From contig NZ_JADALJ010000001.1 of assembly GCF_014876185.1 (NCBI RefSeq), forward strand, positions 248,001 to 312,000: 64,000 bases of DNA, read 5' to 3'. A model generated the notes under the pieces. That model searched no databases and was not told the DNA's origin. It was given only the letters and a program-made list of their open reading frames with translations. Both the position numbers and the translations under genes were made by a program. The stretch is from Rufibacter sp. LB8 (GTDB taxonomy: Bacteria > Bacteroidota > Bacteroidia > Cytophagales > Hymenobacteraceae). Of the stretch, positions 1 through 64,000 are shown piece after piece (the first letter of the stretch is position 1; each line of letters opens with the position of its first letter).

Positions 1-1419
1 AATCAATCGTTCTTTCAGCTCTGCAAACGCATCGCGTACCTGGTGCGGGGCAATGCCGCCCACGTTGCGTAGAAACTTGAAAATCTCCACCTGCATCTGC
101 TGTTGGTTGTCCATCTTGCCCAGGAAATGGTAGACGGTTCGTATCTGGTAATCCAGGGTGTCATCGTCGTAGCCGGCTTCGTAGTGGGCAATCAGGTTTA
201 AGATACGGGCGAAGCATTGCAGGTCCTCGCGCAAGCTGGTGTTGCGGTGGTGGATGACTTTGTTCAGATATTCAATCGCCTTCTTGAAATTACCGCTCCC
301 AAAATATAAACTGGCGATTTTGTAGTAAAACACCAGCATGCGGTGCGGGTCCAGCTGCGCCTGAAAACCTTCCAGGTTCTGCAGAACGCCTGGAATCACC
401 TGCAGGCCTTCGGTGAAGTTGCCCTCCAGAAAGTAGGCGTTTATTTTATTGGTGGTGAGGTACAGGAAGAGCAGCGTGTCAATGTTGGCGTTTGATTTCC
501 GCTTGGGGTCGGCGGCAAATTCCTCCAGCTGCTGCAGCACCGCCGTGAATTTGGAATGGTACAGCAAGTTGTAGAGGGCGTTGAGCAGGTTGTGCATGCC
601 CTTGATGTAGAGCACCGGCCGGCGCTCCTTCATGTGCGGGTACTCGTCAAACAAATCTACCCACTTCTGCGCGGCGCGGTAGCAGTTCCTGAAGTCCTGA
701 ATCATCAGGTAATACCACACGTGCGCCTGGTGGAAGTATAGTTTCTCGTAGAAGCCCGCCCGCTGGTTGTCTATTTCGGGCAGGTTCTCCTGGAAAAAAG
801 TAGTGATGGAATCATAATCTTCCTGATTGCGGGCCAGGCCGACTTTCAGGTACAGGCCGTACAGCCGCAGCGCCACGTTGGAGAGCCGGTGCATCTGCGC
901 GATGTGCGTGGAAACGGCGGTGGCTTCCTGGGTCAGGCTATCGGCGCGGCCGCTTAAACTTCTGGTAATGTACTGACTCTCAATTAGTTTCTCAAAGTCG
1001 ATGGCGGTGAGGGCGATGTGGGGCAATTCATATTCCAGCGCCGTCACTTTCACCTTGTCCAGCATTTTCAGGCTCTGCTGGTAGAAGCCTTTATTATAGA
1101 GTACGCGCGCGTAGTCTAGTTGCTCGTGCAGTTGAATGTCCAGGTTCTGGGCGGCATGGTAGGTTCTGAGGCTGGAGAGCAGGTGTTTGTATAGGTTGTT
1201 TTTGAGGTTAGCCAACTGGGCTTTCTTAATGCTGGGCACCTGCTTCAGCACCTTTTCCTCGTTCAGGCTTTCCTGCTGCTCCAAGGCGTCAAAGAGCTGC
1301 AGGAACTTGAGGTCCTCGCTGGAGCCGCTCTTGTTGGTGAACAACCTGAAATGGCGTTTCTCAGAGGGCGTCAGTGATTTTATCAATTGAAAAATGGGGT
1401 CAATATTTTGGCTGGGCAT
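1..1419 (-). CDS. Conserved helical (TPR-like) protein, partial at window edge
   Basis: An open frame of 473 codons runs on the minus strand from an ATG at 1419 to the window edge with no stop, so the C-terminus is missing. The start region reads MPSQNIDPIFQLIKSLTPSE, followed by KRHFRLF. The rest is rich in Leu, Gln, Lys and Glu with repeated short helices (for example QLDYARVLYNKGFYQQSLKM), which suggests a TPR-like or alpha-solenoid scaffold. I see no signal peptide or catalytic motif. Similar proteins are, to my knowledge, annotated as hypothetical in Bacteroidota. It is transcribed divergently from leuA with 146 bp between the two starts. Function unknown. Confidence 0.75.
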   Translation of the reverse strand, partial: MPSQNIDPIFQLIKSLTPSEKRHFRLFTNKSGSSEDLKFLQLFDALEQQESLNEEKVLKQVPSIKKAQLANLKNNLYKHLLSSLRTYHAAQNLDIQLHEQLDYARVLYNKGFYQQSLKMLDKVKVTALEYELPHIALTAIDFEKLIESQYITRSLSGRADSLTQEATAVSTHIAQMHRLSNVALRLYGLYLKVGLARNQEDYDSITTFFQENLPEIDNQRAGFYEKLYFHQAHVWYYLMIQDFRNCYRAAQKWVDLFDEYPHMKERRPVLYIKGMHNLLNALYNLLYHSKFTAVLQQLEEFAADPKRKSNANIDTLLFLYLTTNKINAYFLEGNFTEGLQVIPGVLQNLEGFQAQLDPHRMLVFYYKIASLYFGSGNFKKAIEYLNKVIHHRNTSLREDLQCFARILNLIAHYEAGYDDDTLDYQIRTVYHFLGKMDNQQQMQVEIFKFLRNVGGIAPHQVRDAFAELKERLI

Positions 1420-1565
1420 TGTAACTGAAAAGGACGTAAAATATTGATTTTCAAGTTGATGGTTTTGTAAATAGACCTCTTGGAAATAGTAAACTGGCCT
1501 AAAAAAGTTTTTCGGGATGGCAGAACTACCTGCTTCTTTGTAAAGAACAAGAAGCCAAAGAAACA

Positions 1566-2732
1566 ATGTCGGTCCAGAAGATACAAATATTTGATACAAC
1601 GCTGCGCGATGGGGAGCAAGTACCCGGCTGCAAATTAAACATGGATGAAAAGTTAATCATCGCGCGGCAACTGGAACTTCTGGGCGTGAATGTAATAGAA
1701 GCAGGCTTCGCGGTTTCCAGCCCCGGCGACTTTGCCGCCATCCAGGCCATTGCGGCCCAAACCAAGGAAGCCACGGTCTGCGGCTTGTCCCGCGCGGTGG
1801 AAAATGATATTAAAGTGGCCGCCGAGGCCTTGAAAAGCGCCCGCTATCCCAGAATTCATACGGGCATAGGCACCTCAGATTCGCACGTGAAATACAAGCT
1901 GCGCACCACCCAGGCAGATGTGATTGAGCGCGCCGTCTGGGCCGTAAAGTACGCCAAAAGTTTTGTGGAAGACGTGGAGTTCTACGCCGAAGACGCTGGC
2001 CGCACCGACAACGAGTTCCTGGCCATGGTCTGCGAAGCCGTTATCAAAGCGGGCGCTACCGTCTTGAACATTCCAGACACCACCGGCTACTGCCTGCCCG
2101 AAGAATACGGTGCGAAGATAAAATACCTCTACGAGAACGTGCGCGGCGTGCAGAACGTGACCCTTTCCACGCATTGCCACAATGACCTGGGTTTGGCCAC
2201 CGCCAACTCCATCGCCGGCGTGGTGAACGGAGCCCGCCAGATTGAGTGTACTATTAACGGGGTAGGCGAGCGCGCCGGAAATACGGCGTTGGAGGAAGTG
2301 GTTATGATTCTCCGGCAGCACCCTTATTTAAAGTTAGACACCAGCGTAAATACCAAGCTTTTGACCGAAACCTCGCATTTGGTGAGTCACATGATGCGCA
2401 TGAACGTGCAACCCAACAAGGCCATTGTGGGCGCCAACGCCTTCGCGCACAGCAGCGGCATTCACCAGGACGGTGTCATCAAGCACCGGGAAACCTACGA
2501 AATCATCGACCCTAAAGAAGTAGGAGCTGAGGATTCTTCCATTGTTTTAACCGCCCGCTCTGGCCGCGCCGCGTTGGCCTACCGTATGCAGAAGTTAGGT
2601 TATGCCCTGGAGAAAGAAGCCCTGGACAAAGCCTACGCCGCTTTTTTAGCCGTGGCCGACAAAAAGAAAGAAGTAGTAGACGAAGACCTCCACGTGATGG
2701 TGGAGCAGGACAATTTAGTTTCGGCTACCTAA
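1566..2732 (+). CDS. leuA: 2-isopropylmalate synthase, short form
   Basis: Condenses acetyl-CoA with 2-oxoisovalerate, the first committed step of leucine synthesis. The 388-residue product opens with the HMGL-like catalytic signature DTTLRDGEQ (about residues 10-18). It continues with the metal-binding [14 protein letters not shown] around 201-214, GVGERAGN near 232 and SSGIHQDG near 297. The chain ends soon after the catalytic and linker region, so the C-terminal LeuA dimer domain that binds leucine in about 510-residue enzymes is absent. A homocitrate or citramalate synthase is a possible alternative for a short member, but the neighbouring leuC, leuD and leuB make LeuA by far the likeliest. 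First gene of the BCAA run. Confidence 0.93.
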
Positions 2733-2740
2733 CCACTCTC

Positions 2741-2770
2741 TGTCATCCTGAAAGGAACTTGTGGGCGAAC
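2741..2770 (+). repeat. 30-bp dispersed repeat, copy 1
   Basis: The sequence beginning TGTCATCCTGAAAGGA matches 30801-30830 at 28 of 30 positions. It lies in the leuA-leuC spacer, 9 bp after the leuA stop. Its end (TGTGGGCG) is matched by CGCCCACA just downstream, which could form a hairpin. Function unknown. Confidence 0.7.
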
Positions 2771-2830
2771 GGTAATACCGGAATTTAGAAACACAAAACC
2801 CGCCCACAGCATTAAGAAGCACAACCAACA

Positions 2831-4228
2831 ATGGCAAAAACATTAGTAGATAAGATTTGGGACGCGCACGTAGTCAAATCCATTCCGAATGCTGGTTTGG
2901 ATGTGTTTTACATTGACCGCCACCTGATTCATGAAGTAACCAGCCCCCAGGCTTTTGACGAGATAGAAGCGCGCGGCTTGCCCTTGTACCGCAAGGAGCA
3001 GATTGTCGCCACCGCTGACCACAACGTACCTACCAAAAACCAGCATCTGCCCATTCAGGAACCCATGTCCCGGTTTCAGGTAGATAAATTGACGGAGAAC
3101 TGCGCCAAGCACAACATTGAACTGTATGGCCTGGGCCACCAGAAACAAGGAATCGTGCACGTGATTGGGCCAGAATTGGGCATCACCCAACCGGGCATGA
3201 CCATCGTTTGCGGCGATAGCCACACTTCTACGCACGGTGCCTTCGGGGCCATTGCCTTCGGTATTGGAACCAGCCAGGTGGCGCAAGTATTCGCCTCGCA
3301 GTGTCTGTTGGTGAGCAAGCCCAAAAGCATGCGTATTACGGTGAACGGAGACGTGAAACCCGGCGTGAGTGCCAAAGACATTATTCTGTATGTGATTTCA
3401 AAGTTGGGCACCGGCGGCGCCACGGGCTATTTTGTGGAGTACGCCGGCAGCGCGTTCCGCAACCTGAGCATGGAAGGCCGCATGACCGTCTGCAACATGT
3501 CCATTGAAATGGGCGCCCGCGGCGGGCTGATTGCGCCAGACCAAACCACCTTTGAGTATTTAAAAGGCCGTGAGTTCGCGCCCAAAGGCGAGCGCTGGGA
3601 GCAGGCCGTAGCATACTGGTCTACTTTGTTTACCGATGAAAGCGCCGCTTTTGACCAGGAATTCACTTTTCAGGCGGCAGACATCGCGCCCATGATTACG
3701 TTCGGGACCAACCCGGGTATGGGCATGGCGCTGAACGCTTTTATTCCCATGAACGTGGCTGCCAGCGAGCAAGCCAGCTACCGGAAATCATTGCAGTACA
3801 TGGGCTTCGCCCCTGGCGAGTCGTTGCTGGGCAAGGAAATTCAGTATGTGTTCATCGGGTCCTGCACCAACTCCCGCATTGAAGATTTGCGCCAGGTGGC
3901 CAAATACGTGCAGGGCAAGCAGAAAGCCGCGCACGTAGAGGCCATCATTGTGCCGGGTTCCAAGCAGGTAGAAAAACAGGCCATTGAAGAAGGAATAGAC
4001 AAAGTGCTGGCCGCCGCCGGTTTTGAACTACGTGAGCCCGGTTGCAGCGCCTGCCTGGCCATGAACGAAGACAAAATTCCGGCCGGGGCCTACTGCGTCT
4101 CTACCTCTAATCGCAATTTTGAGGGCCGTCAGGGACCCGGTTCCCGCACTTTATTGGCAAGTCCACTGGTGGCTGCCATCACGGCCGTGGAAGGAAAGAT
4201 TGTGGACATCACCCAATACCTGAATTAG
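2831..4228 (+). CDS. leuC: 3-isopropylmalate dehydratase large subunit
   Basis: Large, 4Fe-4S-carrying subunit of isopropylmalate isomerase, which with LeuD converts 2-isopropylmalate to 3-isopropylmalate in the cytoplasm. The 465-residue length is normal for bacterial LeuC. The aconitase-fold signatures are intact: [20 protein letters not shown] around residue 127, GSCTNSR near 343 and [10 protein letters not shown] near 401, supplying the three cluster cysteines. [16 protein letters not shown] near the C-terminus is also typical. It lies 98 bp after leuA and 293 bp before leuD; that second gap is unusual because LeuC and LeuD act as a complex. Confidence 0.97.
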
Positions 4229-4247
4229 GCGCTAACTGCAGACCGCT

Positions 4248-4368
4248 GTTCGGGATTTACCAATCCCGAACCACTCTGTCGGGGATTTACCAATCCCCGT
4301 GGCAAGAGATTAAAAACGGGGATTGATAAATCCCCGACAGAAGACATCCGGATTGATAAATCCGGATG
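4248..4368. repeat. Cluster of four short hairpins between leuC and leuD
   Basis: Four consecutive perfect inverted repeats share the core GGGATTTACCAATCCC or GGATTGATAAATCC: 4248-4271, 4280-4299, 4317-4336 and 4345-4368. Units 2 and 3 are also inverted copies of one another, with CTGTC at 4276 matching GACAG at 4340, so a larger 65-bp stem is possible. The cluster sits inside an operon whose two flanking genes encode partner subunits, so it probably acts at RNA level or is a passive repeat insertion. There is no T-tract typical of an intrinsic terminator. Confidence 0.8.
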
Positions 4369-4445
4369 AGCAGAAAGAAGCAAAAGCAAAAGCCATAAAG
4401 AGTTTTAAAATGGTTCTCGTGAAGGCGATTTTTAGCACGAGTAAT

Positions 4446-4473
4446 CATCCCCCAACCCCCTTCAAAGGGGGAC
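4446..4473. repeat. C-rich hairpin repeat, copy 1
   Basis: CATCCCCC followed by the perfect hairpin CCCCCTTCAAAGGGGG. A related copy in the opposite orientation is at 11930-11961 after ilvC. It lies in the leuC-leuD spacer, whose remaining sequence shows no gene. Confidence 0.6.
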
Positions 4474-4521
4474 GACCAAATAAAGAATTGTAAAGTGCTT
4501 TGTTGCACATAAGACAGTTAA

Positions 4522-5118
4522 ATGGAAAAGTTTGAGATACTTCAATCCACGGCGGTTCCGCTGCCGATTGAGAACATAGATACTGACCAGATTATCCCGG
4601 CACGCTTTTTAAAGGCCACCTCGCGTGAGGGCTTCGGGGAGAATCTGTTCCGCGACTGGCGCTTTGACAATGCCGGCCAGCCAAAGGCGGATTTTGTGCT
4701 GAACAACAGTCGGTACAGCGGCAGAATATTGGTGGCGGGCAAGAACTTCGGGTGCGGCAGCAGCCGGGAACACGCCGCCTGGGCCATTCATGATGCCGGG
4801 TTCAAGGTGGTTATCTCCAGCTTCTTCGCCGATATTTTCAAAGGCAACGCCCTCAATAACGGCTTGTTGCCGCTGCAGGTGAGCGATAAAGTTTTGGTCA
4901 GATTGTTTGCCCAGCTAGAAGCCGACCCGCAGACCAAATTGGTGGTGAACTTAGTGAACCAGGAGTTGGAGGTGCCGGTGTGGGAAGAGAAAATCCCGTT
5001 CCAGTTGGACGCTTACAAGAAAGAATGCATGATTAACGGCTATGACGACATTGACTTTTTAGTCAACCAGAAGCAGGCCATTGAACAATACGAAAGCACC
5101 AGACCATGGGCATATTAA
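4522..5118 (+). CDS. leuD: 3-isopropylmalate dehydratase small subunit
   Basis: Small swivel-domain subunit of isopropylmalate isomerase, partner of LeuC. The 198-residue protein has the expected [19 protein letters not shown] segment (about 13-31) and the substrate-binding [15 protein letters not shown] loop near residues 75-89, followed by [20 protein letters not shown]. Length is typical. Its last 13 bp overlap the leuB start, which suggests translational coupling. Confidence 0.96.
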
Positions 5119-6224
5119 CCAAAAGAATAGCCGTGTTACCCGGCGACGGCATCGGGCCGGAAGTCTGTTCCGAGGCCTTGAAAGTGTTGCAGGCGGTGTC
5201 GGAGCGGTTCGGACATCAGTTTGAGCTGGACGTGCAGCTGATGGGCGCCTGCGCCATTGACGCCACCGGCGACCCGCTGCCCGAGTCTACCCTGCAAGCC
5301 TGTTTTGAAGCCGATGCCATTTTGCTCGGAGCCATCGGGGACCCGAAATACGACAACAACCCCGCCGCCAAAGTGCGTCCGGAGCAAGGTCTGTTGCGCC
5401 TGAGAAAGTCCCTGGGTTTGTTCGCCAATATTCGTCCGGTGACCGCCTATGACGTGCTCCTGGGCTATTCGCCGCTGAAAGCTGATAGAATCTCGGGTGT
5501 GGACATGGTGATTTACCGCGAGTTGACCGGCGGCATTTACTTCGGCGAGAAAGGCCGCACCGAACACGGCGCGTTTGACAACTGCTTTTATTCCAAAGAG
5601 GAAATTGAGCGCATTGCGCACCTGGCCTTTAAAGCGGCTACTACCCGCCGCAACAAACTGACCCTGGTAGACAAAGCCAACGTGCTGGAAACCTCCCGGC
5701 TTTGGCGCGAAGTGGTACAGCAGATTACCCCGGAATACCCCAGCGTGGCCGTTGATTATTTGTTCGTGGACAACGCCGCCATGCAGATGATTTTGAACCC
5801 GCGGCAGTTTGACGTGATTCTCACCGAGAACATGTTCGGTGATATCATTTCAGACGAAGCTTCGGTAATTGCGGGTTCGTTGGGCTTGCTGCCCTCGGCC
5901 TCGGTAGGGGAGACCGCCGCGTTGTTTGAGCCCATCCACGGATCGTTCCCGCAGGGCAAAGGTTTGGGAATTGCCAATCCCATCGCCACTATTCTTTCCG
6001 TGGGGTTGATGCTGGAGCATTTTGGACTGTTTGAGGAAGCTGCCCTTGTGAAAGAAGCCGTGGATTACGCCCTGGAGAAAAACGTGCTCACCCCCGAACT
6101 CAACAGCGAGCGCCCTTTCACCACCGAGCAAGTCGGCACCTTCATTGCCGATTACGTGCAGGAAGGCGGCGAATGTTTCCGGCATCTGAAAGAGGTACAG
6201 TTTGGCTTGACCACTATTATTTAG
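5106..6224 (+). CDS. leuB: 3-isopropylmalate dehydrogenase
   Basis: Oxidatively decarboxylates 3-isopropylmalate to 2-oxoisocaproate with NAD+. The 372-residue enzyme shows the beta-decarboxylating dehydrogenase signatures: [10 protein letters not shown] at residues 12-21, the substrate loop [15 protein letters not shown] near 97-111, and the metal- and cofactor-binding [20 protein letters not shown] near 240-259, followed by FEPIHGSFP. The start overlaps leuD by 13 bp. The TAG stop abuts the left arm of the 6225-6477 inverted-repeat element. Confidence 0.97.
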
Positions 6225-6270
6225 CCCCACCCCAACCCCTCCCCAGCGGAGAGGGGCTTTCCGCCGAAGC

Positions 6271-6306
6271 GTTTTCGGCCTTATTTTCAGAAATGAGGCC
6301 GAAAAC
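6271..6306. repeat. GTTTTCGG-family palindrome (copy 1)
   Basis: Imperfect palindrome, left arm GTTTTCGGCCTTATTTC-like and right arm GAAATGAGGCCGAAAAC. Nested in the leuB-ilvD element. Confidence 0.8.
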
Positions 6307-6331
6307 AGAAGCATCAATAATCTAAAACTGA

Positions 6332-6363
6332 CTCCTCGGTCTGTCAGGGGACAGACTAAGGAG
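6332..6363. repeat. CTCCTCGGTCTGT hairpin repeat, copy 1
   Basis: Hairpin with arms CTCCTCGGTCTGT and ACAGACTAAGGAG around AGGGG. A second copy, about 85 percent identical, is at 36634-36665. Confidence 0.65.
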
Positions 6364-6376
6364 AAGAAGAAAACCT

Positions 6377-6412
6377 GTTTTGGCTCTTATTTTCAAAAAC
6401 AAGGCCAAAAAC
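6377..6412. repeat. GTTTTCGG-family palindrome (copy 2, diverged)
   Basis: Left arm GTTTTGGCTCTTATTTTC, right arm AAAACAAGGCCAAAAAC; a diverged member of the family nested in the leuB-ilvD element. Confidence 0.65.
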
Positions 6413-6491
6413 GCAATACAATTAATACAACGCTTTATCTCAAAGCCCCTCTCCGTTGGGGAGGGGTTGGGGTGGGGCCAATTTTAACACC

Positions 6492-8213
6492 ATGTGTTTA
6501 AACAAATACAGCAGCATTTACACCAAAGACGACAGCTTGCCCGCCTCGCAGGCCATGCTCATAGGCTCCGGCTTGTCCGAAGCCGATTTGCGCAAGCCGT
6601 TCGTGGGCATCGCCTCTACAGGTTTTGACGGTAACACCTGCAACATGCACTTGAATGACCTCGCTGATGTGGTGAAGCAAGGTGTGCAGGAGCAAGGGTT
6701 GGTAGGCCTTCGGTTTAACACCATTGGCGTGAGCGACGGCATCACCAACGGCAACGCGGGCATGCGCTATTCGTTGGTGAGCCGCGAGATTATTGCTGAT
6801 TCCATTGAAGCCATGGTCGGCGCGCACTACTATGATGCCCTGGCCTGCGTGGTAGGCTGCGACAAGAACATGCCGGGTGCTTTGATGGCGATGGCAAGAT
6901 TAAACCGCCCCAGCTTAATGGTGTACGGCGGCACCATCAAAGGCGGAAACTTCAAGGGCCAGAAACTGAACATTGTGTCTTGCTTTGAGGCGTACGGCCA
7001 GAAACTGAACGGCAATATCTCAGAAGAAGATTACCGCGGTATCATCAACAACGCGTGTCCGGGCCCGGGCGCGTGCGGCGGCATGTACACGGCCAACACC
7101 ATGGCCTCGGCGGCCGAGGCGCTGGGCATGTCAGTGCCGTATTCGTCTTCCTCGGTGGCAGTAAGCCAAGAAAAGCAGGATGAATGCCTGAGCACCGGTG
7201 AGTACCTGCGCAACCTGCTGGAGAAAGACATCAAACCCAAAGACATCCTGACCCGCGCAGCTTTTGAGAACGCCATGGTACTGATTACCGTGCTGGGCGG
7301 CTCTACCAACGCGGTCATCCACTTAATCGCCATCGCGCATGCGGCAGGTGTGAAACTGACCATCGAAGATTTCCAGGCGGTGAGCAACCGCGTGCCGTTC
7401 CTGGCCGATTTGAAACCCAGTGGCAAGTATTTGATGGAAGATTTGGCTGCCATAGGAGGCGTTCCGGCCGTCATGAAAACGCTCTTGAACGCTGGTTACC
7501 TGAACGGAGATTTACTCACCGTGACCGGCAAAACCATCGCGGAGAATTTAGAAAATGTGCAACCCCTGGGACCAGAGCAGGACTTATTAAGACCGTTTGA
7601 CAACCCCATGAAAGGCGATGGCCACATTCAGGTGCTGTACGGCAATCTGGCGTCTAAAGGCGCGGTGGCCAAAATCACGGGCAAAGAAGGGCTTCGGTTT
7701 GAAGGCCCGGCCGTGGTGTTTGACTCAGAAGATGAACTGAACGAAGGCATCTCCCTGGGCAAAGTGAAACCGGGCCACGTCGTCGTCATCCGGTACGTGG
7801 GCCCCAAAGGCGGTCCGGGCATGCCGGAGATGCTCAAGCCTACTTCCGCCATTATTGGCGCAGGGCTAGGCTCCAGCGTGGCCTTGATTACCGATGGCCG
7901 TTTCTCCGGCGGCACCCACGGCTTTGTGATTGGGCACGTGACCCCGGAAGCATATGACGGCGGTACCATCGCCTTGGTGGAAGACGGTGATTGGATAGTG
8001 CTGGATGCGGCTAAAAACGTGATTCAGGTAAATGTGGAAGAAGGCGAGTTAGCCCTGCGCCGTTTGCAATGGCAAAGACCAAAACCCAACGCCTCGCAAG
8101 GAGTGTTGCTGAAATATTTGAGAACCGTAAGTGATGCCAGCCACGGCTGCGTAACCGATTTAGCAGAAGAAGCCTATGTTAACGCAAGAGAAACAAGCCC
8201 CAGCCTCGCCTGA
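6492..8213 (+). CDS. ilvD: Dihydroxy-acid dehydratase
   Basis: Dehydrates 2,3-dihydroxy-isovalerate and its methylvalerate homologue to the 2-oxo acids in valine and isoleucine synthesis. The 573-residue product carries the Fe-S cysteines in GNTCNMH (about 46-52), GCDKNMPG (about 121) and [17 protein letters not shown] (about 188), plus [14 protein letters not shown] near the C-terminus. I chose the ATG at 6492 rather than 6456 because the 12 extra residues would be encoded by the right arm of the inverted-repeat element, and [14 protein letters not shown] fits the family N-terminus. The 3' end overlaps ilvB by 38 bp. Confidence 0.95.
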
Positions 8214-9909
8214 AACCGGCACCCAGCTAAGCGGTAGCCAAGCTCTGCTGCACGCTTTGGTGGTGGAAGGCACAGATACCATTTTCGGTTATCCGGGCGG
8301 CGCCATCATGCCCATCTATGACGCGCTCTATGACTTTGAGGGCGACCTGAAACACATATTGGTGCGCCATGAGCAAGGCGGCATCCATGCCGGTCAGGGC
8401 TACGCCCGAAGCTCTGGGAAAGTAGGCGTGGTGTTCGCGACCAGTGGCCCCGGCGCTACCAATTTAGTCACCGGCCTCGCCGATGCGCAGATTGATTCCA
8501 CGCCCTTGGTGTGCATCACCGGCCAGGTATTCGCGCATTTGCTGGGCACCGATGCCTTTCAGGAGGCCGATGTGATTGGCATTACCACGCCCGTGACCAA
8601 ATGGAACTACCAGATTACGGATGCCACCGAGATTCCGGAAGTGTTGGCCAAGGCGTTCCACATCGCGCGCAGCGGCCGGCCCGGCCCAGTCTTGATTGAC
8701 ATCACCAAAAACGCGCAGCTCCAAAAGTTTGATTTCCAGGGTTACACGCCGTGCGACCATATTAGAAGCTATCGGCCCAAGCCGATTGTCCGGAAAGAAT
8801 ACATCCGCGCTGCGGCTGAGTTGATAAATAAAGCCAAAAAACCGTTTGTGCTTTGGGGGCAGGGCGTCATGCTCGGCTCCGCCGAAGCAGAATTCAAGGC
8901 GTTCCTGGAGAAAACCGGCATTCCGGCCGCCTGGACCATTATGGGCGCGGGCGCTTTGCCCACCGACCATCCGCAGAACGTGGGCATGCTGGGCATGCAC
9001 GGCAACTACGGCCCCAACGTGATGACGAACGAATGCGACGTGCTGATTGCCATTGGCATGCGCTTCGATGACCGCGTGACCGGCCGCCTGGACAAATACG
9101 CCAAGCAGGCCAAGGTCATCCACCTGGACATTGACCCCGCCGAGATTGACAAGAACGTGAAGACCACCGTGCCCGTTTGGGGCGACTGCAAAGAAACCTT
9201 GCCGCTGCTCACGCAACTGGTGGAAACCAAAAAACACACCGACTGGCTGGCCCAATTCCGGGAATTTGAGCAGAAGGAGATTGACGCTGTGATACGGGAA
9301 GAACTGTTCCCCGCCAGCGGTGAAATGACCATGGGCGAGGTGATACAGCAATTGAATGAACTCACCAAAGGCGAAGCCATCATTGTCACCGACGTGGGCC
9401 AGCACCAGATGGTGGCCTGCCGTTACGCCAAGCTCAACCACACCCGCAGCAACATCACCAGCGGCGGTTTGGGCACCATGGGCTTCGCGTTGCCGGCGGC
9501 CATCGGGGCTAAGTTTGGCGCGCCAGACCGCACCGTGGTCGCCGTGATTGGCGACGGCGGCGTGCAGATGACCATCCAGGAGTTGGGCACTATTATGCAG
9601 AGCGGCATCGACGTGAAAATCCTGATTCTGAACAACCAGTTTCTGGGCATGGTGCGCCAATGGCAGGAGCTTTTCCATGAACGCCGCTACTCGTTTGTGG
9701 ACATCACCAGCCCTGATTACGTGCAGGTGGCCAAAGGTTACGGCATTGCCGGCCGCAGCATCAACCAGCGCGAGGATTTAACAAATGCCCTGAAGGAAAT
9801 GCTCAGCAACCCCGGTTCTTTCCTGCTGGAGGTGATGGTGACCAAAGAAAACAATGTGTTCCCCATGGTGCCGCAGGGCTGCAGCGTGAGCGAAATTAGA
9901 TTGAAATAG
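8176..9909 (+). CDS. ilvB: Acetolactate synthase large subunit
   Basis: Thiamine-diphosphate enzyme making acetolactate or acetohydroxybutyrate from pyruvate. The 577-residue chain has the N-terminal PYR domain with the catalytic Glu in [14 protein letters not shown] near residue 65. A central domain with [15 protein letters not shown] follows, then the C-terminal TPP domain with [16 protein letters not shown] and [16 protein letters not shown]. Length matches AHAS large subunits. It overlaps ilvD by 38 bp in another frame and is followed 18 bp later by its regulatory subunit ilvN. Confidence 0.97.
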
Positions 9910-9927
9910 GTGCTTAACTAGACTAGT

Positions 9928-10536
9928 ATGACCGACCAAACGCACCCCGAAAAGCAGGAATTCAACATCACGGTGTATACCGAGAACCAGATTGGCTTGC
10001 TCAACCGCATCGCTATGATTTTCTCGCGCCGCAAAATCAACATTGAGAGCCTGAATACCTCGCCCTCCGAGATTGAAGGCATCCACCGGTTCAACATTGT
10101 CATTCACGTGACCGAGGAAGTGGTGAGCAAAATTGCCAAGCAGATTGAGAAGCAGATTGAGGTTCTCAAGGTGTATTTCAACACCAACGACGACGTGATT
10201 TGGCAGGAAATGGCTCTCTACAAAGTGCCCACCGAAGTGATTGCCGAGAAAGCCAAAGTAGAACGCCTGCTCCGCGAAAACGGCGCCCGCGTGGTGGCCA
10301 TCCGGACGGATTACACCGTCTTCGAGACCACCGGCCACCGGGAGGAAACTGATGCCCTGATTAGAGTCTTGCAGCCCTACGGCCTTATTGAATTCGTGCG
10401 CAGCGCCCGCGTGGCCATCATCAAAGACAGCGACGGCTTCAACAGAAAACTCCGCGAATTTGAGCGCGCCGAACCCGGCCACGAAGTAGTAGAAAACGAA
10501 TTCCTGGATAGTAGAGAGAAGGTATTTACGATGTAA
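9928..10536 (+). CDS. ilvN: Acetolactate synthase small (regulatory) subunit
   Basis: ACT-domain regulatory subunit that activates IlvB and normally confers valine feedback inhibition. The N-terminal ACT domain is clear: FNITVYTENQIGLLNRIAMI, then FSRRKINIESLNTSPSE at about residues 31-47. The C-terminal AHAS regulatory domain (about 95-190) includes RVVAIRTDYTVFETTGHREE. At 202 residues it is longer than the 163-residue E. coli IlvH because of a tail (GFNRKLREFERAEPGHEV and onward). A family palindrome begins 8 bp after the stop. Confidence 0.95.
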   Translation: MTDQTHPEKQEFNITVYTENQIGLLNRIAMIFSRRKINIESLNTSPSEIEGIHRFNIVIHVTEEVVSKIAKQIEKQIEVLKVYFNTNDDVIWQEMALYKVPTEVIAEKAKVERLLRENGARVVAIRTDYTVFETTGHREETDALIRVLQPYGLIEFVRSARVAIIKDSDGFNRKLREFERAEPGHEVVENEFLDSREKVFTM

Positions 10537-10543
10537 CATATTC

Positions 10544-10583
10544 CTGTTTTCGGCCTCGTTTTTGAAAATAAGGCCGAAAACAG
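10544..10583. repeat. GTTTTCGG-family palindrome (copy 3)
   Basis: CTGTTTTCGGCCTCGTTTTT paired with AAATAAGGCCGAAAACAG; begins 8 bp after the ilvN stop. Confidence 0.8.
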
Positions 10584-10600
10584 AAAACTCACCATCCAAA

Positions 10601-10738
10601 CTGGCGCGAGACTAAAGTCTCGTGACAAAGGTTGAAGCGAGTCTCCAGACTCGCTGGGAACTGCGAAAAGAACATGCGGGAAAATGGAGTCTGGAGACTC
10701 CACGCATCCATCGGCACGAGTCTGGAGACTCGCGCCAG
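10601..10738. repeat. Nested hairpin cluster between ilvN and ilvC
   Basis: Outer arms CTGGCGCGAGACTAAAGTCT (10601 on) and the complementary end at 10738 (GACTCGCGCCAG) form imperfect 24-bp terminal inverted repeats. Inside are further small palindromes built on AGTCTCCAGACT or GAGTCTGGAGACTC. A shorter relative is at 36703-36759. No coding potential. With the two flanking GTTTTCGG palindromes it fills the 317-bp ilvN-ilvC gap. Confidence 0.75.
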
Positions 10739-10760
10739 AAAACATAAAAAAGGAAAAGCT

Positions 10761-10796
10761 GTTTTCGGCCTGATTTTCAAAAACGAGGCCGAAAAC
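10761..10796. repeat. GTTTTCGG-family palindrome (copy 4)
   Basis: GTTTTCGGCCTGATTTTC paired with AAAACGAGGCCGAAAAC, 58 bp before the ilvC start. Confidence 0.8.
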
Positions 10797-10853
10797 GCAA
10801 ATCAAAAAAGTAACCTGTAAACCAACTAATAACACTTATTAACCCACAGTAAA

Positions 10854-11918
10854 ATGGCAAAAATCAATTTCGGCGGTGTAGAAGAAACCGTTGTCACCCG
10901 CGAAGAATATCCGTTAGAGAAAGCCTTGGATTTCCTGAAAGACGAAACCATTGCCGTGATTGGCTACGGCGTGCAGGGCCCCGGCCAGGCATTGAACATG
11001 CGCGACAATGGCTTCAACGTGATTGTGGGCCAGCGCCAGGATTCTCCGTCTTGGGAGCGTGCCAAGAAAGACGGCTTTGAGGAAGGCGTGAGTTTGTTCT
11101 CTATTGAAGAAGCCGCCGAGCGCGGAACCATCATCTGCAACCTGTTGTCAGACGCCGGGCAGATTGCGGTTTGGCCTACGTTGAAAGAAAGACTGAAGCC
11201 TGGCAAGACTCTGTATTTCTCACACGGGTTCGGTATTACGTTCAAAGAGCAAACCAGCATTGTGCCTCCGGCCGATGTAGACGTAATTTTGGTGGCCCCC
11301 AAAGGCAGCGGTACCAGCTTGCGCCGTCTGTTTCAGGCCGGTGGCGGGTTGAACTCATCGTTTGCGGTGTTCCAGGACGCTACGGGCAACGCGTACGAAA
11401 AGGCCATCGCCATGGGCATCGGCGTAGGTTCTGGCTATTTATTTGAGACCGATTTTAAAAAAGAAGTTTATTCTGATTTGACCGGTGAGCGCGGCGTATT
11501 GATGGGCGCTTTGGCGGGCATCATTGAGGCCCAGTACCAGGTGTTGCGCGAGCGCGGACACTCTCCGTCTGAGGCCTTCAACGAAACCGTGGAAGAACTG
11601 ACCCAGAGCTTGGTGCCTTTGGTAGGTGAGAACGGCATGGACTGGATGTTCAGCAACTGCTCCGTAACCGCCCAGCGCGGCGCCCTCGATTGGAAAGGAA
11701 AATTCCGCGAAGCAACCCTTCCCGTTCTGAACGATTTGTATGACAGCGTGGCCTCTGGCAAAGAAGCCGAGCGTACCATCCAACGCGGTTCCACGCCTGG
11801 CTACCGCGCAGAACTGGAAGCCGAACTGAAAGAAGTACGCGAATCTGAATTATGGCAAACCGGCGCCGTGGTAAGACAACTCCGCAGCAAAAAGGTTGAA
11901 GTAACTGAAGAAGTATAA
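10854..11918 (+). CDS. ilvC: Ketol-acid reductoisomerase
   Basis: Isomerises and reduces acetolactate to 2,3-dihydroxyisovalerate using NAD(P)H and Mg2+. The 354-residue protein has the Rossmann loop GYGVQGPGQALNMRDNGF at about 37-54 and the cofactor-specificity region GQRQDSPSWERAKKDG. YFSHGFGITF follows, then the metal-ligand helices DLTGERGVLMGALAGIIEAQ (about 209-228) and ETVEELTQSLVPL. Length is close to class I enzymes (about 330-350) rather than the 490-residue class II form. The variant CSVTAQRGALDW segment is, to my knowledge, usual in Bacteroidota. Confidence 0.95.
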   Translation: MAKINFGGVEETVVTREEYPLEKALDFLKDETIAVIGYGVQGPGQALNMRDNGFNVIVGQRQDSPSWERAKKDGFEEGVSLFSIEEAAERGTIICNLLSDAGQIAVWPTLKERLKPGKTLYFSHGFGITFKEQTSIVPPADVDVILVAPKGSGTSLRRLFQAGGGLNSSFAVFQDATGNAYEKAIAMGIGVGSGYLFETDFKKEVYSDLTGERGVLMGALAGIIEAQYQVLRERGHSPSEAFNETVEELTQSLVPLVGENGMDWMFSNCSVTAQRGALDWKGKFREATLPVLNDLYDSVASGKEAERTIQRGSTPGYRAELEAELKEVRESELWQTGAVVRQLRSKKVEVTEEV

Positions 11919-11929
11919 CATTATTTGAT

Positions 11930-11961
11930 ACTCCCCCTTTGAAGGGGGCGACGGGGGATGT
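11930..11961. repeat. C-rich hairpin repeat, copy 2
   Basis: CTCCCCCTTTGAAGGGGGCG then ACGGGGGATG, the inverse of the element at 4446-4473. It starts 12 bp after the ilvC stop. Confidence 0.6.
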
Positions 11962-11971
11962 TTACAATGTA

Positions 11972-12091
11972 GGGACAGGGCTAGACCTGTCCCCACGCAT
12001 TGCTGGTCTGCGCATTTTGCAGGTGCCGTTTGCCTCCTCCGTAGGAAAGTTCTAGCGTTGGCCACCGTGAAGGACAGGTCAAGCCCTGTCC
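11972..12091. repeat. Paired GGGACAGGGCTAGACCTGTCCC hairpins in the ilvC-ilvA spacer
   Basis: A hairpin at 11972-11993 (GGGACAGG paired with CCTGTCCC) and a second at 12072-12091 (GGACAGGTCAAGCCCTGTCC) are inverted copies separated by 78 bp. Together they look like the ends of a small repeat element of about 120 bp. No open reading frame of note. Confidence 0.6.
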
Positions 12092-12139
12092 GTAACAAAC
12101 AGCAAATCATTCTCAAGGGGAGAATCAAAAATCCAATTC

Positions 12140-12179
12140 CTGTTTTCGGCCTGATTTTTAAAAATCAGGCCGAAAACAG
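12140..12179. repeat. GTTTTCGG-family palindrome (copy 5, near-perfect)
   Basis: CTGTTTTCGGCCTGATTTTT paired with AAAATCAGGCCGAAAACAG. The TGA/TCA change relative to other copies is matched in both arms. 18 bp before the ilvA start. Confidence 0.85.
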
Positions 12180-12197
12180 CTTTTTCACCAAACCAAC

Positions 12198-13469
12198 ATG
12201 CAAGAAGACACAGCTTTAGTAGAGACCGTGGTGGCCTTGGGCAACGTGGAGAAGGCGGCCAAAAACCTGAAGGGCGTGATTTACAAGACGCCTTTGATGA
12301 AAAACCTTTGGCTTTCTGAAACCTACGGCGCGGACATTTACCTGAAGCGCGAAGACTTGCAAATTGTGCGTTCCTACAAAATACGCGGGGCGTACAACAA
12401 AATGTCCACGCTGCGGCAAGAGGAACGCGAGCGCGAGATTGTCTGCTCCAGCGCCGGCAACCATGCGCAGGGCGTGGCTTATGCATGTCAGCTGTTGGGG
12501 GTGAAGGGGTATATTTTCATGCCCGCCCAAACGCCCGCCCAGAAGGTGAACAAAGTGCGCCTCTTCGGGAAGGAGTGGGTGGAAGTGGTGCTCACCGGCG
12601 CTACCTACGACGATACCTTCAAAGCTGCCAAAGACTTCTGTGATGACCGCGGCAGCACCTTCATTCCGCCCTTTGATGATTTAGCCATTATTGAAGGCCA
12701 GGCCACCGTGGGGCTGGAGATTTTCAAGGACGCTGATTTTTCCATTGACTACCTATTCATGCCCATAGGCGGGGGCGGCTTGGCCAGCGGTGTTTCCAGT
12801 GTGTTCAAGCAACTCAGCCCCGGCACAAAACTGATTGGCGTGCAGCCGGCCGGTGCGCCGTCTATGTACCAATCCATCAAAGAAGGCAAGCGCCAGACCC
12901 TGGACAAAATTGACTCCTTCGTGGATGGCGCCGCCGTGAAATGCCCCGGCAAATTGACGTTTGACATCTGCCGCGAGTTGCTGGACGAGGTCATTCTAGT
13001 GCCCGAAGGCCAAATCTGCGAAGACATTCTCAAAATGTACAACGAGGAAGGCGTGGTGTTGGAACCGGCCGGTACGCTAACTATCTCGGCGTTGAAATCC
13101 TTTAAAGACGAGATTGAGGGCAAGCATGTAGTCTGCGTGATTAGCGGCAGCAACAATGATATCACCCGTATGGAAGATATCAAGGAGCGTGCGCTGCAGC
13201 ACCAGGGCCTCAAGCATTATTTCATGGTCACGTTCAACCAGCAGCCCGGCGCGCTCAGAACTTTTGTAAACCGCGTGCTGCACCCCCAGGACGACATCAT
13301 CCATTTCCAGTACATCAAGAAAAACAACAAAGAAAAAGGCCCCGTGTTCATCGGCGTGGAAGTGAAACACCCGCAAGACGTGGAAGCCATTAAGAGAAGA
13401 ATGCTGGAAGAGGGCTTCGCCTATGAATACCTGAATGGGAAGCAGGAATTTTTGAATTTGTTTGTGTAA
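12198..13469 (+). CDS. ilvA: Threonine ammonia-lyase (threonine deaminase)
   Basis: PLP enzyme turning threonine into 2-oxobutyrate, the entry to isoleucine. The 423-residue chain has the PLP-lysine motif SYKIRGAYNK near residue 60, SSAGNHAQGVAYAC near 90 and the phosphate-binding PIGGGGLASG near 190. After about 335 there is a single ACT-like regulatory domain (HYFMVTFNQQPGALRTFVNR and onward). That matches the shorter class with one regulatory subdomain, against two in E. coli IlvA (514 residues). Last gene of the BCAA run. Confidence 0.95.
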   Translation: MQEDTALVETVVALGNVEKAAKNLKGVIYKTPLMKNLWLSETYGADIYLKREDLQIVRSYKIRGAYNKMSTLRQEEREREIVCSSAGNHAQGVAYACQLLGVKGYIFMPAQTPAQKVNKVRLFGKEWVEVVLTGATYDDTFKAAKDFCDDRGSTFIPPFDDLAIIEGQATVGLEIFKDADFSIDYLFMPIGGGGLASGVSSVFKQLSPGTKLIGVQPAGAPSMYQSIKEGKRQTLDKIDSFVDGAAVKCPGKLTFDICRELLDEVILVPEGQICEDILKMYNEEGVVLEPAGTLTISALKSFKDEIEGKHVVCVISGSNNDITRMEDIKERALQHQGLKHYFMVTFNQQPGALRTFVNRVLHPQDDIIHFQYIKKNNKEKGPVFIGVEVKHPQDVEAIKRRMLEEGFAYEYLNGKQEFLNLFV

Positions 13470-13515
13470 ATTTTTAGTTGCGTTTTTTGTAGTTTGTTTA
13501 GCGTTTGTTGTTGGT

Positions 13516-13553
13516 GAAATGCCCTGCTTCAGTGAAAAGAGGCGGGGTATTTC
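13516..13553 (+). terminator. Probable terminator after ilvA
   Basis: A 14-bp stem (GAAATGCCCTGCTT paired with AGGCGGGGTATTTC, the differences being G-U wobbles on the plus-strand RNA) with a 10-nt loop, followed by GTTTAAAACTTTTG. It begins 46 bp after the ilvA stop. Confidence 0.55.
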
Positions 13554-13626
13554 GTTTAAAACTTTTGTTCTTGGTTTCTTCCACGGCAGGAAGTTGTTAT
13601 CAAAAAGTATCTGCTAAGGAAATTTT

Positions 13627-13666
13627 CCGTTTTCGGGCTCAATTCCAGAAATGAGCCCGAAAACGG
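13627..13666. repeat. GTTTTCGG-family palindrome (copy 6)
   Basis: CCGTTTTCGGGCTCAATTC paired with GAAATGAGCCCGAAAACGG, one mismatch near the loop. Confidence 0.85.
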
Positions 13667-13689
13667 CCTCTGGTATTTTGGATGACAGA

Positions 13690-13720
13690 CTTGCAACTTT
13701 CTACATTAGGAGTATTTTTG
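13690..13720 (+). promoter_or_regulatory. Candidate promoter of the glycosyltransferase gene
   Basis: A perfect Bacteroidota -7 box TATTTTTG (13713-13720) is preceded after 19 bp by CTTG (13690-13693), three of four matches to the -33 TTTG. A transcript starting near 13727 would leave a leader of about 73 nt before the ATG at 13800. Confidence 0.4.
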
Positions 13721-13799
13721 GGACTAGGCTTGGCAGGATTGGGTAATTGTGAACCAAGGTTATACCGAAGCCAGTCACCTTTTAGAAAGACTTACGCTT

Positions 13800-14855
13800 A
13801 TGAAAATTTTATACGGCGTCCCCGGCGAAGGCATGGGCCACGCCACCCGCAGCAAAGTTATCATCAAGTATCTTTTGGCGCAGGGTCATGACGTGCAGGT
13901 GGTTTCTAGTGCGCGGGCATTTCAATTCCTAAACAAGGCGTTTCCGGGGCGGGTGCATGAAATCAAAGGGTTTCACATTGCTTACCGCAACGCGGCGGTG
14001 TCAACGGTAAACACGGCGCTGCTCACACTCAAGACTGCCCCAGCCAACCTGAAGATGAATTTCAACCGGTACCGCGAATTGATGGCTTCTTTTGAGCCCG
14101 AGGTGGTGATCTCAGATTTTGAATCGTTCACCTATTTGTTTGGGAAACATCATCGGCTGCCCATCATCAGCATTGACAACATGCAGGTCATTAACCGCTG
14201 TACCCTGGATATTGCTATTCCCGACGACGTGAAAGGCAGTTACCAGGTGGCCAAGAATGTGGTGAAAGCCAAAGTTCCGCGGTCGGCGCATTATCTGGTG
14301 GCGTCTTTTTTTGAAGCCACGGCCTGTAAAGAAAATACTACGGTGGTGCCGCCCATCATCCGGGAGGAAATCTTGAAGGCGAAGCCAAGCCAGGGCGATC
14401 ATTTATTGGTGTACCAGTCCAATACCAATCAGAAAAATCTGGTGCAGGTGTTACAGGCCTTGCCGCAGGAAACTTTTTATGTCTATGGCTTTAACAAAGA
14501 CGAAGACCACGGCAACGTAAAACTGAAAGCGTTCAGCGAAGAAGGGTTCATTCAGGACTTGGCATCATCCAAAGCGGTGCTGGCCAACAGCGGATTCTCT
14601 TTGCTCAGCGAAGCCGTGTATTTGCAGAAACCCATTTGCGCCGTGCCCATTCCCAAGCAGTTTGAGCAGTACCTCAACGCCGCCTATGTGGAGAAACTGG
14701 GCTACGGTAGAAATTTTTCGGCGTTCACCCCAGACGCCCTCAAAGCTTTTCTGTATGATGTGCCCAGCTTTCAAAAGAACCTCAGCGGCTATCACCAAAA
14801 CGGTAACCAGGTGTTGTTCTCAGAAATTGACAGACTGCTGGCGGAAGTAGGGTAG
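13800..14855 (+). CDS. GT-B glycosyltransferase, MurG/UGT-like
   Basis: A 351-residue protein beginning MKILYGVPGEGMGHATRSKV, the glycine- and histidine-bearing N-terminal loop of GT-B nucleotide-sugar glycosyltransferases. The C-terminal half has VLANSGFSLLSEAVYLQKPI at about 261-280, equivalent to the donor-binding segment of MurG/GT28 enzymes. I chose 13800 because the upstream 17 residues add nothing family-like. Donor and acceptor cannot be told from sequence; similar proteins are annotated as glycosyltransferases of unknown specificity. No membrane segment, so it probably acts at the cytoplasmic face. Confidence 0.7.
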   Translation: MKILYGVPGEGMGHATRSKVIIKYLLAQGHDVQVVSSARAFQFLNKAFPGRVHEIKGFHIAYRNAAVSTVNTALLTLKTAPANLKMNFNRYRELMASFEPEVVISDFESFTYLFGKHHRLPIISIDNMQVINRCTLDIAIPDDVKGSYQVAKNVVKAKVPRSAHYLVASFFEATACKENTTVVPPIIREEILKAKPSQGDHLLVYQSNTNQKNLVQVLQALPQETFYVYGFNKDEDHGNVKLKAFSEEGFIQDLASSKAVLANSGFSLLSEAVYLQKPICAVPIPKQFEQYLNAAYVEKLGYGRNFSAFTPDALKAFLYDVPSFQKNLSGYHQNGNQVLFSEIDRLLAEVG

Positions 14856-14895
14856 GTTGTAAAAAGAGGGAGTGGTTTTAAAAATCAAATATGTA

Positions 14896-14935
14896 AACCC
14901 ACCCCAACCCCTCCCAGGAGGGGTTGGGGTGGGTT
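14896..14935. repeat. Compact palindrome of the CCCACCCCAACCCCTCC arm
   Basis: AACCCACCCCAACCCCTCC and its inverted copy lie almost back to back. These are the same arm sequences that bound the 6225-6477 element, here with essentially nothing between them. 40 bp after the glycosyltransferase stop, it could serve as a terminator-like hairpin. Confidence 0.75.
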
Positions 14936-14982
14936 GCCTTTTAAATAGAATTCGTCTCACTATTCACTTCTCAACTTTAGTT

Positions 14983-15040
14983 AAATAATTTCTGTTTTCG
15001 GGCTCATTTTCAGAAATGAGCCCGAAAACAGAAATTATTT
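14983..15040. repeat. GTTTTCGG-family palindrome (copy 7, extended)
   Basis: A 58-bp near-perfect palindrome with extended arms AAATAATTTCTGTTTTCGGG and its complement. It includes the TAA stop (15035-15037) of the minus-strand gene that follows. Confidence 0.9.
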
Positions 15041-15664
15041 TTTGACTTCTTCCAGGTGCACAAAGTAGCGGGTGATCTTATTCCATTGCAGGCTTTGGAA
15101 CCCGGCCCAGCCACCTTCAGAAATCATGGTGTTGAGCACGGCACGGTCGCCGGCTTCCTGGCCTTGGTTGTTGATGGCTTCGTCTTTGCCAATCTCCAGG
15201 CCGTGCAGGGTGAGGCCGTCCAGATATACCAGAAACGTGCTGCTGGCTTCATGGGTGAAAAAATGCTTCACTACCTCGGGTTGGTCGGTTTTGGGGGCGG
15301 GCGGCGGACTGGGCTTCACCACAAACTGCGCGGCGGTCTCTTCCTCGGTCACCTCGGTCACGGCCACCCAGTTCTCAATGTTGGTGGCCGGCAGAATGAT
15401 CTGCATGAAATCGCCTACCTGTGGCTTTGTTTTATCTGATGGCTCTCCGGCTGCGCCAAACAGCTGAAACGTGGAGTTGATGCCTTCCAGGTTAGACCAT
15501 TTGTTCACGTCAAACAACTTGGCTTTGGCCTGTTCAAACGCTTGCTGCGCGGCCGCTTCATCTGGAAAGGTATTCTCGTTCTGGAAAAGTTTGTCTTTGG
15601 TTTCCTCGCCTTTGAGGGCGGCCCATTCTTTCTTTAGTTTCGCAATAATATCGGTCAGGCCCAT
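15035..15664 (-). CDS. Hypothetical protein upstream-linked to tyrA
   Basis: A 209-residue protein starting MGLTDIIAKLKKEWAALKGE. I do not recognise a family. It has no signal peptide and no membrane segment. The first 70 residues are charged and helical, a proline-rich linker (VVKPSPPPAPKTDQPEV) falls near 133-149, and a second globular part follows. I took the ATG at 15664 because the longer frame up to 15847 runs into the tyrA C-terminal coding region. It lies 83 bp downstream of tyrA on the same strand. Its stop is inside an extended palindrome. Confidence 0.7.
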   Translation of the reverse strand: MGLTDIIAKLKKEWAALKGEETKDKLFQNENTFPDEAAAQQAFEQAKAKLFDVNKWSNLEGINSTFQLFGAAGEPSDKTKPQVGDFMQIILPATNIENWVAVTEVTEEETAAQFVVKPSPPPAPKTDQPEVVKHFFTHEASSTFLVYLDGLTLHGLEIGKDEAINNQGQEAGDRAVLNTMISEGGWAGFQSLQWNKITRYFVHLEEVKK

Positions 15665-15747
15665 GCTTTTTTCGTTAGGTTTCGTCCAGAAAAAATACGG
15701 CAGCCAAAGGGCTAAGTTGAGCAGCGGGAAAGATAAATGCTTGAAAT

Positions 15748-16614
15748 TTATTTCACCGGCGGAATAATGCCTTCCAACACCGGCCTGATTTGGTTGGCCT
15801 GTTGCATCATTTGGTAAAGCCCGGCGGTGTCTTTGTTCTGCAGGCACTCCTGGAACCGTTGCAAATGCTTGATGTACTGGCCCAGGGCGTGGCCCAGGAA
15901 ATGCGAATTCTGCTCAAAGATAGGCGCCCACATGTCTGGCGAACTTTTGGCCAGACGCACGGTAGAGGCAAACCCGGAGCCCGCCAGCGCAAAGATGTTT
16001 TTTTCGTCTTTCTCCACGTCCAGCACCGTCAAGCCCAGCAGAAAGGAACTCACGTGCGACAAATGCGAGATATAAGCCACGTGCTTGTCGTGCTCTTTGG
16101 GGTCCATGAAAATAGTGTTCATGCCCAGCACCGTAAACAACTCCAGCGCCGTGGCCAGCGCCGCCTCAGAAGATTTTTCCTTTTCGCAGATGATGTTCAT
16201 CTTGCCCTGGTACAACCCATGCAGCGCCGCCGCGGGGCCAGAGTTCTCAGTACCGGCAATGGGGTGGGCGGCTACAAACTGGGCGCGTCTGGGGTGGTCT
16301 TTAACCGCTTCGCAGAGTTGCCCTTTGGTGGAGCCAAAATCTACCACCACCGTATGGGGGCCAGCCAAGTCCAATAACGTAGGCAGCAGCTGTGCAATGG
16401 CGGTGACTGGTATAGCCACCAACACCAGGTCAGAAACCGCCACGGCCTCTGCCAGCGGCAGCACCTGGTCCACCAACTGTAAGGCTAACGCGCGCTCCGC
16501 ATTCACCGTATTTTGGTCAACGCCAATGAGGGTCTTGGGTACGCCGGCTTTTCTGAGGTCAAGGGCGGCAGAACCGCCAATAAGCCCGGTTCCAATAATG
16601 GTAATGGTTTCCAT
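15748..16614 (-). CDS. tyrA: Prephenate dehydrogenase
   Basis: Converts prephenate to 4-hydroxyphenylpyruvate in tyrosine synthesis. The 288-residue protein has the N-terminal NAD-binding loop ITIIGTGLIGGSAALDLRKA at residues 4-23. VVDFGSTKG follows near 91, then AAHPIAGTENSGPAAA near 114-129, the substrate- and catalytic-His segment of TyrA, and later HVAYISHLSH near 181. Length is typical of monofunctional TyrA with no chorismate mutase or ACT domain. The 16614 start was chosen because the Rossmann strand begins directly after METI. Arogenate dehydrogenase is an alternative specificity. Confidence 0.92.
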   Translation of the reverse strand: METITIIGTGLIGGSAALDLRKAGVPKTLIGVDQNTVNAERALALQLVDQVLPLAEAVAVSDLVLVAIPVTAIAQLLPTLLDLAGPHTVVVDFGSTKGQLCEAVKDHPRRAQFVAAHPIAGTENSGPAAALHGLYQGKMNIICEKEKSSEAALATALELFTVLGMNTIFMDPKEHDKHVAYISHLSHVSSFLLGLTVLDVEKDEKNIFALAGSGFASTVRLAKSSPDMWAPIFEQNSHFLGHALGQYIKHLQRFQECLQNKDTAGLYQMMQQANQIRPVLEGIIPPVK

Positions 16615-16721
16615 TGAAAGATAACTTGCGCTAAAACCCGAAGGTACTAAGGATGCCACCAAGAACAAGCGCCTGTTCTTTCACCAGGGGCTATATTTAT
16701 GTTTTGGCTGGGAAGAAAAAA

Positions 16722-16765
16722 TTCCGTTTTCGGGCTCATTTCCAGAAATGAGCCCGAAAACGGAA
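16722..16765. repeat. GTTTTCGG-family palindrome (copy 8)
   Basis: TTCCGTTTTCGGGCTCATTTC and its exact complement around a CA loop, between the divergent tyrA and cvpA-like genes. This is the family's consensus form. Confidence 0.9.
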
Positions 16766-16908
16766 ACAAAAAAGCACAGAAACAGATTGAACTATAGTGT
16801 GCATTTTTGCCATGTTCTGCATCTACCAAAGAAAGAGCAGGTTCTTTAAATTCGGCTGAAAAAAGAACCGCAGTTCCTGCACAGTTTTACTCAGAAGCCC
16901 GTTTGCCC

Positions 16909-17865
16909 ATGAACTATATTGATTTACTTCTGGCCATCATTGTACTCCTGAGCTTGTACACCGGCTGGCAGCGCGGGCTGTTGAACGGCCTGCTAGACCT
17001 CACCCGGTGGTTGGGAAGTCTGCTGATTGCGTTTTGGTCTTACCCTATGGTGGCTTCTCTTTTGGGTCGCGGTTTTGACTGGAGCCCCTTGTACCTGTTG
17101 CCTATCAGCTTTTTCATTGTGGCGGTTTTGGCCAGCATCGTAATTCAGAGTCTGGGGAATTGGGTGTTGGCTAAAATTCCTCAGAACGTTTTGGCGCATA
17201 AAAGCAACCACGCGCTGGGCTTGTTGCCGGGGTTAGTAAGCGGCGTGGTCTCGGCGGGACTGGTAGCCATTCTGTTGATGGCTTTCCCGTTGACTGGTGC
17301 TTTAAAAACGCAGGTTCAGGAAAGTAAGATTGCTAAACGGTTTGCCCGCTACGGCGAGAAAGCAGAGATGGCCTTAGCCGATGTGTTTGGAGATGCCATG
17401 CGCCCCACCCTGAACAAACTCACCGTGCAACCCGGCTCTTCTGAAATGGTGGAGTTGCCCTACAAAGTCACCACTGCCACTCCCCGGCCCGACCTGGAGA
17501 CCGAGATGCTGGCCCTCATCAATCAGGAACGCACCGCCGAAGGACTACAGCCCCTGCAACCAGATACCGCTTTGCGCCGCGTGGCACGCCTCCATTCACA
17601 GGACATGTTTGCCCAGGGGTATTTCTCGCATTACAACCTACAGGGGCAAAGTCCTTTTGACCGCATCAGGCAAGGGCGAGTGCCGTTCAGGATTGCCGGC
17701 GAGAACCTGGCGCTAGCGCCCACGCTCACCATTGCCCATGAAGGATTAATGAATTCGCCGGGCCACCGGGCTAATATTCTGCGCAGGCAGTTTGGGCGGG
17801 TGGGCATCGGTATCTTGGGCGGCGGCCCGCACCGGCTCATGATCACTCAAAACTTCAGGAACTGA
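16909..17865 (+). CDS. CvpA-like membrane domain fused to a CAP/SCP domain
   Basis: A 318-residue protein with two parts. Residues 1-165 resemble CvpA (colicin V production family): four hydrophobic segments including IDLLLAIIVLLSLYTGWQRG and an LLPISFFIVAVLASIVIQ segment. Residues 195-318 are a CAP/SCP (CYS/PR-1) domain: LINQERTAEGLQPLQPDTAL, HSQDMFAQGYFSHYNLQGQS, GENLALAP and MNSPGHRANILRRQFGRVGI. The CAP His and Glu positions (HSQDMF, GENLA, SPGHRANIL) are present. The CAP part is probably outside the inner membrane. Start at 16909 because the 34 residues upstream are not membrane-like. Role unknown. Confidence 0.85.
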   Translation: MNYIDLLLAIIVLLSLYTGWQRGLLNGLLDLTRWLGSLLIAFWSYPMVASLLGRGFDWSPLYLLPISFFIVAVLASIVIQSLGNWVLAKIPQNVLAHKSNHALGLLPGLVSGVVSAGLVAILLMAFPLTGALKTQVQESKIAKRFARYGEKAEMALADVFGDAMRPTLNKLTVQPGSSEMVELPYKVTTATPRPDLETEMLALINQERTAEGLQPLQPDTALRRVARLHSQDMFAQGYFSHYNLQGQSPFDRIRQGRVPFRIAGENLALAPTLTIAHEGLMNSPGHRANILRRQFGRVGIGILGGGPHRLMITQNFRN

Positions 17866-18010
17866 GCCTATATCCTAGATTCTGGTTCACTTGAATCTGT
17901 ACGCTTCTTGCAATTCCATTCATCTGGCTTTTTGCTGGCCAAGGGCTTGGCACCACCGGGTAAAATTTATTTTGTGGGTCCCAGGTCTTTTTTTCGTGCC
18001 GAAGTTAGAT
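17866..18010. other. Intergenic stretch with no recognised feature
   Basis: Gap between the CvpA-CAP gene and a candidate promoter. No palindrome of the common family, no tRNA and no convincing open frame. Confidence 0.5.
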
Positions 18011-18018
18011 TATATTTG
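17988..18018 (+). promoter_or_regulatory. Candidate promoter of the small secreted protein gene
   Basis: A perfect -7 box TATATTTG (18011-18018) lies 19 bp after TTTT (17988-17991; the -33 consensus is TTTG). Transcription from near 18025 would give a leader of about 135 nt before the ATG at 18161 and would exclude very little of the longer frame starting at 18056, so it only weakly informs the start. Confidence 0.4.
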
Positions 18019-18160
18019 TCAGCAGGTGCTTGGCTTAGAGTAGCTTAAGAGCACCTTGCCAGTGCTGTTAGAAAAAGCAATGCCTTTCCCCCGGAGGTTC
18101 TTTCTAATAGATTTAGTTGCGTTAAAAACCCGTTCCTACGTTTACCCTTTATTATTTTAT

Positions 18161-18613
18161 ATGAAAAACGTTTTATTCATCTGTATCATTTTCTTCCTGG
18201 GCTGCGTGACCGTGCAGGCCCAAAGCAAAGGCGCTGCCAAGCCCTCCTTCAACGACTCTAAAGAGTGGTTAGATGTGAAATTTGTAGCCTTCCATTGCAA
18301 AGACAGCAAAACCAAAGGAGCTAAAAAAGAACTCACCGAAGAGGGCATCACCATTGACGCCACAGACCTGTACCAGGAATCCATCAAGTGGGCAGATGTG
18401 AAGAACATCATGATCATTAAGGCGGAAAACAAAGTGAAAATCATTGGGCCCAGCACCAAGAAAGACTTGAAGAAAGGCCTTACCACGGAGATGACCGGCA
18501 TTGACCTCTACCTGTGCAAAGCCACCTATGATGACCTGCAGAAAATTGTGAAAGCTCTTTCCCATGCCGCCACCCTAAAAGGCGCCAAGATTGTAGCCGA
18601 CGACATGTTCTAA
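18161..18613 (+). CDS. Small secreted protein of unknown function
   Basis: A 150-residue protein with a signal peptide (MKNVLFICIIFFLGCVTVQA, then QS) that predicts export through Sec. The mature part is lysine-rich (DSKTKGAKKELTEEGITIDA) with alternating strands, and I do not recognise it. The ATG at 18161 is preferred over 18056 because it starts at the signal peptide; 35 extra residues would bury it. The gene is followed by a strong bidirectional hairpin shared with the convergent M48 protease gene. Confidence 0.7.
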   Translation: MKNVLFICIIFFLGCVTVQAQSKGAAKPSFNDSKEWLDVKFVAFHCKDSKTKGAKKELTEEGITIDATDLYQESIKWADVKNIMIIKAENKVKIIGPSTKKDLKKGLTTEMTGIDLYLCKATYDDLQKIVKALSHAATLKGAKIVADDMF

Positions 18614-18620
18614 GCACTCG

Positions 18621-18680
18621 AACTTTTATAAAACAGAAAGGTCGGGCATTTTTGCCCGGCCTTTCTGTTTTATAAAAGTT
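18621..18680. terminator. Bidirectional terminator between convergent genes
   Basis: A long inverted repeat, AACTTTTATAAAACAGAAAG then GTCGGGCA on the left and its complement on the right, with a short T-rich loop. The A-rich and T-rich outer stems provide U-tracts in both directions. It lies between convergent stops at 18613 and 18686. Confidence 0.85.
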
Positions 18681-18685
18681 TGCAA

Positions 18686-20161
18686 TTAGCGTTCCACCAC
18701 CTTGATCAAGGTGCCGGCAGCTACCCGGTCTGTGAGGGCCATGCCGTTCAAAATAGCCAGTTCCTCCAGTTTTTTGGCTGGCATCTGGAAAGACTGCAAT
18801 ACTTGTGAGAGCGTGGCTGCCTGTTTCACGGTTTTAATGCGCACCAACTCGGGCTTCCGGTTGATTTTCTCCTGGTCAGTGAGCTGCCGGAAGTTTTGCA
18901 TGGTGCTGGTGAACGCTGGCGTCAGGTTGTTGAACGTGGCCGTTGGGCTCACCCCCGTGATGTTGTAGATGTTGCCGCCGTACTGAATGAGATAGGAAAG
19001 TGCTCTTATGTCTTGCGGCTGCTCTTGCTGTTGGCCTTGCTGGGTTTGTTGCTGCGGGGCCGGTTGTGACATAATCATGATGGCGGGCAGACCGTTCACC
19101 GTTACTTGTCTTGAGTCCAGGGCTTGCAGGCCGTATTGTTGCAGCATCTGTTGGCCGGCCTCCTCTAGGGTTTTGCCCGGGGCCAGGGTCAGGAACATGA
19201 GAGCTTGGCCATCGGCGGGAGCCATTTGTACCTGTTGCGGGGAGTTCTGGTGTTTCCAGCCGGTGGGGATTGGGAACTGAAACTTGAGTTCTGGGTGGTA
19301 GAAAATGTTGTTCTCCACAAAGCCCTGTTTGGGGTCTTCGCCGTAAATGAGGCCGTCAATCATTCTCAGGTAAGAATCACGGCCTTCTTTGAGGTTAGTG
19401 GCGCTGGTTTTGGTTTTCCATTGGTCAGCCAGTTGGTGCACCGTGGTGTAACGGTTTCCTGGCGATGGGTGCGTAGAAAGAAACTCCGGAATTTCTTCGC
19501 CGCCGGCGGCCTGGCTGCTTTGTCGCTCCAAGGTTCTGAAGAAATCGGCCATGTGCTTGGCGTCATACCCAATCTTAGTGGAATATTCCACGCCCAGTTC
19601 ATCTGACTGACGTTCCGCATCGCGGCCAAACTTGAGGAACAGTAAACCGGCACCCTGCATCAGCTCATTGCCAAAATTCCCCAGTTCCGGAATGGCGATC
19701 ATGCCGCCTAGCAATATACCTTGGGTAATCATCTGTTTGCTTTGCTGCTGTACCGTGTGGCGCGCCGTAATGTGACCAATCTCATGCCCCAGCACCCCGG
19801 CAAACTGCGCCTCAGAGTTAAAGTGCGCCATAATGCCGCGGGTGAAATACACGTAGCCGCCCGGCACGGCAAAAGCATTGAGCACTGGTGAGTCTACTAT
19901 CTTGAATTCGTATTTGAGGTTGCTTCTGTGCGAGACGGCGGCCATTTGCTGGCCTTTGTCCTGGATGAATTTCTGCAAAGTGGGGTTTTGGTACAGCCCA
20001 AACTGGGCTACAATGCTGGGGTCGGCCTCCTGGCCCATGGCTATTTCCTGTTCCTCTGAAATAATGGCTACCTCGCGTTTGCCCGTAACCGGGTTGGTGG
20101 CGCAGGAATTGAATAAAAACAAGGCGGCAGTGGCCAGCCCGTACGGCATATATTTTTTCAT
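18686..20161 (-). CDS. M48-family metalloprotease lipoprotein with LysM-like tail
   Basis: A 491-residue lipoprotein: MKKYMPYGLATAALFLFNSC has a lipobox ending in Cys20. The zinc motif HEIGHITARH starts near residue 126, and the third ligand Glu is in DAERQSDELGVEY near 180-190, as in M48 peptidases (HtpX/BepA-like). A glutamine-rich low-complexity stretch (QQQTQQGQQQEQPQ) falls near 375. The last 55 residues (TLSQVLQSFQMPAKKLEELA, then ILNG) resemble a LysM-type peptidoglycan-binding repeat. A BepA-like role in outer membrane protein quality control is an inference; no TPR repeats are visible. Confidence 0.88.
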   Translation of the reverse strand: MKKYMPYGLATAALFLFNSCATNPVTGKREVAIISEEQEIAMGQEADPSIVAQFGLYQNPTLQKFIQDKGQQMAAVSHRSNLKYEFKIVDSPVLNAFAVPGGYVYFTRGIMAHFNSEAQFAGVLGHEIGHITARHTVQQQSKQMITQGILLGGMIAIPELGNFGNELMQGAGLLFLKFGRDAERQSDELGVEYSTKIGYDAKHMADFFRTLERQSSQAAGGEEIPEFLSTHPSPGNRYTTVHQLADQWKTKTSATNLKEGRDSYLRMIDGLIYGEDPKQGFVENNIFYHPELKFQFPIPTGWKHQNSPQQVQMAPADGQALMFLTLAPGKTLEEAGQQMLQQYGLQALDSRQVTVNGLPAIMIMSQPAPQQQTQQGQQQEQPQDIRALSYLIQYGGNIYNITGVSPTATFNNLTPAFTSTMQNFRQLTDQEKINRKPELVRIKTVKQAATLSQVLQSFQMPAKKLEELAILNGMALTDRVAAGTLIKVVER

Positions 20162-20304
20162 AGTAGCTCAGGTTAGGTGAAAACCGCAATTTCTTTCAGA
20201 AAAGAATATTCCAGAAAGATTATGTTTACTGCAACGAAGATGCATTTTATTGGTTGCACCCAACCGTTGACCCCTAGCAGATGGAAGGCCCAGGGCAACG
20301 TTTC

Positions 20305-20342
20305 CGTTTTCGGGCTCATTTCCAGAAATGAGCCCGAAAACG
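20305..20342. repeat. GTTTTCGG-family palindrome (copy 9)
   Basis: Perfect CGTTTTCGGGCTCATTTC stem around CA. Lies 10 bp beyond the stop of the EcsC-family gene and upstream of the M48 gene. Confidence 0.9.
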
Positions 20343-20351
20343 TAAATTTAG

Positions 20352-21107
20352 CTAGGAGGGAAGGAGCGGGGTTTGGCCAGACTGCTGTTCCTGCCACCGC
20401 TGGCGGTAGGCGTTCATGGCTGTGATTCCCAGCTTTTGCAGGAGCCGGTAATTCACCACCAACCCCACGGGCGCGCCAATAATGGGAATGAGTTGCGCCA
20501 GCTTGGCCAGGTCAATGTAATCACGGTATTCCTGCTGAAAGGTGCGCCAGTCAAACGCATTGATGTCCAGGGGCAGTTCTTCTTTTTTCTGGTCCCAGTT
20601 CACCATTTGCTGGTACACGTCTTGCCGGCGCTCCTGCCCACTAAACGCCAGCTGGAAAATGTGCAGCAGAAACACGCGCTCACGGTAGTCGTCCACAGAA
20701 TGACCGTACAGGGCGGCCAGGTCAAACAGCATTTTGAGTTTGATGCCCAACAGCAGCGGGAAATCTGCCAGGCCCAGCAGAAAGCCACCGGCGCCGGTAA
20801 GTCCTCCTTCGGCGGCGGCCGTTTTCTTGTAGAAGTCAATGCGCTCCAGCACCACCGCTTCTTTCAGTTCCAGTGTGGCATGGTCCAAGGGTTTGGCCGT
20901 GGTGTGTTTCGCCCCGAAGAGCACGGCTTTGATCATTTGCTTGATGGTGGCCGTAATGGCCTGGTGTACTTTCTCCGGAATGTAACTGTTGAGCTTGGTC
21001 TGTGCCCTTCGGCTTAAGTTGTTCAGAAACGAAGGGGAACGCTGCATCTCCTGTTGCCAGACCCGCAGTTCCTGCAAAACGGTTTCTTCATACGGGGTGT
21101 GAGACAT
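20352..21107 (-). CDS. EcsC-family protein
   Basis: A 251-residue protein with the EcsC-family core GLTGAGGFLLGLADFPLLLG at about 105-124, a glycine-rich hydrophobic segment. KMLFDLAALYGHSVDDYRER follows, and a second hydrophobic stretch is IIGAPVGLVVNYRLLQKLG near 212-230. EcsC in Bacillus is encoded with an ABC transporter, but most family members, like this one, stand alone and lack a known function. Start at 21107 (MSHTPYEETVLQELRVWQQE). The longer frame to 21269 begins inside the neighbouring palindrome and is not credible. Confidence 0.85.
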   Translation of the reverse strand: MSHTPYEETVLQELRVWQQEMQRSPSFLNNLSRRAQTKLNSYIPEKVHQAITATIKQMIKAVLFGAKHTTAKPLDHATLELKEAVVLERIDFYKKTAAAEGGLTGAGGFLLGLADFPLLLGIKLKMLFDLAALYGHSVDDYRERVFLLHIFQLAFSGQERRQDVYQQMVNWDQKKEELPLDINAFDWRTFQQEYRDYIDLAKLAQLIPIIGAPVGLVVNYRLLQKLGITAMNAYRQRWQEQQSGQTPLLPS

Positions 21108-21234
21108 GGGCAGATCTAGCGGAAAAATAATGTGACAAGTAAAATAACGGTGAGGTAATTCACGCTTTTCGTTCGGTCTATAAACCATAGGTTCAAGGTG
21201 GCAACTTAGACGAAAAACTAACTGCTTTCCATTC

Positions 21235-21276
21235 TCCGTTTTTGGCCTCATTTCCAGAAACGGGGCCAAAAACGGA
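21235..21276. repeat. GTTTTCGG-family palindrome (copy 10, GTTTTTGGCCTC subtype)
   Basis: TCCGTTTTTGGCCTCATTTC paired with GAAACGGGGCCAAAAACGGA. 32 bp beyond the stop of the propeller-repeat gene. Confidence 0.8.
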
Positions 21277-21307
21277 AATTTTTAAGTAGCGGTGTAGGCG
21301 CTATTCC

Positions 21308-24300
21308 TTATTTAGCCACCACTACCCGGCTGGTGTATTTTTTACCTTTGGTGTGCACGTTTATAAAATAAAGCCCAGAGGAAAGGGCAGACACATCAAC
21401 ATTTAGCTGACTCTCATTCCCGGCACCAGGTTTATTTAAAATTTTCACGCCAAGATTATTGAAAAGCTCAAGATGAATGATGGGTTCCTTCGTTTTGACA
21501 GTGAAGGTATGGTTGGTGGGGTTGGGGTAAATCTGGAGGAGGTTGTGTTTTTCTTCTGCGCTGCTCGTAACGGCATTGGTGAGTTTCATGACCACTAATT
21601 CGCTTTCAAACACAGATTTTGCGGCATAGGCCACCAGAGGCGCACCGGTCATGGGGTCAAACAGCAACACCGCGTTGTTCTGGGAGTTGCCTGGCACTTC
21701 TGATGTGCCCATGGTAGTCCAGTCAGTGCCGTTGAATTTTTTCACCTTCACTTTTTCGCCATCGTTTTTGTCAATATAAGTCACAATGGGAACCCCCAAT
21801 TCATCAAGTAGTAAGGAAAGGTGAGAAGGGCCGCTGTTGGAGATGGTATTGCCTACCTGTTTCCAGTAAGAGCCGGTGAAGTACATCACTTTCACATCTT
21901 CGCCTTCCACAAACGCAATGTAGGGCACGTGGCGGACGTCAACAGCCATATTCACCGCAGTGACTGCCCCGTCTGTAAAACCGGCCGGACCATACGTTTC
22001 CCATTCATAGGTATGGAAATTCATTCTAATCACCGTGGCCTTGTTGCCCTGGGCAGCATCTGAGAGAAAGATAGACACCCCACCTTCGTCAGAGACTCCC
22101 AGGGCATACTGGTTGAAGGCAGGCTTGAAAGTACTGGTAGAGCCAAACGGGTACCAGAGGTCATTAAGAAAATGGTACGTGGTTAAGCCGCCGCTCTCCT
22201 GCAGGGTGATATAAAAGATATCATTCTTATCCATTCTTAAGGAGGAAGACCGGGCCATGGTGGTATTCAACATGCCATTTTCCTGAAACTCCCATGCGCC
22301 TTCGGGGGTAAATCTGGCAAACCGGTTGGGGTTTGTGGTATTCATGAGGGCAGGATCATTGTAAAAGAAATAGGGAGTTCCTTCAGAGGTGACAGCCAAA
22401 TAATTGTTGGTAATTTTTCCTTCTGAGAGGCCGGGCTGGCCCAAGGGTTTCCATTCAGTCCCGGTGTAGGTAATGGCAGACGCTTTGCCCCCAAAACCAT
22501 CCTGGAAAGCTACATAAGGCGTGCCAGTGGGGCTGATGGCAAAGGATACGGGTCGGGTTCTGAGTGTGGTGGCGTTGGTCTTGCCCATTTGTTCCCATTT
22601 GGTATAGCTGAGCGGCGGAGGAGTATGCACCGTGAGTTGGGCACTTTCAGATGCAAAACCATACCCATTGGAAGCTTGCAATCGGTAGAGAAGGCCATTC
22701 AAGGAGATGGGTGTTTTTTTGAAGGTTAACGTTGGCGAATCAATTCCTTCATAAATGTCATACGAAGCGAGGGGCTGGTACGTGGCGCCATTGTCTGCGC
22801 TTGCGTGCCAGGCATACCTAACCGTAACCCAGTCTGACGCGGCGTGCGCGGTAAAACTAACAGGGGCACCAGCCATGATGGACGCCGCCACCGGGTGAGA
22901 AAGAAACGAAGGCTTTTTCCCAAATCTCAGAACCGCATAGCGCTCGCTACTAATGGTCACAAACGGAATGCCTGCAGGCGAAACGTCTAGCTGCAGGTAG
23001 CCATTCGCAAAATCTGAGAAGTCTTTGGTTCCCACCTGTTCCCAAACCAAGCCATTATACCTTACAACAGACGGCTTATTGTCTGAGCCCCCGTTTTTAT
23101 AAAGGACAAATGGGGTTCCCTTGGCATCAAGTGCCAGGTCATGCGCCAGGAACGTCTCATTCACCGGAATCTCCGGATTGAATTCTTCCCACTTAGCGCC
23201 GTTAAACCGCTTAATAACAGATGTATACGTGTAGTTGTCGTTGATTAAATGTCTTTCCTCAAACAACACATAGGGCACGCCACTTGGGTCCACCTCTAAA
23301 CTTTCTACATAACCTACTTTGTCAGAGAGAGGAACCCCGCCAACCACGTCCCACGTGAGACCGTTGAATTTTTGAACTAGTGGTTTATGGTACAGAGGTC
23401 CATAAAATTGACTTCTGTCTTGGTAGGCTATATACGGAATGCTGTTTTTGTCAAGGGCAAGGTGGGCGTTGTTTTCGGGGTAGAAAATTTTATTGCCTAA
23501 ATTCTCCCAGGTAGTTCCTTGCAAGCGCCAGACGGTAAGGTTGCCATTTTCATACTCCTGGTAGCCAATATAAGGAATGCCCTCCGCACTCACTGTAAAC
23601 GTGACATGGTGCGCTTCTGTGGAGGCGTATCCGGGTTTAAGGTTCATGTTCCTTCTGCCTACTTCCATCCATTGGCCTCCGGTGAACTTCATGATGATGA
23701 CATGCCGTTTATCATCGCCGTTCACAAATACTACATAGGGCGTATTGCTCGCGTCAAAGGCCATTTTATATTTTCTGGCAAAATGAGAGGAGAAGCCTGG
23801 CTGCCCCACATTTTCCCAGGTAGTGCCATTGAACTTCTTGACGCTTATCTTTCCTTGAACCTCGTTGGCATTGTTCTCTTCCGCATACACAATGTATGGA
23901 ATACCCTGTTTGTCTACCGCGGTAACCGGAGAACTACGCCCGGTAATTTCGCCCAGCGGGTGCCACACACGGTCATGGTCAAAGAAGGGAGGACGCACGG
24001 TTAGCAAGGCGGCGGCCGTGCTGGAAACGCCTATGCTCTGTACCTGCACTTTGTACAGAAACCCGTTCATGGGTAAGGATACATTCTTGATTAGCAACGC
24101 GGGACTATTAGCCCCGGAATACTGGAGGTTGTTAAAGATGTTGGAGTAGGTTTGGCCTTTGTCCTGGCTCACCTGCCACTGGTACTGCAAGGTTTGCGTA
24201 CCAGTAGGGCTAACAGAGAAGGTGGCATTTTCCCCGCTAAAGGTGCTGACGGGTAGGGGCTGGGTGGTGATGGAATGGGGTGGTGGGGGAGAAAACTGCA

Positions 24301-26776
24301 TGGTGGTCACCTTCTGGTTGTATCCGCCATCTGAAAAAGATATAAAAGGAACGCCTTCCTGGTTGACCGCCAAATTAATATAGGCAATTGGCCCTGCCGA
24401 AAACCCAGCCAACCCTACCTCTTGCCAGTCAACTCCATTAAACCGAACCACGGAGGCGCGTGCCTCAAAGTAATCATTGGCATAGGCCACATAGGGAACC
24501 CCGGCTTTGTCCAGGGCTAATGACGGTTGGGTGGCCCCTGGATCAGTGAAGGCGTTTGACCCTACATAATTCCAGCTGGTGCCATTGAACCGCCTAACGG
24601 TGGCCCGGTTCTCAAAATTCTTTTCAGAATAAACCACATAGAGAGTGCCAGCCGCGTCTGCTTTAATGGAAACTTGTTGGGCCCTTCCATCAGAGAAAGC
24701 CTCCCTACCTACCAGCTGCCAGGAGTCTTTCATTAGTTTTTTAACGGAGACCTGTTCCTGGTCATCTGTGTATGCTGCAAACAGGTTCCCATAAAGGTCA
24801 AAAGCTAGCGATGGAATGTTCGCCAATCCGTTTTGGCTAGACTCTGAGAAGCCAGAAGACCCTAATATGGTCCATTGGGTTCCGTTAAATCCCATGGCCG
24901 TTGCGGCAATGCCATTGTTGAACCTGTCTACAAAAGCAACACTGGGGAGTTGGGTCTTAGGATTGATCTGTAAGGATAGATTGGTGGCGTTTCCTCTGGA
25001 AAACCCGGCTGTTCCTACCGCTACCCATGCAGAGCCATTGAATTTCAGGACGGTGGCTTTTCCATTGATGGATTTGTCTTGATAGGCCACATAGGTAGTA
25101 CCTGAAGCATCAAGCGCCAGGGAGATAAATCCGGCTCCGGCCGCAGAAAAACCCGCAGAACCTACCCCTGCCCAGGAAACCCCAGTAAAGCGCATGACCG
25201 TTACTTTTCCTTCTCTTGCAAGGTCACTATAAGCCACTATGGGTTTTCCATCTGCCCCCATAACCATAGAAACATGTTCAGCGGCCCCGGAAGAAAAACC
25301 CGGAGGTCCTGCCTGATTCCATTGATTACCGGTTGCAAACACCGGCAGATTGACGGTTAGCACGGCTGGTTCAGAAAAGGTGATCAGTTGGTTGCTGAGT
25401 AAAACACGGTAGCGGTTTTTGGAAAGGGAGATGGGTGCGTTGGCTATTGTTAAGGTATTGGAAGATACCCCAGTGTACACGACGCCATTCTCAAGATTCT
25501 TATAGGTAGAACCATTGTCTGTGCTCACCTGCCATTGGTAAGAAAGGTCATTGGCGGCGGTGGCAGTGACTGTAAAACGGGCCGTTCCTGTAGCTTCAAT
25601 GGTTTGACTTACCGGCTGCGATACCAGGAGGGGCGGTTGCCTGGAAGAGAATTGCATGACAGTGGCTTTGTGGCCCCGGCTGTCATCTCTGTATGCTACG
25701 TGCGGATTCCCTGCCGCATCTAAGGTCATTGATATTTCATTAACTACCCCCGCTGAAAACCCTGCCATGCCTAGCGACTCCCATTTAGCAACATTTAGGG
25801 TCATGACCGTGGCTTTGTAGCCAGCCCCCGCATCTTTGAAGGCTACATATAGTTTATTGGTGGCCCCAATGGCCAGGGTAATGTTCACGGCCTGGCTTGT
25901 AGAAAAACCAGAACTTCCCATATAAGACCAGACACCGCCATTGTAAAACATAACGCTGGCTTTCCCTTCTTTGGCTCCGTCTTGAAAAGCCATAAACGGG
26001 ATGCCGGTTGAATTAATGGCCAGGGAAATTTCATCTGCCCGCCCGGTGGTAAACCCTTGCATGCCCAAGGGCTCCCAACTGGTGCCGTTGAATTTTTTGA
26101 CAACCGCTTTAAAGTCAAACGCCATGTCTTTGAAGGCAAGGTAGGGTGTGCCCCAGGAATCAAACGCAAGGGAGTAGTTATAGCCCCAGGCAGTGGAAAT
26201 GGTGCTCTGGCCCACGGTTTCCCAGGCGCTGCCGTTGAAACGCTTAACCGTTCCTAAGTACAGGTTGGCACCGTCTGCATAGGCCAGGTAAGGAGTGCCG
26301 TTCGGTGACAGGGCCAAGGTTAATTCTGTGGCCCCGGCGTTGGTTGGGGAAACATCTCCTACAGCTTCCCAACCGGTTCCATTGAATTTTTTCACCTTAG
26401 GTTCGCTTGTCCCAAACTCCAAGTAAGCCACCATGGGTACACCTTCCTTGCTGATTTCTAAGGAAACGTCCACCACGGGGGCATCAGAAAATCCGGCGGA
26501 GCCTACGGCTTCCCAGTTTGCTTCCACTAAGCGGGAGACTGTGATTTTGTCAGACTTGCTGGCGTCTTTGTAGGCTACATATGGAATGCCCTGCGCACTC
26601 ACTTTTATCTGGGTTAAATGGGCCTGACCCTCTGAAAAACCGGGCAACCCCACCGTTCTCCATTCCGAGGTCCCTTGCGCCAAGCTACTTTCCTGGGTCA
26701 TGAAAAACCCCAGGAGTAACAAGCAGGAAAAGATCTTATTGAATAAACAGGGCGTAGGTGATGGAGTAAATTTCAT
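21308..26776 (-). CDS. Giant secreted protein: four seven-repeat blocks, three Ig-like domains, T9SS sorting domain
   Basis: An 1822-residue protein. Signal peptide from MKFTPSPTPCLFNKIFSCLL to about residue 35. Then four blocks (about 36-370, 475-830, 930-1290, 1390-1735), each of seven repeats of about 48-52 residues with the pattern W-x2-VG-x2-GFS, an SLA-like strand, G-x-PYVAY-x-D and KFNGT. Seven repeats per block is what a seven-bladed beta-propeller would need. Ig-like domains with YQWQVS-D-G cores separate the blocks. The last 85 residues (IYPNPTNHTFTVKT and ALSSGLYFINVHTKGK) are a type A T9SS sorting domain. Start 26776 is the ATG before the signal peptide. Surface binding or adhesion is inferred; no catalytic residues seen. 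Confidence 0.85.
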   Translation of the reverse strand: MKFTPSPTPCLFNKIFSCLLLLGFFMTQESSLAQGTSEWRTVGLPGFSEGQAHLTQIKVSAQGIPYVAYKDASKSDKITVSRLVEANWEAVGSAGFSDAPVVDVSLEISKEGVPMVAYLEFGTSEPKVKKFNGTGWEAVGDVSPTNAGATELTLALSPNGTPYLAYADGANLYLGTVKRFNGSAWETVGQSTISTAWGYNYSLAFDSWGTPYLAFKDMAFDFKAVVKKFNGTSWEPLGMQGFTTGRADEISLAINSTGIPFMAFQDGAKEGKASVMFYNGGVWSYMGSSGFSTSQAVNITLAIGATNKLYVAFKDAGAGYKATVMTLNVAKWESLGMAGFSAGVVNEISMTLDAAGNPHVAYRDDSRGHKATVMQFSSRQPPLLVSQPVSQTIEATGTARFTVTATAANDLSYQWQVSTDNGSTYKNLENGVVYTGVSSNTLTIANAPISLSKNRYRVLLSNQLITFSEPAVLTVNLPVFATGNQWNQAGPPGFSSGAAEHVSMVMGADGKPIVAYSDLAREGKVTVMRFTGVSWAGVGSAGFSAAGAGFISLALDASGTTYVAYQDKSINGKATVLKFNGSAWVAVGTAGFSRGNATNLSLQINPKTQLPSVAFVDRFNNGIAATAMGFNGTQWTILGSSGFSESSQNGLANIPSLAFDLYGNLFAAYTDDQEQVSVKKLMKDSWQLVGREAFSDGRAQQVSIKADAAGTLYVVYSEKNFENRATVRRFNGTSWNYVGSNAFTDPGATQPSLALDKAGVPYVAYANDYFEARASVVRFNGVDWQEVGLAGFSAGPIAYINLAVNQEGVPFISFSDGGYNQKVTTMQFSPPPPHSITTQPLPVSTFSGENATFSVSPTGTQTLQYQWQVSQDKGQTYSNIFNNLQYSGANSPALLIKNVSLPMNGFLYKVQVQSIGVSSTAAALLTVRPPFFDHDRVWHPLGEITGRSSPVTAVDKQGIPYIVYAEENNANEVQGKISVKKFNGTTWENVGQPGFSSHFARKYKMAFDASNTPYVVFVNGDDKRHVIIMKFTGGQWMEVGRRNMNLKPGYASTEAHHVTFTVSAEGIPYIGYQEYENGNLTVWRLQGTTWENLGNKIFYPENNAHLALDKNSIPYIAYQDRSQFYGPLYHKPLVQKFNGLTWDVVGGVPLSDKVGYVESLEVDPSGVPYVLFEERHLINDNYTYTSVIKRFNGAKWEEFNPEIPVNETFLAHDLALDAKGTPFVLYKNGGSDNKPSVVRYNGLVWEQVGTKDFSDFANGYLQLDVSPAGIPFVTISSERYAVLRFGKKPSFLSHPVAASIMAGAPVSFTAHAASDWVTVRYAWHASADNGATYQPLASYDIYEGIDSPTLTFKKTPISLNGLLYRLQASNGYGFASESAQLTVHTPPPLSYTKWEQMGKTNATTLRTRPVSFAISPTGTPYVAFQDGFGGKASAITYTGTEWKPLGQPGLSEGKITNNYLAVTSEGTPYFFYNDPALMNTTNPNRFARFTPEGAWEFQENGMLNTTMARSSSLRMDKNDIFYITLQESGGLTTYHFLNDLWYPFGSTSTFKPAFNQYALGVSDEGGVSIFLSDAAQGNKATVIRMNFHTYEWETYGPAGFTDGAVTAVNMAVDVRHVPYIAFVEGEDVKVMYFTGSYWKQVGNTISNSGPSHLSLLLDELGVPIVTYIDKNDGEKVKVKKFNGTDWTTMGTSEVPGNSQNNAVLLFDPMTGAPLVAYAAKSVFESELVVMKLTNAVTSSAEEKHNLLQIYPNPTNHTFTVKTKEPIIHLELFNNLGVKILNKPGAGNESQLNVDVSALSSGLYFINVHTKGKKYTSRVVVAK

Positions 26777-27163
26777 GAGGGAAAAGCGCACAAGGGTAGG
26801 GTTCTTTTGCCTTGATAGAATTTCCATCAAGCCACCAGGTAGAAAAACGTGTATGTTAGAAGCGGTTGTTACTATGGACTACCGGCAGATGTTATTGTGC
26901 AGCAGCCAAAATGTTATTGATAAACTGTAAATGAGAATGTTGTGGAATAAATTTCTGGGTAATTCAGTAATTGGTTGCAATCTCCTTACTAGCAGGTTCT
27001 AATCCCAGATTTCTCTGGCATAAGGGGTCTGTTCCAGCGCCAGAATAGTATCATAAGAATACTGAAAATTCTATATAAAAAGAAGTAAGCCAGCCAAAGG
27101 ATGTCTGTGTACCTTAAAGTACTTGTAGAATTGCTTCTAACCACAAACACTTTTAAACAGAAA
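26777..27163. other. Intergenic region upstream of the giant gene
   Basis: A small hairpin CCTTGATAGAATTTCCATCAAG lies at 26808-26830. Otherwise the AT-rich stretch shows no gene, tRNA or recognised repeat. It should hold the promoter of the minus-strand giant gene, but no clear TAnnTTTG box was found. Confidence 0.45.
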
Positions 27164-27213
27164 CCTCCCTATTTTGGGGCTCATTTCTGAAAATGAGCCC
27201 CAAAACAGGGAGG
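27164..27213. repeat. GTTTTCGG-family palindrome (copy 11, TTTTGGGGCTC subtype)
   Basis: CCTCCCTATTTTGGGGCTCA paired with TGAGCCCCAAAACAGGGAGG. The C-to-G change relative to the consensus is compensated in the other arm. 23 bp beyond the stop of the RluF-like gene. Confidence 0.85.
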
Positions 27214-27235
27214 TGTTTGCATCATTGAAAAAAGA

Positions 27236-28393
27236 TTACTTCCGGCCACCGCCACGCGTTCCTCTTTTGGCGGGGGCTGTGGCTGGTTTCGGTTTGCGGG
27301 CGGCTTTGGCCTTGGGGTTTCTGGCGGCCAATGACCCTTTGGGCGACCGCTCGGTTTTGCCCGACACGTGCTCTTTTTTACTGGTCATGTTTTTGACACC
27401 GGCCGGTTTGCGCTTGCGCTCAGGCGTGCTGGTGGCAGACGTTTCTGAAGCAGCGGCGGCGGCAGGTTTGCGAGCTGTTTTGGCTTTGGGGTTAAACGGC
27501 GCTTTGCCAGACCTCGGCCCCGCGAAAACGGGTTCGGGCTTTGGTTTTTTCACCTGGTGCACCTTTACGCCAAATTCTTCCTCAGACAGCAAGGCTTCGT
27601 ATTCTTCCTCGGCGCTGGGTTTGGGTTCTTTTACGGTTTTCTTCACCTTGGTAGAGGCTTCCTGGGTTTTAGAAGAAGATGCCACCAGTTGGTTGATAGA
27701 TTTCATCTCCTCCAGGGTGAGGTGACGCCAGTGCCCCACGGGTAAATCGCCGAGCGTGACAGTCATGATGCGCACGCGTTTAAGAGCCGTCACTTTGTAG
27801 TTGAGGGCTTCGCACATGCGCCTGATTTGGCGGTTGAGGCCTTGGGTAAGCACAATTTTAAAGACTTTGTGGCCTTGCTGTTTAACCTCGCAGGGCTTGG
27901 TGATGCCTTCAAATAAGCGTACACCGTTGCTCATCTGCTTCACAAAATCGTCGGTAATGGGCTTGTCCACCATCACCACGTACTCTTTTTCGTGGTTGTT
28001 GTCGGCGCGCAGAATCTTGTTCACAATGTCGCCATCGTTGGTCAAAAAAATCAGGCCCTCAGAAGCATTGTCCAGACGCCCGATGGGGAAAATCCGCTTG
28101 GGGAACCCAATGAAGTCAATGATGTTTTTCTTGTCTTTGCTGTCTGTGGTGGTGGTAATGCCGGTAGGTTTGTTAAACGCGATGTAAACACCCCGGTCAG
28201 ACGGTTTCTTGGTTTTGATGGGTTCGCCATCTACGGCAACTTTGTCGCCGGCCTTCACGGTAGCGCCTTTTTTGGCGTCTTTGCCGTTAATGGTGACGCG
28301 GTTTTCCTCAATGTATTGGTCCGCCTCACGGCGCGAGCAGAAGCCCGAGTCGCTGATGAATTTATTGAGGCGCGTGGTGGTATCTGTTGACAT
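27236..28393 (-). CDS. rluF: 23S rRNA pseudouridine synthase, RluF/RluB type, with basic tail
   Basis: Isomerises a uridine of 23S rRNA to pseudouridine. Residues 5-50 form an S4 RNA-binding domain (TRLNKFISDSGFCSRREADQ). The catalytic core includes the Asp-bearing motif FPIGRLDNASEGLIFLTNDG (about 95-114) and LTQGLNRQIRRMCEALNYKV. From about 240 to 385 there is a Lys/Arg/Ala/Pro-rich extension ending TAPAKRGTRGGGRK, probably disordered and RNA-binding. Start at 28393 because MSTDTTTRLNKF leads directly into the S4 domain. RluB or RluE specificity cannot be excluded. Confidence 0.88.
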   Translation of the reverse strand: MSTDTTTRLNKFISDSGFCSRREADQYIEENRVTINGKDAKKGATVKAGDKVAVDGEPIKTKKPSDRGVYIAFNKPTGITTTTDSKDKKNIIDFIGFPKRIFPIGRLDNASEGLIFLTNDGDIVNKILRADNNHEKEYVVMVDKPITDDFVKQMSNGVRLFEGITKPCEVKQQGHKVFKIVLTQGLNRQIRRMCEALNYKVTALKRVRIMTVTLGDLPVGHWRHLTLEEMKSINQLVASSSKTQEASTKVKKTVKEPKPSAEEEYEALLSEEEFGVKVHQVKKPKPEPVFAGPRSGKAPFNPKAKTARKPAAAAASETSATSTPERKRKPAGVKNMTSKKEHVSGKTERSPKGSLAARNPKAKAARKPKPATAPAKRGTRGGGRK

Positions 28394-28435
28394 ATGGTTG
28401 TGCGTAAAATGGCGGCGGAAAGCCAGCAAGAAAGG

Positions 28436-28669
28436 TTATTTTTTGGCGTTGGCGCGGGTTACGGTGCGCACGTACAGGTCTTCCACCTTTTGGCGGGCCC
28501 ACGGCGTCTTTCGCAGAAACGTGAGGCTTGACTTGATGCTGGGGTCATGGGTGAAACTGTTGATCTTGATGCGTTCACCCAGTTCCTCCCAACCGTAACG
28601 GTCCACTAAAAACTCCAGAATTTTTTCCAGGGTTTGGCCGTGCAGCGGGTTGTTCTTCTGTTCTTCCAT
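28436..28669 (-). CDS. VF530-family small DNA-binding protein
   Basis: A 77-residue protein matching VF530 (DUF2132) along its length: [50 protein letters not shown] and VEDLY. VF530 proteins are small alpha-plus-beta proteins annotated as DNA-binding; the cellular role is unclear. It is 42 bp upstream of the pseudouridine synthase gene on the same strand and is probably co-transcribed. Confidence 0.9.
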
Positions 28670-28763
28670 AAATGAATGGGCAAAGGTACGGTTTTGCCTT
28701 GAGTTTTACGTGCTTAGGCCGCAATTGGTACAAGGCACCGGTGCCTCTGGTAAAATGGGCATT

Positions 28764-28803
28764 CCGTTTTCGGGCTCATTTCCAGAAACGAAGCCAAAAA
28801 CGG
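28764..28803. repeat. GTTTTCGG-family palindrome (copy 12, mixed arms)
   Basis: Left arm CCGTTTTCGGGCTCATTTC belongs to the consensus subtype but the right arm GAAACGAAGCCAAAAACGG to the TTTTTGGCT subtype, so pairing is imperfect. Between divergent VF530 and hutU genes. Confidence 0.75.
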
Positions 28804-28848
28804 CAAGAGTAAGAACGTTCCAGAAGGGAGAGATGTGCCCATGATGGC

Positions 28849-28856
28849 TATTTTTG
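28849..28856 (+). promoter_or_regulatory. Candidate -7 box of hutU
   Basis: TATTTTTG matches the Bacteroidota -7 consensus exactly. No TTTG lies 19-21 bp upstream, so this is weak. Transcription from about 28863 would exclude the upstream ATG at 28861 and favour the hutU start at 28933. Confidence 0.3.
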
Positions 28857-28932
28857 GCGAATGGTTGTTAGCAATTCGGCCAGAAATCCTTACTTTCAGA
28901 GTCCAGAACCATACGCCAAGACTTTCTTCTCT

Positions 28933-30639
28933 ATGGAAACCCTCCAACCCCAGGCCACGGCCGCCCGCCTTACAGTAGCAGAGTTCATTCAGAAATACGC
29001 CAATCACCCGGTGTACATTCCGCCCACCGGCACGCAACTGAACGCCAAAAACTGGCCTTCTGAAGCCGCCTTGCGCATGTTCCTGAACAATTTGTCTGCC
29101 GAAGTGGCCGAGGACCCGGAACGTCTGGTGGTGTACGGTGGTATTGGCCAGGCCGCGCGCACGCCGCAAGACGCCCGCAAAATTGTAGAACTATTATTGA
29201 CCCTGGAAGAGGACGAAAGTCTGCTGGTGCAATCCGGTAAACCCGTGGGAAAAGTGCGTTCTCACCCAGAAGCGCCGCGCGTGTTGATCGCCAATAGCAA
29301 TCTGGTACCGCACTGGGCCACTTGGGAACATTTCAACAACCTGCGTGAGCGCGGCCTCATGATGTACGGCCAGATGACCGCCGGTTCCTGGATTTACATC
29401 GGCACACAGGGTATCTTGCAAGGCACGTATGAAACCTTTGCCGCCTGCGGAAGAATCCATTTCAACGGCGACCTTCGGCATAAATTGTTGGTCACCGGCG
29501 GACTGGGCGGCATGGGTGGCGCGCAACCCTTGGCAGCCACCATGGCGGGTGCCACCTTTCTGGGTGTAGATATTGACCCAGAACGCATCAAAAAACGCTT
29601 GGAAACCCGCTACCTGGACAAAATGACCTATGACTACCAGGAAGCCATGCGCCTGGTGCTGGCCGCCCAAGCCAAAGGTGAAGCCCTTTCCGTAGGCCTG
29701 GTGGGCGATATTGGCGATGTGCTGGAAAAACTGATCCAGGACAACATTACGCCAGACATTCTCACCGACCAGACCTCGGCACATGACCCTATCAACGGCT
29801 ACGTGCCCAACACCTTAACGCTCCCGCAGGCCAACGAACTCCGCGAAACGAACCCCGAGCAATACCGGCAACTGTCCATCAAAAGCATGGCCCGGCACGT
29901 GGGCTTTATGCTGGAATTGCAGCGCCGCGGCAGCAAGACCTTTGACTATGGCAACAACATAAGAGAATTCGCGCAGCAGGGCGGCGAGCCGAACGCGTTT
30001 GATATTCAAGGTTTCGTGCCGGAGTACATGCGCCCGCTGTTCTGCGAAGGCAAAGGCCCGTTCCGGTGGGCCGCTTTGTCTGGTGACCCCGAGGATATCA
30101 GAGTTACCGATGAAGCCCTGAAAGAACTCTTCCCCGAAAATACGCACATGATCAACTGGCTAGACCAGGCCCGCGAGAAAGTCGCATTCCAGGGCTTGCC
30201 ATGCCGTATCTGCTGGCTGGGCATGGGCGAACGCGAAAAAGCCGGCCTGCTGTTTAACCAACTGGTGCGTGACGGAAAAGTGAAAGCACCTATTGTCATC
30301 GGCAGGGATCACTTAGACTGCGGTTCCGTGGCCTCGCCCTACCGTGAGACCGAAGGCATGCTGGACGGTTCTGACGCGGTCTCAGACTGGCCATTGCTCA
30401 ACCTTATGGCCAACGCCAGCGGCGGCGCCACCTGGATTTCCTTCCACCACGGCGGGGGCGTGGGCATTGGCTATTCGCAGCACGCCGGCATGGTGATTCT
30501 GGCAGACGGCACAGACCGCGCCGAACGCTGCCTGCGCCGCGTGCTCCACAATGACCCCGCCCTCGGCATTTTCCGCCACGCAGATGCCGGTTATGACACC
30601 GCCCAGCAAACCGCCAAAGAATTCGGGTTGGAAGTATAA
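28933..30639 (+). CDS. hutU: Urocanate hydratase
   Basis: Second step of histidine degradation: urocanate to imidazolone propionate, with tightly bound NAD+. The 568-residue chain has [13 protein letters not shown] near residue 55 and the NAD-binding [20 protein letters not shown] at about 189-208. The catalytic region [20 protein letters not shown] then leads into [20 protein letters not shown] and [16 protein letters not shown]. Length fits the family (about 555). Start 28933 ([18 protein letters not shown]) is favoured by family length and by the candidate promoter. First gene of the hut run; hutH is not adjacent. Confidence 0.96.
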
Positions 30640-30647
30640 GTCTTGGT

Positions 30648-30691
30648 TTCCGTTTTCGGGCTCATTTCCAGAATTGAGCCCGAAAACAGAA
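30648..30691. repeat. GTTTTCGG-family palindrome (copy 13)
   Basis: TTCCGTTTTCGGGCTCA paired with TGAGCCCGAAAACAGAA, 9 bp after the hutU stop. Confidence 0.85.
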
Positions 30692-30800
30692 ATATGCAGA
30701 GACATTTGTAAGTCCTCATACCACTACAAGGTAGGGTGAGCAATTGATAATCGTGTAAGCGTCAGAACACGATTCAAGTAAAGGCAACCTTCTACTACTT

Positions 30801-30830
30801 TGTCATCCTGAAAGGATCTTGTGGGCAAAC
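30801..30830 (+). repeat. 30-bp dispersed repeat, copy 2
   Basis: TGTCATCCTGAAAGGATCTT and the next 10 bases match 2741-2770 at 28 of 30 positions, same orientation, in the hutU-hutI spacer. The rest of this 286-bp spacer shows no gene. Confidence 0.7.
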
Positions 30831-30925
30831 TAGAAAAGCTTGTAATTATCAGGCTTTACAGCTGGCTAACTAGATTCTTTTAAGTTGATTATATGTATTC
30901 CCATTTTCTCTACTCACGCTAAACA

Positions 30926-32179
30926 ATGACTTCCACTACTGAAAACGTAACGCTATTAGGCCCCTTCGCTCAAGTTTTGACCATGGCTAATCTGCCAAAC
31001 GGCGGACCCATAGTTGATGACCAGTTGGAAGTATTGGAACAAGCAGGCGTATTGATGCAGGGCGAGAAAATCCTTGAAATAGCCTCCTATTCCGCGCTTC
31101 GCGAAAAAATAAAAAACACAGGTGCAGAGCTTCAGGAAATCACCGAGCCCATGGTGCTGTTGCCAGGCTTTATTGACGCGCACACACACCTATGTTATGC
31201 CGGCTCCAGGGCCAAGGATTATGCCCTCCGAGTGGCTGGAAAAACCTACCTTGACATTGCCCGCAGCGGCGGCGGGATTTTAGATACCGTCCGTAAAACG
31301 AGGGCGGCCAGCCAGGAAGAATTGGTGAAAACCTTGCTCCAGCGCTGCGCCCGTCACCTGGCCGAGGGCGTGACCACCTGTGAGGTGAAAAGCGGCTACG
31401 GTTTAACGGTGGCCGACGAACTCAAGATGTTGGAAGCCATTCAAACCGCTAATCAGCAGCAGGCCTTGGAGTTGGTACCAACCTGCTTAGCCGCGCACAT
31501 GTGCCCGCCAGAATTCACCAGCCCTAAGGAGTATTTAGAGATGGTGGTCCGGGAACTTCTGCCAATAGTAAAGGCGAAAAACCTGGCCAAACGCGTAGAT
31601 ATTTTCATTGAAGACACGGCTTTTTCAGAGGAGCTGGCCTTGGAATATTTGCAGAAAGCCAAGGAACTAGGGTTTGAGGTAACGGTGCATGCAGATCAGT
31701 TCAGCACCGGCGGAAGCCACGTTGCCGCCCAGGTACAGGCCATCAGCGCCGATCATCTGGAAGCCAGCGGAACGCACGAATTGGAAATGATGAAACAGGC
31801 CAAGGTAGTAGCTACTGTTCTGCCTGGTGCCTCATTAGGCTTGGGCATGCACTACGCGCCTGCGCGCCAAATGCTGGACCAGGGCCTCTGCGTAGCCATC
31901 GCCACTGACTGGAACCCCGGCTCCGCGCCCATGGGAGATTTATTGCTGCAGGCCGCGCTCTTGGGCGCCAGTCAGAAATTGACCATGGCAGAGACGCTGG
32001 CGGGCATCACCTACCGGGCCGCGCTGGCCTTGGGTTTGCAAGACAGAGGTACACTGGCAACCGGTCAACTCGCCGATTTTATCGCCTTTCCCACAGATCA
32101 TTACCAGGAGATTCTGTATGTGCAGGGCAAGCTCAAACCCACCAAAATCTGGAAAAAAGGTAACTTGGTGCATGGATAA
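30926..32179 (+). CDS. hutI: Imidazolonepropionase
   Basis: Third step of histidine degradation, hydrolysing imidazolone propionate to N-formimidoyl-glutamate. The 417-residue amidohydrolase-fold protein has the metal motif GFIDAHTHLCYAGSRAKDY near residues 80-98 (HxH). EVKSGYGL falls near 153, a metal-site His in VTVHADQFSTGGSH near 254-267, and the Asp in IATDWNPGSAPMGDL near 326-340. Length fits the family. It lies 286 bp after hutU and 171 bp before hutG. Confidence 0.96.
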   Translation: MTSTTENVTLLGPFAQVLTMANLPNGGPIVDDQLEVLEQAGVLMQGEKILEIASYSALREKIKNTGAELQEITEPMVLLPGFIDAHTHLCYAGSRAKDYALRVAGKTYLDIARSGGGILDTVRKTRAASQEELVKTLLQRCARHLAEGVTTCEVKSGYGLTVADELKMLEAIQTANQQQALELVPTCLAAHMCPPEFTSPKEYLEMVVRELLPIVKAKNLAKRVDIFIEDTAFSEELALEYLQKAKELGFEVTVHADQFSTGGSHVAAQVQAISADHLEASGTHELEMMKQAKVVATVLPGASLGLGMHYAPARQMLDQGLCVAIATDWNPGSAPMGDLLLQAALLGASQKLTMAETLAGITYRAALALGLQDRGTLATGQLADFIAFPTDHYQEILYVQGKLKPTKIWKKGNLVHG

Positions 32180-32350
32180 AAACATTTGCTAGCTAGTTGG
32201 CAAGCTTTTTCGGCCTCCTTTAAACGGTATAGAATAGGTTCCTTCTGATTTTGTGAGTATTTTACCAGGGTAGCCAGAAATGGACTGCTTTCTAAGAAAA
32301 GTCAAATAGCGCGCTCCAAAACTTATACATCCACCAAAAAAGCCACCGTT

Positions 32351-33313
32351 ATGTACAAACCTGCAGAGAAAGCCGCCTGGAAAGGACGCACTGATGTGCA
32401 GGACGGTGAGATGGGGATGCGCTGGCACCAAGTCATTCATCTGCTGGACCTGTCGCGTGACATTCCGGAAGGCGAGGGCGGCGTGGCAATTCTGGGCTTC
32501 TGCTGTGACGAGGGTGTGCGCCGAAACCAGGGCAGAGTAGGAGCTTCTGCCGCGCCCGCTGCCCTAAGGCAGATCATGGGCTCCTTTGCCGACCATCTGC
32601 CCGAAGGCACTGAACTCTACGGCTGCGGCGATGTCTTCTGCCCCAACCAAAAACTAGAGGAAGCCCAGGCCCAACTAGGCCGAAAAATCCACCAATTGCT
32701 CAGCCGCGGCTACAAACCGGTGGTGCTGGGCGGAGGCCACGAGACCGCGTATGGGCATTTTCTGGGAATCCAGAAGAGTTTGCCACCCGGTAAAACCCTG
32801 GGAATTATAAATTTCGATGCCCATTTTGACCTAAGGAGTTATGCCCAGCAGTCTAGTTCTGGCACGCCATTTCTGCAGATAGCCCATGAGCTCCAGAAAA
32901 CAGAGCAGTCGTTCCATTACCTGTGCCTTGGCATTCAGGAATATGGCAACACGCGCAAGCTGTTCCAGACGGCCAATGAACTAGGAACGACGTTTGTGAC
33001 GGCGCAGGAAATGATGGATCCCGCGTCCTCTTCTGCCCAAACCAAACTACAAGATTTTCTTGCCACCGTAGATCATGTGTTCCTGACCATTGATTTAGAT
33101 GTGTTTGCCGCGGCCTTCGCGCCGGGCGTGAGCGCGCCCAATGCCATGGGAATAACGCCTTACCTGGCGCAACCGCTGTTGCAGACCATTGTTACCTCTG
33201 GCAAGCTTTTCTCTGCGGAGGTAGTGGAACTCAACCCCACCGTGGACCAAGACAACCGCACCGCCCGCCTGGCCGCCTCCCTCATTTACCAAATGGTGCA
33301 GCACTGGCGGTAA
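32351..33313 (+). CDS. hutG: Formimidoylglutamase (arginase fold)
   Basis: Hydrolyses N-formimidoyl-glutamate to glutamate and formamide. The 320-residue ureohydrolase has the Mn-binding motifs GGGHETAYGH near residue 129, NFDAHFDLR near 154 and TIDLDVFAAAFAPGVSAPNA near 246-265. All are needed for the binuclear Mn site and are intact. Context right after hutI separates it from arginase and agmatinase, which share the fold. Substrate assignment rests on this neighbourhood. Confidence 0.92.
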   Translation: MYKPAEKAAWKGRTDVQDGEMGMRWHQVIHLLDLSRDIPEGEGGVAILGFCCDEGVRRNQGRVGASAAPAALRQIMGSFADHLPEGTELYGCGDVFCPNQKLEEAQAQLGRKIHQLLSRGYKPVVLGGGHETAYGHFLGIQKSLPPGKTLGIINFDAHFDLRSYAQQSSSGTPFLQIAHELQKTEQSFHYLCLGIQEYGNTRKLFQTANELGTTFVTAQEMMDPASSSAQTKLQDFLATVDHVFLTIDLDVFAAAFAPGVSAPNAMGITPYLAQPLLQTIVTSGKLFSAEVVELNPTVDQDNRTARLAASLIYQMVQHWR

Positions 33314-33395
33314 GGTTTTTTGTAGGCTATATGCTATTGCTACTTAGGAATTGGCGATAGCATTTAATAATTGAAAAATAACTGCCTAATAAACG

Positions 33396-33564
33396 CAGAT
33401 TCTCCCCTTGAGGGGAGCGTAGAGGGGTGTTTACATTGGAGAGCACTAATACTAGGTTTTGTTTCAAATACTTTCTCGAAAGATAAAATAAAAGAAGCAA
33501 GTTATTTAAGCGTGAATAAGCTTGTGTAAACACCCCTCTGCGCTCCCCTCAAGGGGAGAATCTG
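33396..33564. mobile_element. MITE-like element with 40-bp terminal inverted repeats
   Basis: Arms 33396-33435 and 33525-33564 are inverted copies, 39 of 40 identical, each starting CAGATTCTCCCCTTGAGGGG from the outside. The 89-bp AT-rich centre has no open frame. The whole 169-bp unit lies between the convergent hutG and ppc genes. No clear target duplication is visible and no transposase is in the window, so it is non-autonomous if mobile. Confidence 0.7.
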
Positions 33565-33628
33565 TAAGTGTAAAGGCTCTACTCTGTGGATTTGAGAATT
33601 CTTATAATGCCTAAGTTTATGTCAGTTG

Positions 33629-33668
33629 CCGTTTTCGGGCTCATTTCCAGAAACGGAGCCAAAAACGG
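33629..33668. repeat. GTTTTCGG-family palindrome (copy 14, mixed arms)
   Basis: CCGTTTTCGGGCTCATTTC with right arm GAAACGGAGCCAAAAACGG of another subtype. 8 bp beyond the ppc stop. Confidence 0.8.
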
Positions 33669-33675
33669 AAAAGCC

Positions 33676-36255
33676 TTAGGCTGAATTCCGTTCGGCGTTG
33701 ATAATACCGAAGGAGCAGCGCATGACCAGTTTCTCGTAGGTTTTCTTCATGGCCGTCTCAGTCTGCTGTTCCTCCATTTCCCTGATGTGCGTGAGCGCGA
33801 ACTGCTGAATGGTGAGCAGCGGCAACTCAATGCGCTGGCGCATCTGAATAGACACCAGGTTCTGCGGATTGGCCTCCATCAAATGCTCGGCACCGGTGAG
33901 CCGGAGCACAAAATCTCGGGTGAGTTTGAATTCGTCATGGATTAGGCGCCAGACCGGGCCGTATTTGGGGTGCTGGGCCAGAAACGCCGTGAGCGGGAAA
34001 AAGCACTTGGTCATGGCCATCTCACAGTTCCCCAGGAGCGTCTTGAAAAACAGCGAGCGTTTGTATAATTCCTGAATGGCGGGCCAGGCACCGTCGGCTT
34101 CCAGTTTGGCTAGGGCCGTGCCCACGCCGTAATAGCCGGGCAGGTTCTGCTTGAGTTGGCTCCAGGACCCCACGTACGGCACGGCGCGCAAATCATTCAG
34201 GTTCAGTTTGCCGGGTTTGCGTTTAGATGGGCGGCTGCCGATGTTGGCTTCAGCATAATAGCGTAAGGGGCTGGCATAATTCAGGTATTCCAGAAAATCT
34301 GGGTGGGTTTTGAGCGCGTTGTAGGCGGTGTAACTTTCCTGGGCCAGGCGTTGCAGCACTACTTCTTCCTGCGGGAGCAACGTAGGCGCATTGGTCCCGA
34401 ACAAGCCGTTCCGGATGCCCGCGTGCAGCAACTGCTCCATGTTATAGCGCGCTGAATTGATAGTCCCGAAGTTGGAACTGATGGTCTGGCCCTGAATGGT
34501 AAGCTGGATTTCCTTGCGCGATATATTGCTGCCGTGCGCCGCGTAGAATTGGTGCGTTCTTCCGCCGCCGCGCGCCGGTGGACCGCCTCGGCCGTCAAAG
34601 AAGACCACCTGTACGTCATACTGTTGGGCCAGTTGGCTCAGGGTTTCCTTGGCTTTGTAAATGCTCCAGTTGGCCATTAGATAACCGCCGTCTTTGGTGC
34701 CGTCTGAGAAGCCCAGCATAATGGTCTGTATGTTGCCTCGGCGCTGCAAATGCTGGCGGTACGTTGCCGTCTGGTACAGTTGTTCCATCACCTGGCCCGC
34801 GTTGTTCAGGTCATCAATGGTCTCAAACAAGGGCACAATGTCAACGGTCAATTCTTCGGGGCGCCAGCCGGAAAGCAGAAACAAACCATAGACTTGCATA
34901 ATGTCCAGGGCGCTGGTGCTGTGGCTGATGATGTAGCGGTGGCAGCCTTCGGGGCCGTTGATCTGCTGAATGGTTTTGATGGCCGCCATGGATTCCAGCG
35001 TGTCGCGGAGCAGGTCATCTGTAACTACATTAGCGTCAATGGATTTTGTGATGTTCAATAGCACCGAGATTTTCTCCTGGTCTGGTAATTGCGTGTAATT
35101 TTGGGGCAGCGCCTCCGTGTTTTCGGCCAGAAATTCAAGCAGTTCCGTATGCGCCGAACTGTCTTGCCTGATGTCCAGGGAAGTAAAAAACAGCCCGAAC
35201 AACTCCACTTTGCGCAACAGATTCTCCGCCAGGTCCAGGAAAAGGCCGTTGTGTTCCTGCACCAGGGTCTGCTTCACACGCTGCAGCGTCTGTAAAATTT
35301 CGTCTTTGGTGATATCGGCTTGGTGACCGGGCAGGAACAGGTTGTTGTAGAGTTTTTCCTCCAGCGCCACCAGTTCATTGAGCACGCCTTTAAAGGTGAG
35401 TCGGCGCTTGAGCTCGCGCACGTCACGGTAATATGATTTGATGATGCTGGTGCGGAGCGCCTCGGCCACCTGCAGCGTAATGGCTGCCGTGACAAACGGA
35501 TTGCCGTCGCGGTCGCCTCCGGGCCAGAAGCCAAGCCTGATCAAGGGCTGCTCCTCAGAAACCGCCTCAGGGAACTGGTTTTTCAGATAACTCAGAATCT
35601 GCCCCGCCGCCTGGTAAAACACATTTTCCAGGTACCAAACCAAACTCACGGCCTCATCAAACGGACTGGGTTTCTCGTTTTTGAAAAAAGGCGTCTTGCC
35701 CAGTTGCTGCAAATAGCTGTTCACCTGGCTGGTATTGTCCTGCAGCAGCGCCTGCGACAAATCATTGATGATGCCCAAGACCTCGCTGGGGTAAAACTGC
35801 GTGGGGTGGGCGGTGAGCACCAGGCGCACGGCAAAATCCTTCAGCTTTTCCTTTAACTGGGGTTGGGTCTGGGTTTGCACCACTTCGGCCTGCAGGTGGC
35901 GCAGCGTGCCGGTGCCGCTCATGTCATGGATTTCCTTGAACGCCGCGTCTTCCAGGGCGTCAAATAAAACCACCTGCCGCTCTGCGTACTGGATAAACCG
36001 GAACAAAAGGTCGGTCTGTTCCTGCTCAGTGCGGTAGGTGGTGTACTGCTCCAGAAAAGAAGAGATGATCTGGCTGGGGCTCTGGTTTTTCTGGAAGCCT
36101 TCCTCGCAGTGAATCAGGAAAATGGACAGCAGCACGCCCGTTTTCTCCACCCTATGAAACGGGAGCGAGGTGAACAGGCTGTTGTATAGTTGGAATTTAA
36201 GGCCTACGTGTTTGTTGAAAATCTGCAAGGCACTGCTGTTGGAAGAACCGTCCAT
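33676..36255 (-). CDS. ppc: Phosphoenolpyruvate carboxylase
   Basis: Carboxylates phosphoenolpyruvate with bicarbonate to oxaloacetate, an anaplerotic step. The 859-residue protein has the catalytic-His region LVLTAHPTQFYPSEVLG near 144-160 (Gln where E. coli has Glu after HPT), PGGDRDGNPFVTAAI near 249, and GFSDGTKDGGYLMANW near 511. FFDGRGGPPARGGGRTHQF near 550 completes the active-site loops. Length is slightly below the 883 residues of E. coli Ppc. It stands alone on the minus strand, convergent with hutG. Confidence 0.96.
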   Translation of the reverse strand: MDGSSNSSALQIFNKHVGLKFQLYNSLFTSLPFHRVEKTGVLLSIFLIHCEEGFQKNQSPSQIISSFLEQYTTYRTEQEQTDLLFRFIQYAERQVVLFDALEDAAFKEIHDMSGTGTLRHLQAEVVQTQTQPQLKEKLKDFAVRLVLTAHPTQFYPSEVLGIINDLSQALLQDNTSQVNSYLQQLGKTPFFKNEKPSPFDEAVSLVWYLENVFYQAAGQILSYLKNQFPEAVSEEQPLIRLGFWPGGDRDGNPFVTAAITLQVAEALRTSIIKSYYRDVRELKRRLTFKGVLNELVALEEKLYNNLFLPGHQADITKDEILQTLQRVKQTLVQEHNGLFLDLAENLLRKVELFGLFFTSLDIRQDSSAHTELLEFLAENTEALPQNYTQLPDQEKISVLLNITKSIDANVVTDDLLRDTLESMAAIKTIQQINGPEGCHRYIISHSTSALDIMQVYGLFLLSGWRPEELTVDIVPLFETIDDLNNAGQVMEQLYQTATYRQHLQRRGNIQTIMLGFSDGTKDGGYLMANWSIYKAKETLSQLAQQYDVQVVFFDGRGGPPARGGGRTHQFYAAHGSNISRKEIQLTIQGQTISSNFGTINSARYNMEQLLHAGIRNGLFGTNAPTLLPQEEVVLQRLAQESYTAYNALKTHPDFLEYLNYASPLRYYAEANIGSRPSKRKPGKLNLNDLRAVPYVGSWSQLKQNLPGYYGVGTALAKLEADGAWPAIQELYKRSLFFKTLLGNCEMAMTKCFFPLTAFLAQHPKYGPVWRLIHDEFKLTRDFVLRLTGAEHLMEANPQNLVSIQMRQRIELPLLTIQQFALTHIREMEEQQTETAMKKTYEKLVMRCSFGIINAERNSA

Positions 36256-36489
36256 GGGGCAAAAGAAGCTGTTTATAGTGTTCGCGGAATCTCCTCTTCT
36301 TACGAAGCCGAGCGATTTCGCGCCGATGTGTTGGGTAATTGCTAAATATATTGTAATTTCTATGTATTAGGAAGGAGTTTTGTAACTAAATGTGTACATG
36401 GTTTTAAAATCGATATAGAAATTTAAGTTGGTTTGCCAAAATCATTCAAAAGCTGACTGAATGAATTCCAATTTTTCAGGCGAATTCCT

Positions 36490-36525
36490 GTTTTTGCCCT
36501 CATTTCTGAAAACGAGCCCGAAAAC
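36490..36525. repeat. GTTTTCGG-family palindrome (copy 15, diverged)
   Basis: GTTTTTGCCCTCATTTCTG paired with AAACGAGCCCGAAAAC; a decayed copy in the ppc-transporter region. Confidence 0.65.
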
Positions 36526-36788
36526 GCACTACCTCCTCAACTATTTGTCTTGCTAGGCCGAGTCTCCTAACGCATCTGCTCCTTGGTTGTTTCCTCCTTC
36601 TTGGTTGCTTCCAGTTTCCTCGGATTTTTCTCCCTCCTCGGTCTGTAAGGGGACAGACCGAGGAAACAGGAAACGGATTCCTTGCAGTTCTATATGTGAT
36701 TACCGGCGAGATTGGAGATTCGCTTCATCTCTTGTCACAAGTCTGGAGACTCGCGCCAGCGCAGGCCAAAGCTGGAGCATAAGACAGA
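36526..36788. repeat. Gene-free repeat-rich spacer upstream of ppc
   Basis: Part of the 655-bp gap 36256-36910. It holds a second copy of the CTCCTCGGTCTGT hairpin (36634-36665) and a shortened relative (36703-36759) of the 10601-10738 cluster ending GTCTGGAGACTCGCGCCAG. No coding frame is convincing. Confidence 0.6.
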
Positions 36789-36834
36789 TTTCCGTTTTGG
36801 GGCTCAATTCTGGAAACGGAGCCAAAAACGGAAA
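36789..36834. repeat. GTTTTCGG-family palindrome (copy 16, mixed arms)
   Basis: TTTCCGTTTTGGGGCTCAATTC with right arm GGAAACGGAGCCAAAAACGG. Confidence 0.75.
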
Positions 36835-36849
36835 ATCCTGAGTTCTATA

Positions 36850-36893
36850 AAAACAGCAAAGGCAGAAGCGTGAACTTCTGCCTTTGCTGTTGT
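36850..36893 (-). terminator. Intrinsic terminator of the pectin-catabolic operon
   Basis: An 18-bp perfect stem (AACAGCAAAGGCAGAAGC and complement) with a GTGA loop. Read on the minus strand it is followed by a T-rich tract (CTGTTTTTATAG). It lies 18 bp beyond the stop of the transporter gene, the last gene of the leftward operon. Confidence 0.9.
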
Positions 36894-36910
36894 CTTAAAT
36901 TTTCAAGGGC

Positions 36911-38308
36911 TTACAAGGCCACCGGTTTCATCTTCGGTACCAAGGTTTTCATCACTGACCACGCAATTAAATACGCCACGGCGCAGAAGGTGAACATGAT
37001 GGTGTAGCCGGTTTCAATGTGGCCGAGTTTGTCATAGTAGTCAAATAAGTAACCGCCTACTTTTGTCACCACCACACCGCCAATACCGCCCGCCATGCCG
37101 CCAATACCGGTCACCGAAGCCACGGAGTTTTTCGGGAACATGTCAGACACGGTGGTGAAAATGTTCGCTGACCAGGCCTGGTGCGCCGAAGCGCCAATAC
37201 CGATTAAGATTACCGGGAACCAGAAAGAGATATCGCCCAACGGTTGCGCCGCCAACACTACCAGCGGGAACAAGGCAATCACCAGCATGGCGCGCATGCG
37301 GCCTTCATAGGGGTTGTAGCCTCTGTTGATGAAATACATAGGGAACGCGCCGCCGCCAATACTACCAAACATGGTCATGCTGTAGAGCACGCTCAATGGT
37401 AGCATCACCTGGGTTCCGGTCAGACCGTATTGCGCTTTCAAATACGCTGGTAGCCAGAACAAGAAGAACCACCACACGCCGTCGGTCATGAACTTGCCAA
37501 ACGCGAAAGCCCAGGTTTGCTTAAAGCCCAGCAACTGCACCCATGAAATTTTTTCGGCCGCGGCCGTAGAGTCATTTTCCAGCACCGGCTCAGAATCACT
37601 GCTGATATAGGCAAGCTCTGGGGCTGTCAGTTTGGTTTGCTTGCTCGGGATTTCATAGTAGTAGAACCAGAAAATCAGCCAGATAAACCCAATGGCACCA
37701 ATGATGAAGAAGGTGTATTCCCAGCCCAGGTGCGAGGCAATCCAGGGAACGGTGAGCGGCGCCAGAATGGCACCCACGTTAGAGCCCGAATTGAAAATAC
37801 CCGTGGCCAACGACCGCTCTTTCTTAGGGAAATACTCCGCAGTGGCCTTGATGGCCGCCGGGAAGTTACCAGACTCGCCAAAACCCAGCGCCGCGCGGGC
37901 AATCATAAACCCGAACACAGACACCGGCACCGCCGCAAATCCCATGGCGGTGAGCATCGGACTCACGGCCCGGCCCATCGGTTCAGCAAACGCGTGCAAA
38001 ATGGCGGCCAAAGACCAGATGATCAATGCCCAGGCAAAGCCCCATTTAGTGCCCAACCGGTCAATGATACGGCCGGCAAACAGCATGGAAATGGCATAGG
38101 TGAACTGGAACACCGCCGCAATGTTGGCGTAGTCTGTGTTAGACCAACCAAATTCATCGGCTAGCAAAGGCTGCAGGAGGCTGAGCACCTGGCGGTCCAG
38201 GTAATTGATGGTGGTGGCGAAGAACAGGAGCCCGCAGATGGTCCATCTGTAGCCGCCTATTTTCTCCTTTAGGGTAACCGTGGAAGCCGGTTGTCTAAGT
38301 GTTGACAT
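36911..38308 (-). CDS. exuT: MFS hexuronate transporter, ExuT-like
   Basis: A 465-residue major facilitator with about 12 membrane segments, starting MSTLRQPASTVTLKEKIGGY. It has NYLDRQVLSLLQPLLADEFG after the first helix and FGESGNFPAAIKATAEYFPK near 170-189, typical of the anion:cation symporter (ACS) subfamily that takes up galacturonate and glucuronate. As the last gene of the operon it would bring in monomeric uronates across the inner membrane. The ATG at 38308 was preferred because the longer N-terminus (38461) overlaps the eda coding sequence in another frame and is not hydrophobic. Substrate is inferred from context. Confidence 0.88.
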   Translation of the reverse strand: MSTLRQPASTVTLKEKIGGYRWTICGLLFFATTINYLDRQVLSLLQPLLADEFGWSNTDYANIAAVFQFTYAISMLFAGRIIDRLGTKWGFAWALIIWSLAAILHAFAEPMGRAVSPMLTAMGFAAVPVSVFGFMIARAALGFGESGNFPAAIKATAEYFPKKERSLATGIFNSGSNVGAILAPLTVPWIASHLGWEYTFFIIGAIGFIWLIFWFYYYEIPSKQTKLTAPELAYISSDSEPVLENDSTAAAEKISWVQLLGFKQTWAFAFGKFMTDGVWWFFLFWLPAYLKAQYGLTGTQVMLPLSVLYSMTMFGSIGGGAFPMYFINRGYNPYEGRMRAMLVIALFPLVVLAAQPLGDISFWFPVILIGIGASAHQAWSANIFTTVSDMFPKNSVASVTGIGGMAGGIGGVVVTKVGGYLFDYYDKLGHIETGYTIMFTFCAVAYLIAWSVMKTLVPKMKPVAL

Positions 38309-38342
38309 GCGTTTGTTTGTTGGTTTGGTGGTAGGTTTCGGG

Positions 38343-39002
38343 TTAGGTTCTGGCGGCTTGCACCAGTTGTATGGCTTGCTGGGTCTGTTGCAGGAGGTGG
38401 TCATACTGGCGGTTAGCCAGCACATCTTTGCTGATGAGCTTGCTGCCCATGCCCACGGCACAGACGCCGGCCTTAAACCAGCCTTTCAAATTACTTTCCT
38501 CCATTTCCACGCCGCCGGTGGGCATGAACAACTGGCCTGGGAACAACTCTTTGATGGATGAAATAAACGCCGGGCCTACAATATTGGCCGGAAATACCTT
38601 GATCAAAGCTGCCCCGTTCTGCTGCGCAGTGTGAATCTCAGTAGGGGTAAAGCAACCCGGAATCCAGAGCATGCCCGCTTCTTTCACCCGTTGGCCAACT
38701 TCCGGAGACACAATGGGCGCCACGATGTAATCAGCGCCTGCCTCTAAAAAAGCCTCGGCCTCCGCTACCGTTTTGATGGTGCCAATACCCAAATGCAGGT
38801 CCTGGTGCTCTTTCAGTTCCTGCTTCAGAAACCGGAAGTTCTCTAGCGCTGCCGGGCCGCGGTTGGTGTATTCCAGGGTTCTGATGCCCGCTTTGTAGAG
38901 CGTTTTTACTATCTCCAGGCTCACCTGCGGGTCTTCATAAAAGAACAGCGGCAACAGCCCTTGGTCCAGAATGCCTTGCAAGGCTTTCTCTTTAGTTTGC
39001 AT
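38343..39002 (-). CDS. eda: 2-keto-3-deoxy-6-phosphogluconate aldolase
   Basis: Cleaves KDPG to pyruvate and glyceraldehyde 3-phosphate, the last step of uronate catabolism. The 219-residue TIM-barrel protein has RTLEYTNRGPAALENFRFLK (catalytic Glu, about 42-44), GIGTIKTVAEAEAFLEAGAD near 72, PGCFTPTEI near 115 and the Schiff-base Lys in AALIKVFPANIVGP near 131. Length fits the family. Its start overlaps the end of kdgK by 11 bp, consistent with coupled translation. Confidence 0.95.
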   Translation of the reverse strand: MQTKEKALQGILDQGLLPLFFYEDPQVSLEIVKTLYKAGIRTLEYTNRGPAALENFRFLKQELKEHQDLHLGIGTIKTVAEAEAFLEAGADYIVAPIVSPEVGQRVKEAGMLWIPGCFTPTEIHTAQQNGAALIKVFPANIVGPAFISSIKELFPGQLFMPTGGVEMEESNLKGWFKAGVCAVGMGSKLISKDVLANRQYDHLLQQTQQAIQLVQAART

Positions 39003-40011
39003 ACGTTTTCATGGTTTCTTCAATGTCAGCCACGGTGCTGGTGGTGGCGTCACTGAGGCTGAACAATTTATTGAAGGCGGCAGCAGTGGCAAATTCCAGG
39101 GTTTTCTCCGGCGAATGCTGGTGCTGGAACCCATAAATAAGGCCCGCCATGAAGCAGTCGCCGCTGCCCACTTTGTCCAGAATCTGCTCAGACACATACT
39201 CTTGGGAGATATGCAGCTGATTCCGGGTGTACAGCGTGGTGAAATACCTGATTCCCTGGCCATGGTCAAACCGGAAGGTGTTGGCGACCGTGTGGCACTT
39301 CGGGAATTGGTTTATAATGGCTTTTGAGGTCAACTGTGCGTGCTGCACCAGTTTGTCTTTGGCAATGTCTTGCACCAATTCTTCTTGCAGCGGCATGCCC
39401 AGCATTTTGTTGGCGGCCCACACGTTGCCCATGATCAGGTCACAGGAAGCGGCCAGGGCAGGCATGATATCTACCGGTTCTTTTCCGTATTTCCAGAGTT
39501 TGGCGCGGTAGTTCAAATCCAATGATATTTGTATGCCTTTGGCTTTAGCCATTGCTAGGGCTTCGGCGCAGACATCGGCTACGTTTTGGTTAATGGCCGG
39601 GCAAATGGCACTGAAATGAAACCAGCTCACACCTGCAAAAACGGCCTCCCAGTCAATATTGCCCACTTTTAAATCAGCGAAGGCAGAACCAGCCCGGTCA
39701 TAAATCACGCCGGCGTTCTTCACGTCTTTGCCTTTGGGCAGGTAGTAAATGCCCACGCGGTCGCCTTGCATGACCACCGGTTTGGTATCAATGCCTTTGG
39801 CATTCAGATAGGAGAGGAGTTCCTCTGATAAAAAATTCTCTGGCAAGGCAGTCAAATACGCCGATGGGACGCCCCACAAAGCCAAGGCGGTCGCCACGTT
39901 CAATTCCGCGCCCCCCACATAGAAGGCCAGCTTGTTTTCCTGCAGCCACTGGCCCTGCCCATCTGGACTGATGCGAAGCAACAACTCGCCAAAAGACAAA
40001 ACTTTGCCCAT
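38992..40011 (-). CDS. kdgK: 2-keto-3-deoxygluconate kinase (PfkB family)
   Basis: Phosphorylates KDG to KDPG with ATP. The 339-residue PfkB-fold protein starts MGKVLSFGELLLRISPDGQG and has FYVGGAELNVATALALWG near 31-48. The C-terminal PfkB signature EQILDKVGSGDCFMAGLIYG lies near 268-287, with the catalytic Asp in GSGD. Context between uxaC and eda makes KDG the probable substrate; other PfkB sugars are possible on sequence alone. Confidence 0.92.
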   Translation of the reverse strand: MGKVLSFGELLLRISPDGQGQWLQENKLAFYVGGAELNVATALALWGVPSAYLTALPENFLSEELLSYLNAKGIDTKPVVMQGDRVGIYYLPKGKDVKNAGVIYDRAGSAFADLKVGNIDWEAVFAGVSWFHFSAICPAINQNVADVCAEALAMAKAKGIQISLDLNYRAKLWKYGKEPVDIMPALAASCDLIMGNVWAANKMLGMPLQEELVQDIAKDKLVQHAQLTSKAIINQFPKCHTVANTFRFDHGQGIRYFTTLYTRNQLHISQEYVSEQILDKVGSGDCFMAGLIYGFQHQHSPEKTLEFATAAAFNKLFSLSDATTSTVADIEETMKTYAN

Positions 40012-40020
40012 AGTGCCTGC

Positions 40021-41418
40021 TTAGAAGTTGAAGAAGGATTTTGCGTTGTGGTAGCAGATGTTCTCCACCATTTGGCCCAGCCATTTCATCTCAGAAGCCG
40101 GTAACTGGCCGCCTTCCACGTCATTGCCCAGCATGTTGCAAAGAATTCTTCTGAAGTACTCATGGCGTGGGTAGGACAAGAAGCTGCGGCTGTCAGTGAG
40201 CATGCCCACAAAACGGCTCAACAGGCCCATGTTTGACAAGGCGTTCATCTGGCGTTCCATGCCTTCCTTCTGGTCCAGGAACCACCAAGCGGAGCCATAC
40301 TGGATCTTGCCCGGAGTACTGCCATCATTGAAGTTGCCAATCATGGTGGCGTAGAGTTCGTTCTGGCTGGGGTTGAGGTTGTAGAGAATGGTCTTGGCCA
40401 GTTGGTCTGAGTTGTCCAGCTTGTCCATGAACCGTGACAGCGGACGGGCCACGTCAAAATCACCGATGGAGTCAAAACCCGTATCTGCGCCCAACTCACG
40501 CATCATGCGGGTGTTGTTGTTGCGCAAAGCACCCAGGTGGAACTGCTGCGTCCAGTCTTTGCTGTGGTCCAGCAGGGCTAGAAACACCAACATAGCCGAT
40601 TTGAATTTCAGCACATCTGCCTTGGTCAACTCTTGGCCGTGCAGCGCTTTCCGGAAGATTCCGTTGATCTCCTCCCCGGTAAAGTCTTCGGCATAAATGG
40701 TTTCAAGGCCATGGTCAGACAGACGGCAACCGTTTTCATGGAAGAAGTCGTGGCGCTGCTTGAGGGCATCCTGCAAATCCTGGAAAGAAGCGATGGTGAT
40801 ACCAGAAGTGGCTCCTAATTTCTCCAGATACGTCAGGAAGTTGGCATCTTCAATGGCCATGGCTTTGTCTGCCCGGAACGTAGGCAACACCTTCAGTCCA
40901 AAGTTATCTTCGGCTATTTTCTGGTGGTGTTCCAGCGTGTCAATGGGATCATCTGTGGTGCAGATGACTTCCACGTTCATTTGTTTCAGAATACCGCGCA
41001 CACTGAAGGCATCTGTCTGAAGCATGGACGTGGCCGTGTCATAAATCTCGGTCGCGGTCTCAGGTTTCAAAATGGTCTCAATCCCGAAGGGACGTTTGAG
41101 TTCCATGTGCGTCCAGTGGTAAAGCGGGTTGCGCATGGTGTAGGGCACGGTCTGGGCCCACTTCTCAAACTTCTCAAAATCTGGTGCATCACCGGTGCAG
41201 AAGCGTTCTGGTATGCCGTTTGTGCGCATGGCCCGCCACTTATAATGGTCACCCTCCAGCCAGATTTGGGTTAGGTTCTCAAACTTGCGGTCATTGGCTA
41301 TGTCCTGCGCGTTGAGGTGGCAATGGTAGTCTATGATGGGCATGTGCTTGGCATGCTCATGGTACAGCGTTTTGGCTGTTCTGGTCTCTAAAAGAAAGTT
41401 CTCGTCTAAAAAGGACAT
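40021..41418 (-). CDS. uxaC: Uronate isomerase (glucuronate/galacturonate isomerase)
   Basis: Converts D-galacturonate to D-tagaturonate and D-glucuronate to D-fructuronate. The 465-residue amidohydrolase-fold enzyme begins MSFLDENFLLETRTAKTLYH and has the conserved MPIIDYHCHLNAQDIANDR (HxH, residues 27-45). WTHMELKRPFGIE follows near 121, CTTDDPIDTLEHHQKI near 157 and LTDSRSFLSYPRHEYFRRIL near 410. Length matches UxaC (about 470). It lies 9 bp upstream of kdgK. Confidence 0.96.
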   Translation of the reverse strand: MSFLDENFLLETRTAKTLYHEHAKHMPIIDYHCHLNAQDIANDRKFENLTQIWLEGDHYKWRAMRTNGIPERFCTGDAPDFEKFEKWAQTVPYTMRNPLYHWTHMELKRPFGIETILKPETATEIYDTATSMLQTDAFSVRGILKQMNVEVICTTDDPIDTLEHHQKIAEDNFGLKVLPTFRADKAMAIEDANFLTYLEKLGATSGITIASFQDLQDALKQRHDFFHENGCRLSDHGLETIYAEDFTGEEINGIFRKALHGQELTKADVLKFKSAMLVFLALLDHSKDWTQQFHLGALRNNNTRMMRELGADTGFDSIGDFDVARPLSRFMDKLDNSDQLAKTILYNLNPSQNELYATMIGNFNDGSTPGKIQYGSAWWFLDQKEGMERQMNALSNMGLLSRFVGMLTDSRSFLSYPRHEYFRRILCNMLGNDVEGGQLPASEMKWLGQMVENICYHNAKSFFNF

Positions 41419-41468
41419 GTGCGTGTGTTTTATAGAAAGCGGCTTTGGAAGGGCTGCCAGTCAATTTT

Positions 41469-41508
41469 CCGTTTTCGGGCTCATTTCTGGAAATGAGCCC
41501 GAAAACGG
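41469..41508. repeat. GTTTTCGG-family palindrome (copy 17)
   Basis: Perfect CCGTTTTCGGGCTCATTTC stem around TG, in the uxaB-uxaC spacer 15 bp beyond the uxaB stop. Confidence 0.9.
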
Positions 41509-41523
41509 GTTTTTAGTTCGTGC

Positions 41524-42948
41524 TTAAGCAATGCGGGCTAGTTCCTGCTGCTGTAATTTCTCCAGTTCTGCAGCCACGGTTTGTTCCAGGCCGGGCACCT
41601 GGGTTAAGTCCATGTCCCAGAAGTCCTGGTTGGTCAACACGGCCTTCACGGTATCGGCGGCTGAGTTTTTCTGCCAGGCGTTTTTGAAGAACTCCAACAC
41701 TTCGGGGGTGTCATTGAGGGCAATCTGCTCGCCGTTGGTTTCGCCTTTGTAGAACAGAATCATTGCGGCCAGAGAGGTAAGCAAGCGCTGCGGCAACTGG
41801 TCTTTTCTTTTCTGGTATTCCAGCACAGACGGCAGCACGCGCACTTTGTATTTAGACACCGAGTTCAAGGCAATGGAAATCAATTCATGCTTAATGAACG
41901 GGTTCTGGAAACGCTCTATCACATCATTCGCGAACTGGTTTAGTTCTTCCGCAGATAAATCAAGGGTGGGAATGATTTCCTCAAAAATGGCTTCCTTGAT
42001 GAACGTGCCGGCAATTTCATCTTCCACGGCGTCACGCACGGTGCGCAGGCCCTGCAAGTAGGCCACCGGTACCAACGCGGTGTGCGCGCCGTTCAGGATT
42101 CTTACTTTGCGGGTGCGGTACGGCGTTAAATCATCCACAAATTTCACCTGCAGATCTGCCTGGTCTGTGGGGAACGCGGCGGCCACTGAGGCAGGCGCTT
42201 CAATCACCCATAAATGGAACGGCTCTGCCTTAACCACCAGGTTATCTTCAAAACCAATTTTCCCCTGAATCTCAGCGATGGTGTCTTTGGGGAAGCCCGG
42301 CACAATGCGGTCTACCAGCGTGTTGCAGAAAATGGTGTCCTGTTCAATCCAGGTGGTGAATTCCTGCGGCAGGTTCCAGTGTTTTGCGAATTGCAATACT
42401 GTGGTTCTTAGGTTTTCGCCGTTTTTCTCAATCAGTTCACACGGAATAATGGTCAGGGCTTTGTCTTTGGCGCCGTTGAACGTCTGGAACCGGCGGTACA
42501 GCAAGGCGGTTAGTTTACCCGGAAAGCTACCGGGCGTGGTATCTAAGCTAGCGTCAGCGGGTTCAAAGCAGATGCCAGCCTCGGTGGTGTTGGAGATGAT
42601 GAATTCCAGGTCTGGGTTTTCGCCCTGGCGCAGGTAAAATTCATAGTCAGCGTAAGGCGAATGGGCATGCGCCACGCAGGTGATCAGGCGTGTTTCCTGA
42701 GTAGCCTGCCCGCCCTGAATGCCTTCCAGTTGCACATGGTACAGGCCGTCTTGCTGGTTCACCAAATGGTAAATGCCTTTGTCAAGGGGCTGCACAATCT
42801 CCACGTTGCCGTTGAAATCGGTTTTCTCGTTCAGGATGTCAATGATCCAGTCTACAAAGCCCCGCAGAAAGTTGCCTTCCCCAAACTGAAGTACTTTGAT
42901 GGGGCGCTCTGTGGTGATTCCGGCGGTGGTTCTATTCAATGGCTGCAT
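41524..42948 (-). CDS. uxaB: Tagaturonate reductase / altronate oxidoreductase
   Basis: NADH-dependent reduction of D-tagaturonate to D-altronate, the second step of galacturonate catabolism. The 474-residue polyol dehydrogenase has VLQFGEGNFLRGFVDWIIDI (about 19-38, dinucleotide-binding), CNTLVDRIVPGFP near 210 and the family motif RKVRILNGAHTALVPVAYLQ near 285-304. Mannonate oxidoreductase (UxuB) is related, but the second motif and partnership with uxaC favour UxaB. The altronate dehydratase that should follow is not in this operon. Confidence 0.92.
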   Translation of the reverse strand: MQPLNRTTAGITTERPIKVLQFGEGNFLRGFVDWIIDILNEKTDFNGNVEIVQPLDKGIYHLVNQQDGLYHVQLEGIQGGQATQETRLITCVAHAHSPYADYEFYLRQGENPDLEFIISNTTEAGICFEPADASLDTTPGSFPGKLTALLYRRFQTFNGAKDKALTIIPCELIEKNGENLRTTVLQFAKHWNLPQEFTTWIEQDTIFCNTLVDRIVPGFPKDTIAEIQGKIGFEDNLVVKAEPFHLWVIEAPASVAAAFPTDQADLQVKFVDDLTPYRTRKVRILNGAHTALVPVAYLQGLRTVRDAVEDEIAGTFIKEAIFEEIIPTLDLSAEELNQFANDVIERFQNPFIKHELISIALNSVSKYKVRVLPSVLEYQKRKDQLPQRLLTSLAAMILFYKGETNGEQIALNDTPEVLEFFKNAWQKNSAADTVKAVLTNQDFWDMDLTQVPGLEQTVAAELEKLQQQELARIA

Positions 42949-42990
42949 ATGCGAGTGGGTGTTTTTTCTGAGGTGATGTTAATGGGCTGT

Positions 42991-43038
42991 ATTCCTGTTT
43001 TCGGGCTCATTTCTGAAAATGAGCCCGAAAACAGGAAT
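42991..43038. repeat. GTTTTCGG-family palindrome (copy 18, perfect 48 bp)
   Basis: ATTCCTGTTTTCGGGCTCAT and complement around the loop, reaching the first base of the stop codon region of the LacI-type gene (stop at 43038-43040). Confidence 0.92.
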
Positions 43039-44114
43039 TAGAAATCTATCTGTGAATGTTGCGCTGGTTCTTTGACAAGGGCTTTACCTGCTTTGAGCGA
43101 GGAGCCTCTGATAATAAGCTCCGGTTTGAGGACCGTTTTCTGGGGAACCAGTTTCTTGTCGGGCCCGCTTTTGAAATTCTCGAAGAAAAGTTCGGCGGTA
43201 ATCCGGCCCATGGTCAAACTGAATTGGTCCACGGTGGTGAGGGCGGGGTCAGAAAACGAGGTGAACGGTTCATTCCCGAAGCCGGCCAGGGCAATCTCCT
43301 GCGGTACTTTGATGTGGCGTTCTTTGAGCACCTGCAAGGCTCCCATGGCGCCGTAATCACTGGCTGAGAACACGGCATCTGGGATATTTTTCAGCTCCAA
43401 CAATTGTTCCATGCTGCTGCGGCCGTCTTCCAGCTGCAGGTTACTTTTGATAACCAGGGCTTCGTCAAAAGGGATTTCATAGTCGCGCAGGGCATCCATG
43501 TACCCCCGCAGACGTTCCTTGAAAACGCTTACTTTTTTGGGGCTGGTGAAATGCGCAATGCGGCGGCAACCTTGCCCAATGAGATGCTCCACCACTTTGT
43601 AAGCACCCAAATAATCGTCAATCATGACCTGGCTCACTTCCAACGCATCAGTGGTTCTGTCAAACAACACCAACGGAATGCCTTTCTCTTGCGGACGCTT
43701 GAAGTGGTCAAAGTTCTCGGTGTTCTTGCCAATGGAGGCGATGATGCCGTCCACGCGGGCGCTCAACAGGGCGTCTACCGTCTGCACCTCTTTTTCATAG
43801 TTGTCATACGACTGGCAGATGATCACTTTATAGTTGAGTTTGTTGGCGATTTCCTCAATACCCCGCACCACCGACGCGAAAAACGCCCGGTCGGCGGTAG
43901 GCACAATGATCCCTATGATATAGCTTTTTCCGTTCCGGAGGGCTGCGGCAATGTTGTTGGGCTGGTAGTTCAGCTGCTTGGCCGCTTTCAAGACCAGTTT
44001 TTTGGTTACTTCACTGATTCTGGGGTTGTCATTTAACGCCCGGGAAACCGTGGAAGCGGTAATGTTGAGCTTTTCAGCTATATCATGAATAGTTACCTTC
44101 GGTTTGGTTGCCAT
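43038..44114 (-). CDS. LacI-family transcriptional regulator of the pectin locus
   Basis: A 358-residue repressor. Residues 5-60 form the LacI helix-turn-helix and hinge (VTIHDIAEKLNITASTVSRA, then LNDNPRISEVTKKLVL and LNYQPNNIAAALRNG). The rest is a periplasmic-binding-protein-like sensor domain (IIGIIVPTADRAFFASVVRG, DGIIASIG, VLFDRT, SDYGAMGALQVL). It sits inside the leftward operon between kduD and uxaB. I infer that it represses both divergent operons through the sites at 45806-45823 and 46014-46031. The inducer is probably a uronate or KDG-type intermediate, but the sequence does not show which. Confidence 0.92.
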   Translation of the reverse strand: MATKPKVTIHDIAEKLNITASTVSRALNDNPRISEVTKKLVLKAAKQLNYQPNNIAAALRNGKSYIIGIIVPTADRAFFASVVRGIEEIANKLNYKVIICQSYDNYEKEVQTVDALLSARVDGIIASIGKNTENFDHFKRPQEKGIPLVLFDRTTDALEVSQVMIDDYLGAYKVVEHLIGQGCRRIAHFTSPKKVSVFKERLRGYMDALRDYEIPFDEALVIKSNLQLEDGRSSMEQLLELKNIPDAVFSASDYGAMGALQVLKERHIKVPQEIALAGFGNEPFTSFSDPALTTVDQFSLTMGRITAELFFENFKSGPDKKLVPQKTVLKPELIIRGSSLKAGKALVKEPAQHSQIDF

Positions 44115-44153
44115 AGGAGCAGAGTCAAGGTGTTTTTCTTTTAATTGGGAGTA

Positions 44154-44939
44154 TTATTCGTTACTAGGTTTCCCAATAGTAGCCAAAATTCCACCGTCTA
44201 CATATATAATCTGGCCATTCACGAAGTCGCTGGCCTTACTTGCTAAAAATACCGTGGTGCCGCCCAGATCTTCGGGGTTTCCCCAGCGCCCGGCCGGCGT
44301 ACGGCTGATGATGAACTCATTGAACGGATGACCGTCTACCCTGATGGGAGCCGTCTGGTCCGTGGCGAAATAGCCAGGGCCAATGCCGTTGACCTGCACG
44401 TTGTGCTTCGCCCATTCAGTGGCCAGGTTCTTGGTCAGCATTTTGAGACCTCCTTTGGCGGCGGCGTAGGCAGAAACCGTGTCGCGGCCCAGTTCAGACA
44501 TCATGGAGCAGATATTGATGATTTTGCCCGCTTTGCGCGCCACCATGAATTTGCCCACGGTTTTGGCCATGATGAAAGGTCCGGTCAAATCCACGTCCAG
44601 GACTTTCCTGAAATCGGCCACGGCCATTTCCAGCGCGGGCGTGCGTTGTATCATGCCGGCGTTGTTGATTAAGATGGCAATGGGGCCCACTTCGTTTTCA
44701 ATGCGCTGCACGTTTTCTATGGCTGCTTCCTCGTCGGTCACGTCAAACAGATAGCCCTTCACCTTCAGGCCTTCAACCGCATACTGGGCCAGGGCTTTTT
44801 CCATTTTGGCGGGCGTATTGCCATTCACCACCACCGTGGCGCCTGCTTTGCCCAACGCCGTGGCCATGGCCATGCCCAGACCGTGCGTGGCACCGGTGAC
44901 TAAGGCTACTTTCCCTGATAAGTCAAATAAGTTCAGCAT
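44154..44939 (-). CDS. kduD: 2-deoxy-D-gluconate 3-dehydrogenase (SDR)
   Basis: Reduces 3-deoxy-D-glycero-2,5-hexodiulosonate (DKII) to KDG. The 261-residue short-chain dehydrogenase has the cofactor loop VTGATHGLGMAMATALGKAG near 14-33, NNAG near 91, catalytic Ser near 144 in ICSMMSE, and YAAAKGGLKMLTKNLATEWA (Tyr-x3-Lys) near 156. It ends with YVDGGILATIG. Such proteins are also annotated as gluconate 5-dehydrogenase; the adjacent kduI, 6 bp away, favours KduD. Confidence 0.9.
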   Translation of the reverse strand: MLNLFDLSGKVALVTGATHGLGMAMATALGKAGATVVVNGNTPAKMEKALAQYAVEGLKVKGYLFDVTDEEAAIENVQRIENEVGPIAILINNAGMIQRTPALEMAVADFRKVLDVDLTGPFIMAKTVGKFMVARKAGKIINICSMMSELGRDTVSAYAAAKGGLKMLTKNLATEWAKHNVQVNGIGPGYFATDQTAPIRVDGHPFNEFIISRTPAGRWGNPEDLGGTTVFLASKASDFVNGQIIYVDGGILATIGKPSNE

Positions 44940-44945
44940 GCGTTC

Positions 44946-45785
44946 TTACTTAAGGTCCGTGATGGGGAATTTGTCCATGTCATTGTAGTCCAGGTTTTCG
45001 CCGGCCATGCCCCAGATAAAGGTGTAGCTAGACGTGCCCGCACCTGAATGGATTGACCAGGGTGGCGACAGGACCGCTTCATTGTTCTTCACCCAGATGT
45101 GGCGTGTCTCCTGCGGTTCGCCTAAGAAATGGCTCACTACCTGGTCTTCGGGTAATTCAAAGTAGAAATACGCCTCCATGCGGCGGTCATGCACGTGGGC
45201 GGGCATGGTATTCCAGACGCTGCCGGCTTTCAGTTCGGTCACGCCCATCTGCAGCTGGCACGTCTCCACCACGGAGTTGATGAGTACTTTCCGGATGGTG
45301 CGGTGGTTGGAGTTTTCCAGGGAGCCCAGTTCCACGGTTTCGGCTTCAGCCAGTGTGACTTTTTTGGTAGGGTAGGCGTGGTGGGCCGGGGCCGAATTGA
45401 AATAGAATTTGGCTTCGCCGTTTTTGGCCGGGTGAAAAATTACCTCTTTCACGCCTTTGCCCACATAAAGAGCTTCTTTGGTTGCCAGAGTAAATGTCTC
45501 GCCTTCTACGGTTACGCTAGCCTCATGCCCTACGTTGATGATGCCCAGTTCGCGGCGGTCCAAAAAGTTCTCAGACCGCAGGGTTGGGAAAGTCTCCAGT
45601 TGAACCGGGCCACCTACCGGGTTAACACCACCTACAATCAGGCGGTCATATAAGGTATAGGTTGCTTGTACCGTGCCGGGCACAAACAGATTCTCTATCA
45701 GAAAATGCTCCCGCAGTTTGGCGGTGTCATACCCTTTAAAATCTAAGGGGTGAACGGCGTGCCGCGTGGTAGAATGAACAGGCAT
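44946..45785 (-). CDS. kduI: 4-deoxy-L-threo-5-hexosulose-uronate ketol-isomerase
   Basis: Isomerises 4-deoxy-L-threo-5-hexosulose uronate (DKI), released from unsaturated pectin ends, to DKII. The 279-residue cupin has the zinc-site residues in PAHVHDRRMEAYFYFELPED near 191-210 and a late SPPWSIHSGAGTSSYTFIWG near 243-262. Length matches KduI (278). It is the first gene of the leftward catabolic operon. Its start lies 38 bp downstream of a TAAATTTG -7 box, with a candidate LacI operator between. Confidence 0.96.
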   Translation of the reverse strand: MPVHSTTRHAVHPLDFKGYDTAKLREHFLIENLFVPGTVQATYTLYDRLIVGGVNPVGGPVQLETFPTLRSENFLDRRELGIINVGHEASVTVEGETFTLATKEALYVGKGVKEVIFHPAKNGEAKFYFNSAPAHHAYPTKKVTLAEAETVELGSLENSNHRTIRKVLINSVVETCQLQMGVTELKAGSVWNTMPAHVHDRRMEAYFYFELPEDQVVSHFLGEPQETRHIWVKNNEAVLSPPWSIHSGAGTSSYTFIWGMAGENLDYNDMDKFPITDLK

Positions 45786-45805
45786 AAAGGTAATGTTTTG
45801 GGTGT

Positions 45806-45823
45806 AATCGTTTGCGCAAATTA
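45806..45823. promoter_or_regulatory. Candidate LacI-type operator, leftward promoter
   Basis: AATCGTTTGCGCAAATTA, with a 10-bp palindromic centre TTTGCGCAAA. 16 of 18 bases match the site at 46014-46031. It directly abuts the -7 box of the kduI promoter on its transcribed side, so a bound repressor would cover the transcription start. Confidence 0.65.
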
Positions 45824-45831
45824 CAAATTTA
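45824..45831 (-). promoter_or_regulatory. kduI operon -7 box
   Basis: On the minus strand the bases read TAAATTTG, an exact TAnnTTTG match. No TTTG -33 element was found 19-21 bp upstream, which may suit a regulated promoter. Confidence 0.55.
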
Positions 45832-45980
45832 TCAATCCATTCGCGTACTAAGAGGTATAAAAAAATAGACTAACCCCACTTAGCGCTTTGGTTTGATACT
45901 GCTAACTTAATTAAAATTTGTTAATAGAAACCTATTTGAGGCGCGTTATTTAGAAAATCGTTAAAAATCTGCCGATTTAT

Positions 45981-46012
45981 TTTGCGAAAGAAACCAAATA
46001 GTAGTAAATATG
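45981..46012 (+). promoter_or_regulatory. susC operon promoter
   Basis: TTTG (45981-45984), 20-bp spacer, TAAATATG (46005-46012), against consensus TTTG-N19-21-TAnnTTTG with one mismatch. Transcription is expected near 46018-46020, within the adjacent candidate operator, leaving a leader of about 72 nt to the ATG at 46092. Confidence 0.6.
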
Positions 46013-46013
46013 C

Positions 46014-46031
46014 AATCGGTTGCGCAGATTA
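46014..46031. promoter_or_regulatory. Candidate LacI-type operator, rightward promoter
   Basis: AATCGGTTGCGCAGATTA lies one base after the -7 box of the susC promoter and matches 45806-45823 at 16 of 18 positions in the same orientation. Confidence 0.65.
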
Positions 46032-46091
46032 TACCGCAATCGCTGTTCTTGCCCTACGACTCACCAAATTATCAAAAACAAAATTTTACTT

Positions 46092-49000
46092 ATGCGACAA
46101 GTAATACTTAATAAGAGCCGATGTTTGCTGGTGCTTGCTTTTTTCTTCGCTTCGGTGCTGGGGGCCTACGCCCAGGCTGTGACGGTAACCGGTAAGGTGA
46201 CCGACGGGAAAAAAGAAGGATTGCCAGGGGTGACCGTCCTGTTAAAAGGCACCACCACGGCCAACGCCACCGACGTGGATGGCAATTATTCTCTTACCCT
46301 TCCCAACGGCACCGGTACTTTGGTGTTCTCTTACATTGGCTTTGTGTCGCAGGATGTTCCTGTAAACGGTAGAACCACCATCAACGTCACCTTGGCCAGT
46401 GATGCCAAGCTGATAGATGAAGTAGTGGTGGTTGGTTACCAGACGGTGACCAGAAAAGAATTGACCAGCTCTGTTTCCTCTGTGAACGCCAAGCAACTGC
46501 AGGATATTCCGGTGAGTACGGCCGCAGAAGCGCTGGCCGGTAGACTGGCCGGGGTGCAGGTAAATACCTCAGAAGGCCAGCCGGGTGCGGAGATTACTAT
46601 TAGAGTACGGGGTGGTAACTCCATTACCCAAAGCAACGAGCCGCTTTATATAGTAGACGGAATTCAGGTGGAGAATGCCTTGTCGTTTCTTTCGCCCCAG
46701 GAGATACAAACCATAGATGTGTTGAAAGACGCAGCCTCTACTGCAATTTATGGTGCCAGAGGTTCTAACGGGGTGATTGTAATTACTACCAAAGGTGGGA
46801 AAGAGATGCCCACGCAGGTAACCTACAATGGTTTTGCCGGTGTGCGCCAGATTGTAAATAAGCTGGATGTGATGAACCCGTATGACTTTGTGCAATACCA
46901 GTACCAAGTGTATAACTACAACCAGAATGAAGAGGTTCGGAACAGCTTTAGAGACCGTTACGGTCGTTATGAAGACCTTGATATTTATAGGAACATGCCT
47001 ACCACTAACTGGCAAGACGAGGTGTTTGGGCGGGCAGCGTTCAGCCAGACACACGTGGTGGCGGTAACAGGCGGAACGAAAGCTACTTCCTTCAACTTTA
47101 CCTTGAACCACGCCGATGAAGAAGGCATTATGATCAATTCAGGGAATGTGCGCACCTTGGCTTCCCTCAAATTTGACCATAAAGTAAATGATGTGTTAAA
47201 AGTGGGTTTCACTTCACGGTACAGCCGCCAGGTTATTGAAGGGGTTGGTACTTCCAATACTGGTACCAGCGGGAATAACCGTCTACGCAACTCCGTTAGG
47301 TTCCGCCCTTTTGTGGCGCCTGGTTTTGAAGACCAAGTAGATGAATTTGACCCTGCTTATTTTGAATTGACCAACCTGACCAGTCCCGTTTTACTAGCTA
47401 ACCAGGAAGTGCGGTTTGACAGACGGAATGATATCATTTTTAACGGTTATGCAAGCATTGATCCTATCAAGAACCTTAGCTTTAAAACAGTTTTTGGTAT
47501 CAATGCGACAGACCGTAACCGGCAGGAATTTGCAGGGGTGGTAACCAGTATTGCCCGCCAGAACAATGCCCAGCCAGTGGTAACGTTGAACAGCGGTCAG
47601 CAATACACCATTACCAATTCAAATACGCTCAGCTACAAAACTAAATTTGGGGAAGATCACAGCGTCAACGCCTTGATAGGTCAGGAAATCTGGATGCGCG
47701 ATAACCAAACCGAAGGAATGCAAGTGCGTTGGTTGCCAGCTGACATTACACCAGATCAAGCGTTCGCTGGTATTCAAAAGGCCACCCCGCCAGCAGGTTT
47801 GATTCAGAGCCCCGCCACCACCAGTGAATACGGTGAAACCTTGTTTTCCTTGTTTGGTACCGTTGGCTATAACTACAAAGAGAAATACCGCGCCAATTTT
47901 GCCATTAGACGTGATGCTTCTTCGTTGTTTGCCCCTGAAGAGCGGGTAGGTTACTTTCCAACCATGTCCTTGGCGTGGCACATTGCAGATGAGCCTTTCA
48001 TGGAAGGAACCAAAGATTGGCTGAATGACTTGAAGGTGCGCTTCGGATTTGGAGCAGTAGGGAATAACCGCATTGAAGCTGACCAATGGAGATCTGTGTT
48101 TGGAGCAAGATCAGAAGAAGGATATGCTTATACAGAAGCGGTGACCCCCGGCTTTTATCCGCTTGCCTTGGCTAACAGAAGACTAAAATGGGAAACCACG
48201 ATTTCTAAAAACCTAGCCCTTGACTTCACCATTTTGAACAGCCGTTTGAATGGTAGCATTGACTTTTACGAGAACAACACCAGCGACTTGCTATTAAATG
48301 CCCAAATCCCGCAGACCAGCGGGTATACTACCCAGTTGCAAAACATTGGGGAAACCAGAAACAGAGGGGTTGAATTGCAATTGGATGGAGTGATAATGGA
48401 CAAAGGCGACTTCACTTGGAATGCCAACTTTAACATTACCACCCAGCAGAACAAGATTGTTAGCCTTGGCTTTGACACCCAGAACCAGCCGTTGAAATCT
48501 TATACTGTTTCTTCAGGTTGGATCACTGGTACTTACCAAGATTTCTTGGTAGAAGTAGGCTCTCCGGTAGGTCAGTATTATGGCTATGTCACTGATGGGT
48601 ATTATAGGTTGGAGGATTTCAATGCCACCTTCAACGCTACTACCAACGCCTGGACCTACGTATTGAAAGAAGGAATTGCCAACAGCCAAGCCATTGCCTT
48701 GGGTAACAGAGCGCCGCAACCAGGTGACTTGAAATTGAAAGACCTCACCCCAGACAACGGGTCAAATGTGATTGGCTTAGAAGACCGGACAGTGCTGGGC
48801 AATAATCAACCTAAATTCTTTGGTGGGTTCAACCAGCAGTTTACTTATAAGGGCTTTGACATGAGCTTGTTCCTGAACTTCTCTTACGGGGCAAAAGTGT
48901 ACAATGCCAATAAGATTGAGTTCACCACCCTGTATGAGCAAAAAGACAACAACATGCTCACCTTAATGAATGACCGCTGGAAATGGTATGATGATAACGG

Positions 49001-49352
49001 TTTGTTAGTGACAGACCCTACCCAATTGGCGGCCATGAACCAGAACACCAAGTACTGGACACCTCCAAGAGGGCAGTCTTTCTTGCATTCCTTCGCCATT
49101 GAAGATGGTTCTTTCCTGCGCATCTCTAACCTGACCATTGGTTATTCCTTGCCAGAGGCATTCTTGAAGAAGACCCGCGTGATTTCTAAATTTAGAGTGT
49201 ATGCTACTGTTAACAATTTGGCCACCATTACTGGTTACACTGGGTATGACCCAGAGGCAAGCACCAGACGCAATGCCCTCACACCTGGGGTTGATTATGC
49301 AGCCTATCCTAGAAGCCGGTATGTATTGGGTGGTGTAAATGTTACTTTCTAA
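46092..49352 (+). CDS. SusC/RagA-type TonB-dependent transporter
   Basis: Outer membrane transporter that, with the SusD partner, imports oligosaccharides using TonB energy. The 1086-residue protein has a signal peptide ending near AYAQ (about residue 27). A carboxypeptidase-regulatory-like domain follows (VTGKVTDGKKEGLPGVTVLL), then the plug (LIDEVVVVGYQTVTRKELTS, VNTSEGQPGAEITIRVRGGN, then LYIVDGIQ and AIYGARGSNGVIVITTKGG), then a long beta-barrel. The ATG at 46092 is chosen because 46020 lies at the predicted transcription start and the added 24 residues are not signal-like. Context gives pectin oligomers as the likely cargo. Confidence 0.95.
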   Translation: MRQVILNKSRCLLVLAFFFASVLGAYAQAVTVTGKVTDGKKEGLPGVTVLLKGTTTANATDVDGNYSLTLPNGTGTLVFSYIGFVSQDVPVNGRTTINVTLASDAKLIDEVVVVGYQTVTRKELTSSVSSVNAKQLQDIPVSTAAEALAGRLAGVQVNTSEGQPGAEITIRVRGGNSITQSNEPLYIVDGIQVENALSFLSPQEIQTIDVLKDAASTAIYGARGSNGVIVITTKGGKEMPTQVTYNGFAGVRQIVNKLDVMNPYDFVQYQYQVYNYNQNEEVRNSFRDRYGRYEDLDIYRNMPTTNWQDEVFGRAAFSQTHVVAVTGGTKATSFNFTLNHADEEGIMINSGNVRTLASLKFDHKVNDVLKVGFTSRYSRQVIEGVGTSNTGTSGNNRLRNSVRFRPFVAPGFEDQVDEFDPAYFELTNLTSPVLLANQEVRFDRRNDIIFNGYASIDPIKNLSFKTVFGINATDRNRQEFAGVVTSIARQNNAQPVVTLNSGQQYTITNSNTLSYKTKFGEDHSVNALIGQEIWMRDNQTEGMQVRWLPADITPDQAFAGIQKATPPAGLIQSPATTSEYGETLFSLFGTVGYNYKEKYRANFAIRRDASSLFAPEERVGYFPTMSLAWHIADEPFMEGTKDWLNDLKVRFGFGAVGNNRIEADQWRSVFGARSEEGYAYTEAVTPGFYPLALANRRLKWETTISKNLALDFTILNSRLNGSIDFYENNTSDLLLNAQIPQTSGYTTQLQNIGETRNRGVELQLDGVIMDKGDFTWNANFNITTQQNKIVSLGFDTQNQPLKSYTVSSGWITGTYQDFLVEVGSPVGQYYGYVTDGYYRLEDFNATFNATTNAWTYVLKEGIANSQAIALGNRAPQPGDLKLKDLTPDNGSNVIGLEDRTVLGNNQPKFFGGFNQQFTYKGFDMSLFLNFSYGAKVYNANKIEFTTLYEQKDNNMLTLMNDRWKWYDDNGLLVTDPTQLAAMNQNTKYWTPPRGQSFLHSFAIEDGSFLRISNLTIGYSLPEAFLKKTRVISKFRVYATVNNLATITGYTGYDPEASTRRNALTPGVDYAAYPRSRYVLGGVNVTF

Positions 49353-49370
49353 TCTGAAATTTATTTAGCG

Positions 49371-51263
49371 ATGAATACTAAATATAAAAAGTTTATTGTG
49401 ATGACAACTGCTTTGGCAGGGGTCATGACCTTCACAGCTTGTGAAGATTTCCTAACTGTAGAAAACGACTCCGTGCTATCGCAAGATGCGGTGTTTTCTA
49501 GTTTGTCTTATACTAACTCTGCCTTAACGGGGGTCTATAACCAACTTCCGGGTGACAACGGTTATGGAAGCCGTATTTCTACGCTGTATCCCAATGCCGC
49601 TGATGACTTCAGAATTAGCGGTGACCACAGTGCCACAGGCCGCCAAGGCATTGCCCACTATGGAGTAGCACCGGGCAACCAAGAATTGGTAGAGCCTTTC
49701 AACCAATTATACAGAGGTATTGAAAGAGCCAATATTGCTATAAAGAACATTCCGTTATCAGCGGTATACACCAGCGGTTCTGCGGCTGACCAAGCCACTA
49801 TGAGGAAGTATTTAGGTGAAGCCCTAACCTTGAGAGCCCAATTCTATTATGAACTTGTGCGTAACTGGGGAGATGTTCCTGCTCAGTTCCAACCTTCCTC
49901 AGATATCCCAGATTTGTTTATTTCTAAAACAAATCAAGATGAAATCTATGACCGCCTGTTGGCAGATTTAGCCATCGCTTCTGAACTGGTTCCTTGGAGA
50001 ACAGAGTCAGGTGATCCTACTACGCGTGTGACCAAAGCAGCGGTGAAAGGTCTTCGGGCCCGCATTGCTTTGGCAAGAGGCGGTTATGCTTTGCGCAGAG
50101 AACCAGGCCAAGTAATGGGACAGATGAAACGCACCGCCGATTACTTAACCTATTATGAAATTGCCCGCAAAGAGACAAGAGACATTATTCAAAGGGCTGA
50201 AAACGGATTGAACCCCAGCTACGAGAATGTATTCCGCAGTTTACATGGTGTCTCTAGACAAGATCCAACCAATGAATTAATTTGGGAAGTAGGTGCTTTT
50301 GGTGGTACTGCCCGCACAGATACTAAATTAGGCTATGCCAACGGCCCAAGAATTACCCAAGCCAACCAAACCTATGGGCAAGCCAATGGATTGATTGAGG
50401 CAGTACCCACCTACTTCTATGAATTTGACTCAATTGGGGATTCTAGGAGAGATGTTACGCTAGCATATCTGTCTGTTGAAACAAATAACAACAAAACACT
50501 GACCACAGCCATGGTTATGCGCGAAGGAAAGTTCAGAAAGTACTGGACCACCATTGCAGGTACTAACCAGACTTTGGGTATTAACTGGCCGCTTCTTAGG
50601 TATGCAGATATTCTATTAATGTTTGCTGAAGCTGAAAATGAATTGTCAGGCGCATCAGCAGATGCCATCTCAGCTTTGGAAGCTGTGAAAAAGAGAGCGT
50701 TCTATGATCAGCATGAAAGCAGAATACCAGTGACGCCAACCGATAAACTAGGCTTCTTTAACGCTATTGTAAAAGAACGTTTGTTAGAGTTTGGGGGTGA
50801 AGGGATTAGAAAGTATGATTTGTACCGGTGGAATAAAATTGGATCCATGATTACTGAAACCAGAGCTAAAATGAAGGATATGATGGGGCGCACTGGTCGG
50901 TATGCGAATGTGCCACAGTATGTGTATTTCAGACCGAACGTCTTGTTAGGGCGCGGTGCAACTGCCCAGCAGGAGGCCCTGGACTTTGCCTTGCTAGATG
51001 AAATTTCTGGTACTGGTGAACCCATCATTGGGAATGTGAACAAAGTCATGTATGAGCCTTCACCCACTACCGCAGATGTCACAGGTTTCACCAGAGTGAA
51101 CTGGGCACAGGTCATTACAGAGGCACATTATGATCCTTCGGCGGTCAATGGTGCTCTAAGAGCGTTCGCCAGCCAGTATGTGCCAAATAAATCAGAGGTT
51201 TTCCCAATTCCTACGGCGGCGTTGAACTCAAATTTCAGACTTAAACAAGACTACGGACATTAA
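49371..51263 (+). CDS. SusD/RagB-type surface glycan-binding lipoprotein
   Basis: Partner of the upstream SusC-like transporter, forming the lid over it. The 630-residue lipoprotein has a signal ending FTACEDFLTVEND with the lipid Cys near 24. The family's N-terminal helical region follows (FSSLSYTNSALTGVYNQLPG; YRGIERANIAIKNIP). LTLRAQFYYELVRNWGDVP is near 150, the C-terminal PLLRYADILLMFAEAENELS near 405-424 and KERLLEFGGEGIRKYDLYRW near 465-484. 18 bp after susC. Ligand inferred to be homogalacturonan fragments. Confidence 0.94.
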   Translation: MNTKYKKFIVMTTALAGVMTFTACEDFLTVENDSVLSQDAVFSSLSYTNSALTGVYNQLPGDNGYGSRISTLYPNAADDFRISGDHSATGRQGIAHYGVAPGNQELVEPFNQLYRGIERANIAIKNIPLSAVYTSGSAADQATMRKYLGEALTLRAQFYYELVRNWGDVPAQFQPSSDIPDLFISKTNQDEIYDRLLADLAIASELVPWRTESGDPTTRVTKAAVKGLRARIALARGGYALRREPGQVMGQMKRTADYLTYYEIARKETRDIIQRAENGLNPSYENVFRSLHGVSRQDPTNELIWEVGAFGGTARTDTKLGYANGPRITQANQTYGQANGLIEAVPTYFYEFDSIGDSRRDVTLAYLSVETNNNKTLTTAMVMREGKFRKYWTTIAGTNQTLGINWPLLRYADILLMFAEAENELSGASADAISALEAVKKRAFYDQHESRIPVTPTDKLGFFNAIVKERLLEFGGEGIRKYDLYRWNKIGSMITETRAKMKDMMGRTGRYANVPQYVYFRPNVLLGRGATAQQEALDFALLDEISGTGEPIIGNVNKVMYEPSPTTADVTGFTRVNWAQVITEAHYDPSAVNGALRAFASQYVPNKSEVFPIPTAALNSNFRLKQDYGH

Positions 51264-51296
51264 GACTGGGGTTGACGCTATTAATCAGATAAAGAC

Positions 51297-52913
51297 ATGA
51301 AAACAATACAATCTAAGTTTTTCAAGGTATTCTATCCGGCACTTGTCTTGATGGTGTTTGGTCTGGCATCTTCTTGTAAGGAAGATGAAGAAGATTTAGC
51401 GCCCATGCGCATGTTCCAGCCAGGAGGAGCCATCTCAGCTTCCAGTGGGGAGTCTTCTGTACGCCTTAGCTGGAAGACACCGGCCAACACAGTTGCCGGT
51501 AATGTGACTTATACTGTGGAAGTGGCCAAAGACACACTCTTTCAAACACCGGTGGTTTTCACCGGTACCACAGACACCACTTCTATTGTGATCACTGATG
51601 ATCAGATCACAGTGAAGGAAACCTATTTTGCGCGAATAAAAACCAATGGCTCAGACGCTTCTGGCGGCGAGTCAAAATGGTTAACCAGCAACCGGTTCAG
51701 CATAAGAGGGGCGCAATTATTTATTGACAATCCGGTAAAAGTGGAAGACATCACAGACAGAGGCGTTCGGTTGCGGTTTATAGGCAGAGCAGAGTTAACC
51801 AAAGTTGTTTTGACGCCTACCAGCGGTGCGGCCATTGAAGTTCTCCTGACAGACGCAGACAAAGCAGCGGGCTTTGTATTGGTAGATAACTTGGTTTCTG
51901 GCTTAAACTACCAGGCAGAGATTTTTGCAGGCACCAGAGGGCGCGGCAATACTTCCTTTAGAACCAAAGAACCGCTGTTGGGTATCATCATTGATTTGCG
52001 GGGAATTACCAATAACCCAGAAATCTTAAAAGACACGTTGCCAGATATTCCCAACGGAAGTACAGTGGTGTTGAAACGCGGACTTACTTACAATGTCTCA
52101 TCAACTATTCTCTTAGATAAGTCTGTGACCATTATAAGTGGTTCTGATCTAACAGAGCAGAGTCTGGCAACTATTTACTTTACCAGTAACTTCAACACAG
52201 TGGCTGGTTCAAATATTGACTATCTTGTTTTTAAAGATGTGAACATGTATAGCAATGATGCTACCGGAAGGTATGTCTTTAACATCAACGCGGCTTCTAC
52301 TATCAACACCATGACGTTTGACAACGTACGGGCAAGCATGTTCAGAGGCATTGTAAGATTGCAGTCACAGCCTACCACCATCACAGATTTTACTATAACC
52401 AACAGTATTCTGGACAGTTTGGGTAGCTACGGCGTGATTAACGTAGATGTAGTGACCAGTAAAGTAGAAAATATTGTCATCTCAAACACTACCATTTACA
52501 AGGCAGAGAAGGTGATATCTAGCCGCAATAACTCTACTTCTGTCTTAATTGAAAATGTGACTGTGAATGAGTCTCCCATAGCAACCCAGTACCTAGTAGA
52601 CTACTCTACCGCGGGCACCAACAATGTGACGAATGGTATCAAGATCAGAAATACCATTCTGGGAATTGGAAAGGGTGGCAGTCTGGCTATAAAAGGAGTT
52701 AGGGCTAATACCTCTACTTTGGTGGAAGCGGTAAACAGCTACAGTACGTCAGATTATGTATTGACTCCCACCAGCGGTTTTGCCATACCAGGCTTAATTG
52801 CATACCCCAAAACCTCCTTGGAATTATGGCAAGATCCTAAAAACGGAAACTTCCGGTTTAAAGACGCCAGCTTCCCGGGCAAGGCCACGGCTGGAGACCC
52901 TAGATGGAGATAA
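51297..52913 (+). CDS. Surface lipoprotein with FN3-like and beta-helix regions (DUF5123/DUF4957-like)
   Basis: A 538-residue lipoprotein: LASSCKEDEEDLAP has the lipid Cys near 27 followed by a K-E-D-E run like the Bacteroidota surface-export signal. Residues 40-130 look like a fibronectin type III domain (SVRLSWKTPANTVAGNVTYT). From about 230 the pattern of short beta-strands and Asn/Ser/Thr turns (NIDYLVFKDVNMYSNDATGR; TTITDFTITNSILDSLGSYG) suggests a right-handed beta-helix like that of pectate lyases. I recall DUF5123 and DUF4957 proteins in pectin loci. Binding of pectin at the surface is inferred. No lyase motif was recognised. Confidence 0.7.
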   Translation: MKTIQSKFFKVFYPALVLMVFGLASSCKEDEEDLAPMRMFQPGGAISASSGESSVRLSWKTPANTVAGNVTYTVEVAKDTLFQTPVVFTGTTDTTSIVITDDQITVKETYFARIKTNGSDASGGESKWLTSNRFSIRGAQLFIDNPVKVEDITDRGVRLRFIGRAELTKVVLTPTSGAAIEVLLTDADKAAGFVLVDNLVSGLNYQAEIFAGTRGRGNTSFRTKEPLLGIIIDLRGITNNPEILKDTLPDIPNGSTVVLKRGLTYNVSSTILLDKSVTIISGSDLTEQSLATIYFTSNFNTVAGSNIDYLVFKDVNMYSNDATGRYVFNINAASTINTMTFDNVRASMFRGIVRLQSQPTTITDFTITNSILDSLGSYGVINVDVVTSKVENIVISNTTIYKAEKVISSRNNSTSVLIENVTVNESPIATQYLVDYSTAGTNNVTNGIKIRNTILGIGKGGSLAIKGVRANTSTLVEAVNSYSTSDYVLTPTSGFAIPGLIAYPKTSLELWQDPKNGNFRFKDASFPGKATAGDPRWR

Positions 52914-52984
52914 GTAGTTGATGTATAAGAAAGGTGCCGCCAGCCATGGCGGTACCTGTTCTTTTTAAAGTAATCATCCCCCGC

Positions 52985-54466
52985 ATGAAAAAATTCCGTT
53001 CTATTTCCTTTCTCACTGCATTGGTGTCTTTGTCTTTATTTACCAAATGCAAAGGATCAAGTGACGAACCTAACCCTGAGCAGAAACCAGAAACGCCCAC
53101 GGCAGTGTCAGAAACGGCCGTGGCTTTTCCGGGGGCGGAAGGGTTTGGAAAGGATGCTACCGGAGGAAGGGGAGGAGCCGTAGTCTACGTGACTAACCTG
53201 AATGACAGCGGGGCCGGAAGCCTGCGCGAAGCCATTAACAGAACCGGTGCGCGCATTATCTTATTTAAAGTGTCAGGTACCATCGGTTTGAATTCTGAGC
53301 TTAAAATCAATAATGGGAATGTAACCATTGCGGGGCAAACGGCTCCCGGTGACGGCATCACCCTCAAGAATTACCCTGTGTCAGTAAACGCAGATAACGT
53401 TATCATTCGGTTTCTTAGATTCAGGATGGGAGACGGAGCGGCGCAGGAAGGAGATGCCCTGGGCGGGAGATTCCGAAAAAACATCATTGTGGACCATTGC
53501 TCCATGAGTTGGTCCACAGATGAATGCGTGTCTTTTTACGCCAATGAGAATTTCACTTTGCAGTGGAGCATCATTTCTGAAAGCCTTCGGAATTCTGTGC
53601 ATGCCAAAGAAGCCCATGGCTATGGCGGCATCTGGGGTGGGAAATTCGCGTCTTTCCATCATAACCTGATGGCGCACCATGACAGCCGAAACCCACGCTT
53701 CGGAGAAGAGGCCGGCAAAGCCTATGCCTTGACAGATTTGGTAGACATGCGCAACAACGTTATCTACAACTGGGGCAACAACAGCACCTATGGCGGCGAA
53801 GCCATGAACATCAACATCATCAACAATTATTACAAGCCAGGGCCTGCCTCCATTAAACCTGACCGGATTTTCTCTCCAGACAAAAACAAGAACGTTGGCA
53901 CGGAAGTGTATGACATGTGGGGCAAGTTTTACATTGCAGGCAACATTGTAGATGGACGCACAAATCCCACTTCTGACAATTGGACGTATGGCGTTTTAAA
54001 CCAGTTCCATGGCAGCTATGGCACGGTGTCTGCAGCAGACAAAGCCAATATGAGATTAGCCAGCCCCCATACCAAGGGAGATCCTAACAACTTTGTTACC
54101 ACACATTCGGCGCAAGACGCTTATACCCAGGTGCTGGCGTGGGCAGGTGCTTCTTTGAAACGTGATGCCGTTGATACCAGGGTAATTGGAAACGTGCAAC
54201 AGAAATCGTTCACGGCGCCAGGTTCAAAAGGTAGCACAAACGGCATTATTGACTCGCAGCAAGACGTGGGCGGGTGGCCAGAATTAGCCTCTTTACCGGC
54301 ACCGGTAGACACCGACAATGACGGCATGCCAGATGAATGGGAAGTCGCTCAAAAGCTTGACCCCAAAGTGGCCCAGCCCAACGGCAAGCACCTGAGCACT
54401 GGCTATGACAACGTGGAAGTGTACATCAACAGTCTGGTGAAACACATTACCCAAGGTCAGAAATAA
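52985..54466 (+). CDS. Pectate lyase, PL1 family (first copy)
   Basis: Cleaves polygalacturonate by beta-elimination. The 493-residue protein has an N-terminal signal with Cys near 21 (LFTKCKGSSDEP), so it may be a lipoprotein though the lipobox is weak. PL1 hallmarks are AFPGAEGFGKDATGGRGGAV near 46, VTNLNDSGAGSLREAINRTG, IIVDHCSMSWSTDECVSFYA near 165 (metal and substrate region) and GYGGIWGGKFASFHHNLMAH near 212. A DTDNDGMPDEWE calcium-type loop is near 442. Start 52985 is used because the 17 residues upstream precede the hydrophobic signal. Confidence 0.92.
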   Translation: MKKFRSISFLTALVSLSLFTKCKGSSDEPNPEQKPETPTAVSETAVAFPGAEGFGKDATGGRGGAVVYVTNLNDSGAGSLREAINRTGARIILFKVSGTIGLNSELKINNGNVTIAGQTAPGDGITLKNYPVSVNADNVIIRFLRFRMGDGAAQEGDALGGRFRKNIIVDHCSMSWSTDECVSFYANENFTLQWSIISESLRNSVHAKEAHGYGGIWGGKFASFHHNLMAHHDSRNPRFGEEAGKAYALTDLVDMRNNVIYNWGNNSTYGGEAMNINIINNYYKPGPASIKPDRIFSPDKNKNVGTEVYDMWGKFYIAGNIVDGRTNPTSDNWTYGVLNQFHGSYGTVSAADKANMRLASPHTKGDPNNFVTTHSAQDAYTQVLAWAGASLKRDAVDTRVIGNVQQKSFTAPGSKGSTNGIIDSQQDVGGWPELASLPAPVDTDNDGMPDEWEVAQKLDPKVAQPNGKHLSTGYDNVEVYINSLVKHITQGQK

Positions 54467-54499
54467 GGTGGGCGATTGATGTTTTTTAGTTGAAAGTCT

Positions 54500-54535
54500 G
54501 TTTTTGGCTTCATTTCTGGAAATGAAGCCAAAAAC
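54500..54535. repeat. GTTTTCGG-family palindrome (copy 19, GTTTTTGGCTTC subtype)
   Basis: Perfect stem GTTTTTGGCTTCATTTC around TG. Its differences from the consensus occur in both arms. 33 bp after the first PL1 gene. Confidence 0.9.
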
Positions 54536-54595
54536 GAACCTGAAAGAACGTAGTGGTTTTAAGCCGCTAAGAACTTAGTTGAAGAAGATTAAAAG

Positions 54596-55882
54596 ATGAA
54601 AAAATATACTTGCAATTCACTTTGTGCCTTTTTGCTGCTAATGCTTTTCATAGTTGCCTGCGCGCCATCTAAAGAAATGACCGGCTCTTTTGAGAAGGCG
54701 TTTCAGGTACAGGTGAAAAACCCCTTGAACAGAGCGCGCGAAGCCGTGTTTGTGTTGGTGCCGGAAAGTGAACTGCGTAGAAACCAAAACGCCTTCAATG
54801 CCCAAGCCTTCGCGGTGTTTGACGGCGCTACTGAAATCCCGAGCCAGTACAACGGCAAAGATGCCGAGAACACAGGCATAGCGCTGGTGCTGGACCAGAT
54901 GGCGGCCGGGGAGACCAAAACCCTGACCATCCGGTACAATTCATCGGGTGCTATTGCCAACAACTACCCCAAACGTACGCAAGCGGAACTGTCTAAAAAA
55001 GTAGGCGGCCGCTGGGAAAACCGCAAATACATTGGCGGCGATTTCCAGAACATTGATTCCTTGCGCGTTCCTTCTGAGTTGACAGACCATTCGTATTACC
55101 TGCGCTATGAAGGGCCGGGCTGGGAATCTGACAAAGTGGGCTATCGCTTTTACCTGGACTGGCGCAATGCAGTAGATGCCTTCGGTAAGACGACGCCGGA
55201 AATGGTGCTGCAGAAAGTTGGGCTGGACGGCTATGACTCTTACCATAAACAACAAGACTGGGGCATGGATGTGCTCAAAGTAGGAAAGGCATTGGGCGTG
55301 GGCAGTTTGGCCATCTTTGACCAGGGCAAAGCCGTACGGGTAGAGAAAACGGACAGTACCTACAGCAAAATTCCGCAGAACGGACCGGTGTATTCTTCTA
55401 TCCAAACAGATTATTACGGCTGGCAATTAGCTGGTTTGAAACTGAATGTGCAGTCGCAGTTGAGCATTCATGCCGGCACGCGCCTGACCCACCACCAACT
55501 GAGAATCACGGACGGTACGCCGCAGAACATTGCCACCGGCCTCACCAAAGATAAAAACGCCAACATGGTGTCAGATAAAGGCGAAGCAGGCAAACGCTTC
55601 GGCTACCTGGCTACGTACGGCGCACAGAGCCTGAACACACCGCCTGACAACATCGGCATAGCCGTTTTATTTGACCCGGCAGATTTCATTGCTTTCTCTG
55701 ACCAGGATCCCTTGAGCCACGTGGTGCAATTAAAGCCGAAGAACGGGCGCGCCCACTATTACTTCCTGGCAGCTTGGGAAAAAGAGGGCATTGGCATCAA
55801 GACCGAGCAGGAGTTCAAAGACTACCTTGCCAGAACCGCAGAGGAACTTGCCAACCCGGTGCAGGTGAACGTGACTAGATAA
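54596..55882 (+). CDS. DUF4861-like secreted lipoprotein
   Basis: A 428-residue lipoprotein (LMLFIVACAPSKEMTG, Cys near 22) that I assign to DUF4861 from memory of its layout. An N-terminal beta-domain (VQVKNPLNRAREAVFVLVPE) is followed by RYEGPGWESDKVGYRFYLDW near 178-197 and DWGMDVLKVGKALGVGSLAI near 222-241. RYEGPGWESDKVG is followed by a strand-rich carbohydrate-active-type C-terminus. The family occurs in pectin and other uronate loci, but its activity is, as far as I know, not established. It sits between two pectate lyase genes, which implies action on pectin fragments or a side group. Confidence 0.7.
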   Translation: MKKYTCNSLCAFLLLMLFIVACAPSKEMTGSFEKAFQVQVKNPLNRAREAVFVLVPESELRRNQNAFNAQAFAVFDGATEIPSQYNGKDAENTGIALVLDQMAAGETKTLTIRYNSSGAIANNYPKRTQAELSKKVGGRWENRKYIGGDFQNIDSLRVPSELTDHSYYLRYEGPGWESDKVGYRFYLDWRNAVDAFGKTTPEMVLQKVGLDGYDSYHKQQDWGMDVLKVGKALGVGSLAIFDQGKAVRVEKTDSTYSKIPQNGPVYSSIQTDYYGWQLAGLKLNVQSQLSIHAGTRLTHHQLRITDGTPQNIATGLTKDKNANMVSDKGEAGKRFGYLATYGAQSLNTPPDNIGIAVLFDPADFIAFSDQDPLSHVVQLKPKNGRAHYYFLAAWEKEGIGIKTEQEFKDYLARTAEELANPVQVNVTR

Positions 55883-55940
55883 TTTTTAATTGGGCGCTGA
55901 GTTTCAAATGGAACAGAACGCAGACCTCCAAAACTTTCCA

Positions 55941-55986
55941 TTTCCGTTTTTGGCTCCGTTTCTGGAAATGAAGCCAAAAACGGAAA
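55941..55986. repeat. GTTTTCGG-family palindrome (copy 20, GTTTTTGGCT subtype)
   Basis: TTTCCGTTTTTGGCTCCGTT paired with GGAAATGAAGCCAAAAACGGAAA, 16 bp before the next start. Confidence 0.8.
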
Positions 55987-56002
55987 AGACAAAATACAAA
56001 CC

Positions 56003-57385
56003 ATGGCCACCAATCATAAGTTGATATTTTTGGGCCTCGCCCTACAGGTTACCAGTCTCAGCAGCTGTGCCCAGAAGGCTAGCCAAACATCCAGCACTGC
56101 CACGGTGGTAGTGGAGGAAAATGTGGCATTCCCGGGGGCCGAAGGTTTCGGGAAGAACACCACCGGCGGCAGGGGCGGACAGGTGCTGATTGTCTCCAAC
56201 CTGAACGACAACGGCCCGGGCAGTTTGCGTGAAGCCATCCGAAAGAAGGGCCCTAGAATTATAGTGTTTTCGGTGTCTGGGAACATTGCCCTGGAAGCGC
56301 CGCTGGATATTAATAATGGTGATGTCACCATTGCCGGTCAATCTGCGCCCGGTGATGGCATCTGCATTCAGAACTACCCCGTGAGCATTAAGGCCGACAA
56401 CGTGATTGTACGCTACATGCGCTTCAGGCTAGGGGACAAGGCCAATCAACAAGCCGATGCCGTTAGCGGAAACAAAGGCGTGAGCAATATCATTATTGAC
56501 CATTGCTCCATGGGGTGGGCCACCGATGAAAACGCTTCGTTTTATCGCAACCAGAACTTTACGCTGCAGTGGAGCATCATCTCTGAGAGTTTGAACTCGT
56601 CTGTACACGCCAAAGGCGAACACGGTTACGGCGGTATCTGGGGCGGTCGCGGCGCGTCTTTCCACCACAATTTAATCGCTAACCACAACAGTAGAACGCC
56701 GCGTTTCAGCGGTTCTTCCACTACGCCCAACCCGCCAGATGAACTGGTAGATTTCACCAACAACGTGATTTACAACTGGGGCCAGAACAACGTGTACGGC
56801 GGTGAGAAAGGCCGTTACAACCTGGTGAACAATTACTACAAGGCGGGCGCGGCCACCACGTCTTCCAAGAAAAACCGCATCGTGAATCCCTCGGCACCCT
56901 TCGGGAAGTTTTTTTTGGCGGGCAATTATGTTGACGGTTACCCTGAAATCTCCAAAGATAACTGGGCAGGCGGCGTGCAGCCAGACAACAAAGATTCGTT
57001 GAACACCTTGAAAATGGCCAAGCCGTTTGCCGTGACTTCCATCAACGTGCAGGAGCCGCAAGCCGCGTTTGAGGCCGTATTACAACACGCCGGAGCCAGC
57101 CTGAAAAGAGACGCCGCAGACGCACGCGTGGTGGCCGAAGTGAGAGCCGGAAAATCTACCAACGGCAAAAAAGCCAACGGCATTATTGATTCGCAGCAAG
57201 ATGTGGGCGGCTGGCCCGAGCTGAAGTCGGCGCCGGCACCGGAGGACAAAGACCAGGACGGCATGGCCGATGCCTGGGAGAAAGCTCAGAAACTGAACCC
57301 AGCCGATGCCTCTGACGCCGCCGCCAAAACCCTGCACAAACATTACACCAACATAGAAGTGTATTTGAACAGTTTAGTAAAATAG
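56003..57385 (+). CDS. Pectate lyase, PL1 family (second copy)
   Basis: A 460-residue PL1 enzyme with a lipoprotein signal (LQVTSLSSCAQ, Cys near 22). It has AFPGAEGFGKNTTGGRGGQV near 41, VSNLNDNGPGSLREAIRKKG, IIIDHCSMGWATDENASFYR near 162 and GYGGIWGGRGASFHHNLIAN near 211. A DKDQDGMADAWE calcium-type loop is near 416. It differs from the first copy mainly in Gly for Ser in the SMGWATDE motif and in central loops, so cleavage pattern or methylation preference may differ. 13 bp precede the first pectin esterase. Confidence 0.92.
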   Translation: MATNHKLIFLGLALQVTSLSSCAQKASQTSSTATVVVEENVAFPGAEGFGKNTTGGRGGQVLIVSNLNDNGPGSLREAIRKKGPRIIVFSVSGNIALEAPLDINNGDVTIAGQSAPGDGICIQNYPVSIKADNVIVRYMRFRLGDKANQQADAVSGNKGVSNIIIDHCSMGWATDENASFYRNQNFTLQWSIISESLNSSVHAKGEHGYGGIWGGRGASFHHNLIANHNSRTPRFSGSSTTPNPPDELVDFTNNVIYNWGQNNVYGGEKGRYNLVNNYYKAGAATTSSKKNRIVNPSAPFGKFFLAGNYVDGYPEISKDNWAGGVQPDNKDSLNTLKMAKPFAVTSINVQEPQAAFEAVLQHAGASLKRDAADARVVAEVRAGKSTNGKKANGIIDSQQDVGGWPELKSAPAPEDKDQDGMADAWEKAQKLNPADASDAAAKTLHKHYTNIEVYLNSLVK

Positions 57386-57398
57386 AAAAGCAACCCGC

Positions 57399-58340
57399 AT
57401 GAAGTTTCTCCTTGGTTTAAGTCTGGTATTCCTGAGTTTCCTGGGCCACGCCCAGCAGCGAAAGCTGGTGGTGGCACAGGACGGCTCCGGCGACCATAAA
57501 ACCATAGCGGCAGCCATTGAGGCCATTCCAGCGTTCCCCACGGAGCGCGTGGAAATCCATATCAAGAACGGCACCTACCGTGAGAAACTGGTCATTCCTT
57601 CCTGGAAAACCAAGCTTTCTTTCATTGGCGAAGACCGGGAGAAAACCATCATCGTGTTCAATGATTATTCCGGGAAAGGGAACATCAACACGTTCACGTC
57701 ATACACGGTGCTGGTGCAGGGCAACGAGTTCAGGGCCGAGAATCTCACTTTCCAGAACGATGCCGGTCCGGTGGGCCAGGCGGTGGCCCTGCACGTGGAA
57801 GCCGACCGCTGCGTCTTCAAAAACTGCCGCATCATTGGCGACCAGGACACCATTTACGCCGGGGCAGACAACAGCCGCCAGTATTATCTGAACTGCTACA
57901 TTGAGGGCACCACAGATTTTATCTTCGGGCCGGCCACGGCGGTGTTTGAGAACTGCACCATCCATTGCAAGAAGAACTCTTACATCACGGCCGCCTCCAC
58001 GCCGCAGAACCAGCCCTTTGGGTTTGTGTTTCTGAACTGCAAGATTACTGCGTCTGAGGCGGCCACCAAAGTCTATCTGGGCAGACCGTGGCGACCCTTC
58101 GCGCAGACGGTTTTTTTGAACACAGAATTAGGTGTGTTTATTCGGCCGGAAGGCTGGCACAACTGGAACAAACCAGACGCAGAGAAAACCGCTTTTTACG
58201 CCGAATACAAATCAAAAGGCCCCGGCGCCGCAAAAGACGAACGCGTGGCCTGGTCCAAACAACTCAGTAAAAAAGAAGCCAAACGCTACAAACCAGAGAA
58301 AGTGCTGGCCGGCCAGGACAATTGGAAACCAGAGAAATAA
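57399..58340 (+). CDS. Pectinesterase, CE8 family (first copy)
   Basis: Removes methyl esters from homogalacturonan, preparing it for pectate lyases. The 313-residue beta-helix protein has a Sec signal (MKFLLGLSLVFLSFLGHAQ), then VVAQDGSGDHKTIAAAIEAI. The catalytic aspartates are in IGDQDTIYAG near 147-156 and GTTDFIFGPATAVFENC near 170-186. The substrate-binding Arg/Trp are in YLGRPWRPFAQTVFLNTELG near 226-245, followed by PEGWHNWNK. All key CE8 residues are present. Confidence 0.94.
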   Translation: MKFLLGLSLVFLSFLGHAQQRKLVVAQDGSGDHKTIAAAIEAIPAFPTERVEIHIKNGTYREKLVIPSWKTKLSFIGEDREKTIIVFNDYSGKGNINTFTSYTVLVQGNEFRAENLTFQNDAGPVGQAVALHVEADRCVFKNCRIIGDQDTIYAGADNSRQYYLNCYIEGTTDFIFGPATAVFENCTIHCKKNSYITAASTPQNQPFGFVFLNCKITASEAATKVYLGRPWRPFAQTVFLNTELGVFIRPEGWHNWNKPDAEKTAFYAEYKSKGPGAAKDERVAWSKQLSKKEAKRYKPEKVLAGQDNWKPEK

Positions 58341-58346
58341 GTGACA

Positions 58347-58390
58347 TTCCGTTTTCGGGCTCAATTCTGGAAATGGAGCCGAAAACGGAA
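58347..58390. repeat. GTTTTCGG-family palindrome (copy 21)
   Basis: TTCCGTTTTCGGGCTCAATTC paired with GGAAATGGAGCCGAAAACGGAA, 6 bp after the first pectinesterase stop. Confidence 0.85.
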
Positions 58391-58430
58391 GTTGAGTAAT
58401 CCTGCCCAGCGCAGATTTTAAAAGAGCAAC

Positions 58431-59663
58431 ATGAAAAACCTGAACCTAATCGCCCTCGCCTTTATACTAATGATTGCTGGGGCCTGCCGCACCAGCCAAA
58501 GCACTACCCGCGCTACAACGTCTGCTTCACCAACCGGTAAACCGTACTCCGTCTGGATGGCTGATTCTGAGATGAAGCGTAGCCCGCAAGGCTGGATGAT
58601 TGATTTCCGGCCGGTGCCCAAATGGGATTACACGCAAGGTTTGTTCGCGAGTGCGCTGGATAGGGTGTATAAGAAGACTAATGACCCAAAGTACCTGACC
58701 TACATCAAGGCCTTCGCAGATACCATGATTACTGAGCAGGGCGTGATTAAAACTTACAAGAAGTCAGACTACAACATTGACCGCGTGAACCCTGGTAAAT
58801 TCCTGATTGAGTTGCACCAGAAAACCGGTCAGCAAAAGTATAAAATTGCTTTGGATGAACTGCGTGACCAGATGCGCACGCACCCCAGAACGTCTGAGGG
58901 CGGTTTCTGGCACAAGAAAATCTATCCGCACCAAATGTGGCTGGACGGTCTGTACATGGCCGCGCCGTTTCTGGCGCAGTATGGCGTGACGTATAACGAG
59001 CCCTCCATTCATGATGATGTCATCAAGCAATTCGTTTTGGTGGACAAATACACCTGGGATGCCAAGAAAGGCCTGTTTTACCACGGCTGGGACGAAAAAC
59101 GTGAACAGAAGTGGGCTGATCCCAAAACTGGTTTGTCGCCCAATGTTTGGGGACGGGCCATGGGCTGGTTATCGATGGCTTTGGTAGATGCGCTGGATTA
59201 CATTCCGCAGAACCATCCGCAGCGCGGAGAGATGTTGCGCATTACTAATAAAATGGCCCAGGCCATAGCCCAGTACCAGGAACCCAAAACCGGACTTTGG
59301 TACCAAGTGGTGGACCAAGGCAATAGAGAAGGCAATTACCTGGAAGGTTCGGCCTCCAGCATGTTCACGTATTTCCTGCTTAAGGCCACCAAGAAAGGCT
59401 ACATTGACCAGAAATATAGGACCAACGCGCGCAAAGGCTACAATGGTTTATTGCAAAACCTAATCAAGGAAAACCCAGACGGTACCATCAGCATTACCAG
59501 CGTGTGCGCTGTGGCCGGCTTGGGCGGAACGCCGTACCGTGACGGTTCTTACGAATATTATATCAACGAGGAGAAGCGCGACAATGACCCAAAAGCGGTG
59601 TCGCCGTTCATCATGGCGTCATTGGAGATAGAGGAATTAGACAAGGCAGCCGCCAAAAAATAA
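58431..59663 (+). CDS. Unsaturated uronyl hydrolase, GH105 (YteR/RhiN-like)
   Basis: Hydrolyses the unsaturated uronic acid from the non-reducing end of lyase products, yielding DKI for KduI. The 410-residue lipoprotein (LIALAFILMIAGAC, Cys near 19) has WDYTQGLFASALDRVY near 65-80, PHQMWLDGLYMAAPFLAQYG near 166-185 (catalytic Asp in MWLDG), and SPNVWGRAMGWLSMALVDAL near 236-255. These match GH105 proteins. Whether the substrate is unsaturated galacturonyl-rhamnose or galacturonyl-galacturonate cannot be told; the neighbouring homogalacturonan enzymes favour the latter. Confidence 0.93.
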   Translation: MKNLNLIALAFILMIAGACRTSQSTTRATTSASPTGKPYSVWMADSEMKRSPQGWMIDFRPVPKWDYTQGLFASALDRVYKKTNDPKYLTYIKAFADTMITEQGVIKTYKKSDYNIDRVNPGKFLIELHQKTGQQKYKIALDELRDQMRTHPRTSEGGFWHKKIYPHQMWLDGLYMAAPFLAQYGVTYNEPSIHDDVIKQFVLVDKYTWDAKKGLFYHGWDEKREQKWADPKTGLSPNVWGRAMGWLSMALVDALDYIPQNHPQRGEMLRITNKMAQAIAQYQEPKTGLWYQVVDQGNREGNYLEGSASSMFTYFLLKATKKGYIDQKYRTNARKGYNGLLQNLIKENPDGTISITSVCAVAGLGGTPYRDGSYEYYINEEKRDNDPKAVSPFIMASLEIEELDKAAAKK

Positions 59664-59668
59664 GGAGG
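59662..59668 (+). promoter_or_regulatory. Perfect Shine-Dalgarno before the second pectinesterase
   Basis: AAGGAGG immediately overlaps the GH105 stop and is 4 nt from the ATG at 59673. Bacteroidota genes usually lack such sites. Confidence 0.5.
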
Positions 59669-59672
59669 AACC

Positions 59673-60659
59673 ATGCGTGTAAAAGGTTTTTTATTGGGGT
59701 TGTTACTGTTTATTTGGGTTTTGCCATCGTTGGCACAAACCTATGATTTCACGGTGGCGAAAGACGGCAGCGGTACTTTCAAAACCGTGCAGGAAGCCAT
59801 CAACGCCGTGCCGGATTTCCGGAAAAACGTGACTACTATCTTCATCAGAAACGGCGTCTACAAAGAGAAACTGACCTTGCCTGCGTCTAAAACTATGGTG
59901 CGCCTGGTAGGCGAGAACGTGCAGAAAACCATTCTCACCTTTGATGATTACGCAGCCAAGAAAAATCGCTTTGGAGAGGAAATGGGCACTACCGGTTCTA
60001 CCAGCTTCTTTGTGTTTGGGGATGATTTTACGGCGGAAAACATCACGTTTGAGAATTCGTCTGGCCCGGTGGGGCAGGCCGTGGCCGTGCGCATTGACGG
60101 CGATAAAGTCACGTTTCTGAATTGTCGGTTTCTGGGTTTCCAGGACACGCTTTATCCGCATGGCGAGAAAAGCCGACAATACTATAAGAACTGTTACATT
60201 GAGGGCACTACTGACTTCATCTTCGGGTGGTCAACCGCGGTGTTTGAGAACTGCGAAATCTTCTCCAAGAAAGGCGGCAATTTCATTACGGCGGCTTCTA
60301 CCATTGAAGGCCAGCCGCATGGTTTTGTCTTTTTGAATTGCAAACTCACCGGTGATGCGCCGGAGAACTCTGTCTACTTAGGAAGACCATGGCGGCCTTT
60401 CGCCAAAACCGTTTTCCTCAACACCCAGATGGGCAAGCACATCAAACCCGAAGGCTGGCACAACTGGAACAAACGAGAGGCCGAAAAGCAAGTGCTGTAC
60501 GCCGAATATAACTCCACCGGGCAGGGCGCTAACAACAAAAAAAGGGTATCCTGGGCAAAGCAACTCACCGAACAGGAAGCGAAAGCCTATACCTTGAAAA
60601 GCATCTTCGGGGATTGGGAACCGTTGGCGGTAAAGCCAGCGCCCGCCGCCGGCAAGTAA
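59673..60659 (+). CDS. Pectinesterase, CE8 family (second copy)
   Basis: A 328-residue CE8 enzyme with a Sec signal (GFLLGLLLFIWVLPSLAQ). The mature protein opens YDFTVAKDGSGTFKTVQEAI. Catalytic region GFQDTLYPHGEKSRQYYKNC near 155-174, GTTDFIFGWSTAVFENC near 176-192, and YLGRPWRPFAKTVFLNTQMG near 235-254 with PEGWHNWNKREAEKQ. It carries an insertion absent from the first copy (EEMGTTGSTSFFVFGDDFTA near 103-122), which places the two in different CE8 branches. 9 bp after GH105. Confidence 0.94.
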   Translation: MRVKGFLLGLLLFIWVLPSLAQTYDFTVAKDGSGTFKTVQEAINAVPDFRKNVTTIFIRNGVYKEKLTLPASKTMVRLVGENVQKTILTFDDYAAKKNRFGEEMGTTGSTSFFVFGDDFTAENITFENSSGPVGQAVAVRIDGDKVTFLNCRFLGFQDTLYPHGEKSRQYYKNCYIEGTTDFIFGWSTAVFENCEIFSKKGGNFITAASTIEGQPHGFVFLNCKLTGDAPENSVYLGRPWRPFAKTVFLNTQMGKHIKPEGWHNWNKREAEKQVLYAEYNSTGQGANNKKRVSWAKQLTEQEAKAYTLKSIFGDWEPLAVKPAPAAGK

Positions 60660-60667
60660 CCATAGCA

Positions 60668-60713
60668 TTTCCGTTTTCGGCTTCATTTTCAGAAATGAGC
60701 CCGAAAACGGAAA
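60668..60713. repeat. GTTTTCGG-family palindrome (copy 22)
   Basis: TTTCCGTTTTCGGCTTCATT paired with AAATGAGCCCGAAAACGGAAA, 8 bp after the second pectinesterase stop. Confidence 0.85.
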
Positions 60714-60767
60714 CCCCGGCAGAAATTCTGCCTGGGGAAAAGTAAAGCGTGCGTAAGCAGTAAGAGT

Positions 60768-62468
60768 ATGAAAAGAATAGGACAGCAGTTGATTTTTTTG
60801 ATAGCCGGTTTCTTGCTGGTAGGTCTGAATTTCAGTCAGGCACAAACACTAGCGTTCCCCGGCGCAGAGGGCTTTGGCAGGTTTACCACCGGCGGCAGGG
60901 GCGGAGCGGTCATAGAAGTCACCAACCTCAATGACTCCGGTACGGGCAGTTTCAGGGCGGCAGTCCTGGCCACGGGCGCCAGAACCATTGTGTTTCGGGT
61001 GAGTGGCACCATTAAATTACTGTCGGCGCTGAGCATTAGAAACGGCAACCTGACCATTGCCGGCCAAACCGCTCCCGGTGATGGCATCTGCATCAGCAAC
61101 CAAACCGTGACCGTTGACGCTGACAACGTGATCATCCGGTACATGCGGTTCAGATTAGGCGATGAAGCACAGGTAGACAATGACGCTATCTGGGGCCGTA
61201 ATAGGCAAAATATCATCTTAGACCACTGTTCTATGAGTTGGTCTGTAGATGAGATTGCCAGTTTTTACCTGAACCGCAACTTCACCATGCAATGGTGTAT
61301 TCTCAGCGAAAGCCTGTTCCGGAGCGTGCATGACAAAGGCGATCACGGGTACGGCGGTATCTGGGGCGGCGACAAAGCATCATTCCACCACAATCTGCTG
61401 GCGCACCACACCAGCCGCAACCCGCGCTTCAACGGCGGTGGTCGGTCGGGCATCAACGGCGGCACGTACCCCAATGAGCACGTGGATTTCCGGAACAACG
61501 TGATTTACAACTGGGGTGGCAACAGCGCTTATGGCGGCGAGAACGGCAACTACAACATGGTCAACAACTACTACAAGTTCGGCCCGGCTACGTCTTCTGG
61601 CGTACGGTCACGCATTGTGCAGGTGTCTTATGAATCTTTGCAAACCTGGGGGCCGGGCTACGGGAAATTTTATGTGGCGGGCAACTATGTACACAACAAC
61701 GCGGCTGTCACGGCAGACAATTGGGCCGGTGGCGTGCAGTATGATTCCAGCCTGCCCTCTGCGCAACGCCCTAACGTACGGTTGCAGGCACCTATTGAGT
61801 ACCACATGGCCACTGACCACACCGCGGTGCAAGCCTATGAAGCCGTATTGGCCCAGGGCGGCGCCAGCCTGAAACGGGATGCCGTAGACACCAGAATAAT
61901 CAATGAAGTGAGAACGGGCACTGCTACGTATGGCGGGGCATTTGGTGCGAACAGAGGAATTATTGACACGCAAACTTCGGTGGGCGGCTGGCCTACGCTC
62001 AATTCGCTGCCCGCGCCCACAGACACTGACAAAGACGGCATGCCAGATGCCTGGGAAAACCAGCAAGGTTTGAATCCCAACTTGGCCACAGACCGAAACC
62101 TGAACACCAGTCCAGACGGCTATACCAACTTAGAACTGTACCTCAACAGCCTGGTGGCCGGTACGCTTACCAGCGCCAAAGAAGAGCAGGAAGCCATTTT
62201 GAATACGGTGTATCCTAACCCATTTGCGGGCAGCACCACCATTGCGTTCACCGTAAACCATAAAAGCCTGGTAAAACTCACCATCTCAGATGTAACCGGA
62301 AAAGAGATTGCCGTCCTTAAAAACGAAATAACAACTCCCGGCAGCCACCAGGTTCTCTGGAACGGTACCAACGACCAGGGCGCTACCTTGCCCGCCGGTC
62401 TGTATTTTTACAGATTGCAGGTAGGCCAAGACCAGGTAGTGAAAAGAGTAGCCTTGCTGCGCGAATAA
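60768..62468 (+). CDS. Pectate lyase, PL1 family with T9SS sorting domain (third copy)
   Basis: A 566-residue PL1 lyase with a Sec signal (LIFLIAGFLLVGLNFSQAQ). It has AFPGAEGFGRFTTGGRGGAV near 29, IILDHCSMSWSVDEIASFYL near 149, GYGGIWGGDKASFHHNLLAH near 196 and a DTDKDGMPDAWE calcium-type loop near 419. Unlike the other two copies it continues into a type A T9SS sorting domain (VYPNPFAGSTTIAFTVNHKS near 480; LPAGLYFYRLQVGQDQVVKR near the end). It should be secreted across the outer membrane and probably surface-anchored or released. Confidence 0.94.
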   Translation: MKRIGQQLIFLIAGFLLVGLNFSQAQTLAFPGAEGFGRFTTGGRGGAVIEVTNLNDSGTGSFRAAVLATGARTIVFRVSGTIKLLSALSIRNGNLTIAGQTAPGDGICISNQTVTVDADNVIIRYMRFRLGDEAQVDNDAIWGRNRQNIILDHCSMSWSVDEIASFYLNRNFTMQWCILSESLFRSVHDKGDHGYGGIWGGDKASFHHNLLAHHTSRNPRFNGGGRSGINGGTYPNEHVDFRNNVIYNWGGNSAYGGENGNYNMVNNYYKFGPATSSGVRSRIVQVSYESLQTWGPGYGKFYVAGNYVHNNAAVTADNWAGGVQYDSSLPSAQRPNVRLQAPIEYHMATDHTAVQAYEAVLAQGGASLKRDAVDTRIINEVRTGTATYGGAFGANRGIIDTQTSVGGWPTLNSLPAPTDTDKDGMPDAWENQQGLNPNLATDRNLNTSPDGYTNLELYLNSLVAGTLTSAKEEQEAILNTVYPNPFAGSTTIAFTVNHKSLVKLTISDVTGKEIAVLKNEITTPGSHQVLWNGTNDQGATLPAGLYFYRLQVGQDQVVKRVALLRE

Positions 62469-62474
62469 AAATCC

Positions 62475-62528
62475 AGTATTTCTGTTTTCGGGCTCATTTC
62501 TGAAAATGAGCCCGAAAACGGAAATACT
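62475..62528. repeat. GTTTTCGG-family palindrome (copy 23, extended)
   Basis: A 54-bp palindrome with extended arms AGTATTTCTGTTTTCGGGCT and complement, 6 bp after the third PL1 stop. Confidence 0.9.
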
Positions 62529-62603
62529 AAAAACCTTCCATCTTCCTTGTCGCAGGCGGCGCTTCTACTTCCTGAGATCTACTAGACAAACAAACTACAA
62601 CGC

Positions 62604-64000
62604 ATGAAAAACAGGTATTACACAGCGGGCTTGCTCTTGCTCATGGCGTGCCAGGCAGAGAAAAGCACTACCGGTTCCTCCGCCACATTACCCGCTCCGG
62701 CTGGTCCGGTTTCAAATGTTTGGGTGTCTGATTTGGGCAACGGCATGTATAAAAACCCAGTTTTAGATGCTGATTATTCTGACCCAGATGCCGTGCGCGT
62801 AGGTGATGATTACTACATGACTTCGTCTAGTTTCAGCTCCATTCCGGGCTTGCAGATTTTGCATTCCAAAGATTTGGTGAACTGGAAACTGGTGGGTTAT
62901 GCCATTGACCGGCTGCCGCCATTCGCGCATTTCGCCAAACCGCAGCACGGCAACGGCGTATGGGCGCCTTCCATCAGGTACCACAAAGGCGAATTCTATA
63001 TCTATTGGGGCGACCCGGACTTCGGGATTTACATGGTGAAAACCAAGGACCCGGCGGGCCGTTGGGAAGCCCCGGTGCTGGTGAAAGAAGGCAAAGGGCT
63101 CATTGATTCCTGCCCGTTCTGGGACGAAGACGGGAAGGCGTATCTGGTGCATGGGTGGGCCGGGAGCCGCGCCGGTATCAAGAGCGTGTTGACCATCAAC
63201 CGCATGAACCCCGAGGGTACCAAGGTGTTAGATGAAGGCGTGCTGGTCTTTGACGGCCATGAGGCGCACCCCACCGTGGAAGGGCCTAAATTCTACAAGC
63301 GCAACGGTTACTATTACATTTTCGCGCCGGCGGGCGGCGTGGCCACGGGCTGGCAATTGATTCTTCGGTCTAAAAATGTGTACGGGCCTTATGAAGAGAA
63401 AATTGTGCTGGACCAGGGCAAAACACCTATCAACGGTCCGCACCAGGGCGCGTGGGTAGACACTAAAACCGGCGAAGACTGGTTTCTGCATTTCCAGGAC
63501 AAAGAAGCCTATGGCCGCGTGGTGCACCTGCAACCCATGAAGTGGTTGAATGACTGGCCTGTGATAGGCGAGGACCCGGACGGCGACGGCAAAGGCCAGC
63601 CTGTCTTGACCTACAAGAAACCGAACGTAGGAAAAACTTACCCCATTGCCACGCCCGCTGAGTCAGACGAATTCAACAGCCAGCAGTTGGGGCTTCAATG
63701 GCAGTGGCACGCCAACCCCAAAGGAACCTGGGCGTTCGCCTCTAACAAAGGCAGCCTGCGCCTGTTCACAGACCAGATACCAGACGGCGGCAAAAACCTC
63801 TGGGATGTACCCAACCTGCTGCTCCAGAAATTCCCGGCAGAAACCTTCACCCTCACCACCAAACTCAAATTCACGCCCAACCCCAAATTGGAAAACGAAC
63901 GCACCGGCCTGTTGGTCATGGGCGCCGATTACGCACACCTTTCAGTGGTGAGCAAAAAAGACGGTTTGTACCTGGCCTATGCCTCGGCGCTGAAAGCCGA
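62604..64000 (+). CDS. Glycoside hydrolase family 43-like lipoprotein, partial
   Basis: An open frame from the ATG at 62604 runs to the window edge (465 codons), so the C-terminus is missing. The start MKNRYYTAGLLLLMACQAEK has a lipid Cys near 16. The five-bladed propeller begins with NPVLDADYSDPDAVRVGDDY near 52 (catalytic base Asp in DPDAV). GVWAPSIRYHKGEFYIYWGD is near 112, LIDSCPFWDEDGKAYLVHGW near 166 and a Glu in HPTVEGPKFYKRNGYYYIFA near 222. A jelly-roll domain follows from about 350 (ESDEFNSQQLGLQWQWHANP), as in GH43 beta-xylosidases and arabinofuranosidases. It probably trims pectin side chains. Confidence 0.88.
   Translation, partial: MKNRYYTAGLLLLMACQAEKSTTGSSATLPAPAGPVSNVWVSDLGNGMYKNPVLDADYSDPDAVRVGDDYYMTSSSFSSIPGLQILHSKDLVNWKLVGYAIDRLPPFAHFAKPQHGNGVWAPSIRYHKGEFYIYWGDPDFGIYMVKTKDPAGRWEAPVLVKEGKGLIDSCPFWDEDGKAYLVHGWAGSRAGIKSVLTINRMNPEGTKVLDEGVLVFDGHEAHPTVEGPKFYKRNGYYYIFAPAGGVATGWQLILRSKNVYGPYEEKIVLDQGKTPINGPHQGAWVDTKTGEDWFLHFQDKEAYGRVVHLQPMKWLNDWPVIGEDPDGDGKGQPVLTYKKPNVGKTYPIATPAESDEFNSQQLGLQWQWHANPKGTWAFASNKGSLRLFTDQIPDGGKNLWDVPNLLLQKFPAETFTLTTKLKFTPNPKLENERTGLLVMGADYAHLSVVSKKDGLYLAYASALKA

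Follow-up and report, generated by a model that had tools for sequence, protein, structure and literature searches.

The divergent pectin gene clusters

The window (the whole stretch of DNA that was analysed, 64,000 nucleotides long) corresponds to C1:248001-312000 of the ~4.75-Mb genome of Rufibacter sp. LB8. It carries a catabolic gene cluster on the minus strand, starting with kduI, and an importer/lyase gene cluster on the plus strand, starting with susC. The annotated genes are as follows.

36911..38335, minus: MFS transporter, exuT-like by position (Pfam MFS_1; start codon unsettled)
38343..39002, minus: kdgA/eda-like KDPG aldolase (Pfam Aldolase PF01081; below NCBIfam cut-offs)
38992..40011, minus: kdgK-like PfkB sugar kinase (Pfam PfkB; below NCBIfam cut-offs)
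40021..41418, minus: uxaC, uronate isomerase (NCBIfam PRK02925 above cut-off; Pfam UxaC)
41524..42948, minus: uxaB, tagaturonate reductase (NCBIfam PRK03643 above cut-off)
43038..44114, minus: LacI/GalR-family regulator, 358 aa (Pfam LacI HTH, 2.7e-15; Peripla_BP_1/3)
44154..44939, minus: kduD-like SDR dehydrogenase (NCBIfam gluconate 5-dehydrogenase PRK07097 above cut-off)
44946..45785, minus: kduI, 5-dehydro-4-deoxy-D-glucuronate isomerase, at the head of the catabolic operon (NCBIfam NF002091 above cut-off)
46092..49352, plus: SusC-like TonB-dependent receptor, at the head of the importer/lyase operon (Pfam Plug, CarbopepD_reg_2)
49371..51263, plus: SusD-like protein (Pfam SusD_RagB)
51297..52913, plus: SusE-like protein with DUF5123 (Pfam DUF5123 above cut-off; SusE at cut-off)
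52976..54466, plus: pectate lyase (phmmer to PDB 9buj pectate lyase, 2.7e-72)
54596..55882, plus: DUF4861 protein (Pfam)
56003..57385, plus: second pectate lyase (phmmer to PDB 9buj, 1.3e-86)
57399..58340, plus: pectinesterase (Pfam Pectinesterase, 5.2e-84)

The regulator has the architecture of the LacI/GalR family, i.e., a PF00356 HTH and a PF00532/PF13377 sensor, all above cut-offs, and it stays below every NCBIfam cut-off among its matches. The gaps between kduI and kduD and between kduD and lacI are only 6 and 39 bp, and from this spacing we infer that kduI-kduD-lacI, with lacI in third place, form one operon. The assignment of the gene named kduD here (44154-44939) is tentative as to its exact substrate: it passed PRK07097 and missed the KduD cut-off (246 bits against TIGR01832). 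The first lyase (52976..54466) matched no Pfam lyase family and the second (56003..57385) had no Pfam match.

Two predicted operators between kduI and susC

The preliminary description had pointed out two similar 18-mers in the kduI/susC interval, and direct sequence comparison confirmed that AATCGTTTGCGCAAATTA (45806-45823) and AATCGGTTGCGCAGATTA (46014-46031) mismatch at only 2/18 positions. Allowing up to three mismatches, a merged pattern of the two has 3 matches in the window versus 0.19 on average over 100 dinucleotide-shuffled sequences, an enrichment that is partly circular because the pattern was built from both sites. In the whole genome, the 18-mer at three mismatches is not enriched (9 matches versus 11 for the backward control) and is therefore a poor probe; conservation is a better test of the sites than a genome count of the 18-mer. 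According to the comparison with relatives (see below), the sites are CpG-centred palindromes of the LacI type, GYGYAAHC/GDTTRCRY (the slash marks the centre), and they are predicted to be operators:

45802..45817: operator 1 (kduI side), GTGTAATC/GTTTGCGC, centre 45809/45810, exact match to GYGYAAHCGDTTRCRY
46010..46025: operator 2 (susC side), ATGCAATC/GGTTGCGC, centre 46017/46018, exact minus-strand match to the same pattern

Operator 2 is located 208 bp from operator 1. The 18-mers of the preliminary description are centred 5 bp away from the palindromes. At operator 1, L114 and L115 (Pontibacter aydingkolensis and an uncultured relative) have GTGTAATC/GTTTGC[GA]C, whereas G[CT]GCAA.C/G[AT]TTAC is found, in the same orientation, at most other loci; the unlike half-sites are thus swapped about the CG, which places the centre at 45809/45810. 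Sites at other targets are near or fully perfect palindromes about the same centre (e.g. GCGCAATC/GATTGCAC and GCGCAATC/GATTGCGC, the latter a perfect 16-bp palindrome present in G001, G005 and G010). The swap and these palindromic sites rule out the 18-mer as the operator, and they equally rule out GCGC as the centre, as do the bases to the right of GCGCA, which vary at operator 2. The form agrees with that of LacI/GalR operators, which are mostly even palindromes with a central CG according to section 9 of PMC4052901. The loci with half-swapped operators (L114:8278 and L115:8272) share the 239-bp spacing of the P. indicus group, their neighbour in the LacI tree.

Both operators lie at or next to promoter-like boxes:

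45816..45823, minus: candidate kduI -7 box TAATTTGC (TAnnTTGY type), reaching inside operator 1
45824..45831, minus: TAAATTTG (sigma-A type TAnnTTTG), the -7 box of the preliminary description
45981..45984, plus: candidate susC -33 box TTTG, 20 bp before the -7 box (a TTTTG block in the genus alignment)
46005..46012, plus: susC -7 box TAAATATG, overlapping operator 2 (identical in 13/13 aligned sequences)

The two -7 boxes proposed earlier, TAAATTTG on the minus strand and TAAATATG on the plus strand, are both present, and on the kduI side the box could be TAATTTGC instead. TAAATTTG is replaced by TAAATTCG in 3/13 aligned sequences (L041, L043 and L048), and it may still be the kduI -7 box. 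In 35/46 de-replicated loci a TA is found 14-13 bp before the centre of operator 1 and, together with the TTGC of the operator, makes up TAnnTTGY, where only the TA is independent evidence for a box because the operator also requires TTGC. At uxaA (see below), the box TATATTGC or TATCTTGC is found at the same offset in 14/14 genomes, and the kduI and uxaA operators may thus each contain part of their own -7 box. On the susC side, the consensus of 39 de-replicated loci is TAATATG at 12-6 bp before the centre of operator 2, preceded by a T-rich, TTTG-like block (an exact TTTG starts 37 or 36 bp before the centre in 19/39 loci). The Flavobacterium psychrophilum boxes described in PMC9723704 lie at -12 to -5 and read TAnnTTTG (sigma A) or TAnnTTGY (SM5, alternative sigma factor). 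By this box rule, transcription is predicted to start no more than a few bases from the centre of each operator, and with either kduI box the operator is predicted to cover the start or the first bases after it. Some caution applies to the TAnnTTGY box, given its resemblance to this SM5 motif and the alternative sigma factor assigned to it.

Conservation of the operator pair

An ortholog of the LacI regulator is found in 14/16 genomes of the genus (88-100% identity, the genome of the window included); the remaining two have LacI matches near 48% only. Thirteen of the 14 LacI-bearing genomes have a kduI/susC interval of 306-311 bp, in which the two sites are 207-209 bp apart. An alignment of these 13 intervals (excluding L050, from G008, with its long interval; L053 and L054, which have no ortholog, are outside the interval set) keeps both operators throughout: operator 1 reads TGTAATCGnTTGCGCA in all 13, where n stands for T in 12 sequences and for G in L049, and operator 2 is identical in all. 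The long invariant blocks of the alignment are the two operators and the adjoining promoter-like boxes, and the DNA between the operators has a mean pairwise identity of 56% with 0.3 gap columns per pair. The 14th genome, G008, has a longer interval (~1.08 kb; L100:7316-8292) with four sites, arranged as two pairs at 210 and 207 bp with one weaker member in each. This interval looks as if the regulatory region had been duplicated.

Other elements are also seen in these intervals. At 45903-45923 of the window, between the operators, lies an inverted-repeat-like block, TAACTTAATTAAAATTTGTTA, with partial conservation in the genus (L041 has TAACATAATAAAAATATGTTA); it could be bound by another regulator or be part of the promoter as an AT-rich element. 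Several Pontibacter genomes (L081, L082, L083, L085 and L088-L090) have a GTAAGTGnTTAATCA-like element downstream of operator 2 and, upstream, a similar one that reads GAGTAAGTnCT; it is possibly the site of another factor, and it is not evident in the Rufibacter alignment.

For a wider survey we used a 16-bp matrix trained on Rufibacter and Pontibacter sites and then made symmetric. Out of 80 named loci, 61 were scanned (L093-L153; the other 19, L154-L172, have 31-42% identity), of which L150 and L151 (49-51% identity) were taken as paralogs. An operon-proximal site was found for 58/59 of the LacI orthologs (identity at least 65%), the exception being L152, which has no site at kduI. A second match scoring at least 11 lies within 600 bp in 56 of the 58 site-bearing orthologs; the remaining two have a second site 411 and 422 bp from the first. 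The named loci partly overlap, on the same contigs, with the loci of the G-numbered genomes and are not independent samples.

The second set contains 60 loci of another family of the order, hand-picked from 91 genomes with a match so as to cover all 25 genera; some of its genomes are in common with the named-locus set. The preliminary description would have been contradicted by sites that are not conserved in orthologous divergent regions; besides the 13/14 LacI-bearing genomes of the genus, the pair is kept in 55 of these 60 loci, as at least two matches scoring at least 12 upstream of the LacI operon. The scan gave no match at this score in L257, L288, L304 and L305, and one in L262. In the 276 kb of the 60 loci there are 119 matches scoring at least 14, versus 0.6 ± 0.9 for 40 column-shuffled matrices.

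Other sites in the genome and the genus

The pattern GYGYAAHCGDTTRCRY, derived from the sites of relatives, is found exactly at five places in the LB8 genome, the pair included. One (C1:324772) is just upstream of uxaA (altronate dehydratase), the galacturonate step missing from the kduI operon. Another (C1:79422) is upstream of a T9SS-sorted pectate lyase, and the last (C1:2089901) precedes the gene of a PL1 lyase that carries CBM77; a second, weaker site lies 100 bp from this one. Sites with one mismatch precede a pectinesterase (C1:4485682) and a T9SS-sorted protein adjoining GH28 and GDSL genes (C1:315409), for which the searches showed no function; both are weaker claims. Matches with two mismatches were discarded as noise (114/121 versus 206/222 for the backward control).

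Exact matches to GYGCAAHCGDTTRCRY number 4-8 in each of the 14 LacI-bearing genomes of the genus (both strands counted), and its backward control has 0-2 per genome. uxaA adjoins a site in all 13 of the other LacI-bearing genomes, i.e., 14/14 with LB8. The search upstream of uxaA and other pectin genes proposed in the preliminary description was thus positive with the corrected palindrome and not with the 18-mer. Among 34 stretches of the genus covering sites outside the main pair, other neighbours include lyases like those of the window (3 stretches), SusC-like receptors (5) and a glyoxalase-like gene (5). Ten further neighbours were scanned and include five esterase-like proteins, one GH95, one glyoxalase and one patatin-like protein beyond the glyoxalase, as well as two without an evident pectin role (a fasciclin protein in L236 and a UvdE-like protein in L252).

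The glyoxalase-like protein has 132 residues, starts 101-154 bp from the operator in five genomes (L224:3228, L230:3215, L241:2375, L243:2880 and L250:2282) and shares 78-92% mutual identity; it is a possible unrecognised member of the pectin regulon.

Natural loss of the regulator

The two genomes of the genus without the LacI ortholog, G007 and G013, have 1 and 0 exact sites, respectively, versus 4-8 in the other 14. G007 is a natural lacI loss: its lacI remnant matches residues 268-341 only and its uxaB remnant residues 431-472, whereas kduI, kduD, uxaC, kdgK, kdgA and the transporter are retained. The sole exact operator left in G007 is the one at kduI, and no susC match was found within the 18.5 kb read. 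G013 has neither a LacI ortholog nor an exact site. uxaA was not found in either genome, in a search that had no positive control. The collapsed lacI-uxaB region of G007 spans L254:5664-7988, and the kduI operator beside it is intact.

LacI paralogs, one with its own pair of palindromes

The LB8 genome encodes at least three LacI paralogs at 45-48% identity. One of them (C1:2644525) adjoins a SusC-length gene and a SusD gene, and has its own pair of palindromes, ACGTAATC/GATTACGT and ACGTAATC/GATTACAT (together ACGTAATC/GATTAC[GA]T), at C1:2644289 and 2644506 (L057:7690-7922), 217 bp apart. A relative of this paralog in G011 has two sites 205 bp apart (L246), namely the first palindrome and a mixed one, GCGCAATC/GATTACGT. 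The mixed site matches the pectin pattern exactly, so that cross-binding is possible and the specificities overlap. Paired operators may be a habit of these LacI regulators, with the outer bases differing.

Proposed mechanism and alternative explanations

The preliminary description held that the LacI-type protein represses the importer/lyase and the catabolic operons together, which conservation and the regulon support, with the operator centre and limits corrected as above. Judging from the sequence comparisons, the LacI protein encoded at 43038-44114 is very probably a pectin/galacturonate repressor acting via both predicted operators. In the scheme that we infer (binding, repression, inducer, operon structure and start sites alike), a LacI dimer would, without inducer, sit on each operator over the -7 box and the start site, and so would block initiation of the kduI-kduD-lacI-uxaB-uxaC-kdgK-kdgA-transporter operon on one side and of the susC-susD-lyase operon on the other. 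The protein would likewise shut off uxaA and both distant pectate lyase genes, and probably a pectinesterase gene as well. A pectin-breakdown intermediate would release it; our guess is 2-keto-3-deoxygluconate, since the saturated and unsaturated branches meet there, or a sugar acid of the galacturonate branch. Since lacI is third in kduI-kduD-lacI, it would, if this is one transcript, be under its own control, and LacI would limit its own level. The overlap of the operators with -7-like boxes and predicted starts makes a block of initiation likely, and repression is the sign deduced from it; the effect could be activation instead.

Several other readings of the pair were considered. Chance similarity or common ancestry of the two promoters, with no operator at all, would fit with the shortness of each 18-mer and its lack of genome-wide enrichment at three mismatches, but is contradicted by the conservation, the targets, the co-loss and the shuffled controls, and its probability is negligible. 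Alternatively, the operators may be real and read by a LacI paralog or another regulator, the local lacI being a passenger. Paralogs with similar DNA-binding helices are indeed present, and the paralog site in G011 has one half-site in common with the pectin operators. However, the sites accompany this ortholog in 14/14 genomes of the genus and are all but gone in the two LacI-less genomes, though both keep paralogs, and the paralog pair of the LB8 genome differs in its outer bases (ACGTAA versus GYGCAA), so we regard a passenger role as very unlikely.

Granting the local LacI, the question is whether the two operators act jointly. We consider it likely that each serves its own promoter only, the plain form of the repressor reading: each lies across the -7-like box of that promoter, the single operator at uxaA is arranged in the same way, and lone sites are found at the distant targets. 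Such independent action by itself leaves the constant length between the operators unexplained, for which other bound factors or promoter elements may account. A repression loop, in which LacI on both operators would bridge the 208 bp and shut both promoters as one unit, would account for this spacing (208 bp, sd 0.4 bp, in 12 genomes of the genus at 56% identity, compared with an sd of 14.7 for the similar-sized uxaB-uxaC gap), and the other pairs in the genus are spaced 207-210 bp; yet the susC leader is nearly as constant (81, sd 0.8), and constant spacing was rejected as proof of a loop for this reason. Six Pontibacter loci have 239 bp, i.e., 31 bp more, but lie side by side in the tree and may reflect one event, and genera with spacings of 112, 119 and 140 bp exist. 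For helical phase, 29 lineages, hand-drawn after the spacings were known and including related genera that share values, give a Rayleigh p of ~0.018 at 10.5 bp (0.066 after the repeat scan); 26 genera give p ~0.001 at 11 bp (0.0115 after scanning 10-11), 11 bp per turn being the helical repeat that PMC8501960 reports for E. coli Lac loops, and the 24 genera of one family alone give 0.054 after scanning. With 11 edge-disjoint pairs on the LacI tree, however, the phase is not significant (p = 0.15 at 10.5 and 0.22 at 11), and helical phasing is not claimed. L150, L151 and L152 were omitted from the named-locus spacing set, L116 (ambiguous partner) from the tree test and g136 from the genus phase test. 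Also against a loop, the local sequence alignment with the Lac repressor of E. coli extends no further than query residue 313 (chain 307/360), and orthologs in the genus and family match only to residues 341-353, so that a Lac-type tetramer tail is not seen. On balance we consider a loop improbable. If true, it would switch pectin import and depolymerisation together with catabolism as one, selection would keep the spacing (208 bp in Rufibacter, 239 bp in some Pontibacter), and a repression loop would be conserved across the Cytophagales with a regulator that has no visible Lac-type tetramer tail. The natural spacings of operator pairs, from 112 to 239 bp, make the looping hypothesis testable.

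Returning to the repressor reading, a single LacI-type switch probably governs the import and the breakdown of pectin jointly. With these results, a pectin regulator found again and again in Rufibacter, Pontibacter, Belliella, Algoriphagus, Chryseolinea, Fulvivirga and relatives gains an operator motif and a regulon, and the predicted site allows prediction of pectin genes in Cytophagales genomes.

Comparison with known systems

The closest parallels are KdgR (BT0487), UxaR (BT0824) and UxuR (BT1434) of Bacteroides, described as LacI-family uronate regulators in PMC3878776 and PMC4052901. As here, they come from the same phylum, belong to the LacI family, have uronate catabolic targets (here the kduI operon with uxaB and uxaC, and uxaA) and were deduced by comparative genomics. 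Compared by description, the system reported here differs in having sites also at an outer-membrane importer and secreted lyases, in having lacI inside the operon, and in its host, a member of the Cytophagales. For Bacteroides thetaiotaomicron, PMC3878776 describes hybrid two-component systems for rhamnogalacturonan loci and separate LacI proteins for uronates; our results suggest that here a single LacI protein links the SusC/SusD importer with the secreted lyases and with catabolism in the cytoplasm. No description of this regulon was found in the open-access literature searched.

The best PDB matches of the regulator include chains of CcpA and PurR, and both proteins share with it the HTH, the periplasmic-binding-protein-like sensor and the even, CG-centred palindrome; unlike them, it reaches no NCBIfam cut-off and by that test is none of the named regulators. 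The Lac system of E. coli likewise uses LacI-family operators in pairs, at distances on the order of 100-400 bp, whereas here there are two divergent promoters, each with its own operator, a tetramer tail is not seen and the loop is hypothetical. The enterobacterial KdgR governs a similar pectin regulon, with kduI, kduD and lyases, and belongs to the IclR family, which is unrelated to the regulator described here. The kind of system is known, and the regulon, to judge from the literature searched, is new.
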